Of a stretch of 64,000 bases of DNA, positions 1 through 64,000 are shown piece by piece (within the stretch, counting starts at the first letter, position 1; the number at the start of each line of letters is the position of its first letter). The DNA is from Lampris incognitus (taxonomy: Eukaryota > Chordata > Actinopteri > Lampriformes > Lampridae), in assembly GCF_029633865.1 (NCBI RefSeq), contig NC_079223.1, positions 8,751,736 through 8,815,735 on the forward strand. Reading direction: 5' to 3'. The notes under the pieces were generated by a model. It saw only the letters and a program-made list of their open reading frames with translations. It was not told where the DNA came from and searched no databases. The position numbers and the translations under genes are program-made.

Positions 1-79
1 AAAATGACACCCGAAACACTTCTTCACTTGGTGTCTTCGGTCCCTAAACCTTCTTTAAATGTTACTGTTTAAAGGAACG

Positions 80-173
80 GCAACATTACAAATTCCTAAA
101 TGCTTTACTTTTTTGAAGTTTTTTGCAACATTACAAATTCCTAAATGCTTTACTTTTTTGAAGTTTTTTGCAA
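80..173. repeat. 45-bp tandem duplication (2 copies)
   Basis: Two head-to-tail copies of an AT-rich 45-bp unit beginning GCAACATTACAAATTCC lie at about 80-124 and 125-169. They are almost identical, which suggests a recent local duplication. No coding role is visible. Confidence 0.85.
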
Positions 174-974
174 GAATCAAAATAGCAATAACTGTTTATT
201 TTGAAAAAATAAAAATTCACAAGGTTAAACATCAAATAATGTGCCGTTGTATCGTTTTCAACGTAATACAGGTCAAAGATAATTTACAAATCACTGTTTT
301 CAGTTTTAATTTAACATACCGTCCCAACTTTTTCTGATTAGGGGCTGTAAGAAGGCATCACTCAGTAGGGGGGGGGGGGGAAATCCAAACAAAAGGTTAA
401 TGAGAAATATATTCTGCGTTTCTATGTATCACGCTGTGCCAGCCAAAACGACCTCGCCGCTATCTGGAGAGGTTGCCAGGTGCAGATCAACCGTGCCCAG
501 CATTTCACAAACGCTGCCACATCCAAACTGTGTTGTTCGTTTTCTTATACAGCGCGTTAATTATTGCAGGAGCTTCAGTTAAATACAGAGGAGCTTTTCT
601 CTTTTTTTTTCATGGAAGCGACACACATGCGGTGGGGATTTAGTGGTAAACAAAGGCTTAATGTCCTGTAATCTCAAGACCATTAAGTCCATATTAATCA
701 GTGGGTTTCATTTGTTTTTGTTTTTTTTTTTAAAACGGCGTATGAGCCCAAATCCAATCTTTGTCCACGACTTCTGCGGCGACGCCTCGCTCAGCCCATG
801 AGTCCGCGTTACCCGTCCGTCGGTCCCTGGCTGCCCCTCAACTCAGGAACAGGCTTCACAGAAGGGGGGCCATTTAGTCACATTTCAAAGTGGCTCAGGC
901 AGGGTAACACAGTAATTACACACAATTCTCCTTCTCCCCATTCCCCCTGGCTTCCTCTTCAGTCCCCCTTCTCT

Positions 975-1021
<47 letters not shown>

Positions 1022-2340
1022 CTCTCTCTCTCTCTCCCCTTTTGCCTGTTTCAAAGACCCGAAGCCCTTGGTCCTCTGTCAATCCGGAGGCAGACCACTT
1101 TAATTCTGCTTCACGGATCTTTTTCAAAAAGATCCGAGACCCGGAGACCTCAGAACCGGTGACCGTTGGATGAACCCCGGGTTGACCAGCCAGGACCTGC
1201 GCTTGTAAACACAGCCATCATCTCACACGCTCTCATTCCCCCTGAGTGCTTCCTCTCCCTCAATAAAATGGCACAAGCATTTTGACGATGTTGTTGGGGT
1301 GTTGTTTGGTATGCGCTCCTCAACTCGGTTGCGTTTGTTGGTGCTTGTGCCCACTGTTCACATCCATTCGAGTCACAGATATCAACGTTCTCCGGAACGA
1401 CAGCGGCCAATCGATGATTTAAAGGTGGAGTGCCGGCCCTGGACAGTTGCTGCTGCGTAGTGCAGCCAGGTGGACTACAGGAGGCGGGGAGGGGTAACCT
1501 GAAAATCGTCTCATTTCTGACACGTTGCCCCTCGTCCTCTTAATACAGCCACGTTTTGCACAGAAACAAGGACGCTGTTGCCAAGAGAGCCCGACCCTTG
1601 CTGGCCCTCCTCAGTGTCCCCGTTTTCTCTAGAAAAGGGAGCTGTCCTAGATGGGCAGCGGTCGGTCGATACGGGCGGGGCCAGCTCGGATTCCTCCGAT
1701 GGTTCAGAAGTTCGCGTCCCCGTGAGGGAGGAGCCCTCGGCCAGAGCCAGCTGTCTCGTGTCACCGTCCCCGTGGAGGACGCCCCATTTGGACACAATCA
1801 GACATCCACTCCTGTCTTTTCTTTTTTCTTTCATTTTCTACCAACTAATCTAATCGCCTTTGCTTTAGCCTCAACCAACTGGTCGTCAGTTCTAAAGCAG
1901 GAATGCCAAAGGCTGACACCAAGAGCAACTTGTTCGCCACTGTCGAGACACATGGTAGGAACAGCGGACGTGGCTCAGAAACATCTACTTTTTCACTGGT
2001 CCTCATCCTTCTTTCGTTTACTGGTGAACCCCCTCCAAAGATATATTTTCGGATGAGTCCCCCCTTCGCCAGTACACCACTTTTTTGGGAGGAAAAAAAA
2101 AAAAGAGCATTAACAATGTATTAATAACGTGCCGTGTAAACATTAAAAGGGTGATGCAAATACAACTTAGCGAGAAATATGAGGCGCTGAAAAGATTTAT
2201 CACGCTGGTATGTTGGCATCCAGATTTACCAGACTTTCAAAAGAGGGCTGTTTTTTAACTGTTCATAACCAGCATACATGTAGAAACGTTGGACTACTTG
2301 GTTCACCCATACAGTGTATTTAACTCGTCTTTTATATTCG
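174..2340. other. No gene recognised; contains (TC)n microsatellite
   Basis: No exon with convincing splice sites and conserved protein was recognised. Open frames here are short and overlap on both strands. A (TC)n tract occupies about 979-1036. The segment around 1380-1800 is relatively GC-rich, but I see no supporting promoter or coding signal. Confidence 0.4.
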
Positions 2341-2359
2341 TCATTTTAACTACTTATGA

Positions 2360-2500
2360 CACAATTCAATTTTATTTATTTGTACAGCCCAATATCACAA
2401 ATTACAAATTTGCCTCAAGGGGCTTTACAGCAACACAACACGCTGTCCTGAGACCCTGGCATCGGATAAGGAACAACTCCCTAAAACAACTCCCTGCTGC
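2360..2500 (-). repeat. Fish interspersed repeat (retroelement 3' tail type)
   Basis: In reverse orientation this segment matches the same unit seen at about 15640-15800 and 17535-17665. All share the block of 'aggatgttgt', 'aaagccccctgagg', 'tgtgatattgg' and 'acaaataaaa'. Such AATAAA-ending blocks are the 3' end of a dispersed retroelement. It is placed in this family by comparison of the three copies within the window. Confidence 0.7.
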
Positions 2501-2619
2501 GCCAAGGCAATTTCCTCGTACAACACTGCATCTGCCGAATGAAGTTCTGTATTCTGCTTTTTTATATTCTACAACTGGATTTTTAAAAAAAAAAGGCCAC
2601 TCCATTAGTGAAAATCATC

Positions 2620-4270
2620 CCAGTTAATAGAAGTACAACTAAAAAAATGACAAAATCACTAAGATGTTCGTGGACAATATGGCAGCGAGCTGGGCGGGTT
2701 CAGCCTCCGTGTGGAAATCAGATTTGTTTGACCCGAGCAGCCGTCCGCCGCCTTCGCCGAGCTGTGAGGGAAAGGGCAGCCAGCCGGCTCCCGCCTTTGA
2801 TGAGCGACGGCGGGATTTACCGTGATAACGTCTTCAGGAGCCAGAGGATTGGGATTACACATACCTCTGGTTTTCAACAGCAAAGTTGCCATGGAGATGA
2901 CCTTCCCTATCCCGCTCAGGTGGCACACGTGGTGGAAATACAGCGACTGGCATTAGAGGGCCGCAATACCGCTGGGGGACTTTCGCTATGATTGCGCCCT
3001 CAAATCTCTCCGTCAAATTTACAAACTCTCCATAGAATTTGTCCATCAGAGGAAAAGAAAAAAGGAAGGGACGTGCAGAATGCAGAATGCAACAGGAACA
3101 ATCGAACGTCTCACTTCTACGCCACTCGGCGGCGAACGCTCAGCGATGAACCACAGGGGCTCCGAGCGACAAACCCCAGACGCCCTCCCTGCACCTCAGC
3201 AGCACCTTGACCTCCCATCACCCCTGCACTCCTTAGCTCCTTTCGAGCCCAGGCGGCCCTACCCCAACCGATCCTAATTAAGGTGAAAGAAAGCCCTCCA
3301 AACAGAGCTGATGAGAGGTGACATGGGGCCAGTCTCCGGGCTGTCTGTGGATGAGAGCACCCAGGAGCATGCTCGGGCGGAGCAGGCACCGCAGCCTCAC
3401 GGTTTGGGGTCAGTGTCTATCCCCCCCAGGGCAGTCTGTTCACACTCTCACACCTGCCTGTCAAAGGAGAGAGCTGAGGTACCGCACAGAGGGCCGGGGA
3501 GAGGAGAGGAACTGGGTAGGAGGGAGGGTGAGCGAGAGAGCGAGTCAAAGGAGAGAAACGGGGGCGAACAAGGGAGACAAAGAACGAGATCTTTGTCTTG
3601 GAGGAAACGTAAACCAGACAGATTTATACAGTCACTGCTACCCGCCAACTTGTGGTACGTCTATGCCGGCCGTGTTTCTCAGGTGTGGTTAGTGGAAAAT
3701 GAGAGAAAACCGCTGTCTCCAATCAAAAGGTGGGGTTAGACTTCCTCACAGTGGTGACTTGATGAACTGCAACACCGCCTCAACAACAACATGTTGAGGT
3801 AAGTTTGTTTTGTTTTTTTTGGTCTTAAAATTTTTCCCATTTTTCAAGTCTCACTCTGTGCAGTTTTCAATGGAGGCTTCTGATCTCAGTGTGGGCTCAT
3901 TCAGGCCTTACACGAACACATTTTACACACACGGCCATACCCCCCCCCCAACACACACACACACATACTTAAGTGCGATGGGCATATGCCTTGGTCCATC
4001 CTGTTATCAACAGTGTTGGTGAATCAAAGCTGTATTCTGATTCTTAAACCAGTGCTTTTCTATCCGGTCCCCTCAACAAACAAGTTAAGTCTCTCTACCC
4101 TTTGACAATTCCTTGTTTTGTTGTTTGTTGTATTGTGCTATGCGATCATGGGCCTATGATTTTAGGTTTTAAATGCGTTTAAATCGATACACACTTAGAG
4201 AAGATTTTTGCATGTTTCCAGTGCAGTGGTGAGCGACCGGGTTTTATTCCACTGAAACACATTACCCTGG
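2620..4270. other. No gene recognised
   Basis: Several short open frames occur on both strands, but none has a recognisable domain, a codon bias that stands out, or paired splice sites. Purine-rich GAGA stretches near 3510-3570 and a CA-rich stretch near 3950 are simple sequence. Confidence 0.35.
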
Positions 4271-4455
4271 CTGATTGTTGGCTTGTTACCGCCAGCGGTG
4301 TCCAACCGTGTGCCACGGAGGGCCACGCCTTTCGCAGGTTTTTCATCCCAGCCCAACACTACACCGGCTGGTTTCACCATACAGAGGACTAACCGGTGAA
4401 ACCAGATGGTATGAAGACTTGTCTACACGTGGCCCTCCACGGCACATGCTTGAAA
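4270..4455. repeat. Interspersed repeat fragment
   Basis: Wording such as 'gtgccacggagggccac', 'ttttcatcccagcc' and 'ggctggtttcac' resembles a dispersed fish repeat. Related segments lie at about 17045-17160 and 32565-32745 ('ggttctcaatc', 'tcctcaggtaccacca', 'tgctggtttt'). The family was not named. Confidence 0.45.
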
Positions 4456-4815
4456 ACCACTACTTTAATGGACGCCTTGAGATCACGTCGTCACGCGAGT
4501 TGTAGCCTCGCCTCTTGGTCTTAAGTGAGAAAAAAAGGCTGCAGCAAAGTTTAGAGAGATTTATGCTACATTATCACTGTAGTCATTATGTGAGGCATGC
4601 AGTGAAGCAATTGATAGTGATTTCCTGTAAACAAAAAAAACTACAGTATGGCATGAGGCAGGAATTTTAATGCCTCCAAATGCAAATAAACACACACTTT
4701 CATGTGCTTTTTTTCTTGAAATCTCAAACAATTGACATATTGGAGATATTCTACTTATGCTCTCAATGTCCAAAAAAACCCCCAAGTTTTTACCTCTCAT
4801 TATGCGCCTTCACAG

Positions 4816-4951
4816 GGACTGATGGATATGCATCAATTTGCTTTGTATCAGCCACACACTGAGCATCTGGGAGCCTTCTTCCCGAAAAACCCGTCACAGC
4901 TGTATGACGTTAATTACAAGCAGCCGACTAAGAAAATATATGATGATCTGG
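4816..4951 (+). CDS. Candidate coding exon, gene not identified
   Basis: A pyrimidine-rich tract ending TTCACAG precedes the segment, and GTAGGT follows it. It is open in phase 0 for 45 codons plus 1 nt. The peptide starts GLMDMHQFALYQPHTEHLG and later carries YDVNYKQPTKKIYDDL; its balanced amino-acid composition is unlike repeat translations. Just downstream the frame runs into a repeat. I could not place it in a family. No companion exon was found between it and the LINE-rich block to the right, so the rest of the gene may lie left of the window or be hidden in unrecognised exons. It could also be a relic exon. Confidence 0.5.
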
Positions 4952-4999
4952 GTAGGTGCGACTTGTCCTCGCTAGTAGAATAAGGCCGATTATACCTAC

Positions 5000-5195
5000 T
5001 GAGAGTCGTCCATAGGGTTAGTGGTTGTGTCAGGAAGGGCATCCGACGTAAAATTTTGCCAGATCATTATGCGGATTGACAAGACCGCCATCGGTGTTGT
5101 GCCCTCACAGGGTACCGATGGAAACTGTCGATTCCGCTGTGGCGACCCCTGGGAAACAGGGAACAAGCCGAAAGAAGAAGAAGAAGATACCTACT
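5000..5195 (+). repeat. Non-LTR retroelement 3' end, (GAA)n tail
   Basis: The segment contains 'gggcatccgacgtaaaa', 'atgcggattgacaagacc' and 'gctgtggcgacccctgggaa', and ends in an (AGAAGAAGA) tail. The same block is present in reverse at 9555-9800. The 'tggcgacccctaacggg' ending of the LINE fragment near 62070 is related. The pattern fits the 3' end of a LINE or its SINE partner. Confidence 0.7.
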
Positions 5196-5240
5196 GAGAG
5201 CACTTCCAGCAGAGGTGACTCTTACAGTTTAGGGAATGGG

Positions 5241-5690
5241 ATAGGCACTTGTCCAGATTCATCTGGAATAATAAAAGACCCAGAGTGAGATGTTCAACAT
5301 TACAGCTGCCGGGGGAGAGGGGGATAGATCTACCTTGCCTAAAAGATTACTACCCGTCGGCTCAGCTGAGGCCTCTGATGTGTTGGTGTAACCCAACCTA
5401 CGGGGCTAAGTGGAAGGACATCGAACGATCTTTGACGGACATATCTACAGTCAGTATTGGGCTGCTCCGGCAGAGTTAATCAAGTACTCCAGCTCCACAA
5501 TCAGCTGGGTTGCTTTTTCAGTGAAAATATGGTCAGAAGTGGTAAAGAGAGTTCAGCTCCACAGAGAGATCAAACTGCTGAGTTGGTCAGCATACTTCCT
5601 CACAGCATCACAAGATCACAGATACAGGACAACTTCTGGTCATGGAGCTGGTCATACGTGAGTGAAGGTATAGCTCTGTGGACATGTGAT
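5241..5690 (+). mobile_element. L1/Tx1-like LINE ORF2 fragment
   Basis: Conceptual translation gives an RT-downstream block typical of vertebrate L1/Tx1-clade ORF2: LSRFIWNNKRPRVRCSTLQL, then ERGIDLPCLKDYY, SAQLRPLMCWCNP and KWKDIE. It is frameshifted and truncated on both sides, so only the carboxy-terminal half of ORF2 remains. It is a separate insertion from the ORF1-bearing LINE that begins near 5.9 kb. Confidence 0.75.
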
Positions 5691-5889
5691 AATGATTTTG
5701 ATATTTACAACAAACAACTGTTAAATTGTTGTAACATGTATGTACAAAGTCATTCAGTTTTTAAATTTAGCTTACTATCCTTTACTTCACCAGCTATCTG
5801 CAATGTTTGTTTTGGTTTTTTTTTTTGTTATTTCGTACCAGTCTACAACCATGCTGAACACACGCCATGCTAAAAGCAGCCACAATGGG

Positions 5890-6790
5890 TGAACAATCTG
5901 TTCATGAACAGCACCCAAACTAGATGTACACCCCGCCGAACTTAACAACTATCACTGACCAGCTGAATTCATTGAAGGAGGATATAATTGGGAAAATCGA
6001 CTCGGCGGTGGGGTCACTGAGAACCAAAACATCATCAGGACGAGATGAGCTAGCCTCCTCTACTAATGATCCACGTGCTACAGCGGACGTCCACGTGAAC
6101 CGGCTTGGTGAACTTGAAAACACTGCCGTTTTCTGTGGGGATTCTTTCAGAGATCTGCAGACCACCATTAACGATTTGGTCCGTGAGATATCATCTTTGA
6201 AAGCCAAATGTGACAATCTGGGAAGCAGGTCTAGATGGAACAATATAAGGGTGGCTGGCCTGGAAGAAGGCATGGAAGGGACCCAAGCGGTTAACTGGAT
6301 GGCTAAGTAGCTACATGACACTCTGGACCTTGACTTCGAGCCAGTGAGTGATCGAGCACACACAACACAGCACCCCAAACTGAAAGCCAGCGACATTTCA
6401 TGTCCTATGGTCATCAGGCTGCTTTATTACCAGGGCACGGCTGCTATACTTCACAAAGCCACAGTAGTTGGCGACTCACTGCAATATGAGGGAAAGAGGG
6501 TGCATATTTTCCCCTGTTCTCACAGCCGCCCAGTCTAAGAGGCGTGAAGCCGTCGCTGGAGTCAAGCATCTGCCGCATGGGAATTCTGCATTCAAAGACC
6601 ATGGATACTTTCAACCAGGCCATTTGACGATACCCTGCTGAATGGAGAACAGCACAGATTTGAGGATCCACCGGCAGCTGAATGTTTTGTTCAGCAGCAC
6701 TCCTCTGTGGCTTTGGAGGGTCGTGCTGACCTGATTAATGACTTTACACCGCCTGTGGACTGTGATGATGTGGACTCTGTACTGTAGGTA
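5890..6790 (+). pseudogene. L1-like LINE ORF1 relic
   Basis: An open frame at 5924-6310 gives a coiled-coil-like leader (ITDQLNSLKEDIIGKID, REISSLKAKCDNL), then NLGSRSRWNNIRVAGLEEG. This is the coiled-coil to RRM junction of L1-type ORF1 RNA-binding proteins (LENRSRRNNLR... in the family). A TAG stop follows at 6308, and the frame continues beyond it in broken form to about 6780. ORF1 proteins bind LINE RNA; this copy cannot make a full protein. Confidence 0.75.
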
Positions 6791-7329
6791 GCTACCTGTT
6801 GAGGTAAACTATGGGAACCAAAGCATTACAACTTGGTGGCAAGCTAACAAGGTAGATATTTAGGAAAGGGGGAAATATCGGCTGTTTCTGGTTTCTGCTG
6901 CGTTCTTTTAATGTAACCTCCCAATCCCTCTTTCTCTTAGCCTCTTACTCACACTGTCGTGTAGATGTATGCTGCACTCGTAGGCCAATGTTGAAGCTTA
7001 AGTGGCGCCAACTATATTCTTGTGTTTTTGTATCGCTGAATTTGGCGATAATATCATATGATCCCGTTTGAAGCAGTTAGAAAATGCTTCTTTTCAAGTT
7101 TCTGAAAGGTGTACTTGTGTTCTTCAATACAGTTTGTTTAGGGAGCTGCTTGGACGGAGGTTTTGGGGTTTGTTGTGTGTGGCTCTTTTTGTTTTTTACT
7201 ATCATTATTGCTACTCTTGTCCTGACTTTGCTACTTGCTGTGATGATCACCTTTTTCTTTTCCTGTATGGTCTTCACCTATTATATCTACCTCTTATGTT
7301 TACAAGGCTGCCTTCTCTCCAAGTCATGT

Positions 7330-7667
7330 CTTACAACATTCTAACTTAATTTAGTTGATGGCTACATCGAAAGATTTTCTGACCCAAAGGAGGCAACCTC
7401 TCTCTTGTGAGCTCAAAAGTCAAGGGCTTGAACTCATCTGTTAAACGTAACAAAGTGCTTAATCGCATCGCCTAAACACAGTGGTAGCCTTCCTACCTTT
7501 GAGGTAGAAACTCACGTGGGATCTTTAGAACACACCAGATGAAGAAAGAATTGGGTTGGGCAGCTATATCACTCCAGTTTTCCATGTAAACCCAGGGGGG
7601 CAGCCATTATAATTCATAAAGTTATTCCATTCAACGCATCACACACCGAGGTAGATCCTAATGGAAA
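7330..7667 (+). pseudogene. L1-like ORF2 endonuclease, amino-terminal part
   Basis: With frameshifts and stops the translation still shows VKGLNSSVKRNKVLNRI and then GQLYHSSFPCKPRGAAIIIH...EVDPNG. This is the start of an APE-type endonuclease of an L1/Tx1 ORF2. The element is interrupted after DPNG by about 2.4 kb of other DNA and resumes at about 10.06 kb. It belongs to the same insertion as the ORF1 relic just upstream. Confidence 0.7.
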
Positions 7668-7679
7668 CCCTCCCAACCA

Positions 7680-7805
7680 TCCATCCATTTTCCCAACCGC
7701 TTATCCTGCTCTCAGGGTCGTGGGGATGCTGGAGCCTATCCCAGCAGTCATTGGGCGGCAGGCGGGGAGACACCCTGGACAGGCCGCCAGACCATCACAG
7801 GGCTG

Positions 7806-7841
<36 letters not shown>

Positions 7842-8070
7842 TCATACCTAGGTACAGTGTAGTACGGCCGATTCACCTGACCTACGTCTTTGGACTGTGG
7901 GAGGAAACCGGAGCCCCTGAAGGAAACCCACGCAGACACGGGGAGAACATGCAAACTCCACACAGAGGACGACCCGGTACGACCGCCAAGGTTGGACTAC
8001 CCCGGGGCTCGAACCCAGGACCTTCTTACTGTGAGGCGACCACACTAACCACTGCGCCACCGTGCCGCCT
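7680..8070 (-). mobile_element. tRNA-derived SINE (family B), full length with TSD
   Basis: The minus strand reads from a tRNA-like head (box-B-like GGTTCGAGCCCC) through 'gtttgcatgttctccccgtg', 'aggaaacc', and a CA/TG microsatellite, to an end rich in GGATGGATGG. A perfect 12-bp duplication, CCCTCCCAACCA, flanks it at 7668-7679 and 8071-8082. This proves insertion of this copy. Other copies are at 20120-20465 and 60578-60757. The (TG)n tract is internal, at 7805-7841. Confidence 0.85.
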
Positions 8071-8338
8071 CCCTCCCAACCACCTTGCTCAATTAACATA
8101 AAGGGAAATATTACCGAAAAGCATGGAAGGAGCTATGGTGGAATGTACCAATATTATGCTCGTTATCTAGGCTCTCACTAGGGTCACTAAGAGGCCTCAG
8201 GCAGCCACAGGGATGCCAAGGAACACAATCTACAATGCCACATAACATTTGCTCTTGAGCCCCCCACTCTGAATACTTTCACTCAGAGAAATATCAACAA
8301 TACTAATTACCTTAACAATACACAGACCACATATATTC

Positions 8339-8392
8339 ATCCATCCGAACCACTTATCTTGCTCTCAGGGTTGCGGGGATGCTGGAGCCTAT
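8339..8392 (-). repeat. SINE family B 3' end fragment
   Basis: 'catccatccgaaccacttatcttgc', followed by 'tctcagggtt' and 'atgctggagcc', is the terminal segment of the SINE at 7680-8070. It breaks off directly at the edge of the 31/62-bp tandem repeat. Confidence 0.75.
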
Positions 8393-8645
8393 GCGGGGCC
8401 CCAAGCTACAGTCTCTACCGATGCAGGGTCCCAAGCTACAAAGTCTCTCTTGATGTGGGGCCCCAAGCTACAGTCTCTACCGATGCAGGGCCCCAAGCTA
8501 CAAAGTCTCTCTTGATGCGGGGCCCCAAGCTACAGTCTCGACTGATGCAGGGCTCAAGCTTCAAAGTCTCTCTTGATGCGGGGCCCCAAGCTACAGTCTC
8601 TACTGATGCAGGGCCCCAAGCTACAAAGTCTCCATTGATGCTGTG
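8393..8645. repeat. Minisatellite, 31-bp monomers in 62-bp higher-order units
   Basis: Eight 31-bp monomers alternate between two types. One carries GCTACAGTCTCTACCGATGC; the other carries GCTACAAAGTCTCTCTTGATG. Together they form about four 62-bp units. All have the core CCCAAGCTACA. Both strands are open through the array, so the ORFs seen here are not evidence of a gene. Confidence 0.9.
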
Positions 8646-8871
8646 AGCTGCTATTGTCATCTGTTTGTTTTGTGATTCAAAATTGTGTTGTACTTTGTAG
8701 TCACCATCCGAATCCCATGCAGATTGGCACAGCGTCGACTACCATGTTGGGTATTTGCATTAGTTTTACATTTAACAATGTTTAGTATTGTCTGCGTAGC
8801 CTATCTGACGGAGGGGGGGGGCGGCAATGGACGGGCGTGCCCTGGGGCCCCCTGGTGGGTTAATCCGGCCA

Positions 8872-8874
<3 letters not shown>

Positions 8875-8908
<34 letters not shown>

Positions 8909-8935
8909 CATATTTATGTGTGTATGTATGTATGA
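8875..8935. repeat. (TG)n microsatellite
   Basis: A (TG) run at about 8876-8903 grades into TATATA and TATG repeats. Confidence 0.9.
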
Positions 8936-9554
8936 TCATTTGAACTTAAACATCGTGTGTATTTTGTTTTTATACCCAAAGCAAACACACATCTCTAGAA
9001 TCAGCAAGAGACAGTTCAAAATAAAATAAACACCCGGGGTGTCAGTTCATAAAGTCTCTGGGTAGCGTCGTTGGCGCGCATTGTCGGAGCTCATACGAAG
9101 CCGCAAAGTAAATGTTCGTTACTTACCGTCTCCGTCCGTATGGGCGCGAAGAAGACGTCATGAATCAAACCGTCCAACAACGATGAAACCAGCCAGGCCC
9201 GAAGTTGTCCCCTCCACGGCGCGTGTCGAACCCCCCCCCCCCGCCCCGCATGCAGGAAACAGGAGCAACCAGCTTCCGCTCCCAGGGGGACAGACGACGC
9301 TAACCCTACGTAAACTCAGTACAGTACGATATACTTACTTACTACGCGTTAACACTAAGAAAACAACAAAACGGCCAAACTTCCTTCCCGATCCGACTCC
9401 CCCCCCCCACTCTCTCTCTCCTTTCTTCGCCTCGGTCAAACTTAAACTCCTCCCCCCCCCTTCCGCTCTCCTGTAGCACCGACTCCCGCTCTTTTCCTTC
9501 AGCCCCTCCCCTCACACAAACGATTGGGCAATCAAAAATGCAACCCACGCGCCT

Positions 9555-9890
9555 GAACTTCTTCTTCTTCTTCCACTGCTTTCAGCTTGTTCCTGTTTTT
9601 CAGGGGGTCGCCGCAGCGGATTGTACCAGTCATCGGTACCCCGTGAGGGCACAGTACCGATGGCGGCCGTTGTTGTCCAGGACCTCAGCCAATCTCGTAC
9701 GGAGCCTCGACTGATCCGGTATGGTCTTGTCAATCCGCATAATGATTTGGCAAAATGTTACGCCGGATGCCCTTCCCGACACAACCGCTAACCCTATGGA
9801 CGGGGGCACAGGTGAAGCGCTGGATGCCACCCCAGTGTTCGTGGACTTGCGCCATGCCTGTCCCATTTGCTCCTCGTCAACCTTCTGCGT
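9555..9890 (-). repeat. Non-LTR retroelement 3' end, reverse copy
   Basis: In reverse orientation this is the same block as 5000-5195: (GAAGAA) tail, 'ggcgacccc', 'ggtaccgatgac', 'gcggattgacaagaccata' and 'gggaagggcatccggcgtaa'. It extends further into the element than the forward copy does. Confidence 0.7.
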
Positions 9891-10059
9891 TAATTAACGT
9901 GTGTATCACATTTCTATCACGTGAACCATGAAACTGACCAGTCAAAGACACGGAATGGCGATTACTAGAACGGTGTCCAACAATGGAAATACATTCATTT
10001 CAGGCTGAAAACACCAATGCATTGGAATTATGGAAAACCTAATAAAAATGTAATGATAT

Positions 10060-13000
10060 ACTTTTTTTCAAGTGTGCTACATATGTTTTTGTCCCAGGTC
10101 GATCACATAATGCGCTATTAGTTTTGGCTAACATATAGTATGCACCCAACTGGGATGATGACAACTTCTTCCATAATCTGTTCTCAGCAATCCCTGGAAT
10201 TGAATCCCAATACCTCATATTAGGTGGCGACTTCAACTGCTGTTTAAACCCAACTCTCGACCAATCCTCCACTGAAATCACCCGCCCTTCACCATCAGCC
10301 CATGAGCTTAAGTCTTTCATGGAAGAGTATGAAGCTTCTGATCCATGGTGATTTCTATACCCTCAAAGCCCCAGTAGCCAGTACACACCTTTTCACGCAT
10401 TGATTTCTTTCTGTTGTATAACAAATTACTCCCCTGGATACGTTCGGTCCCTTACGATACTATTGTTATGTCTGACCATGCTCCAGTGACCCTTGAGCAC
10501 TACATCCAAGATAAACACAATCATCGTAGCCCATGGTGCTTCGACTCACTACTACTCTCAGATGAAGCACTAAACTTTATATCAACTGAAATAAATATTT
10601 TTGTAAGCACTTATGTCACTACAGGGGTATCTGCCTCGCTGATTTGGAAGACCTTTAAGGCATATATTAGGGGGCAAATCATAGCCTTTTCCGTATTTTA
10701 AGGGACGCAGCATAGGGAATGACAATCCCATCTACGTACACTGATAACAGAGTAAGAGGATGAGTATGCTTCTGCTCTCTTTCCAGAGCTATACAAAAAA
10801 CGGATTATGACGAGCCAGCACGTCTGATCTTTTTTCTAAATTAGCCATACCCACTGGCATGTCAGCAGAGCCACGAGAAATTAATGATCATTTTAAAGAC
10901 TTCTATAGCTCATTGTATAAATCTGAATAAAACCCTGACCCACAGGCTTTAGAGTCATTCTTTAGTCAGATAGAGATGCCCAGATTTCACTGAGGATGAA
11001 CTCATCAAGGCAATCAGCTCTATGCAATCTGGGAAATGCTCAGGGCCCGATGGCCTTCTATAAGAAGTTCTCCACTAAAGTTACACCTATGTTGCTGAAT
11101 ATGTTCAATGAATCCTTATCATCCGGTATTCTTCCCCCCTCTCTTCAGCAAGCCTTTATCTCTGTAATATAAGAAAGGACCCAGTTCACTGTTCATCCTA
11201 CCACCCCATATCTTTCACTTAGATTAATCTGTCCTTCTTTCAATCATACATTCAGACGAAACTGGCTTCATCAAAAACAGACACTCTCTTTTCAACATAA
11301 GGCATCATTTCAATGTAATTTCTGACAACAATACTTCTCAAATAAATAAATTGACTTGACGTCTTAGTAGCGGAAGTAATTTGTCCCTAGATGCTGAGAA
11401 AGCTTTTGATAGAGTTGAGTGGGAGTACCTCTTCATCTCTCTTACTAAATTTGGATTTGGACAAGGCTTTCTGGCTTGGACATGGCTTCTTTAATCCTAA
11501 CCTTTAGCCTCAGTGTGAACAAATGATAACTTCTCTGACTACTTTCCCCTCCACAGGGGAACTAGACACGGCTGTCCTCTCTCGCCCCTCTTTTTTGCTG
11601 TGAAAATTGAACCGCTTGACCATTGCACTTTGTAGTCTGTCAGCTTTTAAAGGAATCACCCGACGTGGCACTGATCAGAAAGTGTTGTATGCAGATGACC
11701 TCCTCTTATTTATTTCCAAATCATCAGAGTCTGTCCAACATGTACTTAAGACCGTAGAGTGTTTCGCAAATATTTCAGGGTATGAACTTAATTTAAAGCA
11801 AAAATTTCCCAGTCAATGAGGCTGCAAGCACAATCTCACTGTCAACGCTCCCCTTTAGAGTGACAAAAATGGCTTTACATACTTAGGTGTGGCAGTTATT
11901 GATAAATTTAACAAGCCTTTCAAATCCAATTTTGAATATTACTCTCACGTACTGAAGATCTCCACCGGTGGTCGTCATTACTTCCATCGTTGGTGGGCAG
12001 AATTAACTCAGTCAAAATTAATGTCCTTCCTAAATTTCATGGTATTTTCCAGTGTATTCCTGCATTTATTCCAAAGTCCTGTTTTCACAAACTAGATACA
12101 GCAGTGTTAGAATTCATATGGAACCAAAAGATCCTTCGATTGTGCAAAGTGGTGTGACAGAAACTTAAAACAGATTGTGGGATAGCATTACTTAATTTTT
12201 TATATTACTACTGGGCATCCAACCGGCAACCAGTCCTATACTGGTTGGTGTTTGATGGAATCCTCATGATGCACACCAGCCTCTGTTTCTGCACTAATTG
12301 CTTGCTCACCTGTCTCGATTAGATCAAAGCTCGGCAAAAACATACTGCTCGAGTCTTGGCCACCCTGCGTATTTGAAGTCAATGTTGCAAGCATCTAGGA
12401 GTTCAAACTCCACCACTCTGTATGCCACTCCATAAAAAAACCCTGTTCCCCTCTCGATGCAGGATAATGCTTACGAGTTGTGGTTTCGGAGAGGTATATA
12501 TACAGTGAGAGACTTCTTTCCTTTCAACAGCTGGCTGAAAAATTCCACCTCCCAAATTTTCATCTTTTCAGATATTTCCAAGAAAGAGATTTTTTACAAA
12601 ACAACATATAGAGATTTCCAGCCTGCCCCAGTAAATACACTTATTGATAAAATCCTAAAGGTCCCCCTGATAATGAAGGGTATAATCTCTACACTCTATG
12701 GCATTACTCTCTCCCTCTCTACTCTCCTTCAGACCAGACACTTTTACCTCTTTGGTCCCAAGATTTAAGGTGTGGATCTAGCAGAGGTATGGGGGTTTCT
12801 CCTCTGGCGCGTTCACTCATCTTCTATATGTGCCAGACATGGAGTTATTCAGTGCAAGCTTTTACACTGTGTATACTGGACCAAGTCTCGATTGACCCGT
12901 GTCAACTCTAACATTGACTTATTGTGTGATAGATGTCGACAGGATCGTGGTACACTTTTACATATGTTTTGGACATGTCTATTCCTGCATACATACTAGG

Positions 13001-13230
13001 TCTCGATATTCTCCACTCTTTCGGATGTATTGCAGGAACTGCTGTAACCATGCACACTCACAGCCCCATCTGGAGTCTCGTTAGACTCTATCCAATTATC
13101 CAAATCCAAGTCAGACTTTGTTGCTTTTCTCTACCTGATTGCTAGACGTCTAATTCTGAGACACTGGCAGGCACAGCGTCCACCCTCTCATTCACTGTGG
13201 ATAAATAATGTTTTGTTTTTGTTTTGTTTT
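10060..13230 (+). pseudogene. L1/Tx1-like LINE ORF2 relic (EN-RT-C-terminal)
   Basis: This continues the ORF2 begun at 7.3 kb. Recognisable pieces, in order, are:
- endonuclease FHNLFSAIPGIESQYLILGG and DFNCC near 10.17-10.25 kb;
- SDHAPVTLE near 10.47 kb, the last endonuclease motif;
- reverse transcriptase [16 protein letters not shown] near 11.39 kb and YADDLLLFISKSSES near 11.69 kb, with LSPLFFA between them;
- a carboxy-terminal zinc-knuckle-like CDRCRQDRGTLLHMFWTC near 12.93 kb;
- ARRLILRHWQAQRPP near 13.15 kb.
Many frameshifts and stops make it inactive. The YADD catalytic loop is preserved in sequence only. Confidence 0.85.
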
Positions 13231-13652
13231 TTGGAAAAAATTCTCCCTTCTCTCTCCAATTGTATCCGGCCAATTACCCCACTCTTCTGAGCCGGCCCGG
13301 TCGTTCCACCCCCTCTGCCGATCCGGGGAGGGCTGCAGACTACCACGTGTCTCCTCCCATACATGTAGAGTCACCAGCCGCTTCTTTTCACCTGACAGTG
13401 AGGAGTTTCCCCAGGGGGACGTAGCGCGTGGGAGGATCACGCTATTCCCCCCAGCGCCCCCTCCCCCCGAACAGGTGCCCCGACGGACCAGAGGAGGCGC
13501 TAGTGCAGCAACCAGGACACATATCCACATCCGGCTTCCCACCCGCAGACGCGGGCAATTGTGTCTGTAGGGATGCCCGACTAAGCCGGAGGTAAGGCGG
13601 GGATTCGAACCGGCGATTCCCGTGTTGTAGACCGCTACGCCCCCCGGACACC
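13229..13652 (-). mobile_element. tRNA-derived SINE (family A) nested in LINE
   Basis: Minus-strand copy of the ~430-bp SINE repeated throughout the window. It has a tRNA-like head with box B GGTTCGAATCC, body motifs 'tgactctacatg' and 'ctgcagccctcc', and a T/A-rich end. It interrupts the LINE reading WINNV | DVFSKLEKIRYSVRGS, so it inserted after the LINE. The tRNA head has lost about 18 bp relative to other copies. Confidence 0.85.
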
Positions 13653-13935
13653 AATAAAGGATGTATTCTCAAAACTTGAAAAGATCCGATACTCAGTGCG
13701 AGGCTCTGTATTTAGTTTTAATAAGCTATGACAGCCCTTCTTCTTGCATGTAGAAATCCTTGATTTACAGCCTCCAGATTCTCTTTCATGATCTCGGTAT
13801 AACTACTAGGTAGCCCATGAAGGTCTTTGGCTGCACTGGAGAATTCCTCTCTGCCTTGACCATAGGTGTGTGAGACCCCCTTTCCATGTCTTGTTTTGTT
13901 TGTTTGTTGGTATTGTTTGTTGTAATATTTTTTTA
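13653..13935 (+). mobile_element. L1-like LINE 3' end, downstream of SINE
   Basis: The translation DVFSKLEKIRYSVRGSVFSF resumes the ORF2 carboxy terminus cut by the SINE at 13229-13652. The following T-rich sequence probably represents the LINE 3' UTR; its exact end is unclear. Confidence 0.55.
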
Positions 13936-14339
13936 ACATTTTCTCTGTAACTGCCTGTCTCCATCCCTCAAGGTGGGTGGAGCAGACTGAGTTGGGTTGG
14001 GGTGAGGGTCCCTCATATCTTCCTGTTCTATTGTAACCATAGTGAAATTGTTGAACTGCCATTTTGAAAATGGTTTTCTCTTCATTGTTCTTTCATTCAT
14101 TTTGTCCTTGGAAGAAAATTTTAATAAATAAGCCATGAAAAAAGAAGACAATGGGCCAAGCAAGGCATCACATCCCTTTGCCGCATAATAAGAAATGGAA
14201 ATCTTAATAATTTTGAAGTTATATGCCAGTCTTATGAGCTGGGAAAAGAGGATTTTCTTTCTAAAGGAAATAAGGAGCCCTAATTTTGTTGAGCCCTCAA
14301 GATTAACTTAGATATTTATTGACGTGTATAATTAAAAAA

Positions 14340-14760
14340 AACAATAAAGGCATCATAGCCAAACTATACAAGGGCTTCACCGCGAATAAAAATTCAACCA
14401 ATTACATAATGCAGCACTGGAGAAAGGAAGCTACGATAGTAACATAAGAGGAAGAGCGGCTTCAAGTATGGGAAACCCAGCCTACTCCCATTAACTTCTT
14501 GTTTTGGAGGGATTACTGTTGGAAAACTCTCCGTTTTTTAATACCCCCAACCAGAAACCCAAATTAAGTGGGTCTCAGCACTCCTGCTGGAGGGCGTGTA
14601 GATCAGTTTTGGTGGACCATGCACATATTTCTTAGTCTTGTCTATGCTGAGCATTTTTGGAAAAGAGTGGACTGAACCTGAAATATGATTTCTCTTACAC
14701 TTTTTTTTTGGTACCTTGGAGATATTCCTTAAGGTTTCAGTAAAAGCTATACCTATCTAT
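14340..14760 (+). pseudogene. Second L1-like LINE ORF2 carboxy-terminal relic
   Basis: Broken translation gives AKLYKGFTANKNSTNYIM, HWRKEATIV, EEERLQVWETQPTP, LFWRDYCWKTLRF, then H-I-F-L and LGDIP. This order matches the carboxy-terminal region of L1-type ORF2. It is unrelated in position to the LINE ending near 13.9 kb and is therefore another truncated insertion. Confidence 0.65.
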
Positions 14761-14928
14761 CCATCTAGCTAGCTAGTGTAACCGGTTATTTTCTTGCCCG
14801 GTGCGGGATTCGATACGAGGTGTGCTGCACCACAAGGCGACATCACTAACCGCTAGGCTAAAGAATCAGACCCATTAGTAGCTAACGGGTCTTATTAGTA
14901 GTTTACACTAGCTAGCTAGCTATCCATC
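14757..14928 (-). mobile_element. Small inverted-repeat element with tRNA-like core
   Basis: Perfect 17-bp terminal inverted repeats, CTAGCTAGCTAGTGTAA and its complement, lie at 14765-14781 and 14903-14919. The direct repeat CTATCCATC lies outside them at 14757-14765 and 14920-14928. Inside, on the minus strand, are box-A-like TAGCCTAGCGGTTAG and box-B-like GTATCGAATCCC at about tRNA spacing. It looks like a MITE-sized insertion that carries a tRNA-derived pol III promoter. Confidence 0.65.
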
Positions 14929-15639
14929 GATACATGTTTGTTCGGTTTTTTTTTTTTGAAGATTATCATGGCTCCAAATAAAAAAAAAATCACAAAATGC
15001 TGGCTCCAAAGGAACCCCCCCCCCACTGCCCTCCATAACCATATAATTAACTCTGTCCACTCCATGGAGAAACTGACTTTCCCACTCCCATTTCAAAAGA
15101 AGGGAGATTGCTATAATCACCTATACTTTTATCAAGTTTTTTTCTTGTCTGTACCTTCATGAATTCACAATTCATGAGTGCCTCTTTTTCCCTTGACTGT
15201 TATGTCCCAAACCTGATTTGTTCTGTGTTCATGCAAAAACTAAAGATAAAATTATCCACAAAAAAAAAACAAAAAAAAACAACCCTCAAACAACTGATGA
15301 CACAGAGACGCTTAGAAAACAAGAGACCGTTATCTTGGTTGTATTTACAGGGAACTTTGAAAGAGGACATTTTACATCCAGTTATACCTCCATCCTTGTA
15401 TTCATACAGTTCCTTATAATACAGAATATACAGGCTAAGCATAACTGTTTAGACTTAGCTTAAATGCAGATTTTATTTGTATCCATGATAAAAAAAAACG
15501 AGTTTAGATAAATAACAATCCATTTCATACAGTTTGCGGCTAAGCTTCAGATTTGGCCAGAGCTATTACAGGTGTTTATCCCAATACTTTAAAAAGTTGT
15601 TAGTTTCAATATGCCAAACTTGTCTGGAGGTTTCTCCCT

Positions 15640-15800
15640 ATTTTTTCCCGTCCCCATTAACGGGGTTCGCTAAGGGAGTTGTTCCTTATCCGACGTGAGG
15701 GTCTAAGGACAGGATGTTGTTTTGCTGTAAAGCCCCCTGAGGTACATTTGCTATCTGTGATATTGGGCTATACAAATAAAATGTACTTGTCTTGACCTGA
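15640..15800 (+). repeat. Fish interspersed repeat (retroelement 3' tail type)
   Basis: Forward copy of the block also present at 2360-2500 (reverse) and 17535-17665. It runs from 'ggagttgttccttatccgac' through 'aagccccctgagg' to 'ggctatacaaataaaat'. The 3' end is A/T-rich with AATAAA. Confidence 0.7.
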
Positions 15801-15931
15801 CTCGCAGAAGCTTTACTGTCAGCCTTAAATGATACCAGAGAAACAGTATGGGGCAACTGAACCCCGGCATGTCCTAGCAGGAGTTCCTGTCACTCATTTC
15901 CACATCCTGTACAGCTGCACACGCGGGAGAA

Positions 15932-16165
15932 GTTTGCCTTCGGGGCTTTCTGCCAGAAAGGCTCCGGTCTAACACAAGCCTTCCCTTAAGGTTGGGATTA
16001 GGTTGGCAGGTACTAGCTATCAGTTAGGTTAAGGCTATCAGTTAAGGTTAGGTTAGGTTTAGGTTGAGGTTAGGTAAAGTTAGATTACGTTAGGCAAGTT
16101 CAATGAATTTGGCAGAATGCCCCGGAAGCCCTTAAGCTTTCTGGCAGAAACCCCGGGGGGCAAAG
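15932..16165. mobile_element. MITE-like element with GTTAGG-rich core
   Basis: The outer segments are imperfect inverted repeats: 'ttgccttcgggg', 'ctttctgccagaaag' and 'gctccgg' on the left, against 'cccggaagccc', 'ctttctggcagaaa' and 'ccccggggggcaaa' on the right. Between them is a stretch of GGTTAGG/GTTAAGG-like hexamers at about 15990-16095. No transposase frame is present. Confidence 0.5.
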
Positions 16166-16169
16166 ATCG

Positions 16170-17530
16170 CCTGCGTACGTACAGTATTTCGGGTGGCTGG
16201 TGCTAGATTGGATCAGCCGGAGGGATGCTGTAAACTCTACGCTGCTGCGATTGGTTGTTTCGCTGCCGGGCAACTGATGAGGCTCTGAGCATTCGAAATG
16301 GTTAAGGTTAGGGTTAATGAGCCAGCCAGAGGCCTGCAGACACTTTCCTCACACGGGGCACAGCATCCCTCCCGCTGACCCAGCCTACTACCGACCATTT
16401 CAGGTGGTTCTGTCACCTATCGGTAGTTTTTCTGGCACAGTCGTCTTCCTCTTGTCCGGTGTCCGTCTATCCTCCGGTGAGGAGGGCAAAACATCTGTTT
16501 AAAACACAAGCGAGTCTTTAAATGGCTTCAGCTGGGATGGATTGACCGCATCGGCATAACGTACCAAGCCAAAGCGTGTAAAAGGCTTAGGTGGATTTAC
16601 AACCAAACGCAGGTCTCTCACCAGCCCAGCTCCAAGACACCTCGCACAGCCACTACAGTCATGTGATTGACAGTTAATAGGCTAAGGGCTCAACTATAGC
16701 TCGCCACCGTAATGCAATATACTGTGGCTTTGCTGCAGTATGGAAATATCCCCTTTCTCCCCCCCCCCCCCCCGCCCCCAGCCAATGAGATGTTTTAGTT
16801 GAATGCTTGATGGAAACCAGTCCAGCTTCGTTTTCAGAAACACAACAGTGAAGCAATTATTCATTTTGCTGTTGACTAATTGATGATATATCTATCTATA
16901 TATATATCTATATATATCTATATATATATATATATATATGTATATATGTGCGTGTGTGTTTGTAAGTTAATATAGGGACGTTCAAGATATTTAAGCTGCA
17001 GAGAAGAGATAGTTATGTGTTCCATGGTATAGCTGTTACCAGACGGTCTTCACTAGTGGTTCTCAATCAGGTCCTCAGGTACCACCAACACTGCTGGTTT
17101 TCTCCTCCTCCAGATCATTCAATGCATTCACTTGTTTCGCCAGGTCTTCCAGCCGACTAAATGGGGATATCAGAAGTGGCAGAAACCACTTGTACTTTGC
17201 ATTAACAGGGACCCACTTTTCAAACCACTGGTCTACTTTAAACGAGGTAGCTAGGCAGGTGTACTAGATGTCGGTGTCCTGCAGGTTTATGAAAAGAAAA
17301 ATCTGTCCTGGGTTTGGAAGAGTATCAATATGTAAGCAAGCAGACCGGCGTACACAGACTGGTGGTTTGGCAGGCGACTAGTATAAATCTACATCGGTCA
17401 ATTTCCTCTTTCTCCCACCTATCATCCTGCAATTGCATGAGCAGCCGCATCCCTCAAGGGTGAGGAAATTAAAAAGTGAAAATGTTTACTGCCTCTCATT
17501 ACCACCGCCTATTGTTTTGGCTCTGCCGTT
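16170..17530. other. No gene recognised; AT microsatellite
   Basis: A (TATC)/(TA)n tract lies at about 16886-16940. A fragment of the 'ggttctcaatcaggtcctc' repeat lies at about 17050-17160. I see no supported exon. Confidence 0.4.
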
Positions 17531-17534
17531 AGGA

Positions 17535-17665
17535 TCCATCTTGGGGAGAGATCTCTCCTCTGTTGCGAGGGTCTAAGCACAGGATGTTGTGTTGCACAAA
17601 AGCCCCCTGAGGCAAATTTGTAAATCTGTGATATTGGACCACACAAATAAAACTGACTTGATCCT
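17535..17665 (+). repeat. Fish interspersed repeat (retroelement 3' tail type)
   Basis: Third copy of the block, with 'gtctaagcacaggatgttg', 'aaagccccctgagg', 'ctgtgatattgg' and 'acaaataaaact'. It lies just beyond the likely 3' UTR of the Ly6-like gene. Confidence 0.7.
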
Positions 17666-18026
17666 CTGGCTTCATGCAATCATCGGCTTACTTCTGCAAA
17701 TCAACAGAAAGGTGCAGCTACTCTACTGCGGTGCATCTTAATCACATAAATTCAGCATAGCATGCATTGGTCATGTAGTCACAACACACCGTGCGAGCTC
17801 TCCTACGATACAAACCCCTCCGATGGCTCTGTCTGGATGACGGGTACGGAAAACACAGTCCAGCAGCGCAGAACTAAAGCTGGGCAATAAGCAGGGGAGG
17901 TACATGAGAAATGAACAAGGCCTAGTCGGCTTTGCTGGGAGAGATCCGTACAGATGTAAACAGTTATTTGTGAAGTGGACGGAGACAGGTATGATAGTTG
18001 CCATTGATGAGGGAAGAGCCTCATAT

Positions 18027-18223
18027 CTAGTTTAGAACAAGCAGTTGGATGAGCAGAAGCAGAAGCAGCGACAGACAGCCGAGCCCTGGCAGCTCGGCAG
18101 CGCGGCCCTTCGCATTGCAGTCGTCGGTGTAGCAGCAGTGGACTCGGACACCCGGGGCTCTGTATCCCTGGCTGGAGGCCTGGCTGCAAAATGACCGGTA
18201 CGAGCATGACTTCATCACCCCGC
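18027..18223 (-). CDS. Ly6-like protein, last coding exon
   Basis: The acceptor is TTTGGTCTTCTCCTCAG and the exon begins GC to finish a split serine codon. It encodes SGVMKSCSYRSFC through CCYTDDCN and the leucine-rich GPI-signal tail, with a TAG stop at 18029-18027. It holds the second half of the LU domain. Confidence 0.88.
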
Positions 18224-19074
18224 CTGAGGAGAAGACCAAAACAAGTGTCGATTACACTAGCTCAGCAACTGTTGCAGGCCCTCCGTGCTTCCCGTCCAAG
18301 TTAAAGGACACGTAGTCAAACGTCCTCCGGGCTGGAGTCCTGGTCAGGGACCAGGCTGACGAACCAACATCTTTTGAGGAGGCGATTTGTCTCCAAGGCA
18401 CAAACATACAGTATCCCTACTTAAGGGTATTGACTGGGCAGAGGAGGCAAATCTGTTTATTCCCTGAAAAGCATCGGACCCCCTGGTGCCTGAAATGTGT
18501 TTCCAGACGGAACAGTCTGTCCTCCATCTACACACAGCCCCCCCCCCCACACACACACACAAAATCTCAAAAATATCAAAACGTTATGTATTACTGCAAC
18601 ATCTAAATATTCATTCTGTTCATCTATCTACCTATACATATGTGTAAAATTTATTTCAATACATATTTTAATATAATAGTCCATATTTAATAATATAAAA
18701 TAATAATATAAAATATATAAATAATTGTGAAACATAATATTCAATATTTAATAACATTTTCATAATTTAATTTATAATGTATTTTATTATTTTTTTTTCT
18801 TATACTGTGAAGCGCTTCGAGATCTGTCTGCAGATGAGAAGCGCTATACAAACTCTATTATTGCTATTATTGTTATTATTACAATATGGACTGGGATGCA
18901 AAAGTGTGGGTAAACTCATCCAAAAGAGGCGACTACACTGGCTGTTTGGGGACTCACTGTCATGGCCCAACACCACAGCGCAGGCGTCAGAGTAGCTGGG
19001 GCAGATCTTGGAGCCTTGTCGGTTGCAGTCGTCGTTATTGGAGCCCATACAGGTGTAGCACTGCAGGGCCTCAC
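18027..19074 (-). CDS. Ly6/uPAR-family GPI-anchored protein (two exons, 5' incomplete)
   Basis: Two exons, 19074-18958 and 18223-18027, join in phase. They encode a single three-finger (LU) domain: EALQCYTCMG...DDC, then ICPSYSDAC, then CSYRSFC and VRVHCCYTDDCN. A short hydrophobic tail, LPGLGCLSLLLLLLIQLLVLN, then runs to the stop. Cys-x-x-Cys near the start and CC...D-x-CN at the end are the hallmarks of the family. The asparagine after the last cysteine plus the hydrophobic end predict a GPI-anchored cell-surface protein. The signal-peptide exon, which must end in 1 nt to complete GGT or similar, was not found upstream. It could be diverged or separated by the repeat-rich stretch. Function within the family (receptor modulation, complement control or other) cannot be assigned. 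Confidence 0.85.
18655..18870. repeat. AT-rich tract and LINE/SINE tail in Ly6-like intron
   Basis: About 18655-18790 is nearly pure A/T. It is followed by 'tgaagcgcttcgagatctg', 'agaagcgctatacaaac' and (ATT)n. This is the widespread fish retroelement tail with paired AAGCGCT motifs. Confidence 0.6.
18958..19074 (-). CDS. Ly6-like protein, internal coding exon
   Basis: The acceptor CTTTTCTTTCCTCAG and the donor ACA|GTGAGT bound 38 codons, EALQCYTCMGSNNDDC through AVVLGHD. These contain the first six cysteine-type positions of the three-finger fold. The upstream phase requires one nucleotide from a preceding signal-peptide exon. Confidence 0.88.
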
Positions 19075-19264
19075 CTGAGGAAAGAAAAGGTAAAGGAACT
19101 GTGATGGAGCACACACTAATGCACCCAGTTAACGTGGCACAGCATGGGCCGATGAGGAAACCCTGCTTAATATGACACAAGGGTGAAGGGTAATTATGGC
19201 AGGATAGCACCCTTCCGGTTTCACATCGCTATGTTAGAGAATAAAGACCTCCTCCCGTATTGAC

Positions 19265-19605
19265 AGGTCGTGGAAGTGGGGCCGGCTAAGCTAACTGCTA
19301 GCCCATGCAGACCGGCAGTGCCGATAACACCGAAGGCGGTCTGGCGGCGGCCTCGCCTGGCGTTGACTGGGTTTTTGGTGTCGTGGTGTGGAGTGCGGGG
19401 AGGTGTGTCGAGGGTGTCTGGCTGGGAGACCTGGCGTTGGATCGGCTGGGGGAGCCTGGTCTGCTGCCTCTGGTGGACCCGGAGACCACGGCCCTGCCTG
19501 GAGCTGCACCCGAGGAGGAAATACCGAGGGCGGTCTGACGGGACGTGGAGGCGGGGCAGGCTAAGCCAACTGCTAGCCCATGCGGACCGGCGGTTCTGAC
19601 AGTCA
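19265..19605. repeat. Direct repeats ~275 bp apart
   Basis: The segment 'gtggaagtggggccggctaa'...'ctgctagcccatgcagaccgg' at about 19272-19316 recurs at about 19545-19590 as 'gtggaggcggggcaggctaa'...'ctgctagcccatgcggaccgg'. The GC-rich DNA between the copies has no recognised gene. This could be the 5' region of a retroelement with internal tandem repeats. Confidence 0.5.
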
Positions 19606-20119
19606 TCCTGGTGTTCTCTCTCTTGGACAGTGAATTATATTTTTCTTGGATATATGTTGGATATACGTGTTCTTGTAGTCTGAATGTGTGTTTTTGTCTT
19701 TGTGTTACACTGCTGTGGGCTGACAGCCGGCCTTCACCTGTGGAGATGGGTGACGTATGTATATGGCTGGCTTTGACTGTAAACTAGCAGGTCCCAACGT
19801 TGGCACCACAGAACCCGGGAATGTGACTTCCAACTAGGCCAGGGGCGGCAAAAAAGCTTCCAAGAGACACACTGGACAGATCAATGGTGCCATTTTAGTG
19901 CCCGACCGTGGGCTTGCACGAGCAGGCTTCCTCATCCTCGCCATGTGAAATACAAGAGGCTGCAGAGCTTAGCTTAGCAGTGCAGCCATATGAAGCCATA
20001 TCCGCGTGTTGCAGTCTCCTCACATGACACCGAGTGCTGCCTCATTTTAAAGAGGCTGCTTCACCTCTTTATGACGCCAGTTATTGAAAATACTTTTAAA
20101 AACAAACATTCACTGTGTC

Positions 20120-20465
20120 GGGCGGCATGGTGGTGCAGTGGTTAGCGCGGTCGCCTCACAGGAAGAAGGTTCCGGGTTCGAGCCCTGGGGTAGTCCAACC
20201 TTGGGGGTCATCCCGGGTCGTCCTCTGTGTGGAGTTTGCATGTTCTCCCCGTGTCTGTGTGGGTTTCCTCCGGGGGCTCCGGTTTCCTCCCACAGTCCAA
20301 AGACATGTAGGTCAGGTGAATCGGCCGTACTGAATTGCCCCTAGGTATGAATGTGTGTGTGGGGGGGGGGGTGTCTCCCCGCCTGCCGCCCAATGACTGC
20401 TGGGATAGGCTCCAGCATCCCTGGGACCCTGAGCGCAGGATAAGTGGTGCGGATAATGGATGGGT
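20120..20465 (+). mobile_element. tRNA-derived SINE (family B), full length
   Basis: The head GGCGGCATGGTGGTGCAGTGG TTAG and box B GGTTCGAGCCC are followed by 'gtttgcatgttctccccgtg', 'ccacagtccaaagacatgt', a short TG run and 'tgctgggataggctccagc', ending in GGATGG. It has the same structure as the copy at 7680-8070. Confidence 0.85.
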
Positions 20466-20814
20466 TTATGGTGTCAAGCAGAACAGGAGGAGGACAGGGG
20501 TGCCGTTGAAAAAAACCCCACAAAACCGCAAAGTGTTGTTGTGGTTTCAGAAAATTTGGGAAGCGCTGCTGAAGACGTCACACAGACTTCATGATAAATG
20601 GCTGTGGTTCAACATCCCTGGTGTGGTTAGAGGGAGGTTATCTGTTTTGCCACGACTGTGCAGTGAGTATTAGTGAACTTGCATTATTGCCACTGGGAAG
20701 ACTGGACCGACAAAGTAAGAACCCCTGTTGGGTACCGTCATTTAAAACCGAGATAACGGATATGTTGTGCAGATTCTGCAGTGCCAATGCCCAAAAGTGT
20801 GTCTGAAATCAGAC

Positions 20815-21012
20815 CGCTACGTCCCCCTGGTGAAACTCCTGACCGTCAGGTGAAAAGAAGCAGCTGGCGACTCCACATGTATCGGAGGAGGCATGTGGTA
20901 GTCTGCAGCCCTCTCCGGATTGGCTGGGGGTGGGGTGGGGGGGATGTAGCGGTGACTGGGACGGCTCGGGGGAGTGGACAGGTGCAACTGGGGGGGAAAG
21001 GGGGGGGTCCAA
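20815..21012 (+). mobile_element. SINE family A, 5'-truncated copy
   Basis: Only the 3' half is present, from 'ctacgtccccctggtgaaac' through 'tccacatgtatcggagga' and 'gtagtctgcagccctc' to a G-rich end. The tRNA-like head is missing. Confidence 0.75.
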
Positions 21013-21026
21013 AAATCAAAGAGAAA

Positions 21027-21195
21027 GGGGCGCCCCGGTGGCTCACCTGGCAGAGTGGTACCACATAAGGCCGAGTCCTTACCGCAGCGGCCTGGGTTCG
21101 AATCCGGCCTGGGCCCTTTGCTGCATGTCATCCCCTCTCACCCCCCTGCCTTTCCTGTCTCCCTCTACTGTCACTATCAAATAAAAGGCAGAAAA
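21027..21195 (+). mobile_element. tRNA-derived SINE (family C)
   Basis: The head is GGGGCGCCCCGGTGGCTCACC, and 'ctgggttcgaatccggcctg' is a clear box B. Then follow 'tgctgcatgtcatcccc', a pyrimidine-rich body, and the tail 'aaataaaaggcagaaaatgcc' with A-rich sequence. It is distinct from families A and B and abuts the truncated family A copy. Confidence 0.75.
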
Positions 21196-21989
21196 TGCCA
21201 AAAAAATAAAAATAATAATCTTAAAAAAAAAATCAAACAGAAAGCAGTGGGGCATGGCAAACAAATACCTCCGTGCTGGTGTACAGGTAATACAGAGTGG
21301 CCAGCGGAGCTCATGTTGACAAAATTTCCTCCTTTCTTTGCTGCCAGTGCCCACCCTGACTTCAGTGGGGGGTCACCAATCACATACTTTCCCTGCCCAA
21401 ATGTTTGATTTTTCTTGGGTCCACAGGCCCAGCATTGTCCTTTTCACACCCTCCCAACACACAATCACACACACACAATCACACACACACACACACCTTG
21501 TTGAACGGCTCAAATGTCCCTCTGAAGTTCCTTTGAGAGGCGCCGCTATTTGAGAATTACTGCTGACCTTTGGAATATCTCCTTCGGTCTCGCGTCTGAA
21601 ACCGTCCCTCCGCCTATAAAAACGGGGTTTTTCTAGAAACGGTCCTTCATGTGCTCTGCTGAAGTGGATCACAAGCAGCCTGGCTCGCCGGAACCGTTCA
21701 GTCACAACACATCCTCTTCAGCCGAGCGTCTCCTGTTTCGACCAACATCGCTAACCTCCTTCGGCGCAGGGACACATTTATTTATTTGATCAGCTGGCTT
21801 GTGATGCCGGTGGAATAACCCCGCACCCCCACCCCCACCCCAAAACTTTTTTAAATAAAATCCAGAAAATTCAGACAGTGTCAAAGGGCTGTGAAGTCTC
21901 CACACGAGGTTGAACAAGACAGGTGAACTTCATATTCATGAGGATCCATTGAAATGGCCGGCCTTGGAACGACACTTCACGTCCCCAAG

Positions 21990-22895
21990 TCCCTCTGTAG
22001 GCCTTACCATGACTCTAGAGGCAGAACACCCACAATACTAATGTCCCTCTGTAGGCCTTACCATGACTCTAGAGGCAGAACACGCACCATAATAATACCC
22101 CCCTGTAGGCCTTACCATGACTCTAGAGGCAGAACACCCACAATAATAACACCCCCCTGTAGGCCTTACCATGACTCTAGAGGCAGAACACTCACAATAA
22201 TAATGCCCCCCTGTAGGCCTTACCATGACTCTAGAGGCAGAACACTCACAATAATAATGCCCCCCTGTAGGCCTTACCATGACTCTAGAGGCAGAACACA
22301 CAATAATAATACCCCCCTGTAGGCCTTACCATGACTCTAGAGGCAGAACACTCACAATAATAATACCCCCCTGTAGGCCTTACCATGACTCTAGAGGCAG
22401 AACACCCACAAAAATAATGTCCCTCTGTAGGCCTTACCATGACTCTAGAGGTGGAACACACACAATAATACCCCCCTGTAGGCCTTATCATGACTCTAGA
22501 GGCAAAACACGCACAATAATAATGTCCCTCTGTAGGCCTTACCATGACTCTAGAGGCAGAACACACACAATAATAATGTCCCTCTGTAGGCCTTACCATG
22601 AATCTAGAATCAGAACACGCACAATAATAATGCCCCCATGTAGGCCTTACCATGACTCTAGAATCAGAACACGCACAATAATGATGTCCCTCTGTAGACC
22701 TTACCATGACTCTAGAGGCAGAACACACACAATAATAATGTCCCTCTGTAGGCCTTACCATGACTCTAGAATCAGAACACGCCCAATAATAATGCCCCCA
22801 TGTAGGCCTTACCATGACTCTAGAATCAGAACACGCACAATAATAATGCCCCAATGTAGGCCTTACCATGACTCTAGAGGCAAAACAAGAACGAT
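21990..22895. repeat. Minisatellite, 54-bp unit, about 17 copies
   Basis: The unit contains CTGTAGGCCTTACCATGACT, CTAGAGGCAGAACAC and a CACAATAATAAT spacer, repeated every 54 bp with minor shortening. Variants (CCCCCCTG versus TCCCTCTG; GAGGCAG versus GAATCAG) alternate in blocks. The unit is a multiple of three and lacks stops in some frames on both strands, so the 215- and 194-codon frames here are artefacts. Confidence 0.95.
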
Positions 22896-22899
22896 AATA

Positions 22900-24360
22900 A
22901 AGGAATACAGGCTGGTTTTTTTGTGATTATGAAATATTGATCTGTTTTACGTCATCCTGACGCTGCTCTCTTTGTTGACATGACATGTAAATACCCCCCC
23001 CCCCCGCTGTCTCCATCTGACCCCAATCCATCCCAGCAGCGTGGCCGCACCCCTGGCACATGCTGCAAGAATTAGCTTCCAGGCCTATTAGGAGATTAGC
23101 TGCTGGGATTGCTTACCAGTTACAGAAGAGGATTGAAGGCAAGACTGAAGAGACAAAACAGGAATGACCGTAATAACAGAATCACAGTGTGGATCGATCA
23201 GCAAATTAAATATTATATATCATTACCAAAGGTCAGGTCTTACAACCCCAGCACCTGACCACAGTGATGAAAAGAGGGTGCGAAACTGAAGGCAACAGCT
23301 GTTTTTTTGACTGGTGGAGGTTTTCAGTACTATTAAATAGTGACAGGACCAGGTTCTATCTGTCAAAATCAACAGATCACTCGCTTTTCCAAATCAAATG
23401 CAGAGGAGCAAAACGAAGAGACACCGCGAGACAGTTTTAGTACGAGCAAACAAGAGGAGATGAAACAGGGATGCAAAATTCCTCATCAAACTATCCAGAG
23501 AAAAACAGTATTAAAGGGTAAAAAATGTGACCAGCACGGGTAAGGAGCTGAAATTGGGTGGTTTGGAAGAGTCAGAGGGAAGGGTGGATGAGGTAAAAAT
23601 GGGAGGAGGGAACAATTTAAGTAAACGGAGGAAAAGAAAGAAGTCCTTACTGTGTGAAGCTAAGAGGAAGAGGGAACAAAGAAGCAGCGGGCAGCACTGG
23701 ACAGCTCTCATGATGCTGGTGGTCCCTGGTTGTCCTGATGGCACAATGAAAAGCAAGTTGTTTGCTGCTGGCGACCCCCCCCTGATCTTAATCTGAGCAA
23801 CGAGATGAGTCAACTTCCCCGCCTGCACGGACAAGGAGATTACCAACTCATCCACGGGCCCCGCGGCTCCGTTTCCGAGATCCGATCAGCGTTTCCCCGG
23901 CCAGGCTCAGCAGGGACAATGGGAGGTAAAGTAACGGGACTCTTCCTTTCTGAGGTCTTCGCAGACTTAAGTGCTCCCTTGGCCACGCCTGTCCATCACC
24001 GGCGCCTCCCTACTTTGCCCAAATCCTGACCCGGTTCGGCCTGGTCTCTTATGTCACCAGGACCCTCCTCGTCCCTTTTGCACCGTGACTGCTCAGTAAT
24101 CCCAGTGTTGAAACGGAGCTCCGGCATTGCAGCCCTTCAGTTTTCTGTTCGTTCTGATGGTTAAGAGCACGTAAGAGAAATAAGAAATATGGGCCAACAT
24201 GTTCTCAACATTTAGCTCTCCATCATGAGACCTCACTGTCTGGTGGGCGTCGACTTATGGATGCTTTCGTTTATGTCACTTCATACACGTTGTAGTTTAT
24301 GTCTATTTGGACCGGGTATTAATGCGGAACAAATCTGCATCAGCATTACTAATCTTTTTT
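22900..24360. other. No gene recognised
   Basis: Overlapping short frames on both strands at 23510-23860 have low-complexity, Lys/Glu- or Ser-rich translations and no recognised domain. No splice-site pair supports an exon, although the missing first exon of the Ly6-like gene might lie here. Confidence 0.35.
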
Positions 24361-24361
24361 T

Positions 24362-24793
24362 TTGGACCCCCCCTCCTTTTCTCCCCAGTTGTACCCGTCC
24401 AATTACCCTACTCTTCCGAGCCATCCCGGCTGCTGCTCCACCCCCTCTGCTGATCCAGGGAGGGCTGCAGACTACCACATGCCTCCTCCGATACATGTGA
24501 AGTCGTCAGCCGCTTCTTTTCACCTGACAGCGAGGGGTTTCGCCAGGGGGACGTAGCATGTGGGAGGATCACACTATTCCCCCAATCCCCCCAAACAGGC
24601 GCCCTTACCGACCAGAGGAGGCGCTAGTGCAGCGACCAGGTCACATACCCACATCCAGCTTCCCACCCACAGATTGTGGACACCCCAGTTGTGTATGTAG
24701 GGGCGCCCGACCAAGCTGAAGGTAGCGCGGGGATTCGAACTGGTGATCCCTGTGTTGGTAGGCAACAGAATAGACCGCCACGCTACCCGGACG
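24362..24793 (-). mobile_element. tRNA-derived SINE (family A)
   Basis: Minus-strand, near full length: the tRNA-like head (reverse of 'gggattcgaactggtgatccc') at the right end, the usual body, and an A-rich tail (forward T run) at the left. Confidence 0.85.
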
Positions 24794-25254
24794 CTAGCGT
24801 TACAAACTTGAGTCTGAGTACTGACAAGTCCTGTTTCCAGAGGATGGTTCAAATGTGTAAGTAGTTCCCCAACCGTCATGCCAGCCAGTCTCAGGTCCGT
24901 GTTGTCAACAGAGAGTCGGTGGTTCACATGAGCAAGGCATTCCCCCCCCCCCTCATAGACACTAATACCACCTCCGGTCTGTAAGACACACTGGCAACCT
25001 ACCAAGAGAAGGAGGAAAGCTTCAACACAAACTCCCGTCACGCTCCACTATGTCATTTACACACAGGCACAAATCCTTGTGCACTCGTGTGCACCTTACT
25101 GCCCCGTTAGAGACCGAGTGTGGCAGTAAAACGGATCATGAACCTTGCGTGAACCAACCGGATGAAGGCTCGAACACCGTCCAGGCATGATCGCAGCCCG
25201 AACGCAGGGACCCGCTCTCCTGCTCGCTTCAGAGTTGGAAAAACTCTTGTGATT

Positions 25255-26022
25255 ATCGCGTGGTACCGAGAGGTCGTGACGGGCCGGTACCGAGAGGTCA
25301 TGACGGGCCGGTACCAAGAGGTCATGACAGGCTGGTACCGAGAGGTCATGACGGGCCGGTACCGAGAGGTCGTGACAGGCTGGTACCAAGAGGTCATGAC
25401 GGGCCGGTACCAAGAGGTCGTGACAGGCTGGTACCGAGAGGTCATGACGGGCCGGTACCGAGAGGTCAAGACGGGCCAGTACCAAGAGGTCGTGACAGGC
25501 TGGTACCGAGAGGTCGTGACGGGCCGGTACCGAGAGGTCGTGACAGGCCGGTACCAAGAGGTCGTGACAGGCCGGTACTGGTACCGAGAGGTCACGACGG
25601 GCCGGTACCGAGAGGTCATGACGGGCCGGTACCAAGAGGTCGTGACAGGCCGGTACCGAGAAGTCGTGACAGGCTGGTACCGAGAGGTCATGACGGGCCG
25701 ATACCGAGAGGTCACGACAGGCTGGTACCGAGAGGTCATGTCGGGCTGGTACAGAGAGGTCATGACGGGCCGGTACCGAGAGGTCGTGACAGGCCGGTAC
25801 CGAGAGGTCGTGACGGGCTGGTACCGAGAGGTCATGACGGGCCGGTACCGAGAGGTCATGACGGGCTGGTACCAAGAGGTCGTGACAGGCCGGTACCGAG
25901 AGGTCACGACAGGCCGGTACCGAGAGGTCGTGACGGGCTGGTACCAAGAGGTCGTGACAGGCTGGTACCGAGAGGTCATGACGGGCCGGTACCGAGAGGT
26001 CGTGACGGGCGGGCAACGTGCC
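25255..26022. repeat. Minisatellite, 24-bp unit, about 32 copies
   Basis: Each unit reads close to CGGTACCGAGAGGTCATGAC GGGC and carries a KpnI-type GGTACC. Copies differ mainly at a few sites: CCGAGAG/CCAAGAG, CATGACG/CGTGACA, CCGG/CTGG. Because 24 is divisible by three and the unit lacks stops, all the long frames on both strands (up to 338 codons) are repeat translations. One unit near 25578 has a partial extra GGTACTGGTACC. The array lies about 0.5-1.2 kb beyond the tacc2 stop-proximal 3' UTR. Confidence 0.97.
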
Positions 26023-26488
26023 GAGGTGTTGTGCGGTGAAAGAATCAGAGCGACAGCGGTGCATCGTATTGCCGATTTTTTTTACATTTTTTTTTTATTG
26101 CACTTTGTAAGCAGATGCTGTACAGTAGCTGTGCAGAGAAGGGACAAGCTGCTCCTCCGTGTGACACCACAACCATAGCAGGACGAGGACAAAGCCACCC
26201 CAAATTAAATTAACCCCGGATCACAACTGGTTACAGTCACAAGTAGTTGCCTTTATATCAAAATAAATCAAAAAAATAATATCCCACGTCTTGATTGAGA
26301 AAGCTATGACACAAAATACACACCGAGTATCTACAAGGTTATACGGGAAGCGTCTTCCGACCGACAGGGTAGCTGTATTAAAAAAGCGGAGGGGAGTCTC
26401 GTCCACAGCTGGGGTCTCTTATTTACAAACAGAAGTCTACCTTTCCTCTCACATGCAGTACGCTATTGTGGTTTTTTTTTTTTTAAAT

Positions 26489-26736
26489 TTTATTTTTATT
26501 ACTCTTCTTTGTGGCAGAAATCAACAGTTAGTGAATCTAGGTCATATACAATATATATTCTGTCTGGTTTTCTTTTCCAAAGGGTCCTCCCCCTGGATCA
26601 AGAGGAGGCAAACAACAGGAGCGGGGAAACAGTCTTCTCCATCAGTGGCTGTCATGGCAACATCATCGCAGATGATTCAACCCAAAATCAACGCTCTCAG
26701 AGTTGAACTCACGTTCTCTCACACACATACACACAT

Positions 26737-26770
<34 letters not shown>

Positions 26771-27097
26771 CTCTACTGATATGCACATTTTCTACAACTT
26801 ACTACCGGACCCCCGATACAGTGAAACACGTTGACACATCAAAAATGTACAAGGTGATGGGGGGCTCCATCCCTGTGGACCTCGAGTTGACAGAGTCAGA
26901 GGGAAAGACCGCTCCAAAACAGTTCTGTCCTTGACCGTCCGTCAGTCCAGTTAAGAAGAATAAAATACTTAAATCTGTCATGTTTTACGGTTCTCGAACC
27001 AGTTTCGGCTCCTCTCTCCCACTTCTGTGTGTGTGTGTGTGTGGGTGTGTGTGGGGGGGGGGGGGTGGACCGGGTGGCGCTGCTGCTGCTGCTGCTG
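26489..27097 (-). other. tacc2: Probable tacc2 3' UTR with polyadenylation signals
   Basis: Downstream of the stop, the minus strand has (CAG)6, a G/C homopolymer with a CA run, a long (TG)n tract at 26766-26727, and two overlapping AATAAA hexamers at 26500-26495 and 26494-26489. A further AATAAA lies near 26099-26094. The true 3' end could be at either. The assignment is by position and hexamer only. Confidence 0.5.
26734..26766. repeat. (CA)n microsatellite
   Basis: A dinucleotide run in the presumed 3' UTR of tacc2. Confidence 0.9.
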
Positions 27098-27163
27098 CTA
27101 ACTCTTCCCCATCTTGGCGATGAGCTCGTCACAGATCTTCGTCAGCTCCTCGATTTCCTTGTT
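27098..27163 (-). CDS. tacc2: tacc2 exon 17, end of TACC coiled coil
   Basis: The acceptor is TTGTTCCCAACAG. It encodes [20 protein letters not shown] plus Ser and a TAG stop. The MGKS terminus is the TACC2-type ending. (CAG)6 follows the stop directly. Confidence 0.97.
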   Translation of the reverse strand, partial: NKEIEELTKICDELIAKMGKS

Positions 27164-30100
27164 CTGTTGGGAACAAACAGAAGAAGAGTTTGGCGGTCAC
27201 ACGGTGATGTGTACTCGCTACATGAGTGCGACCATGACCTGTGAACGGTATCACAGCGCACGGCCTCGACTTCCTGGTTATTTGGACAGAACGCGTCCCT
27301 CTTCTCTCGTGTGCAGACGTGGCCTAAAGAGGATTTATGTTCCATATTGTTCCACCAGGTCTGTGCTGGATGAGGAACAACACCGCGGGCAGCAGGAAAC
27401 ACAGTTCTGGCTCGCATGCTTGAGCACAGGTTTGGTTACCCCATGGCTGCAATTGATTTGAATGGAGGAACGTGTGCACTACTAATTTAACCTTACACAG
27501 CCAACCGCAAGCAGCGGCAGATGAAGACAGATGGGTACAGATGAGTACAGCTGTGGTAAACGTAGATATTTACATACGTGTGCGTGTGCAGGCACGCATG
27601 ATAGAGCGCCACATGTCTACGATGACATTTAGAGGGTAACCTCACATCGCACCGTGATGTATTTCAGAGTTGGAGTAAGGATACATCAGTCACTGTCGAC
27701 TATTAAACCTCTCTCTCCGTCATGTCTCACACACACACACACACACTCACTGCATAGCTGTAGACTCATCGGTCATCTGTGGTTTGAGCACTGTGCAGTA
27801 ATAAAGCTCGTCCTGGGTACGACATTAAACTGCAACTGCCAGGTCGTCGGCGACTAAACCGGCACCCCCACTTCAACCCTTGGGTTGTTGTAAGGAGGGT
27901 GTGTGGACACCCAGCAGGACTAAGAACAACACCTGTCAAAGGGCGGACGAGTTCCTCTGTGAACCGACGGCCATCCATACCTGGAGAGGAGATAGGGACC
28001 GCCAGGTACTCCCCCTACTGAAACACAATGATGACTCAACCCTGTTGAGGCATCAGCTGTGCTCCTACGACCTTCATAGCTTATGGAACTGATGAGGATG
28101 ATGAGGATGATGAGTGATAAAGCAGCAGCAATGCATCTACAGCAGATATGCAGCTGGGGACGCTGTGGTTCAATCATTTTCCTTTTTGGATTTTTTCCCC
28201 CCCTTTTTCTCCCTAATTGTACTTGGCCAACTACCCTATTTACCCCCTCTGCCAATCCGGGGAGGGTTGTAGACTACCACTAGAGTCGCCAGCCGCTTCT
28301 TTTCACCTGACAGTGAGGAGTTTAACCAGGGGGACATAGTGCGTGTGGGAGGATCACACTATTCCCCCCAGTCTCCCCCACCCCGAACAGGTGCCCTGAA
28401 CGACCAGAGGAGGTGCTAGTGCAGTGACCAGGACTCATACCCACATCCAGCTTCCCACCCACGGCTAATTGTGTCTGTAGGGAAACCCAAACAAGTCGGA
28501 CGTAACGCGGGGATTCGAACAGGCGACCCCTGTGTTGGTAGGGAACGGAATAGACCGCCACACCACCCGGACGCCCCGGAACAATCATTTTCTACGTTGT
28601 GTCGTGTAAATAAAACAGAGTTTAAGGTATTTAGAGAAGGAAAGAGTCCCGCTATCCCCATGTTTCCCGTGACTTTACCGACGGCAGCTGTTGAAAACAG
28701 GAACACAGTGTCCTGTTAAAAGCCTGTAATTTTAATCAGTTTTAAATGCACACCCGTCTGTATTTAATATCTATGCTAACCATTTACGTAAGGTGAACTG
28801 TGCTCCGCAAGACTCGTTCACCTCTCGTAACGTCTCATAATGTGGGAAACAAACCACAGCTGGCAGTGCAGCTGTATTTCATACCATTATCCTCAATAGT
28901 AAAATGACCCATATTCAGGCATTTAACCTGCAACGTTATAACGTCAAATCCCTCATTGCACGCTAGCTGCTCTGCTGCCGTATCTTTCCCCCCCATTACA
29001 GAGGTACTAAACACTCAGATGTGTTTTCTGAGCTGCAGACTGAATGATACGACTACGCTGATGACACACATCACTGCTGGTGTTAATATTGACATTTCTT
29101 ACCAAATTTATAAAACTGGCTTTTCACGAGCTGAAAATGGCTCAACACACCATCTACTGTTTTACATTGGCCCTGAACCTTGCAAGGTCAATACTGATGT
29201 AGAGTCGACCGGTTGGGACTTATCTATGTAATGAAATAAAAAAGAAAGAATGTTAACACCCTGTAATGGGTGACCCACCTCCCCCAGCCCCCACCCTTGA
29301 GTGTGTCTGTGAAATCCCGCTCATTTTCAAATACACCAATCAGCCAAAACACAGGTAAGTGAATAACGCTGATTATGTCGTTACCATGGCACCTGTCAAG
29401 GGGTGGGATATGTTAGCTAGCAAGTGAACAGTCAGTTTTTGAAGTTGACGTGTTGGAAGCAGGACAAATGGGCAAGCGTAAGGATCTGAGCAACTCTGAC
29501 AAGGGCCAAATTGTGACGGTTACACAACTGGGTCAGAACATTTCCAAAACGACGGGTCTTGCGGGGTGTTTCTGGTATGCAGTGGTGGGCATGTGAGCGT
29601 CAGAATTGGATCATGGAGCAGTAGAAGACGGTGGCTTGGTCTGATAAATCATGTTTTCTTTTAGATCACGTGGACGGCCAGGGGTACGTGCGTATTGTTT
29701 ACCTGGGGAAGTGATGGCACCAGGGTGCACTGTGGGAAGAAGGTAAGCCGGAACAGGCAGTGTGATGCGCTGGGAAATGTTCTGCTGGGAAACCTTGGGT
29801 CCTGGCATTCATGTGGATGTTACTTTGTTTAGGTACCACCTACCTAAACATCGTTGCAGATCAAGTACACCCCTTCATGGCAATGGTTTCCCTGATGGCA
29901 GTGGCCTCTTTCAGCAGCATAATGTGTCCTGCCACACTGCAAAAACTGTTCAGGAATGGTTTGAGGAACATGACAAAGAGTTCAAGGTGTTGCCTTGGCC
30001 TCCACATTCCCCAGATCTCAATTCAATTGGGCATCTGTGGGATGTGCTGGAAAAACAAGTCCGGTCCATGGAGGCCCCACCTCATAACTTACAGAACTTA

Positions 30101-33100
30101 AAGGATCTGCCTCTAACGTATTGGTGCCAGATACCAGAGGACACCTTCAGAGGTCTTGTGGAGCCCATGCCTCGCCGGGTCAGAATTGTTTTGGCAGCAC
30201 GAGATGGACCTACACAGTATTGGGCAGGTGATTTTAATGTTTTGGCTGATCGGGACTCATCATTCAGAGGCGTCTACTCGCAAACCTTGCACCTTTATGA
30301 CATTTTCTACCGACCTTTTGAATTTCTCTCAATTTACAGTTATAGTTATTTTGTCATTTTCAATTTTGCCAAAATGGTCGGACTTGTACTTTGGATGGCT
30401 GTAGAAGCACTGCGGCTGGGGGAGCAGTCGTGCAGTTGCCTACCACCGGAAAGCTGCAGACCATTACGGCGGTCGGGGCATCTTCACGGGGTAGTGTTTG
30501 ATGCTGTGCCAGAAGGCGAGCCGGTGGAGGGGACTGGGTATGGCAGTGTAAAGCGATGAGCCGGCAACTCGCGCTGGGCCCTTCTTGTGGATCTCCCCAG
30601 CTACTCCTGCCCATGCTCCTTACCCACACATCCACGCCCTGACCCCCCTCTCAGTCCCTTGCCCACTTTTTAGCATTTTTTCAAATTATGCAGTGGGTGG
30701 AGTTAGGCTCAGACCCGGGCAAGAAAGTAACTTAAAAAAATGTGAACGCTTCTTGTTGGTGACACTGTTTAAGTTACATAATGTAGGACAAAAAGCATCA
30801 GACACATATCTGTATTGGAACATTCAAATTAAGACTTTTAGGATTTTCAACAGCTGCTGTTTCCACAACAACCAGGGACGCACTCGGCTGAAAGTCACTA
30901 GAACACGGTTACTAGTTGAACTGAAACACCTGCAAGAAAGCAGTGGCACTGCTACTGAAGTCAAACGCTCCAGCTCAGACAAGCTTGCTGGGGGTTTAGT
31001 CCAATCAGATTGCAGCTCATTTCTAAACAGTCTCTCAGAGCCAATTGAGGACTGTGCTATTTCATCTACCCCCAGGGTGGTCCTGCCTACATTAGTTAAC
31101 CCTTTACTGGTTGTATTTGTGACCTTTTTGACGAGAATTGATTGTTGCTATTGGGTGAAAAACATATGATATATCTCCTGTGATTAATCGACTACTTTTT
31201 GGGGGTGGTTGACGACTACTACCATGCAGCAGTCTTGAATGGCTCGTTTGAGGAATGAGGAATAAAAGAAAAAAAGCTAACTGACCTTCTGCTCCAAAGT
31301 GCGCTCCAGAGAGTCCACCTTCATCTGCTCCTTCCTCAAACTGGCCTGATAAGCCGCCTGCTCCTGCTTGGCCTTGACCCGCACCTGAGCTATGTCCATA
31401 TTGGCCCTGGAAATACACATTGTAATGTAGTGTCAATAGTCAGACTCAGCCTGATAGCCAACTCCAAGTCCTTCAGGACACACTTCAGAATTTAGCGCCG
31501 ATGTAGAGTTATGGAAATTGTTCTGAATTATCGTCTGTCAATTATCTGACTGTTAACCACACACTCACTAGGAACAACGTCTATTTCACCTAAACAGGAT
31601 GACCTGTGTCCACGCACATTTGAGATGGACCTAGCAGTTATTGCCATGGGGAGGGGGGGGGACAAACAAAACAGCATAATCACAGTTGAATGAATGTGAA
31701 ATAAACAAAGCTTGTGGACTCACTTGTCTAGCTTCTCCTCTGCGTGAATCTTCAGGGCCTGATAACGCTGCTCCTCCTTGCGTACCCTGGAGAGATATTC
31801 CTGAGCACACTTCTTCAGAACCTCTTCATTCTGCACAGTGAGACACATTTTCATTATCGGCTGAGGGGTGATTGGTGAACATTTTGAATGTTTCTACATC
31901 TTGCCACGAGCACCCACACGTGCGATGTGACAGGTTCTTTGTGTGTTTGTTTGCTGGTACGTGTGTGATTCACCTTACGAAAGCCCTCCAGCACGTCTTT
32001 CATTTTCTCATAGCGCCGGAAGAGATCAGCCAGAGACTTCTCTACTGAATTGAGGTCTGCCAGAGCCTGGTCCTTCTCTATTATTAGCTGCTGGATGGTG
32101 TGGTGGGAGAGAGACTTCTCCTTCTGCTCATCCTCTGATGGACACACACAACATATGATATAGATCAGACCTTGGCAAGCACAGACAGACACACACATTT
32201 GGCAACTCACACACAGAGCCACACTCTTGACAATGTACAGGAATTATTAGTCGGTTAGTATTGTTTCATAGTACTACTGAACGACATTTTAAACCACATA
32301 CATTTCAAGGGCGTTGCTGAAAAGAGCTAGTGAAAGAGCATGCAGACAAAACAAAAATCAAATGATGGGAAGAATCAAAGAGACCTTTAAATAGTAAAGG
32401 GAGAACCGGCTGTTGGTGGGTTGCCTCCAAGAACCCTGGGAATTAAAACGGCAAAGCTTCCTATGGCAAACCCTTCCCAGGTTTCCCTTTCAGCACCTTT
32501 CCTTTCCTGTCCGAGGCTTAGACGAGAAACCTGCTTATCTTACTCATTCTGCCTGAATGACTTAGGACAAAGTGGTTCTGAATCCCGGTCCTCGGGTACC
32601 ACCAGTACTGCTGGTTTCCCATTCCGCCAGATAAACAATTACATTCACCTGCTGTTCAGGTCTAAAAACTCCCTGATGAGCTGGTTGGGATGGATGCCTA
32701 ACACAACAGGATTGAGAACTAGACTGAGAACCACTGATTTAGAATACTGGGAGCCTGCCAAAATACAGAAAGGACAAATGTGTAAGTGTGGATGTGGGTC
32801 AAAGCCTCTTAACATAATTAAATTGATTCAAATACCCAATTAAATTGATTCAAATACCCAATTAATTGCGCAATTGTAGAAGTCTGGCTGTACTTTTGTG
32901 TCAGGAACTGAACAAGAAAATAGGTGGCAACCACTTAAATAGGTGGTAATTCCCCTCTCTAAGTAAAAGTACATCAAAAACGCATCGATATATGAAAAAC
33001 GAAAACAAAAATGGAAAGACAAATGTCACAAGACAAGTTCAAGATGGCGAGCAGATCCGCTTCCTTTTCTGTGATGAATGGATGTGAACTAACACAAACA

Positions 33101-36100
33101 ACTGAAGGAAGATTCCACGTTACTCACCTGGCATGCCTGACAGGGTTATCAAATAGTAAGGGGCAAAGATGGGAGCAGAACAGAAAAGAAGGGACCGTGT
33201 TAAGTCAAGCTGGGAGGGGCAAGACATGTGAGAGAGCTGCGTGTTAAACTAAAGCCAAAGCCAGAAACAAGTCGCCCTTGCAGTGACAGTGTTTTAATAA
33301 AATGACGGGATGGAATCAGAATATTAGCTCTTCAGAACAATGTCCAGAGGTGACGGGGAAGACGTAATCGAGAGCAAGGGCAATGCAGAGAGTGCGAAAA
33401 GGATGGACTTGTGGAGCAGGATGAGACCAGAGATTATGGACAAGGTTGTGCAAAAGTGGGCTGTTCGTCCTCCAGCGGTGCCATAACTCTGTTCATATTA
33501 GTCAAACTGCGCAGCAAAGCACCTTCTGTTACAAAGCACAGCTAGCTTGTGTCAGAGGACTACCACAGCGGTTTTCTCTGTGATATCAGCTGGAATAAAT
33601 GAACGAATGCACTTCATGAGCTTATGCATTTTCTTTCAGTTTTAAAATAAGTGACAGGGAAAAAAGTAGTGATAAAGGGTGGGGGCCAAAATGTTTACAT
33701 GAAATGTCTGTGCAATGAGGATTAAAGCGGTTCTGGTATTACATAATAACATGTTTGCATGTTATAATGTAAAGCTAGGCGTAATCTTAGACTCACCTAT
33801 CATCTGTGCAATAGTCTTCTCATACTCAGCAACAATTCTCCTGTGGATAAGAAAGGGTGCGATAAACGATGACATGCCATTAAGACATATGATGACAATA
33901 CTCGACAAGTGAGTTATGAACAGTACAGACCTACTTTCCCCTGACTTTCCATCATGAAGATATTGCACAAATTTTCTTTCTTTCTTATTATAGCTAGCCC
34001 AAGTTGTTTTACTCCATTTCCCACTCAATATACATTGACACAGAGCATCTCATATTCTGGAGCGTCCGGATAGCGTAGCGGTTTATTCCGTTGTCTACTA
34101 ACACAGGGATCGCCGGTTCGAATCCCCGTGTTACCTCGGGCTTGGTTGAGCGTCCCTACAGACACAATTGGCTGTGTCTGCAGGTGGGAAGCCGGATGTG
34201 GGTATGTGTCCTGGTCGCTGCACTAGCGCCTCCTCTGGTTAGTCGGGGCACCTGTTTGGGGGGGGGGGGGGTAGCGTGATCCTCCCACGCGCTACATCTC
34301 CCTGGTGAAACTCCTCACTGTCAGGTGAAAAGAAGCGGCTGGCGACTCCACATGTATTGGAGGAGACATGTGGTAGTCTGCAGCCCTCCCCGGATCGGCA
34401 GAGGGGGTAGAGCAGCGACTGGGACTACTCGGAAGAGTGGGGTAATTGGCGGGATACAATTGGGGAGAAAAGGGGGGGACCCAATAAATAAATAAATAAA
34501 CAAATAAACAAACAAATAAATAAACAAACAAATAAATAAATAAATAAATAAGAAAGTCTCATATTCTTTGATACTCTTCTCTGTATAATGACAGATAATC
34601 TTAGTGTTCCTGCTTCCAAGAATGTTGTTTTATGTGTCTTGTATTTTAGTGTTACAGACACAACAAGCTAAAATGCTTGTGTGTGCACTGAACACCAACA
34701 CTGCATGCATAAGTCATGTTATAGCACTGAGAATCTTGTCTCCAAATTATTCGGCAGAAACACAATTCGTTCCTTGAGATTACTGTGGTGATTACAATTA
34801 CATAATTACAAAAAAATGAATAAAAAAAACTATTGCTGGTGTTTTTCATCTTTTCTGAATTTTCCCAGCCCCTTGGCAGTTACCATCTGATTCTCAACAC
34901 TAGCAGTTCTGCCACACACTCCAAGTCAGTGTACTTCAGTAGCCAACAGGGGATCTTCTTTGGGCAAAAGCAGGTTGCCAGAGGTAAGCGGATTGATTAG
35001 CCATGCCTCGCCCTTAGCTTCTTAACCCCTCCTTATCCTGAGTCCAATCAGCTAATGAAGTAAGCTCTGTCTTATCCAAACTAACCAAGCTGTGTCCAGC
35101 TGGACAGCCACAACACCTGCTAATGGGAGGAGGAGAGGAATGGGAACAGGTTACTGTTATTCCACAGCCCTTTCTCCAAGAACTACTTCTAAAAACAATT
35201 TATCTGACATATTTTTATCAGTTGTTGAAGACGGATAAAGACGTTAAAGACGTGACTGTACTTGATCCCAGCTACGGGGTCCCGTGAGGCAAATACTAAT
35301 GTAGGCCAGCTGAGAACAGGTTAAATCTCTAACAAATGCCTTGCGAACCACAGTACTGTGTGAACTTCGCAAATACTTCTAAGGTCATACAAGCCAGAGC
35401 CATTTAGAAATGACAAAACTCTCCAATTCCATTTATGCTTACCATCTGTGCAACTACCATCCCTATAATTAACAGCTCCTGATAATTAATAGATTTATTT
35501 AATTGGCTCTCTACTTTACAATGTCACCATTTCATTTAGCAGACGATTTTATCCAAAGCGACGTACATATGAGAGTTACTACAACACAAGCAAGTGTTGC
35601 TTGTGTTGTAGTAACGCTTTGCCATCACTATTATTTTGGTTGGCAGTTGGAGTGATAAACCGATTGACGGGTTAACTAATGTCAACGGGTGGAGCCTGAG
35701 AGCAGGAGACTACACATTAGGACACAGTTCCCTTTAACACAGGTGAAGGGAGGTTCATACTCCATGGGTGGGACCAAACAGCGGCGATGTCGTAGCCAAT
35801 GACGACCGCATCTGCACCTGCATCTTACCTCATTTCCACCACTTCCTGTCGGCTGTCGTCATACTTCCTCTGCCACTCCAGCACCTCCTTCTCTTTGGTC
35901 ACAATCTGAAAAAAGGAGACGAGAAAAACTGTTATTAAGGAAAGTCTGAAGTGATCAATAAAGCTGTGCAAGGGATCTAAAGCGCAGCAGTCGTGGGCAC
36001 CTCCTCTCGTGCTATTCCCAGGGAGTGGTCCAGTTCTCTGGGGAGGTAGGGGCTCTCAACCTCGCTGTAGCCGGTGGAGGTCCTGGTGTAGAGGGAGCTC

Positions 36101-39100
36101 TTGGATACGACGCTCTCCACTGGCGATGACAATTCTCTATGCTGCTTCCGGGAGTCAAAGGAGAGGAGCGAGAGGAAAGGGAACATATTCATTTAGACAC
36201 CTGGGCGAGCTGTAGTTAGGACGTAGCACATCCTCCAGAGTCAAACGTACATTCTCTTTAAGATTCCTGAACCAAACCACAAGGGCAGCATCAAACCATA
36301 TCAAAATATACCACATAGCCAAAAAAAAAAAAAAAAAAAAAAGGCAAATGAGGCAGGCTTGAGATGCTCCTGAAGACTTGGGCAGCTGAAACATGATTGG
36401 ATGAAACAGTCTTCAATGCCACAGTTGCGGCCAAGTGATTGGCTGATGCTGCCCACAGCTGAGTGGTGGCGATCACCTGCTCATCTCAATAGCTTGAATG
36501 TGATTGGGTCCAGGCAAGGCAAGGGGGTGAGGGTGGGGGTGGGACGGGGGTTGGGGTGCCTGAAACAGCAGAAACTGCATCATAGACAGTATAAAGGGAT
36601 ACAGGATGGGGGTACTGGGGCAGCAAGGGAAACAGGTGTTAGTCTCATGTTAAGGAGCGCATCACATTGTTAGAAACTGCCTGCCTTTACGAAAAGTAAC
36701 TCTTGTGAAAAGCTGTTTTAAAACCATTTCCACAACCATAGTGTAGAAAAACTGCAGTCAATTTGAACATTTGAAATTTAAATTGAGACATTATTTTTCA
36801 TCCAAGAAGCAGAAGATTTGGAATTTATTCACCTCAACTAATTTTAGTAACGACAGGATAGAAAAGGTGATAGGCAGTGTAAGCCAGATGGGAGCACACT
36901 TGAAAGACCATCACAGTCTCAGAGCGTTTTTACAAAATAATTTCCTCAATATATCAAATTAGGAACATAAAGTAAAACCTTGCTCTGGTACTAGTTTGAA
37001 TCCCCTAAAACTGCTCAGTTGGGGATTTAATCATCCCTGGGAGAGCAGGATTAAGTAAGGATTTGATGAAAAAGAGGGAGCCTCATGGGGGACAAGGAAA
37101 CATACAGACCACCAACACGGTGGCGTTTGATCTGGTTCAACATGAATACCATTACCCCACAGGAAGTTCAGATTGCAGGCTTGTGACCATGACCGAATCT
37201 TTGTGACTGGACAATTCGGCCTTATGTTATGTCGACCCTTGACAGGTCTTACTCTCCACAGAATGAAGACAAAACCTGGGTCTAATACATCCTAAATCTT
37301 TTTGACAGTGGCCTGATTCACAAGTCACAATGCAATAAATCCAAGATTTACAGAAGAAGTCTCCTAAACCCCACACTCTCTCACCCAAACTGGCATTATT
37401 GTGAAACAGTTGTGATCTGTAATGAGGTAAGGTCAATGAATGCATGTGATGTCATAACTGCTGCAGCTTTATGTGGCATATAAACAGCATTTTTAACCGC
37501 TTTTTCACCTAGCAAATATTAAGCGAGCTGGATCACATGTTATATCATACTGCAGAGAGTTAATAGTAAAAGTTGATTTAAAATGGTTTACAAGAGTGCT
37601 GTACACAAAGACTTTTCCATTCCTGCAATACCTTATACGGCTTTGCATTGGTTGGGGTGAGAGAAAGCCAAGATGCAAAAGCCTGCAGATAGATAGACAT
37701 TTTAGACTTACGTCCAAGCTTAAGGTGAAAAGACGATGAGACACGGTGGAGACACTAGTTGAATTAATGGAAGACAAATACTGAACCAAAGACAAAGATG
37801 TCAGGGCACCAAAGGTGTAACTCTGAGTTTTCTGCGTTACATACGTAAAGACACAATATCAATATATAATTGCTGAAGACAAAAAAGGGTCACATTTGCT
37901 CACAAGGACTTGCTAAAACTAGGATAACAAAAGTTACAGGTGATGGTTTTGCGGGGGGGGGGGGGGGTGAAGAGAGCTCAGAGGGGTCTTGACGAAGGTC
38001 ACAGACTCGACAGATCTTGGGACTAGCTACCAGGGCATTTGGGTCTAGCTCTAGTGATGACAAATCTATAAGGTATGACTTTATTCATCTTACTTTGACT
38101 AGAGGTGAACTGTTGATATTCCACCTTCGAGGGCTGGGTTTCTTAAGGCGGGACTGTGGAGTGTGCAAGACAAGGTGATAAATGAGGAAAAAGAGAGGCC
38201 TGAGAAGCACTTGCTGTTAACTCTCATAAGTTTCTATGCAAAACGTAAATGGCAGCACTGGCCGAGGTCCACGCGTTGAGTCCATCAAGTCACATTATTC
38301 TCAACGTTACCAGCCCATTACCATCGTATCGTAAGTATAGTCTGAAACTCAAACTAGACAGAGTAGTAAAACCTGCCCCCTCTGTTAGTGTCCATTAGCA
38401 CTGTTAGTTCAAGTTAGGGACCAAAACACAAAACAAGAATGTGACAGGGGTTTTGTCTGATCATAGTTCAGCACCAAAGGTTTTATTGAACCGAGTGACT
38501 CCACTGCATGCCTGAGCTGCTTCTAGTCCATGTCTTGTGAGACAGCCCCCTGTCACGTTCATGCTTATTTAGCTAGGTAAGCCTCTCCTGGACAGGCAAC
38601 ATGCATGTTGCCAAACATGCATTATAAAGGCAAGGGACTAAAAAGGCACAGCACTCATTTCCCGAGGAGTCAAGATCCAAGACAGCTTGGGCTAATCAGG
38701 GGGTCGGAGGGGGCAGGGGGGGGCGATGAGCCATGTTAGAAATGTTGTATGTAGGTGCCGAAGAGGTGGCGAGACAATTGATGTAGCAGTGCAGCCACCA
38801 TGTTTATAAGGCCATGGGGTCCAGAGTCACACTCAAAATGGTGTGATTAGGGGAGGGATAGGCAGGCTGAGACACACTCATGCATCCACACTACAGTTGC
38901 GCAGATATGCGTAGGCACATCCACCCACACATGATCATTCTTTCAAATGCTTCCAGCTAACACACACACACACACACACACACACAGCAGGTGCAGGCTG
39001 ACTCAGCGTGGTACCTGGGGAGTTACAGTGGAGAGGGAAGGGCACTGAGAGATGTTTTTGGCTACCTGCAGAGCCTCTATCCTCATGGCAGCAAGCACCA

Positions 39101-40081
39101 ACTCCTCCTGGGCCGCGCACACAGGGAGGGAAGTAGGGGGGCAGGGAGGGATGAGGGAGGTGGCGGCCCAAGGATGAGAAAGCAAGAGGAAGACATACAG
39201 AGAAAAAAGTTGAGTGCACTCCCGCTCTGTTGGTTGCAACTCAGTAACTCACACAACAACTTTCTATGACAGTAACAAAACAAAAACTAAGAAAAGGAAC
39301 TCTTCGGCAAAGTCAGACGAATGGAGGAAAAACAAAGTAGGAAACCGAGAAGGCAGGATGAAGTAAGGTTATGATCGATAAGGACACAATGGATGGACAG
39401 AAAGTTCACACAAACATGTTCACACATCAGGGCCGCAACTTGCCACCAGAGGCAAAGCTGATAAAGTTTGTCAGGAGGGGTCACGTGCCGTTCGTCAACA
39501 CACCTGTAGTTTTTGGGCGAAGGCGGTGGGGTTGGTCTCAGCGAGGTCGGGCTCCAGGTATTGCAGAGGGTCGTCACACTCAGATAGCCTTTCTAACAGG
39601 GGAATGGTGAAGGCCGGTGCATTGGCCTCCATGGGGCCCTGGCTAGGGGGCTACAGGGGCACCAGCAGGAGGAGGAGGCAGAGGGCAGGGAGGAGGGCAG
39701 GGGTCAGCATGGCAAAGCAAGCGCTGGCCGTGTGTCAGTGGGGGCACTGGGAGCTGAGTTACATTATTCATGTTGGGGAACTGTGTGTGACTGGCTAGCT
39801 AGATGTTTTCTTATTATTCGCTATGACTGATGTAGTTAAGTGGGAGAGTTATGAGTCTACAGTAAGGCAGTGGTAGTATAGCACTCTGTCTCCCCCCAGT
39901 GACTACACAATGACATATTATGAGAACTGGAAAATTAAAACTGAGGTATTCTTCCAAATAATGACGAGGGTAGTGACAGACACAATGACAATGAGAAAAA
40001 TTTCTTTTAAGACCATATGTTAATGACCAAGACACTCTTAAAAGGATTCCAACTTTCCCCAACTGACAGAGGGAGAGAGAG

Positions 40082-40158
<77 letters not shown>

Positions 40159-43100
40159 TTTGACTCACCTGCTCATCTCGCTCTGTGCTCTGTGTTCGGC
40201 TGAGTACCTCGCTTTCCCTCTTCCTGCCCTTGTCTCCAGCAGAGCCTTCAGGACCAGGCCGAGAGCTGAGCACTGGCGTCTTCATACCTGCTGTGATTTG
40301 TGCCTCCATTTCCTCAAAACTCCTACCCAAACAAAAAAAGAGAGCGAGAGAGAGTGACAGATAGACAGAAAGAGAAAGAGCGGAGACGGAGAAATAGAAA
40401 CGTTGAGAGTGATGGACAGGTAACACTTATATAGGGTCGATGTGATCGATGGGGAGAGTTAATGAAACGTTGTGCGGGTGTAAAGGCCCCTACACAGTGA
40501 AATCACACGTGTGATTTCGGCCATTAAGAGGCCGTCCTAGCTTGGGTTATTCAGCTTGGCATGGTTAAGCACAGCTGATAGTGTGGACCCACAGCATCTT
40601 AGGTTCTGATGAATTTCTGGCAGTGTCAGAAAATTAGTTGTGATGGTGTAGTGGGACAGGGGATAGGATGATAAAACCTACAGCAGTGACACTATTCAGT
40701 TGAATGACCAGTTGAATCATGATGGAAAATGATGACATCCTGGTGATTGTGATTAAGAAAAAATATACCATTCTAATTTTAACAGAAGACTTACAATGCT
40801 CAGTACACCCCTCTTTCTGTGTGTGTGTGTGTGTGTGTGGGTGTGTGTGGGTGGGTGGCTATTGTTGTCATTTGTCACTGAATCAATGAAAGTCCTTCGC
40901 TGATCTAAAACACCTATAGGTACATTCGGGCATCCGGGTAGCATGGCGGTCTATTCCGTTGCCTACAAACACGGGGATCGCCAGATCAAATCCCCGTGTT
41001 ACCTTCGGCTGGGTCGGGCGTCCCTACAGACACAATTGGCCGTGTCTGCGGGTGGGAAGCCGGATGTGGGTATGTGTCCTAGTCAATGCACTAGCGCCTC
41101 CTCTGGTCAGTCGGGGTGCCTGTTCAGGGGGGAGGGGGAACTGTGGGAAATAGCATGATCCTCCCACGCGCTATGTCCCCATGGCGAAACTCCTCACTGT
41201 CAGGTGAAAAGAAGTGGCTGGAGACTCCACATGTATGGGAGGAGGCATGTGGTAGTCTGCAGCCCTCCCCGGATCAGCAGAGGGGGTGGAGCAGCGACCA
41301 GGACGACTCGGAAGAGTGGGGTAATTGGCCGGATACAACTGGGAGTAAAATCCACAAAAAAAACCACCTATGAGTAGACTGTCCCCTTAAAATATCTGGA
41401 GATATTAGTGGACCTCAACCTCACTTTGGAGAATTACTAACCCATGTAGTCTCCCTTTTTTCTTTTTCTTTTTTGAGTTTCTTAAGACAATTTTTACTGT
41501 CATTAATGAATCTGTATGCCCCCCCACAATGACCACAATGAATGTCCCCTGGACCTAATGGCAACGGCCGGCTTACTGTTGACCGACATAGATAGTGCCA
41601 CTGTTCACACAGTGTGACAGTAGACTCACTTCAACTCACACAGTATGACGTGCACTAAAACATGCAAGACAGCCACCCGTAGCGTGTGTGGAAGCCTTAA
41701 GTTAGGTCATCTGGGACGATTAACATTATTCTTGGTATCTGACAGCTACCCTGGTGTCAGCGAAAACCCACAAGTTACTTGCTGACCAGTTTGTTCAGCT
41801 GGTTTGCAAAAATCTAACTATTCTGCTGTGCAAGCCACAAAAATGTGAACTGAAAGGTACATTTCTCATGTTCTAAACCTTTTTACACCATGTGAAAACT
41901 AGCAGGCTATAAAGGGCTGAATTTTAGATAGCAATAGTATTGTTACCATCTTTTAGATAGTATAGTTACAGCTCAAATGAATATAGCCCTGCTGACATTA
42001 CTTTCAGTGTAATAGTGGGTGTGTAATACAGAATACATACCCTGTGCATGGGGAGCTGGGCTCGGAGCCATTTGTACAGGTGTTCTTGGTCAGGCTGTCA
42101 GATACAGAGTCCAACTTCAGGTACAGAGATGGTTTCTTTATGGACAAGGGCTACAAGGCAATTTGAACAAACAAAGAAAAAAATTTGGTTAACAAAACCG
42201 TAGATAACACACAAACATACAACAACATATACAAAGCAACAAGGATTATACCGCACACCGTTAACATGCTGGACAAATGCTAAAAACTGACTTACTGGTG
42301 ATGAGGAACCGATCTTCTCCATATACTCAATTTCATAGTCTGGCAGGAGAAGAGAGGAACAAGGAAAAAAGTGCAGCTTAACAGAGATGGAGAGACCAAC
42401 GGACAGGAGAACTTCTAGCTCGTTCTAAGCCCTGTATTGGCTGGGAAGAGGATGAGAGGAGGTCTGAAATGAAGCTCTGTTTTTCCAACCATGACCCAGA
42501 TGGGCTGAGCCCGCTAAAGCCTCTCGGAGGGGTGACTCTTTTGGGGGTCAGGGGGTAGTCGAGAACTGGGCCAGCATGCTTATTTTACTGTCAGGCCAAA
42601 AATCAATAAAAGTTGCTATACTGCAGAGGGTGACTACTGAACAAGAAAAATGATGCTTAAACACTGTAAAGCCTTTAATGTCCTTTAAATGCTCTCTGTC
42701 GGGGATAAATAAGCTCCAAAGGTGGTTTCAGAGAGAGTCGGGCAGACATGCCTCACCTTGAGTCTGGCTAGGAAGGCTGCTTTCGTTGACAAAGGATGTC
42801 AGGTCGCATGGCTTAGGGAAGTCTTGTTGGTCAGAGGCCAAATCTGCATCAATGTCGTGCAAAGCGGCCCACTTGTGGCTGGTGGAGGAGGCCAGCTTCT
42901 CCTCATCCGTGGCATGGTCGTCCTGTGAATGAAGAGAGGGGGCTTCATCCACAGGCGTGGGCTCCTGCGCCGTGGGGAAGAACACAGTCAGTGAATATGA
43001 CAGAAAGCGGGAGAGAAACTAGACAGAACAGACAGAAACGACGGATAAATGGAAAGAGAGCAAAATATAGAGACAGCTAGCTAGACAGATAGGGAGACAG

Positions 43101-46100
43101 CTTGACAGACAGATACGTAGCTCAGTGGATAAGATAGCTCAATAGGTAGAAATTTTGTTTTTACTTTGGCGCAGTTTACAAACAAACATAAAAACAAAGA
43201 AAATGGTAACACTAAATAATGCAGGGAGAAGGAAGAAGCCCGGGGGGGGGGGGGGGAGTCCGGGTGGCGTGGCGGTCTATTCCGCTGCCTACCAACACGG
43301 GGATCGCCAGTTCGAATCCCCGTGTTACCTCCGGCTTGGTCAGGCGTCCCTACAGACACAATTGGCCGTGTCTGCAGGTGGGAAGCCGGCTGTGGGTATG
43401 TGTCCTGCTCACTGCACTAGCGCCTCCTCTGGTCGGTCGGGGCGCCTGTTCAGGGGGAACTGGGGGGAATAGCATGATCCTCCCATAGGCTACGTCCCCC
43501 TGGTGAAACTCCTCACTGTCAGGGGAAAAGAAGCAGCTGGTGACTCCACATGTATCGGAGGAGGCATGTGGTAGCCTGCAGCCCTCCCCGGATCGGCGGA
43601 GGGGGTGGAGCAGAGACCGGGACAGCTCGGAAAAGTGGGGTAATTGGCCAGATACAATTGGGGAGAGAAAAAAAGAAACCCAGAGGGGCTTATTCGTGGC
43701 CTCTACCTAGAAAAACAACAGGTAATATTCACAATATTACACGAGAAAAGGCAGAAATTGCAATAAAGAAAGCATAAAAACAAAGCAAAATAATAATAAT
43801 TAAGACACCAAGTAAGAAAAAAACCTGGACAACATACAAGAAGCTACCTATCTTGCTTGATAGAGACAGATGGATAAACAGACGGCTAGACAGACAGACA
43901 GAGAAACACGTAGGCCTACATAAACCATACACAGCATGAGGCAGGGAAGTCACCTGTGATGGATCGGACATTGGCGGTTTCTTTGGCGATCTCTTCACTC
44001 TGAAAGTGTTACTGTAAGAGCAAATAATACATTAACATCATTAAAAGTCAGTCTACTCCTTCTCAGAATTACAACAACCTCTACTGTGAGACTCATCCAT
44101 CGACCTGTCTACCTTGTGTTTCAGACGTGTGTGTGGGTAGAATCAGAAAACAATTGGCAGGGGTCCATCAAAATAGTGGAAAATTAATTTGCATAAAAGG
44201 ACAGAACAAAAATCATCGCTTGCATACCGGGACACAAATATATATGGTCTTACAACTTACTGTGCTTAAGACCTGGGTGTAACTGAACTGTGCATTCTTT
44301 TCAGGTTGAATGTGGACAAGCTCAGAGACACATGAGCACCAGTCAGGACTCCAGTTTGTTGTTTTTGATTTAAAAAAAAACAAAAAAAAAACAAAGGAAA
44401 AAAACTCAAATGCAGGTCCTGGTCAGCAACATATTCAGCAATGTAATTTGTTAAAATGTTAGTGTGGAGGACAATAAGAGCGATATCATCCCCTGCCAAA
44501 GCCTACTCCAACACAGCCTGACCCCTAAAAATGGCCGACATTTGTCCTAGGCACTACAGTTCTACGTATATAGTTACCGTCGACCTCTACTGAGAAGAAG
44601 TGGATCACACTGCAGAACTTGTGAGGCCTTTCTCTCGGAAAATTGTTTCACGACACAGGTGTGTAGGACAGGCTAGACGCTAACTAAATATCAACACATT
44701 GTGACGTGAACACATATTTGTCCAGTGTTGCACTGCAGCATTGCTCAGTGAACGATTTGCCTTTTTTTTAATATATATACACTACCGTTCAAAAGTTTGG
44801 GATCACCCAAACAATTTTGTGTTTTCCATGAAAAGTCACACTTATTCACCACCATATGTTGTGAAATGAATAGAAAATAGAGTCAAGACATTGACAAGGT
44901 TAGAAATAATGATTTGTATTTGAAATAAGATTTCTTTTACATCAAACTTTGCTTTCGTCAAAGAATCCTCCATTTGCAGCAATTACAACATTGCAGACCT
45001 TTGGCATTCTAGCTGTTAATTTGTTGAGGTAATCTGGAGAAATTGCACCCCACGCTTCCAGAAGCAGCTCCCACAAGTTGGATTGGTTGGATGGGCACTT
45101 CTTTGAGCAGATTGAGTTTCTGGAGCATCACATTTGTGGGGTCAATTAAACGCTCAAAATGGCCAGAAAAAGAGAACTTTCATCTGAAACTCGACAGTCT
45201 ATTCTTGTTCTTAGAAATGAAGGCTATTCCATGTGAGAAATTGCTAAGAAATTGAAGATTTCCTACACCGGTGTGTACTACTCCCTTCAGAGGACAGCAC
45301 AAACAGGCTCTAACCAGAGTAGAAAAAGAAGTGGGAGGCCGCGTTGCACAACTGAGCAAGAAGATAAGTACATTAGAGTCTCTAGTTTGAGAAACAGACG
45401 CCTCACAGGTCCCCAACTGGCATCTTCATTAAATAGTACCTGTTAGAGCCTGCTTGTGCTGTCCTCTGAAGGGAGTAGTACACACCGGTGTAGGAAATCT
45501 TCAATTTCTTAGCAATTTCTCGCATGGAATAGCCTTCATTTCTAAGAACAAGAATAGACTGTCGAGTTTCAGATGAAAGTTCTCTTTTTTGGCCATTTTG
45601 AGCGTTTAATTGACCCCACAAATGTGATGCTCCAGAAACTCAATCTGCTCAAAGAAGTGCCCATCCAACCAATCCAACTTGTGGGAGCTGCTTCTGGAAG
45701 CGTGGGGTGCAATTTCTCCAGATTACCTCAACAAATTAACAGCTAGAATGCCAAAGGTCTGCAATGCTGTAATTGCTGCAAATGGAGGATTCTTTGACGA
45801 AAGCAAAGTTTGATGTAAAAAAAATCTTATTTCAAATACAAATCATTATTTCTAACCTTGTCAATGTCTTGACTCTATTTTCTATTCATTTCACAACATA
45901 TGGTGGTGAATAAGTGTGACTTTTCATGGAAAACACGAAATTGTTTGGGTGATCCCAAACTTTTGAACGGTAGTGTATATATTTATGTGCTACACAATTT
46001 GAAGTGAAATCCAAAAGAAGTATCCTCTGATCAATACCTTGAATAGGATTTGCAATTCGACAGAAGTTTGATCAGGATTTGTTGATACAGTTTGATCAGG

Positions 46101-49100
46101 ATTTGTTGATACAGTTTGATCAGGATTTGTTGATACAGTTTGCAAGGGATGGTGATGTTTCTGTTAATGACAGGCGTGAGGGACCAGTTATGATGACAGG
46201 GCAACATGCTGGTGTAAAAGGAGCCATACTGGGGGGTTGAAGAGAATTGTGTATCCCCCTGTACTTACAACAAACAACATAGAGAGGACACACTCTTGGA
46301 CTTCCTGTGACATATGAAAATAGACACAGGTGACAGAGAGACAGACAGAGGACACTGCACAACAAACAAGCGTACTAGGTACAAACACACACTGCCTTCG
46401 AAATACTCCCCAATAGTGACGAATCCTTACGCACAATCATGAATACAATGAACTGTATGTGAAAGTAGACTATGCCATAGACGTGTTGTGGTAGTCGCCT
46501 ACAATTAATATGATGAACTTACGATTTGATCGGAGTCTTCTTCTTCTTAGCAGGTTTGTTCTGATTGTGATCCTCCAGTTCGCTGATGTTGTCATTGTCA
46601 ATATCATTGTCATTGGCTGGCAACTCAAATGAGGCAGAGGCCTTAGGAGGAGAGCTAGCCATTTTAAAGGAAGATTTGAATGGGTCGACAGAGTCATCAA
46701 AGTTATCTGGATCAAAGCCGTAGGAAGGTCTGGACAGCTTGGGAGAGTTGGGTATTCCTTTCTTGGAAGAGAAGGGGTTAAAGTTTGGATCATCCCACCC
46801 GTCAGGATCAAAGCTGTAGGATGTTTTACTAATAGGAATGTCATCCTCATTTCCATTTGGGACCGCTGACAGGTCATTGTCCAGCTGCTCTGTTGGTGCA
46901 GGAGGGGCCTTCTTCAGCCCCAGCTTTGGTTTCCTCAGGGGCATCTTGGCTCCAGGTTTCTTACCCAGCTTCTTGGTTGGGGGAGAGGCCTGGTGTGATG
47001 CCTCACTGCTTTCTTCAGAATAGTCAAACTCCAACCTTACTGGCTGGCGCTTGGTGACGACAGCCTGTTCTTCAGGGTTACTTAATGGCTCTTTAAGGGG
47101 AGTCGGTTCGTTGTGATGGGGCGGCCGCTCAACAGCAACAGGGGGGTGATCTGGTGGGGTGGCTATGGGGTCACACACTGGAGCCTTCCGACCAAACACA
47201 GGGGAGTTGGCAATTTTACTTCCTCCTGTATTGAATGGGTCAATGTTTTCAAAGTTGTCTGGGTCCCATTTGTAGGAAGCACTGGGGGGGACTGGGGAGG
47301 CGTCTTTGACAGTTGGGGACTCAGGCACAGGGAGAGGGGACTCCTCCTGGCACAGGAGTAAGGCAGGGGTGGGAAGGCTCTCTTCAGGGGTGGTGTGATT
47401 GGTCTCCTCGGGGAGAGGAGGAGGCGTCTCAACACGGGTCTTCCTGGTCCTGCGGAGGCTTCCTCCAGGACTCGGGGTGGCAGAAGGCCCCTCTGGCTCC
47501 TTCTGGGTCTGGACAGGACTGGCAGTTTGAGACTTGGTCTTCTTCGTTACCTCCGGCGTGCTGCTGGAAGAGGTGGGTTGTGGACTTTCAGGGTTGGAGC
47601 TCTGTCTTTGGAGGGGCTTCTTCTTAACGGACCCAGGACGGACTTTCTTTGGCCTGCGGAGAGTTCCTGGAGCACTCTCAGTGCCTACGCTGAAGGATTC
47701 TGCGTGTGGACGGAAACCTCCTGCTGTACTTCCATCTAATGGACCAGGACTGTCAAGCTCTCCACCCTGGAGGCTGAGGGAACGAGTTAGAGTGTAGCTT
47801 GGTGACTCTCCTGCAAGAACATCAATGTTGTATGTGCCGCTGGCTGCTATGGGCTTGTCCTCATCAAAAACAATGGAATTAGTACGACTGGGTGGATCAG
47901 CTGACGTCAGGTCAGACGCAGGTTCACCATCTGCCTGGTCAGCTTCCGAAGCAAACCCTACAGATAAATGGAAAGAAAAAAAATATTTTACTACTATACC
48001 CCATATGTCAGTTGTACAGTAGCAAGTAAAGGTTCATATGAGAAAATAAATATTTCTGTATATGCATTGTTCTCTGTCTGACTAGGTGGGATGCAGATGT
48101 GTGAAGGAGAGAGGGAGACATTGAGATGAAGGCAGCCATTTGTTTTTAAACACTCTAGGTTACATTGTGTAAAATGGCCTCAATAATCAAGTCAGTGCCT
48201 CCCAGTTAGATAGTCACTTCAACAAGTCATTAAGAATAATCACAAAAGAGATGAAGGCATGTCAGTGCCTATTGCTGAGTCTGGTATATTCTCCAAAACC
48301 ACAGTTGGCTGACTGATCAGTGGCCGTGTTGGTCTTGGTCTTAGCAAACAGAGGAGACAATTTCTGACGTAGAGTACCACTTGTCTCCACTAGAGGCTGC
48401 AATAAGCTTTAAGATGAAGACAGTGGTGATGTAGGAACATTATAAGGAAGCCTTGCTCACAACATGGGATAATTCCTTACCTTTATCATGAGATATTAGC
48501 TGCAGGTTTTGAGGCTCTGTAGGGGAAACAGCTTTCACTGGAGTTGTAGACTCGGGGGTCTCAAATGCTCCATCAGAGTCTGAGCTCCTACAGTACAAGA
48601 TAAAATAAATGAAGATATAATATGATGGACAGTTAGTGCCCAGCGTATTGGGTGTTTCTACTTCAGTTCAAGCCAATGGCATTTATTCTTCTTCCTTCTA
48701 CTCCTTTAAACAGACACAGCTCCTGATTATTTGATTCCACATTATATGAATGATGTGAAATTGCCAATGGGCCTTTTTTTTCAAGGCAGTCTTCATACAT
48801 TAGTCCCCTTTACAGCCCTACAAGTTCACTTGACCATATTTAGTAAGAAAATGCTGCTCTCAGTATTTACTCCAATCCATTTGGCTCTAGTGGATTTTTC
48901 ATGGCGAGGAATGAAAGTGCTGAATCTGCAGGGAGGAGACAGACAACACGGCTGAGACATGAAATTGCTTGTGCTTCCCCTGCCCCCCTAGCAAATACAG
49001 TTACCACAGCTTTTAAGAAAAGACAATTAAGAGGGACTGACTGAAACACTGAGCGACACATTCAGACATGAATGTTTACTGCATCTTGACCGCTTGGGAA

Positions 49101-49505
49101 AAAAAGAAATTGCATCGGTATGCTACGATCCCACATGAAGAGTACCGACAGATTATTTTTGGCAGCAGCAAGGACACACGTACCTACACACATACATGCA
49201 TGATAAAGCTCACCACACACTACCGACCATAGACTGCCAAACATCGACGAGATGAAGATGATCAATGGGCTAACCGCCAGGTTGTGGCGGCAACCTCCCG
49301 CTTTGTCTCACCTCTGCCTGACTGGCTCCCCGGCAACTGTGATCATGGCGGCATGGCGTGAGCCCCAGGAGAGACGGTGAAGGAGCCCGAGAGGGGGACC
49401 TGAGTCTGGGCTGTCCCCATCCCCTGCCCCTCCCAGCAATGAGTCCCAGCCCCAGCGAGCCCACTGCAGAGGAGACAGAGCCTGCCATGCGGCGCTCACT
49501 GCCAT
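27098..49505 (-). CDS. tacc2: TACC2, centrosome/spindle coiled-coil protein (17 exons, short isoform)
   Basis: Seventeen exons join in one frame, 3216 nt or 1071 aa. Minus-strand coordinates: 49505-49312, 48587-48481, 47957-46523, 44011-43954, 42964-42757, 42339-42296, 42150-42041, 40322-40169, 39650-39504, 39107-39066, 36141-36001, 35905-35829, 33840-33797, 32134-31974, 31830-31724, 31406-31286, 27163-27098. Every junction is GT/AG and phase-compatible. Residues ~1-64 are a TACC1-like start, 101-578 the large SPAZ exon, 599-667 contain [10 protein letters not shown], and ~870-1071 are the TACC coiled coil ([52 protein letters not shown]). The MGKS end, [20 protein letters not shown] and [13 protein letters not shown] favour TACC2 over TACC1/TACC3. 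TACC proteins bind chTOG-type partners and act at centrosomes and microtubule plus ends. Whether undetected exons occur between the first exons is unknown. Confidence 0.96.
28186..28577 (-). mobile_element. tRNA-derived SINE (family A) in tacc2 intron 16
   Basis: Minus-strand copy with the tRNA-like head at the right (reverse of 'gggattcgaacaggcg') and internal deletions in the body ('taccactagagtcgccag'). Confidence 0.82.
29333..30253 (+). mobile_element. Tc1-like transposon relic in tacc2 intron 16
   Basis: Terminal inverted repeats CCAATCAGCCAAAACA and TGTTTTGGCTGATCGG mark the ends. The transposase is the fish Tc1-like type: [16 protein letters not shown] at the amino end, then a large internal deletion near 29580, and later [20 protein letters not shown] and [16 protein letters not shown]. 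The acidic catalytic positions are altered: the second DDE block reads QQHN, and the third reads NSIGHLWD where the family has Glu. Several frameshifts are present. The element cannot be autonomous. Confidence 0.85.
31286..31406 (-). CDS. tacc2: tacc2 exon 16
   Basis: Between TTTCCAG and GTCAGT. It encodes [20 protein letters not shown] and then [20 protein letters not shown], heptad-patterned coiled coil of the TACC domain. The first nucleotide completes a split lysine codon. Confidence 0.97.
31724..31830 (-). CDS. tacc2: tacc2 exon 15
   Basis: Acceptor CACTGTGCAG, donor AA|GTGAGT. It encodes [20 protein letters not shown] and [15 protein letters not shown], among the most conserved TACC-domain stretches. 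Confidence 0.97.
31974..32134 (-). CDS. tacc2: tacc2 exon 14
   Basis: Acceptor GTGTCCATCAG, donor AAG|GTGAAT. It encodes [20 protein letters not shown] then [19 protein letters not shown] and [28 protein letters not shown] separates TACC2 from TACC1, which has SLSDLFRRYENLK. Confidence 0.97.
32565..32745 (+). repeat. Interspersed repeat fragment in tacc2 intron 13
   Basis: Contains 'tcctcgggtaccaccag', 'ctgctggtttcccattcc' and 'gctggttgggatgg', and is similar to 17045-17160. The family is unnamed. Confidence 0.5.
33797..33840 (-). CDS. tacc2: tacc2 exon 13
   Basis: A 44-nt exon between TTATCCACAG and GTGAGT, encoding [14 protein letters not shown]. The motif is near-invariant in TACC proteins. 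Confidence 0.96.
34060..34556 (+). mobile_element. tRNA-derived SINE (family A), complete with TSD, in tacc2 intron 12
   Basis: A clear head GCGTCCGGATAGCGTAGCGG with box B GGTTCGAATCC is followed by the full body and an (AAATAAAC)n-type tail at about 34480-34553. The 11-bp duplication TCTCATATTCT flanks it at 34048-34058 and 34557-34567. It is the best-preserved copy for defining the family, about 430 bp plus tail. Confidence 0.9.
35530..35574. repeat. Short fish retroelement fragment
   Basis: 'catttagcagacgattttat' and 'ccaaagcgacgtaca' are the widespread fish motif for a SINE/LINE tail. It lies directly beside the perfect hairpin at 35575-35615. Confidence 0.55.
35575..35615. repeat. Perfect 19-bp inverted repeat, 3-nt loop
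   Basis: GTTACTACAACACAAGCAA, then GTG, then its exact complement TTGCTTGTGTTGTAGTAAC. It lies in tacc2 intron 11-12. Confidence 0.95.
35829..35905 (-). CDS. tacc2: tacc2 exon 12
   Basis: Acceptor CCTTTTTTCAG, donor AG|GTAAGA. It encodes [20 protein letters not shown] then EVVEM, the start of the continuous TACC coiled coil. Confidence 0.96.
36001..36141 (-). CDS. tacc2: tacc2 exon 11
   Basis: 47 codons with [20 protein letters not shown] and [13 protein letters not shown], matching the segment just before the TACC domain. The acceptor is either AAGCAG| (36141, chosen) or three bases earlier (36144). This NAGNAG choice would add or drop one glutamine. The donor is GAG|GTGCCC, a weaker site. 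Confidence 0.88.
36319..36342. repeat. Poly(A) tract in tacc2 intron 10
   Basis: An uninterrupted run of A in the 39.1-36.1 kb intron, possibly the tail of an unrecognised retroelement. Confidence 0.8.
39066..39107 (-). CDS. tacc2: tacc2 exon 10
   Basis: A 42-nt micro-exon, [14 protein letters not shown], between CGGCCCAG and GTAGCC. It is homologous to the family's EELEFA-MRIEAL segment. Being a multiple of three, it could be skipped without frameshift. Confidence 0.93.
39504..39650 (-). CDS. tacc2: tacc2 exon 9
   Basis: 49 codons between CCCCTGTAG and GTGTGT. They include [20 protein letters not shown] and AQKLQ, which corresponds to the YLEPDLAE...FAQKLQ motif of TACC2/TACC1. Phase 0 at both ends. 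Confidence 0.95.
40077..40154. repeat. (GA)n microsatellite next to tacc2 exon 8 donor
   Basis: About 38 GA repeats with two GC interruptions. On the transcribed sense it is (TC)n, beginning 14-15 bases after the exon 8/intron boundary. Confidence 0.95.
40169..40322 (-). CDS. tacc2: tacc2 exon 8
   Basis: Begins (G)[19 protein letters not shown] and ends [10 protein letters not shown] before GTGAGT. SFEE matches the SSFEETEA of mammalian TACC2; the rest is fast-evolving. A long (TC)n on the sense strand begins eight bases into the intron. Confidence 0.92.
40928..41366 (+). mobile_element. tRNA-derived SINE (family A) in tacc2 intron 7
   Basis: Head GGGCATCCGGGTAGCATGGCGG; the box B is mutated ('ccagatcaaatccccg'). 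Complete body and short A-rich tail. CACCTAT-like sequence on both sides may be the target duplication. Confidence 0.85.
42041..42150 (-). CDS. tacc2: tacc2 exon 7
   Basis: Acceptor GCCTTGTAG, donor GG|GTATGT. It encodes [20 protein letters not shown] and [17 protein letters not shown], corresponding to the KKQALYLMFD...PTPCSG region. Confidence 0.93.
42296..42339 (-). CDS. tacc2: tacc2 exon 6
   Basis: A 44-nt exon encoding (D)[14 protein letters not shown], a hallmark TACC2 string. Acceptor TCCTGCCAG, donor CCA|GTAAGT. Confidence 0.96.
42757..42964 (-). CDS. tacc2: tacc2 exon 5
   Basis: 69 codons plus 1 nt. It contains [20 protein letters not shown] and [10 protein letters not shown], both conserved in TACC2. 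Acceptor CCACGGCGCAG, donor AAG|GTGAGG. Confidence 0.96.
43256..43680 (+). mobile_element. tRNA-derived SINE (family A) in tacc2 intron 4
   Basis: Head AGTCCGGGTGGCGTGGCGG preceded by a poly(G) run, box B AGTTCGAATCC, full body, and a tail of A-rich 'gagagaaaaaaagaaa'. Confidence 0.87.
43954..44011 (-). CDS. tacc2: tacc2 exon 4
   Basis: Encodes (S)[19 protein letters not shown], the basic segment after the KKKK motif. Acceptor TGCTCTTACAG, donor CAG|GTGACT. Likely part of a nuclear-localisation-type basic cluster. Confidence 0.95.
44780..45975. mobile_element. Fold-back Tc1-derived element (~535-bp inverted arms) in tacc2 intron 3
   Basis: The ends are CACTACCGTTCAAAAGTTTG and its complement, flanked by TA dinucleotides. 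Left arm 44780-45315 and right arm 45442-45975 are nearly identical inverted copies around a ~126-bp loop. The plus strand of the right arm (45654-45812) encodes the carboxy end of a Tc1 transposase ([20 protein letters not shown]). The facing strand of each arm encodes the amino-terminal helix-turn-helix ([40 protein letters not shown]). The catalytic core is missing. The left HTH copy has a TGA within it; the right one is intact. Confidence 0.9.
46067..46142. repeat. 24-bp tandem repeat, 3 copies
   Basis: TTTGATCAGGATTTGTTGATACAG is repeated three times, with a partial first copy. It lies in tacc2 intron 3, immediately beside the fold-back element. Confidence 0.92.
46523..47957 (-). CDS. 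tacc2: tacc2 exon 3, large SPAZ-containing exon
   Basis: The 1435-nt exon (477 codons plus split ends) lies between TTATCTGTAG and TC|GTAAGT. It begins with a D/S-rich stretch and [20 protein letters not shown], the family's [17 protein letters not shown] motif. [20 protein letters not shown] and [13 protein letters not shown] follow. Three related modules come next: [39 protein letters not shown] and [32 protein letters not shown] closes the exon. It is Ser/Pro/Lys rich and probably disordered. Confidence 0.97.
48481..48587 (-). CDS. tacc2: tacc2 exon 2
   Basis: 107 nt between TTGTACTGTAG and AAAG|GTAAGG. It encodes (R)[19 protein letters not shown] and [34 protein letters not shown] is shared with mammalian TACC2. 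It needs two nucleotides from the preceding exon, which both candidate first exons supply. Confidence 0.96.
49312..49505 (-). CDS. tacc2: tacc2 alternative first coding exon (TACC1-like start)
   Basis: An ATG in an excellent context (GCAGCCATGG) starts [20 protein letters not shown], which matches the TACC1 amino terminus MAFSPWQILSPVQWAKWTW. An in-frame TGA lies 30-40 bases upstream. The frame runs 64 codons plus AG to AG|GTGAGA. No good acceptor was seen just upstream, so this appears to be a true first exon with its own promoter. A TATA-like TTAAAAG lies near 49720 on the minus strand. Confidence 0.9.
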
Positions 49506-49999
49506 GGCTGCTGGCTGGCCAGACGTCTCCACACCACGCTGCTTACTGCCCCGTCACACGGGTAGAAGCCCCAGTATCGCTCCAACAGTCGCCCGCCACC
49601 TCCAGGAACGCGTCTCTCTCACCTGCCCTGTCTTCCTTTCTCTGTTTCTCTTGACTGGTTATTGTGAATTGTCTTTGTTCCCCTCCATGGTGTGAAATCC
49701 CTTCACACAGCTCATCTTTTAATCCAGAGTCATGTGAATTTCTCCTATATAGAGTCGAAACTCCACCCCAGTGGGAAATGATGCCTCCCAACTCAAAGCA
49801 GACTGGCTGCTGAAGCCCACCACCACTTGCACACATTCTGGCACTCTCGCTTACATTTATACTCTCTCTCTCTCCCCCCCTCCCTCTCTCTCTCTCTCTC
49901 ATGCACGCACACAAGCTATACTTCATATGGTAATCGAGAAAAAAAAACTCCTATGTCCGACTGCCCAGGCAGCGCTGATAAAACTCGCTTGTTCCATCA

Positions 50000-52900
50000 G
50001 CCTCTGATGCCTCTCTTACACATTTTCTGTCCCTTTAACCCTTATTTTCTCGCTTTACACCAAAATCCAATGAGAAAATCAACCAAAACCGACTTGGTCC
50101 CTGTGCACAGAACACACCGAGACTCTGCTTGGCAAAAAACGTTTCCTCTTCATTGGCAAACTGAGGCAGTGTCACTATGCCGAATTCGAGCAAAACCGTA
50201 CATTTATGGCCATTAACTGAGCGTATTCTAGTTGGCCACACAATTGTACTTGTGTATTTTGTCTGCTGTCAGACTGTTTGCTGTAAGCTGTAAGCTGCAC
50301 ATACTGTAGAGTCCAAGGCAGAGTAACTGTTCCTTCAACACATCCATGGGCAGTATCATGAAATTGAGTCAATACAATGAGCAATAAAAGGTGTTGAAAA
50401 TAGAAATGCCTGAGGCAGCTTTTAGTGCTAATCTCTTTGTAGCTACTTGGCTATTGGTGGACCTCAACCCATTTCAAACACACACACACACACACACATG
50501 CAGGAGAAGAGAAAAGGACCCCCACTGAGAAGACCGCTCCATGTCTATTGATTTATCTTTGTCATTGTGTTTTTATTCGGGCCATAGTGGGGCTATCCAT
50601 CCTCCTGTGGGGGGGGGGGTTCTTTGTCACAGGCACACGCAAACATGGCCCAAATAACAGCTGTTACTGTTGAAGGATGTCAGGGGTATTGGCTACAAAA
50701 TCAGCTCGGTATTTGCTATTAATTGATGACAAAAGACTCGCTGCCTGACTGAGACAAGAGTGCTCATCAAAGGGGTGGGGGTTGGGGGGGGCTGGAATGA
50801 GAAAGGGGTCCTGGGAAGGTGGGTGAATCTCTTAATAAAACATTTTGATTGTTACGGTCAATATGTCCACGAACCCTGGGGGCAAACCAGTGCGGAGAAA
50901 GAGAGGCTCCTCAGCCGGCAGGAAGGCAGGCAGAAGTGAATTACACTTGCACTGCGTTAGCCGTCCTGTGAGCTTCTATCAGCATTTCCACCGTAAATCT
51001 CAAACTCTGTCAGGCGTTGCAGTTTCAACCGGGTACCTGGCAGCATTTGCACCAGGTCAAACAAGGATGTAGAAGTACCCGTTTCATAGGGTCCCTTTAC
51101 TGATTGCTACCAATCAAAACACAGAGAAACGTGGTGCTACGGCATAGGATGAAGGAGTGAACGGTTCAGAATGAGACTGGACATGAGATGCCTATATGAG
51201 CGCCGTGTCCGATCGGGATCAGACTTTGCCGTCTGCAGATCCATCTGCATCAATCTCCGGGAGCCAGGATCATGGTGTCAGATGGTCAGGCAGGCAGTGA
51301 CAGAGACAGCTCCAAAGGCAGGAGCAAGGAGCAGTTTATAAGAACAGCTTTGGTGTCCTGCAGTTACGCTGATCACTTCTGAAAAGGCACGATGAAGACG
51401 ACCATTCCCAAGCTGCTGCTATAAAATGGCTGGATACACTACAAATGCCGTCTCTAAACGGCGAGCGAGGACGCCTAATTAGTGTTCATTTTGATTCTCA
51501 GTTTATCTCCTTGCAGAGGAGAATTTTCACATGGCTGCAAACACAGGGTTGCCATGGTGACTGTAGACTGACTGCCTGCGCCATATGTTCCACCGTGGCC
51601 GGATGTTCACAGTCCCGGCCGACACACAGGAGCATGCGCACAAGAGCACACACACACACACACGTGAAAACACACACATGCGCGCAACTGCGGACCGCTG
51701 AACACATGAGCCTCGAATGAAGCCTCAGTCTGGCTGATGAAACGGGAGACAAATACAGGTGCATCACAAGTTTGATTTCTCCAATAGCTGCAGCAGCATG
51801 CTGTGCAGAACGCCTCGACTGCTTTAAAGAGACAGGAAACGTCTCATTGTTCACACTGCTTTACTCACACACCTCTTCCCGTGTCGCCATGTCTAGAAGT
51901 CTCGAAACGGTGCCGCGTGTCAGTGCTTCGGCTGACCGTAGTCAAACGTGGATGTGAAAAATAACGAATTAGGTGAATAAACATATTAGACCTCTGAACA
52001 TTTTTTGTGGCATTAATCCTATTTTCTAATGCTTACTGAACCTCGTATCAGAGAAAGGCAGAAATGGGAACTCGTATCGTGGGTGAGCAATCAAGAGCGA
52101 GGGGGTGGACTATAACAAAGGGGGCAGTTAGTTAACGGCTGCCCGACACATGATCGCCCGGAGTCAGAGGCTGCGCAGCGGGAGGCGGAGAGACGCCGCG
52201 TCCCAGGCAGCCAAACACATTTCTGCCCTCAGCCGAGTCGATCGCCTCCTCTCTAAACGCTGGCCAGGGAGTCATCCTCAGGGGTGGGGGGGGGGGGGCT
52301 ACACCTTGCAGAGAGACCCCAACAAACACAACCTGCCTTTCTGTAAAATACATCGTTTGCAACTACCAAATAGAAAAACAGGAATCGACAGCAAGAAGGA
52401 TGTACTGTGCTGCAGCCCTTGTTGCTGCCCGGGCGTTTTCAAGATCACGGCACGGCACACAGACCGGGTGGGCATTTTTGAGTCAGTTTTCAGGAGAAAA
52501 CACCAAACTGATAAGCAGGACTCGATGTTACCTGTGAAGGATGGATGAAGAGGGGCAGACTGACGAAGGCTGATAGGAGAGGTGCAGGATAAGAGAAGGG
52601 GGGGAAGGGGGGAGAGGGAGGGTGAAGGCTGCAGATCTGCCAGCAGCTGTGTGAGCAGCGTGTCATGGGATTAGCTGTGGCGATGCCGCTACAGACACCC
52701 ACTGTTATTTCTCATCCGTCAACCACAACTAAAAAGCCGCCCGTCTGGACACCGACCGTCTCGTTGCATCCCTTCCAAGTTTCCTTCCTCCTCTCTAAAA
52801 TTAAAATGTTAATCTTGGTGTCGGTCGTTTCCTAACAGACACACTAACACATGCAGTGCATTAATATCTCAATTGGGTATTTACCTTGACAGAATAGAGT
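50000..52900. other. tacc2 long intron 1; no exon recognised
   Basis: This lies between the two alternative first exons. Simple-sequence patches occur: (CA) at 50480-50500 and 51640-51663, and G runs. A pyrimidine tract ending TTCACAG at about 52530 (minus) could be an acceptor, but the sequence after it stops soon in all useful frames. No homology to the long N-terminal region of mammalian TACC2 was found. Confidence 0.4.
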
Positions 52901-52920
52901 TTAAAAACCGGCCATCATTT

Positions 52921-53294
52921 TTTTTCCCCCCTTTGGATTTCCCTCCCCCCTTTTTTTCTCCCTAATTGTATCCGGTCAATTTCCCCACTCTTCCGAGCCG
53001 CCCCGGTCGCTGCTCCACCCCCTCTGCTGATCCGGGGGGGGCTGCAGACTACCACATGCCTCCTCCCATACATGTGGAGTCACCAGCCGCTTCTTCTCAC
53101 CTGACAGTGAGGAGTTTCACCAGGGGGGCGTAGCAGGTAGGAGGATCACGCTATCCCCCCCCCCCCCCGAACAGGCGCCCCAACCGACCAGAGGAGGCGC
53201 TAGTGCAGCGACCAGGACACATACCCACATCCGGCTTCCCCCCCGCAGACGCGGCCAATTGTGTCTGTAGGGATGCCCGACCAAGCCGGAGGTA
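52921..53294 (-). mobile_element. SINE family A, lacking tRNA head
   Basis: Minus-strand copy whose homology stops at 'gaccaagccggaggtaa', just before the tRNA-like head. It is therefore 5'-truncated, as expected from incomplete reverse transcription. Confidence 0.85.
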
Positions 53295-53615
53295 ATTTTG
53301 ACCGCCCATGGTTGTTTAAGGTAGATCTTATCATAACGTTTTTATTTTTGTGCACAATGGAATGATCTAAAACTGACTTTAATGCAAACATATGCAATTT
53401 TAGGAGCATCCAGGGGGCAGCAGGTCTGTATCTTTCTTTTTTTTTTCCCCCCACAAAGTTGTTAAACTTTGAAAATCCAAAACTGTCAAAATGACGGCCT
53501 TGGCCGTTCTAGCGTTCAACGCAACTGAACGAGGAATATCTGTGTCATGAGAAGGTAAGGTGGAGCTGGTTGAAATTACGTAATACTAAAGGCTATGTAG
53601 AAAGAGAGATGCGAG

Positions 53616-54115
53616 ATGCAAGGGATGGGCACTGAGACGACAACAGAGGGCGCTCTCACCCCTTCAATGTTATTAACCAAGAAGCTGGACAACAAGATAA
53701 AAGCAGTGCAGCGCATGAAACCACAACTTAGGAAGGTTTTACAAGACATCAAACTTGAAAGAAAGAGAAAGAAAGAGGGGAACCCCAAACGGGTCTTTGA
53801 TCCGTCTCTTTAGTTCTAGTCAGCAGCAGTTGAGCGGGCCAAGAACAACTGCTGTCTGAATGAGATTTTTATGATAATCCACCAACATAAAGCATTTCTC
53901 TTTTCTGCACCTGACTCATCCGCCTCAGGAAACGAGCCCTTGTGGAGCCTTCTCAAAGGCCCCAGACACCCCAGCTACGGCCCATTCCAGCTGCTACCGC
54001 CAGGCAAGCGGCACCGCGGCCTCAAAGCCCGGACCAGCAGGCTCCAGAACAGCTTTTTCCCCACCGGGCAACCGGGCTTCTGAACAAAGAACATTAAAAG
54101 ACACTAAGCCTGGTG
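53616..54115 (+). mobile_element. Retroelement (LINE-type) 3' coding relic
   Basis: Translation shows KRHRGLKARTSRLQNSFFPTG then QPGF and a stop. This RTSRL-NSFFP string is typical of the end of LINE-associated frames in fish. The preceding Lys-rich frame (QRMKPQLRKVLQDIKLERKR) may belong to it. Identification is by motif only. Confidence 0.45.
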
Positions 54116-54371
54116 CCGGACTGATGGTACTGACCCATGGTCTTCAGAGGAAACACACACAAATATGCAAACAGCTACACACGCATATGCACATTTATTA
54201 AGGCAGAGCCCGCCCACACACACACACACACACAGCATCTTACATCACACACTATTTATTATTATTGCTGCTTTTTTGTTCTGTTTTGTTGTTATTTAAT
54301 ACTGCTGTTGCTGCAGTGTTGAGTGGCTGAAACCCGAGAATTTTACCCTTGTACTTTTATTCTATTTTATT

Positions 54372-54803
54372 TTTCCCCCTTTTCTCCCCAATTGTATCCG
54401 GCCAATTACCCCACTCTTCCGAGCCGTCCCGGTTGCTGCTCCACCCCCCTCTGCCGATCCGGGGAGGGCTTCAGACTACCACATGCCTCCTCCCATACAT
54501 GTGGAGTCGCCAGCTACTTTTTTTCACCTGACAGTGAGGAGTTTCACCAGGGGGACGTAGCGCGTGGGAGGATCACGCTATTCCCCCCAGTCCCCCCCCC
54601 CCCCGAACAGGCACCCTGACCGACCAGAGGAGGCGCTAGTGCAGCGACCTGGACACACACCCACATCCGGCTTCCCTTCCCGCAGACACGGCCAGCTGTG
54701 TCTGTAGGGACGCCCGACTAAGCCGGAGGTAACACGGGGATTCGAACCGGCGACCCCCGTGTTGGTAGGCAACGGAATAGACCGCTACGCTACCCGGACG
54801 CCC
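54372..54803 (-). mobile_element. tRNA-derived SINE (family A)
   Basis: Full-length minus copy with an intact box B (reverse of 'gggattcgaaccggcgac') and head 'ccgctacgctacccggacgcc'. It lies in the long tacc2 intron. Confidence 0.88.
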
Positions 54804-55503
54804 CTCTCTTGTACTTTCATAATGAGACGTAACAAATAAAGAATCTTGAATCTTCTATAACCGTTAAAGGACAAATTAATAGGGACACTAAAAATGGGTC
54901 TCTCTCAAAGAGCAGCAGTCTCGGAGTTTCCGTCGTCCCTGTCCAGCCTGACTGAGGAAGTCCAGTGTTCCTGTGTGTGTCTCTGCGGTGTGTGCCGGGT
55001 GTCCCTCCCTCGACGAAAAGCACCGATTCCTCAATGTCCAAAAACAAAGGAGCCACTGAGACAAGAGTGTCAGCCCAGATAATCTCCCCTCACAGTAATG
55101 CCACATGCAGCCTAATCTGAGACCTTTGCTTCAAGCAGATGGTCCCAACGCCACAACAACACACTCAGCTCAGGCCTGGAAAGTAGAGCATCCACAAGAG
55201 AAGCTACACACCCTTTGAATTCATGCTAACAAAACAACCCAACTGGCCTCGTGTCGTGGATGATGTCACACTCTTCCACTGTACAAGACTGACTCACACA
55301 GGATAATGATGTCCCTTTATATAGTAGCCCAGGCACTGGTCTAAGTCTAGGACTTAATGCTCTTGTCTAAGATGTTAAGCTTGATCTTTGTGTTCATGAA
55401 TGAGACGAAATGGTTAAATCTTATCCAGTTTTTTTTACACTTAAAAACTTCCTGATCAGTGACCACCAGTAGGCTCTCACGGCTCCGTTTATTTATTTAT
55501 TTA

Positions 55504-55935
55504 CCGCCCCCCCTTCTCCCCAATTGTATATCGCCAATCCCCCTGCTCTCCCAGCTGTGCCGGTCGCTGCTCCACCTCCTCTGCCGACCCGGGGAGGGCT
55601 GCAGACTATCCCCATGCCTCCTCCCGTACATCTGGAGTCGCCAGCCGCTTCTTTTCACCTGACAGTGAGGAGTTTCGCCAGGGGGACGTAGCGCGTGGGA
55701 GGGTCACGCTATTCCCCACAGTTCCCCCTCCCCCCCGAACAGGCACCCCGACCGACCAGAGGAGGCGCTAGTGCAGCGACCAGGACACACACCCACATCC
55801 GGCTTCCCACCCACAGACACGGCCAATTGTGTCTGTAGGGACGCCCGACCAAGCCGGAGGTAACAAGAGGATTTGAACCGGAGATCCCCGCGTTGGTAGG
55901 CAACGGAACAGACCGCCACGCTACCGGGACGCCCC
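55504..55935 (-). mobile_element. tRNA-derived SINE (family A)
   Basis: Full-length minus copy. The box B is slightly mutated ('ggatttgaaccgg'); head 'gccacgctaccgggacgcc'. It lies 0.7 kb from the previous copy in the same orientation. Confidence 0.88.
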
Positions 55936-57438
55936 TCGGGGCTCCATTTATAACACAACTAAAGGACGGAGCACCCAAGAAGCTGCACACAAACAGTCTG
56001 TCAAGTCAAGTCAAGTTGCCTTTTACATAGCACTTTTCTCGCTGCAACAGCCACTTTAAAAGAGCTAGAATATTCCATATATATAAACCTACAATGAGAA
56101 TGAACTTAATGTGCATTTCTAGTATCCCCTACATTTTGTCAACTCTAAATTTCGTCCAATTTCATTGTGTGTGTGTGTCATTGCTGTCAATGTTTTCGTC
56201 TGATTATTTCAGCTATCTAAGGCCTTAACTACTGACAGGGGAAAGCATGATATTACCCAGGCGGAACAATACATCGTCTCATATGCAACAATACCACTGC
56301 AAATGATGCAACGTAAGGTAAATTGGGCCTATCGGTCATGTTGGGGTAAAACGCTTACTGCTTGATAGAGAACGAAATCTGGCAGAACTCCACAATTTAA
56401 TGGCTTCTTGGGACAACTGCCTTATTTCCCCCTCTCAAATCATCCTGCCTAATTTCCCTCTCTAAAATCACCCTTATCATTGCACGAGTGATGAATTCTT
56501 CGCAAATGGAACTTTTGAAAGAGAGAATCTATTTATATCTGCTGAAGTTTCGTACCTCGTTTTCATTCTACACACGCCGCAAAAACACACAAAAAAATAA
56601 TAATATGAAAGTTGATTTTTCTCAGTATTGTTCATTAAGCGGTCCCTGAATACGTACACATACGGATCAAATGCTCCCTCCAACCCCCTCCTCTGTGACT
56701 CCCCTTAGTCCTTGTTCCCCCGTGTGCCCGCGTGTCTGGGAGATATAAATAAAAGTAGAGCACCCCCCCTCCCCCCTCCTCTCTCCGCCTCCAACGTCCT
56801 CTCATCCACTGTTGTTCTCTCACTTAGCTTCCACATCCCCCGCACTGTGATTTCTATTTCGGCACAGTCTCCAGCACTTGCTTCCACCGCGACGGTTGTG
56901 TCCCCCTTCCCACAGCAAAACATCACCCAACCAGACACCCCCCCCCCCCCACCCCCAGCATCTGCCTACCACCTAACTCTGTTTCCATCAGCCCGCCTCT
57001 GTGGTCCGTCCACACCGGGTCCTACACTCACTGACACACCGATGCGCCCTTTGCATGTGTCCCGACACGTGCTGCGACCCATTTTCCATCACAAAAGAAA
57101 CGAATAAAAACAGTGATGCAAGTCACAGTCAGTGAGTCTCAGCATTACAAAGTTTAGAAAGCTTTTCAATACCCCCCCGCCCCCCCCGCCCCGATACGCA
57201 TTATCACTGTGGAACTAGTGTGCGTTCAGAAAGAACACAGAACCCACATGTGTAAAAATAACCAAATTTGACAACAACAGCAGAAAGAGGAGGAGCTATT
57301 CGCAAGTCTTCTGGCTTTCCCAGTCATCTTCAACCACTGGCCTGTGCCTTCTGCAGAACAGATCCCCCATTCATGTTTTGTCCTCCGCCCTCCAACCCCA
57401 CCACAGGTCAGCAGACAGGCAGGTAAAGTGTGACTTAC

Positions 57439-57497
57439 ATGTGCTCCTGGGAGAGACAGGGGGCCTGTCCTTGCTCCAATGACTCGTTGGCTCCCAT
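57439..57497 (-). CDS. tacc2: tacc2 upstream first coding exon (long-promoter start)
   Basis: ATG in strong context (A at -3, G at +4) encodes MGANESLEQGQAPCLSQEH plus AT before a consensus donor AT|GTAAGT. Mammalian TACC2 long isoforms begin MGNENSTS, so the MGxNES-like start fits. Gly2 would allow N-myristoylation, as inference only. The two leftover bases match the phase needed by exon 2 at 48587. Exons between the two could exist but were not recognised. Confidence 0.72.
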
Positions 57498-58135
57498 CCT
57501 CAGCTAGCTCTCTCTCTCTCTCTCCCTCCCCCCCTCCTTTACCCCTCCCCACCTGCCCCCGCTCCTCGGCTCCCCCACCCACCCTCCACATCAACCTGCT
57601 GTCCCCAGAAAATGCCTCCTCGTCTTCCGGGAAAAAAAAGATCCTTGCAGCCGAGGGGAGAGACAGTGTGTCGGAGCAGGAGAGCGCCGGCAGAGCGGAG
57701 CTCAGTCCGCCACCGTACTGCAGCGCAGCGGAGGAGGCGAGGGTCCTGCTCGCATCGGGAGTCAGTTCACAAGACACCCCGATCCTTTACTCCTCTACGG
57801 TCAACTGTTCTTCATGTCTTCGCCGCGTGTTAGCTAGTCGACGGAATGACACATCAAAAGCCACGCGCAACGGATTTCCGAACAGCAGGATGCGAGGGAG
57901 GAAACGATCCGAAACAACCTGAACGAAACAATAATCCCGCTCCCCCTCTCTCGCTCCCCCTCTCTCGCTCCCCCTCTCTCTGTTTCTTGCATGTGGATGT
58001 GTGTGCGAGGTTGCTTGCTCTCTGTTTGGTTGCTGATGTCACCGAGCGGTGTTGCTGCTCCCCCACCCCACCCCACCCCCCCGTCCTCCTCCTCCAGTCT
58101 CTCCCCTGATACCAGCCTCCTGCTCCTTTAAAAAG
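57440..58135 (-). promoter_or_regulatory. tacc2: Probable tacc2 upstream promoter / 5' UTR
   Basis: The minus strand carries a TATA-like TTTTTAAAG at 58134-58127. A GC- and CpG-containing 5' UTR follows, with GAGAGAGGGGGAGC repeats (57990-57930) and (GA)n (57530-57510), leading to the ATG at 57497. A short upstream open frame overlaps. The transcription start is unknown. Confidence 0.45.
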
Positions 58136-58139
58136 ACAA

Positions 58140-59510
58140 GCAGCCTTCTCCTCCTCCCCCTCATTCCGCTACCGCGACTAAGAAGGGGAGCCAAACAATA
58201 GCACACCCCAGACAGCACTGGTTATCGGGCCATTTTTCAACCCGCTTGTCATTCTCACAGTGAGCGTACCTTTCTCCGGTCTCTTTCTCCTGCCGGGATC
58301 CCCCTCTCCCTGCACAACGGGTCGCATAGCGAACGTGTCAGCTTGTGCCTCCTCTTCACACAATGGAAGCTTCCAGCGGGGGAGCGTGGCCAACCAGGGC
58401 GATGCGTGATGTAAACAATAGACCCTGAGAAAGTATGTGTGTGCATGTGTATTATTTAACTCCTGACCCATTATGTGCTCCCTGACTCAAGCCCCACCAG
58501 CGGCTCTGCGCCACGACAAACGAACCGGAACAGATTCGACTCCCTTTTGGTATGTTCATTAACACTACGAGACCAAATCAAACACAGCTTTCAGGTTGAA
58601 AAAGACCCCCCATCGTTGCCGTAAAGGGTAAACAGATCGACTTTATTGTCGGCGTTGGGTTTATTTTGATTCAAAGCAGCTTGGGAGTCACGCTTTCCCC
58701 GAACGGAGAGCCAAGACACTGAACCAAACACGGCGCCTCTCTCCGGGTCACTTTCAAAATGAATTCTGCCCTCCCCGGTGACTCCCCGGGGAACGGGCCG
58801 CACTCATGATCTAATTTCCCTGCACTCCCATCAAACCTTAATACATCAACGACAGCAGGGGCAGTAATCATCGTCCATGTGCCCGTGACCATATTTCAGA
58901 ACTGTGCCGAGCCGTGTTGGGAAGGAAGAGAGTGAATCTCGCAGGGCTGCTCAGGTGGAAACCATCGCTGCAGGAGGGTCTGCCAATTCCCACTGACGGC
59001 GCAGCAGCAACGGGAGACTCGTCTGAATAGGGGGCACCTGTAATATGAGTAACATACATCCATTGTGGCGCTCATGGGAAAGCGAAGTAACGGGGTTCCT
59101 CACAATAGCTACTTTGGCCTGCAGCCCTTCACTCCCACACACAAGAAACCGTTCTGAGCAGGTCCTGGGTGACGTACCTGCGCCTTTGTTGACTAAAGGG
59201 AAAAATGGAGTGAGTCATATTCACTTCCATCACATACAGTAACGCTGTGTGTGGAACACAAAGGCTGTTGTTAACATGTCCGATCAAATGTGCCTCGCTA
59301 ACATGTAAATGTAAACGCCCACAAACACGACTTCAGACCCTGTTGACACGACTCTGCTTTCGGACGAGCCTGAAAGTCAATGTTTTCAAGCCCTCGGGGA
59401 CTAGTGTATATGTTGCCTACACTACTACTCATGATCCGACAATCCCACTGGAGCAGAGATATTGATTGCTACTGCCAACAAGACCACCACAGTAGCTGGG
59501 TCAAAAATAC
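58140..59510. other. Upstream flank of tacc2; no gene recognised
   Basis: Short frames only. One minus-strand frame (58343-58268, starting MRPVVQGEGDPGRRKRPEK) ends at a donor-like AAAG|GTACGC. It could be a non-coding or alternative 5' exon, but nothing else supports it. Confidence 0.35.
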
Positions 59511-59516
59511 GCTTAC

Positions 59517-59948
59517 GGGCGTCCGGGTAGCGTAGCGGTCTATTCCGTTGCCTACCAACAGAGGGATCGCTGGTTTGAATCCCCGTGTTACCTCCGGCTT
59601 GGTCGGGCGTCCCTTCAGACACAGTTGGCCGTGTCTGCGGGTGTGAAGCCGGATGTGGGTATGCATCCTGGTCGCTGCACTAGCGCCTCCTCTGGTCGGT
59701 CGGGGCGCCTGTTCAGGGGGGAGGGGGAACTGGGAGGAATAGCGTGATCCTCCCACACGCTACGTCCCCCTGGTGAAACTCCTCACTGTCAGGTGAGAAG
59801 AAGTGGCTGGCGACTCCACATGTATCGGAGGAGATGTGGTAGTCTGCAGCCCTCCCCGGATCAGCAGAGGGGGTGGGGCAGCAGCCGGGAGCGGGGGTAA
59901 TTGGCCGTGTACAATTGGGGGTGGGGGGGGCACAAAAAAACCCCAAAA
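59517..59948 (+). mobile_element. tRNA-derived SINE (family A)
   Basis: Head GGGCGTCCGGGTAGCGTAGCG; box B 'tggtttgaatcccc'; complete body and A-rich end. It lies upstream of tacc2. Confidence 0.87.
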
Positions 59949-60575
59949 CGCTCACAATAGGGACGTGCAAAAATTTTTGCCGTGTTTCAGAATCCATCAA
60001 AATAAAGCGTTTCCACTCCTGACTAATGGAGAAATGCTGCTGAAGATTCACACAGTTAATTCTTTGTACACATCGTTCACTATCTGATCCAACAGAGTTG
60101 TTACAGGCTATTGTGTTTTTGCCCCTCTCATTCTATGTCCTGCAAGCCTGCAGTATCCCACAATGATCTCGCGCTGTTTTTGTAGCCTTCTTGTACTTTC
60201 GCAATTGATTTTTCACTGAACAGAATAAACAAAAAGCAAAATGCATTACATTTATATCGCGGCATCATTTTGCTTCGGTATGTGACAAATGTTTTTATTT
60301 TATATCAGAATCGGTACCGGCCTAAAAAAAATATTTTCAGCGCACCCCTTTTCCACACTAGGTACCCAGGAAAACAACCTGTGCATAAAATGTAAAAAAA
60401 TAAATAAATTTGTTGTTGTTTTGTTTGTTGTCTGTTTATTTTCCTTTTTTCTTTTTTGTATACGTATTTGTGTATTATGAATAATATGTATAGTAAGATA
60501 CATGTGCAATCTGTTTACTAATCTATGTATATGGCTTAGGTATAATACATTTATGGTTATGTACTTCCATATAGA

Positions 60576-60577
<2 letters not shown>

Positions 60578-60610
<33 letters not shown>

Positions 60611-60757
60611 CGTGTGGACCCTGTGATGGCCTGGCGGCCTGTCCAGGGTGTCTCCCTGCCTGCTGCCCAATGACTGCTGGAATAGGCTCCAGCAGCCCCG
60701 CGACCCTGAGAGCAGGATAAGCGGTTAAGATAATGGATGGATGTATGGATGGATGGA
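60578..60757 (+). mobile_element. SINE family B, 3' part with (TG)n
   Basis: A (TG)n run at 60579-60609 is followed by 'gatggcctggcggcctgtcc', 'tgactgctggaataggctcc' and an end of GGATGG/GTATGGATGG. The tRNA-like 5' half is absent. Confidence 0.8.
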
Positions 60758-61589
60758 CTTCCATATATATTCATGTGTATGTGCATAAAAAACGTGAAAA
60801 TCAATAAAAATTGTTTAAGAAAAAAATGTAAATTATTCCTGTATTCTTATTCAAAATTAAATAAATAGAAACATTTTATGTTGTAGGTGAATTTCACATC
60901 AACATCCTCTCTGCACTGCTGCAGTTAAGACCCCGGCCAGGCACTTCAGTTGGATCCACAGAATGAAAAAATAAAGAACTAAAAAATTCAGGCGACCCAG
61001 GCACTGGAAGATGTGGCTATGGCAGATTTTTGTGAAAAATTCATAACTTCGCTCTAGAGGAATCTAGGTCACTACGGTCCACATGACTTGACGCTTGCAG
61101 GAGGCTACAGTACACTAGCTTACAGCAAGTCTGTGCAGGTACAACAAATTATAGAGATTTGGATTTAACTTCAGTAAAAACACTGGTATCTTCCCCCCTT
61201 AAAAATAACTCACTTGGCAAAAAAAAAAAACAAGGCACAAGAAAAAAGGGAACAAACTGTCCACACTTACTTACAAGGGGTAAGAACAGCTCAAGCTAAA
61301 GAGTAATGTCATTTTTGGAACATTCGTGACTTGTCCCATTGGCGACAATGACTCAACCACATAGGTAGTTCTAATATGTAAATGCAACTCTGTTATCACC
61401 CAAAAAAATGGCAGATCTGTATCTGACAAAATCTTGGCTCGAGTCTGTTTGAGAACGGGAATGATCTGGATTTAGACTTCTATGACATGATGCAGGCAGG
61501 CAATCTGTCCGTTTGTGTGCAATACAAATGTACAATTGCTAATACACATACAACTGCTGTGTACTGGTTACAAATGATTGCTCCTATTG

Positions 61590-62115
61590 TTGTGGTTGTA
61601 TTGTAGTGGCTGTATTGCAGTGATTTGCAACAGAACGGTACCAACAAGAGTTCAAGGGAAGGTTTACAAGATGGTAGGGAGACCAGCTATGTTATATGGT
61701 TTGGAGACGCTGGCACTGATGAAAAGACAGGAGGCGGCGCTGGAGGTGGCCGAGTTGAAGATGATAAAATTTTCATTGGGAGCGACGAAGAAGGACGGGA
61801 TTAGGAACGAGTATATTAGAGGGACAGCTCAGGTTGGACGGTTTGGAGACAAAGCAAGAGAGACAAGATTGAGATGGTTTAGACATGTGTGGAGGAGAGA
61901 TGCGGGGTATATTGGGAGAAGGATGCTGAATATGCAGCTGCCAGGGAAGAGGAGAAGAGGAAGGCCAAAGAGGAGGTTTATGGATGTGGTGAGGGAGGAC
62001 ATGTAGGTGGCTGGTGTGACAGAGGAAGATACAGAGGACAGGAAGAGATGGAAACGGATGATCTGCTGTGGCGACCCCTAACGGGAGCAGCTGAAAGTAG
62101 CAGTAGTAGATTGCA
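61590..62115 (+). pseudogene. LINE (RTE-like) ORF2 carboxy-terminal fragment
   Basis: An open stretch encodes VYKMVGRPAMLYGLETLALM, KDGIRNEYIRGTAQVGRFGD, ARETRLRWFRHVWRRD and KRRRGRPKRRFMDVVREDM. This is the post-RT tail of an RTE-type reverse transcriptase, in which R-W-GHV-RR and GRPK-RW-D are conserved. The catalytic RT domain is absent, and the sequence ends in the 'tggcgacccctaacggg' tail. Confidence 0.8.
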
Positions 62116-62439
62116 GTGGTTGTAACAAGGGTATATAATACAGTATGTAGTTGTGAAGTGGATGGTAAGTGGATATTTAGTGTACACTTTTGGTACATAA
62201 AATAATATAGTGTAATATAGTGTGACTATACAGCATTGTATGGGCATGATGGGTTGTGGAGTTGGGGTATTGGTATACGGTATAGTGTATGTGCAATATA
62301 CGTAGTATATTAGGAATATGGTATTATATATGAGCGCAGGTTGATTATTCAACCATAAAAACTCTGTATAGTAGCGACATACCTGTTGTGCATACATGCT
62401 TGCCTCCAATGTCCTGTCTGTTCCTTTTACTTCTTCTGC

Positions 62440-62570
62440 CCCCCCCCTATTTTTTGTTTTGTTTTGTTTTTTCTTGTGTGAGTGATGTATGCATGCTGCT
62501 GTGAACCAGAGTCAAATTCCTTGTGTGCATACACCTGGTCAATAAAGTTGATTCTGGTTCTGATTAGAGA
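62440..62570 (+). repeat. LINE 3' tail (GATTCTG repeats)
   Basis: 'agtcaaattccttgtgtgc', 'acctggtcaataaagttgat' and TCTGGTTCTGATT form the typical 3' end of a fish LINE with short terminal repeats. Confidence 0.6.
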
Positions 62571-62579
62571 TGTAGACTT

Positions 62580-63330
62580 CTTACACACACATACACACAC
62601 ACACATTCTTCACTGGCTTTGGCAGCACACTGATAACAACTGCTAACGTATGGCTAGAACTGTGTCCAAGTTGATTCTATGTGCGTTTTGTAAAAGATGT
62701 TAAAGCCAAGATGCATTGCGTGCGTATCAGAAAGTGCTTCGGTTCCACCAAATCTGATCAACAAAATAAAAAGGTAAACGTGAGAGAACTGGAAACCTTG
62801 GCATATTGCAACCAGCTGTTGAAAAGTGACCAGTCTGTAAAATATAACTTAGGTTTCGCTTTACTTCCACATTGTCAGTGCTCTCAAAAAGACTGAGCGA
62901 AGAAAACCTCTGCTGTACACATGGAATATAATATCACACATGGGATATAATATCTGAGAGGTGGCTTCTTTTTGGAAATGGGGTTTTCACTCATATCCAT
63001 AAAAACAAGAGGACAAACACGCTCCTTACAAACTAATGCAAAAATGCTGTTGTGCATTCTTGAAATTATTTTTTATAACTTGCCTTCATCAAGCAACTGA
63101 AACACATTTAATTCATTCAAATTTTGAAGACCGACATTTACACGCTTTGGTAATATGCGGTGGTGCCGCAAGGCGAGAAGCTTAACACCTATCAGTGCCA
63201 GGTTGCTGTATTGTTTGCAGATGACAAGGGAATTACTCTAAGAGGATCCATACAGCATCAGGTTATTATTACACAACACTGTACGTTTGAGTTTCCTCCG
63301 CATTTTACAGTCAAAGAGACGACATATTAT
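62580..63330. other. No gene recognised
   Basis: AT-rich, with a short CA run near 62585-62604. Frames are short and without recognisable domains. Confidence 0.4.
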
Positions 63331-63339
63331 ATGTCTTCA

Positions 63340-63774
63340 GGGCGTCTGGGTAGCATAGCGGTCTATTCTGTTGCCTACCAGCACGGGGATCGCCGGTTCA
63401 AATCCCCGTGTTACCTCCAGCTTGGTCAGGCATCCCTACAGACACAATTGGCCATGTCTGCGGGTGGGAAGCCGGATGTGGGTATGTGTCCTGGTCGCTG
63501 CACTAGCGCCTCCTCTGGGTGGTCAGGGCGCGTGTTCAGAGGGGAGGGGTAACTGGGGGGGAATAGCGTGATCCTCCCGCGTGCTACGTCCCCCTGGTGA
63601 AACTCCTCACTGTCAGGTGAAAAGCAGCAGCTGGCGACTCCACATGTATCGGAGGAGGCATGTGGTAGTCTGCAGCCCTCCCTGGATCGGCAGAGGGGGT
63701 GGAGCAGACACCGGGATGGCTCGGAAGAGGGGGGTAATTGGCTGGATACAATTGGGGGGGGGGGTAAGTAAGTA
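63340..63774 (+). mobile_element. tRNA-derived SINE (family A)
   Basis: Head GGGCGTCTGGGTAGCATAGCG, box B 'cggttcaaatccccg', complete body, and a tail of (GTAA)n. TGTCTT on both sides may be the target duplication. Confidence 0.88.
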
Positions 63775-64000
63775 AATTGTCTTAAGATAGTGAGTGACCC
63801 TGACACGAGGTAGCACATGTCTACTACCAAAGTGCAAACGCATTGGCTCATCAGAAAAAAAGGGCTGAACAACCTTAACATGGTTCCTCATCTCAAGGCT
63901 TTTCACCTGTACACAGCCCTCTGTATGGACCTCTGCACACACAGACAGGTTGTTGTGTATCATCCAACCTCTAGCACCATGGTTACTGATTCTCTCCTCA

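Follow-up and report, generated by a model that had tools for sequence, protein, structure and literature searches.

A gene of the TACC family lies on the minus strand of the 64,000-nucleotide stretch of Lampris incognitus DNA analysed here (the window), and it offers two places at which its protein could begin, one of which recalls a different member of the family. The locus thus raises the questions of which TACC gene is present, whether both starts have the make-up of first coding exons, and how a start of the TACC1 type came to stand where it does.

Identity and architecture of the gene

By its sequence the gene is tacc2, as the sequence-only reading had named it. The C-terminal TACC coiled-coil domain that characterizes the family (Pfam TACC_C, PF05010) was found in exon 31974..32135 (E 2e-17; 64 bits vs a cut-off of 29.9), and the six last coding exons (35829..35905, 33797..33840, 31974..32134, 31724..31830, 31286..31406 and, ending in the stop codon, 27098..27163, all on the minus strand) remain in frame across the full domain. 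In this region the fish protein is identical to human TACC2 at 161 of 191 positions vs 143 of 191 for human TACC1, with assumed human sequences here and below, and at the 47 positions that distinguish the two human domains it carries the TACC2 residue in 26 cases, the TACC1 residue in 8 and neither in 13. It is, therefore, nearer to TACC2 than to TACC1 in sequence.

Exon lengths and phases are also those of TACC2. All eight exons compared agree with human TACC2 in length modulo 3 (human table in PMC8087818), in a comparison that left out human exons 14-17 and 20 onward and for which the fish exon edges were chosen with the homologous alignment in view. Two are identical in length, namely the TACC-domain exons at 35829..35905 (77 nt, human exon 18) and 33797..33840 (44 nt, human exon 19). 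The common exon 2 (48481..48587, minus strand, 107 nt), which follows CTGTAG and ends in the donor AAG/GTAAGG, corresponds to human exon 8 (137 nt), and the large exon 3 (46523..47957, minus strand, 1435 nt), the donor of which (ATC/GTAAGT) is non-consensus on the exon side, corresponds to human exon 9 (1312 nt). Exons 4 (43954..44011), 5 (42757..42964, with the HATDEEKLA block), 6 (42296..42339) and 7 (42041..42150) follow on the same strand. A search for relatives of the TACC-domain exon in viral and prokaryotic contigs led to none that could be confirmed, Rfam yielded 0 matches at the gathering score, and the tRNA scan gave 0.

Two predicted first coding exons for one exon 2

Exon A (57439..57497, minus strand) is 59 nt long and encodes the peptide MGANESLEQGQAPCLSQEH in 19 codons followed by AT, with the donor CAT/GTAAGT. 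Exon B (49312..49505, minus strand), with its TACC1-like N-terminus, is 194 nt long and consists of 64 codons followed by AG, with the donor GAG/GTGAGA. Each leaves two bases and joins exon 2 in open frame, an equality of splice phase that would occur by chance alone in one case out of three, and from either start exons 2-7 are free of stop codons (673 and 718 aa, respectively). The start codons of both exons are in strong context, with a purine at position −3 and a G at +4. Going upstream from the ATG, the first in-frame stop lies 3 codons away for exon A and 17 codons away for exon B, and no other in-frame ATG intervenes. The stop before exon B led us to reject the view that this exon is internal and that its reading frame comes from further upstream, unless an acceptor lies within those 17 codons. 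Scored with a generic, hand-made weight matrix, the two donors rank in the top 0.82% (exon A) and 0.31% (exon B) of the 4147 minus-strand GT dinucleotides.

The rarity of such a combination was estimated by seeking strong-context ATGs from which the frame stays open for 45-299 nt until a donor whose score equals or exceeds that of exon A. Over the 10 kb that precede exon 2, only exons A and B satisfy this definition. The whole window, on both strands, contains 42 such ATG-donor pairs (1 plus, 41 minus), 38 of which fall inside one 54-bp tandem array, the other four starting at 57497, 49505 and 40309 on the minus strand and at 29266 on the plus strand; the cut-off being derived from exon A itself, these counts are a measure of rarity and not an unbiased p-value. 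The proposal of two alternative first coding exons of equal phase, each with a strong ATG and donor and each joinable to exon 2, is thus borne out in its coordinates and open joins, and, as judged from these features, exons A and B are predicted alternative first coding exons of tacc2, phase-matched to the common exon 2.

The exon A peptide, MGANES at its start, has Gly2 and Ser6 after Met1, an arrangement that fits the usual N-myristoylation motif rule, so that a putative start of this type is proposed. In a literature search for TACC with myristoylation the word was not found among the matches listed. The human TACC2 short isoform, which we take to be 1026 aa long and to begin MGGSQSL, shares with exon A the initial MG, Ser6, Leu7 and a Met codon divided by the splice junction in front of SSDS, but otherwise has little identity with it. 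In a free search its start matched exon A with 16.2 bits, joint fourth among the window matches and at chance level. Exon A aligns better with the start of this isoform than with the long start, although weakly.

The TACC1-like start of exon B and the region upstream

The human TACC1 exon-1 peptide matches exon B with 41.6 bits, the next window match having 21.9, whereas 500 shuffled queries, run under settings equal to those used for the real one, reached at most 26.9 or 28.1 bits depending on the setting. Within residues 1-26 of exon B, 15 of 25 aligned positions are identical to human TACC1. The earlier suggestion that this start resembles the TACC1 N-terminus therefore holds beyond chance, with an assumed human peptide. 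As to its companion, that exon B is unlike the mammalian TACC2 long start, exon B was absent among the five best window matches of the 50-residue human long start, and the human short isoform showed no similarity to it (best, 14.2 bits). The human and fish peptides have in common the W-rich pattern M-A-x-S...W-Q-x-L-S-P-x-Q-W-A-[KR]-W-x-W, characteristic of TACC1 exon 1, with four tryptophans kept, and in both the SSDSxxxFETPE exon comes next (human side assumed). They differ in that exon B sits in tacc2 and that its remainder is without the acidic stretch of TACC1; indeed, the likeness to TACC1 extends over roughly the first 26-40 codons and is missing from what follows.

A single-sequence structure model of exon B predicts a helix over residues 12-23 (pLDDT 77 for residues 11-20) in a model that is weak overall (mean pLDDT 64.7, pTM 0.36). 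TACC1 exon 1 carries a reported LSm7/SmG site (PMC8665927), and the exon B start may share this candidate site. With the exon B start, no Pfam family was matched at E ≤ 1, the Protein Data Bank gave 4 matches unrelated by name (best E, 0.25), and no relative of exon B plus exon 2 was confirmed in viral contigs. One of five TACC peptides was found, in a single paper, in a literature search, and a search for tacc2 in teleosts gave no mention of tacc2 among the matches listed.

Upstream of the exon B ATG, on the minus strand, the stretch 49746..49861 contains the TATA-like hexamers TATAAA (49861) and TATATA (49751), which are possible core promoters. Between them and the ATG lie an upstream ATG in strong context at 49688, opening a 9-codon frame, and a second strong donor, CAG/GTGAGA (49617..49625; last exon base, 49623), a possible sign of an alternative first exon without coding sequence. 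Because this ATG and this donor intervene, transcription beginning at about 49.75-49.86 kb could skip or repress exon B.

Origin of exon B among the TACC promoters

The explanation that we consider probable is that tacc2 has two alternative first exons, probably with a promoter each, spliced in the same phase to the common exon 2, and that exon B is homologous to TACC1 exon 1 and ancestral. The gene that preceded the TACC1/TACC2 split would already have had the W-rich start adjoining the SSDSxxxFETPE exon. The protein made from exon A transcripts would start with MGANES, and that from exon B transcripts would have a TACC1-like start with a predicted short helix over its conserved part and possibly the LSm7/SmG-binding region, the remainder of the protein being common to both isoforms. 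Exon B lies just upstream of an exon common to both paralogues, so that inheritance from the gene as it was before the duplication is the most economical view. Of the earlier proposal that an ancestral TACC1-like start was retained in fish tacc2, the likeness thus stands, while its ancestry is deduced, being favoured by the position beside the shared exon 2.

A tacc1 copy would be expected to have just such a TACC1-like start, but exon lengths, TACC-domain residues and TACC2-type exons all indicate TACC2, so that this identity is hardly credible and was rejected. An unlikely, though less remote, alternative is that exon B survives as a relic, decayed or out of use, and that the exon A promoter is the only one that works: the tail of exon B that has no TACC1 likeness and the upstream ATG and competing donor before it would agree with decay, yet exon B keeps its frame open over 64 codons, and its donor and the context of its ATG are intact and strong. 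Copying of exon B from tacc1 into tacc2 after the paralogues had split, by exon duplication or gene conversion, is very improbable. It would explain why similarity ends some 40 codons into the exon. The locus is also repeat-rich, one SINE having 11 further matches in the window, with three copies (reference included) in the intron between exons A and B; however, exon B stands directly upstream of the exon common to TACC1 and TACC2, as would be expected under simple descent, and its divergence from human TACC1 looks old. None of the 12 SINE matches overlaps exon B, which also disposes of exon B as part of a SINE.

A serious possibility, to which we give somewhat less than even weight, is that exon B occurs generally in vertebrate TACC2, also in mammals, where it would be counted among the annotated internal first exons, and that nothing is specially retained in fish. 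A conserved rat Tacc2 splice variant, said to have been reported by Padhi in 2014, would agree with it, whereas the human short isoform (one isoform, 996 of the expected 1026 aa) is without such a peptide. Also in its favour, eight TACC2 isoforms had been reported by 2003 (PMC8087818). This possibility is compatible with the two-exon explanation preferred here and would remove only the retention in fish.

Alternative promoters in TACC genes are already well known. Events of alternative promoter use have been described for TACC1 at exons 1, 1a, X5 and 1b (PMC8665927), and internal promoters for human TACC2 (PMC3237596). The intronic promoter p10 of human TACC2 and the other internal ones (PMC8087818, PMC5658375, PMC3237596) resemble the fish arrangement in that several promoters feed common 3′ exons, but p10 transcripts enter the long-form exon 2, far upstream of the exon that matches fish exon 2. 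A broader scenario, rather doubtful as a whole, is that the TACC1/TACC2 ancestor had two promoters, one for a myristoyl-type MG start and one for a W-rich LSm7/SmG-type start, both kept by fish tacc2, and that mammalian TACC2 lost the W-rich start, leaving the link with RNA processing to TACC1 alone in mammals. If both starts are used, the LSm7/SmG-binding start reported for TACC1 could be present in fish tacc2 as well, so that the separation of TACC1 and TACC2 in mammals might in part reflect promoter loss and not a gain of function. The design of fish tacc2 knock-outs would then also be affected, a lesion in one first exon sparing the other isoform.

Two first coding exons and their common acceptor

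The two alternative first coding exons of the fish tacc2 gene were found at the positions claimed in the sequence-only reading, with agreement of coordinates, frames and leftover bases. Exon A (57497-57439, minus strand) translates as MGANESLEQGQAPCLSQEH and leaves the bases AT, while exon B (49505-49312, minus strand) encodes 64 residues and leaves AG. The first base (G) of the common exon 2 (48587-48481, minus strand) closes the split codon to yield Met with exon A (AT+G) and Arg with exon B (AG+G). The claimed identity of splice phase thus holds, two bases being left by each exon and exon 2 joining both, an equality that by itself has a one-in-three chance. Both start ATGs are in strong context, and in-frame stops upstream close both frames. 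With a donor weight matrix of our own making, the donors of exons A and B rank in the top 0.82% and 0.31%, respectively, of the 4147 minus-strand GTs.

A control was set up by searching for strong-context ATGs with a frame open to a donor scoring at least as high as that of exon A. Such pairs proved rare: exons A and B were the sole ones to pass in the 10-kb stretch preceding exon 2. In the whole window, on both strands, 42 pairs passed; 38 of them lie inside one 54-bp tandem array, and the remaining four have their ATGs at 57497, 49505, 40309 and 29266. The cut-off was taken from exon A, and these figures are therefore descriptive. The array (21991-22900) consists of 16.9 copies with frames open on both strands, as are the long frames of a 24-bp tandem array of 31 copies at 25262-26010. 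The frame at 40309 (minus strand) could represent one more internal exon of tacc2, with the human stretch SSFEETEALVNTAAKNQ... as its possible counterpart.

The 500 bases upstream of exon A have a G+C content of 0.59 and a CpG observed/expected ratio of 0.82, but similar ratios in several other tabulated stretches (0.82 at 51501-52000, 0.88 at 58501-59000) indicate no clear island. Around exon B, G+C content is 0.52-0.54 and the CpG ratio 0.54-0.56, and TATA-like hexamers are present upstream at 49861 and 49751 (minus strand). Also upstream of the exon B start, the 49617-49688 region (minus strand) contains a strong donor, CAG/GTGAGA (49623), and a strong-context ATG (49688) opening a 9-codon reading frame; judging from sequence, these may point to an alternative first exon that is noncoding, or to regulation of exon B at the level of translation.

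Assignment of the gene to TACC2

The frame from exon A or B is stop-free through exons 2-7 (673 and 718 amino acids, respectively), the exon 3 donor being ATC/GTAAGT with a score under the 2.5 display level. The gene model covers the exons between 42041 and 35905 only in part. Across the TACC domain, the reading frame is kept through the last six coding exons down to a stop, and exon 32135-31974 matches Pfam TACC_C (E 2e-17). The TACC domain is identical to the working versions of the human sequences used for comparison at 161/191 positions for TACC2 and 143/191 for TACC1; at the 47 positions separating the latter two, the fish residue is that of TACC2 at 26, that of TACC1 at eight and neither at 13. 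The part of these working versions compared with a published source, a stretch of 18 residues, agrees with a human heart phosphopeptide at S1947 (PMC12518468). With respect to the human TACC2 exon table of PMC8087818, lengths agree modulo 3 for all eight exons compared and are identical for two (77 and 44 nt), although these agreements are not blind because the alignment guided the choice of exon edges from several possible sites.

A transposase remnant (DDE_3, E 2.8e-11) lies within the last tacc2 intron at 29747-30556 (plus strand). A cysteine-rich frame at 18803-19228 (minus strand; LQCYTCMGSNNDDCNRQGSKICPS...) looks by eye like a Ly6/uPAR-type exon, with no match in the Pfam search.

Relation of exon B to TACC1

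The claim that the downstream start is TACC1-like is well supported by comparison with the working human sequences. The best match of the human TACC1 exon-1 peptide in the window is at 49487-49386 (41.6 bits; runner-up, 21.9 bits), whereas the highest score among 500 shuffled peptides under equal settings was 26.9 bits with word size 3 and 28.1 bits with word size 2. Within exon B residues 1-26, 15 of the 25 aligned residues are identical, four tryptophans among them; no TACC1 likeness was found beyond about residue 40. The best score of exon B against the human TACC2 short isoform is 14.2 bits. A single-sequence AlphaFold2 model of exon B (mean pLDDT 64.7, pTM 0.36) places helices at residues 5-8, 12-23 and 39-52, and its best block (residues 11-20, pLDDT 77) coincides with the conserved part, a hint that the latter may form a short helix.

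We infer that descent from a common TACC1/TACC2 gene would be a simpler origin of exon B than later copying, because exon B lies directly upstream of the exon common to TACC1 and TACC2. None of the 12 matches of a SINE-like repeat overlaps exon B, and three are inside the A-B intron. The repeat itself (about 425 bp; 54380-54805 and 11 other matches, 80-90% identical, some partial) has a tRNA-derived look by eye, and the tRNA scan called no tRNA gene. That exon B is ancestral and retained in fish tacc2, as also proposed from the sequence, is plausible.

Exon A and the putative isoforms

Exon A scores 25 against the human short TACC2 start (MGGSQSLQPAPASDLNLEASEAM/SSDS) and 6 against the long one, a comparison somewhat tilted to the former because exon A and the short start end at the same join, while the long start was truncated to 23 residues. 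When the window is searched freely, the likeness to the short start is at chance level (joint fourth, 16.2 bits). All three peptides begin with MG and carry serine as their sixth residue, as is characteristic of N-myristoylated proteins; myristoylation is not mentioned among the matches listed from the TACC1/TACC2 literature.

A conserved rat Tacc2 splice variant was reportedly published by Padhi in 2014, and a TACC family-evolution paper is said to be in print; either may already describe these exons. The titles and abstract openings among the matches listed from the fish or TACC-evolution literature do not treat fish tacc2 first exons, which is weak evidence that these are undescribed. Alternative promoters are established for TACC1 (PMC8665927) and TACC2 (PMC8087818, PMC3237596), and exons A and B, each presumably under its own promoter, would both feed exon 2. 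Given the LSm7/SmG site reported in TACC1 exon 1 (PMC8665927), the fish isoforms may differ in putative RNA-processing contacts, which would belong to the B isoform, and in putative membrane attachment, which would belong to the A isoform.
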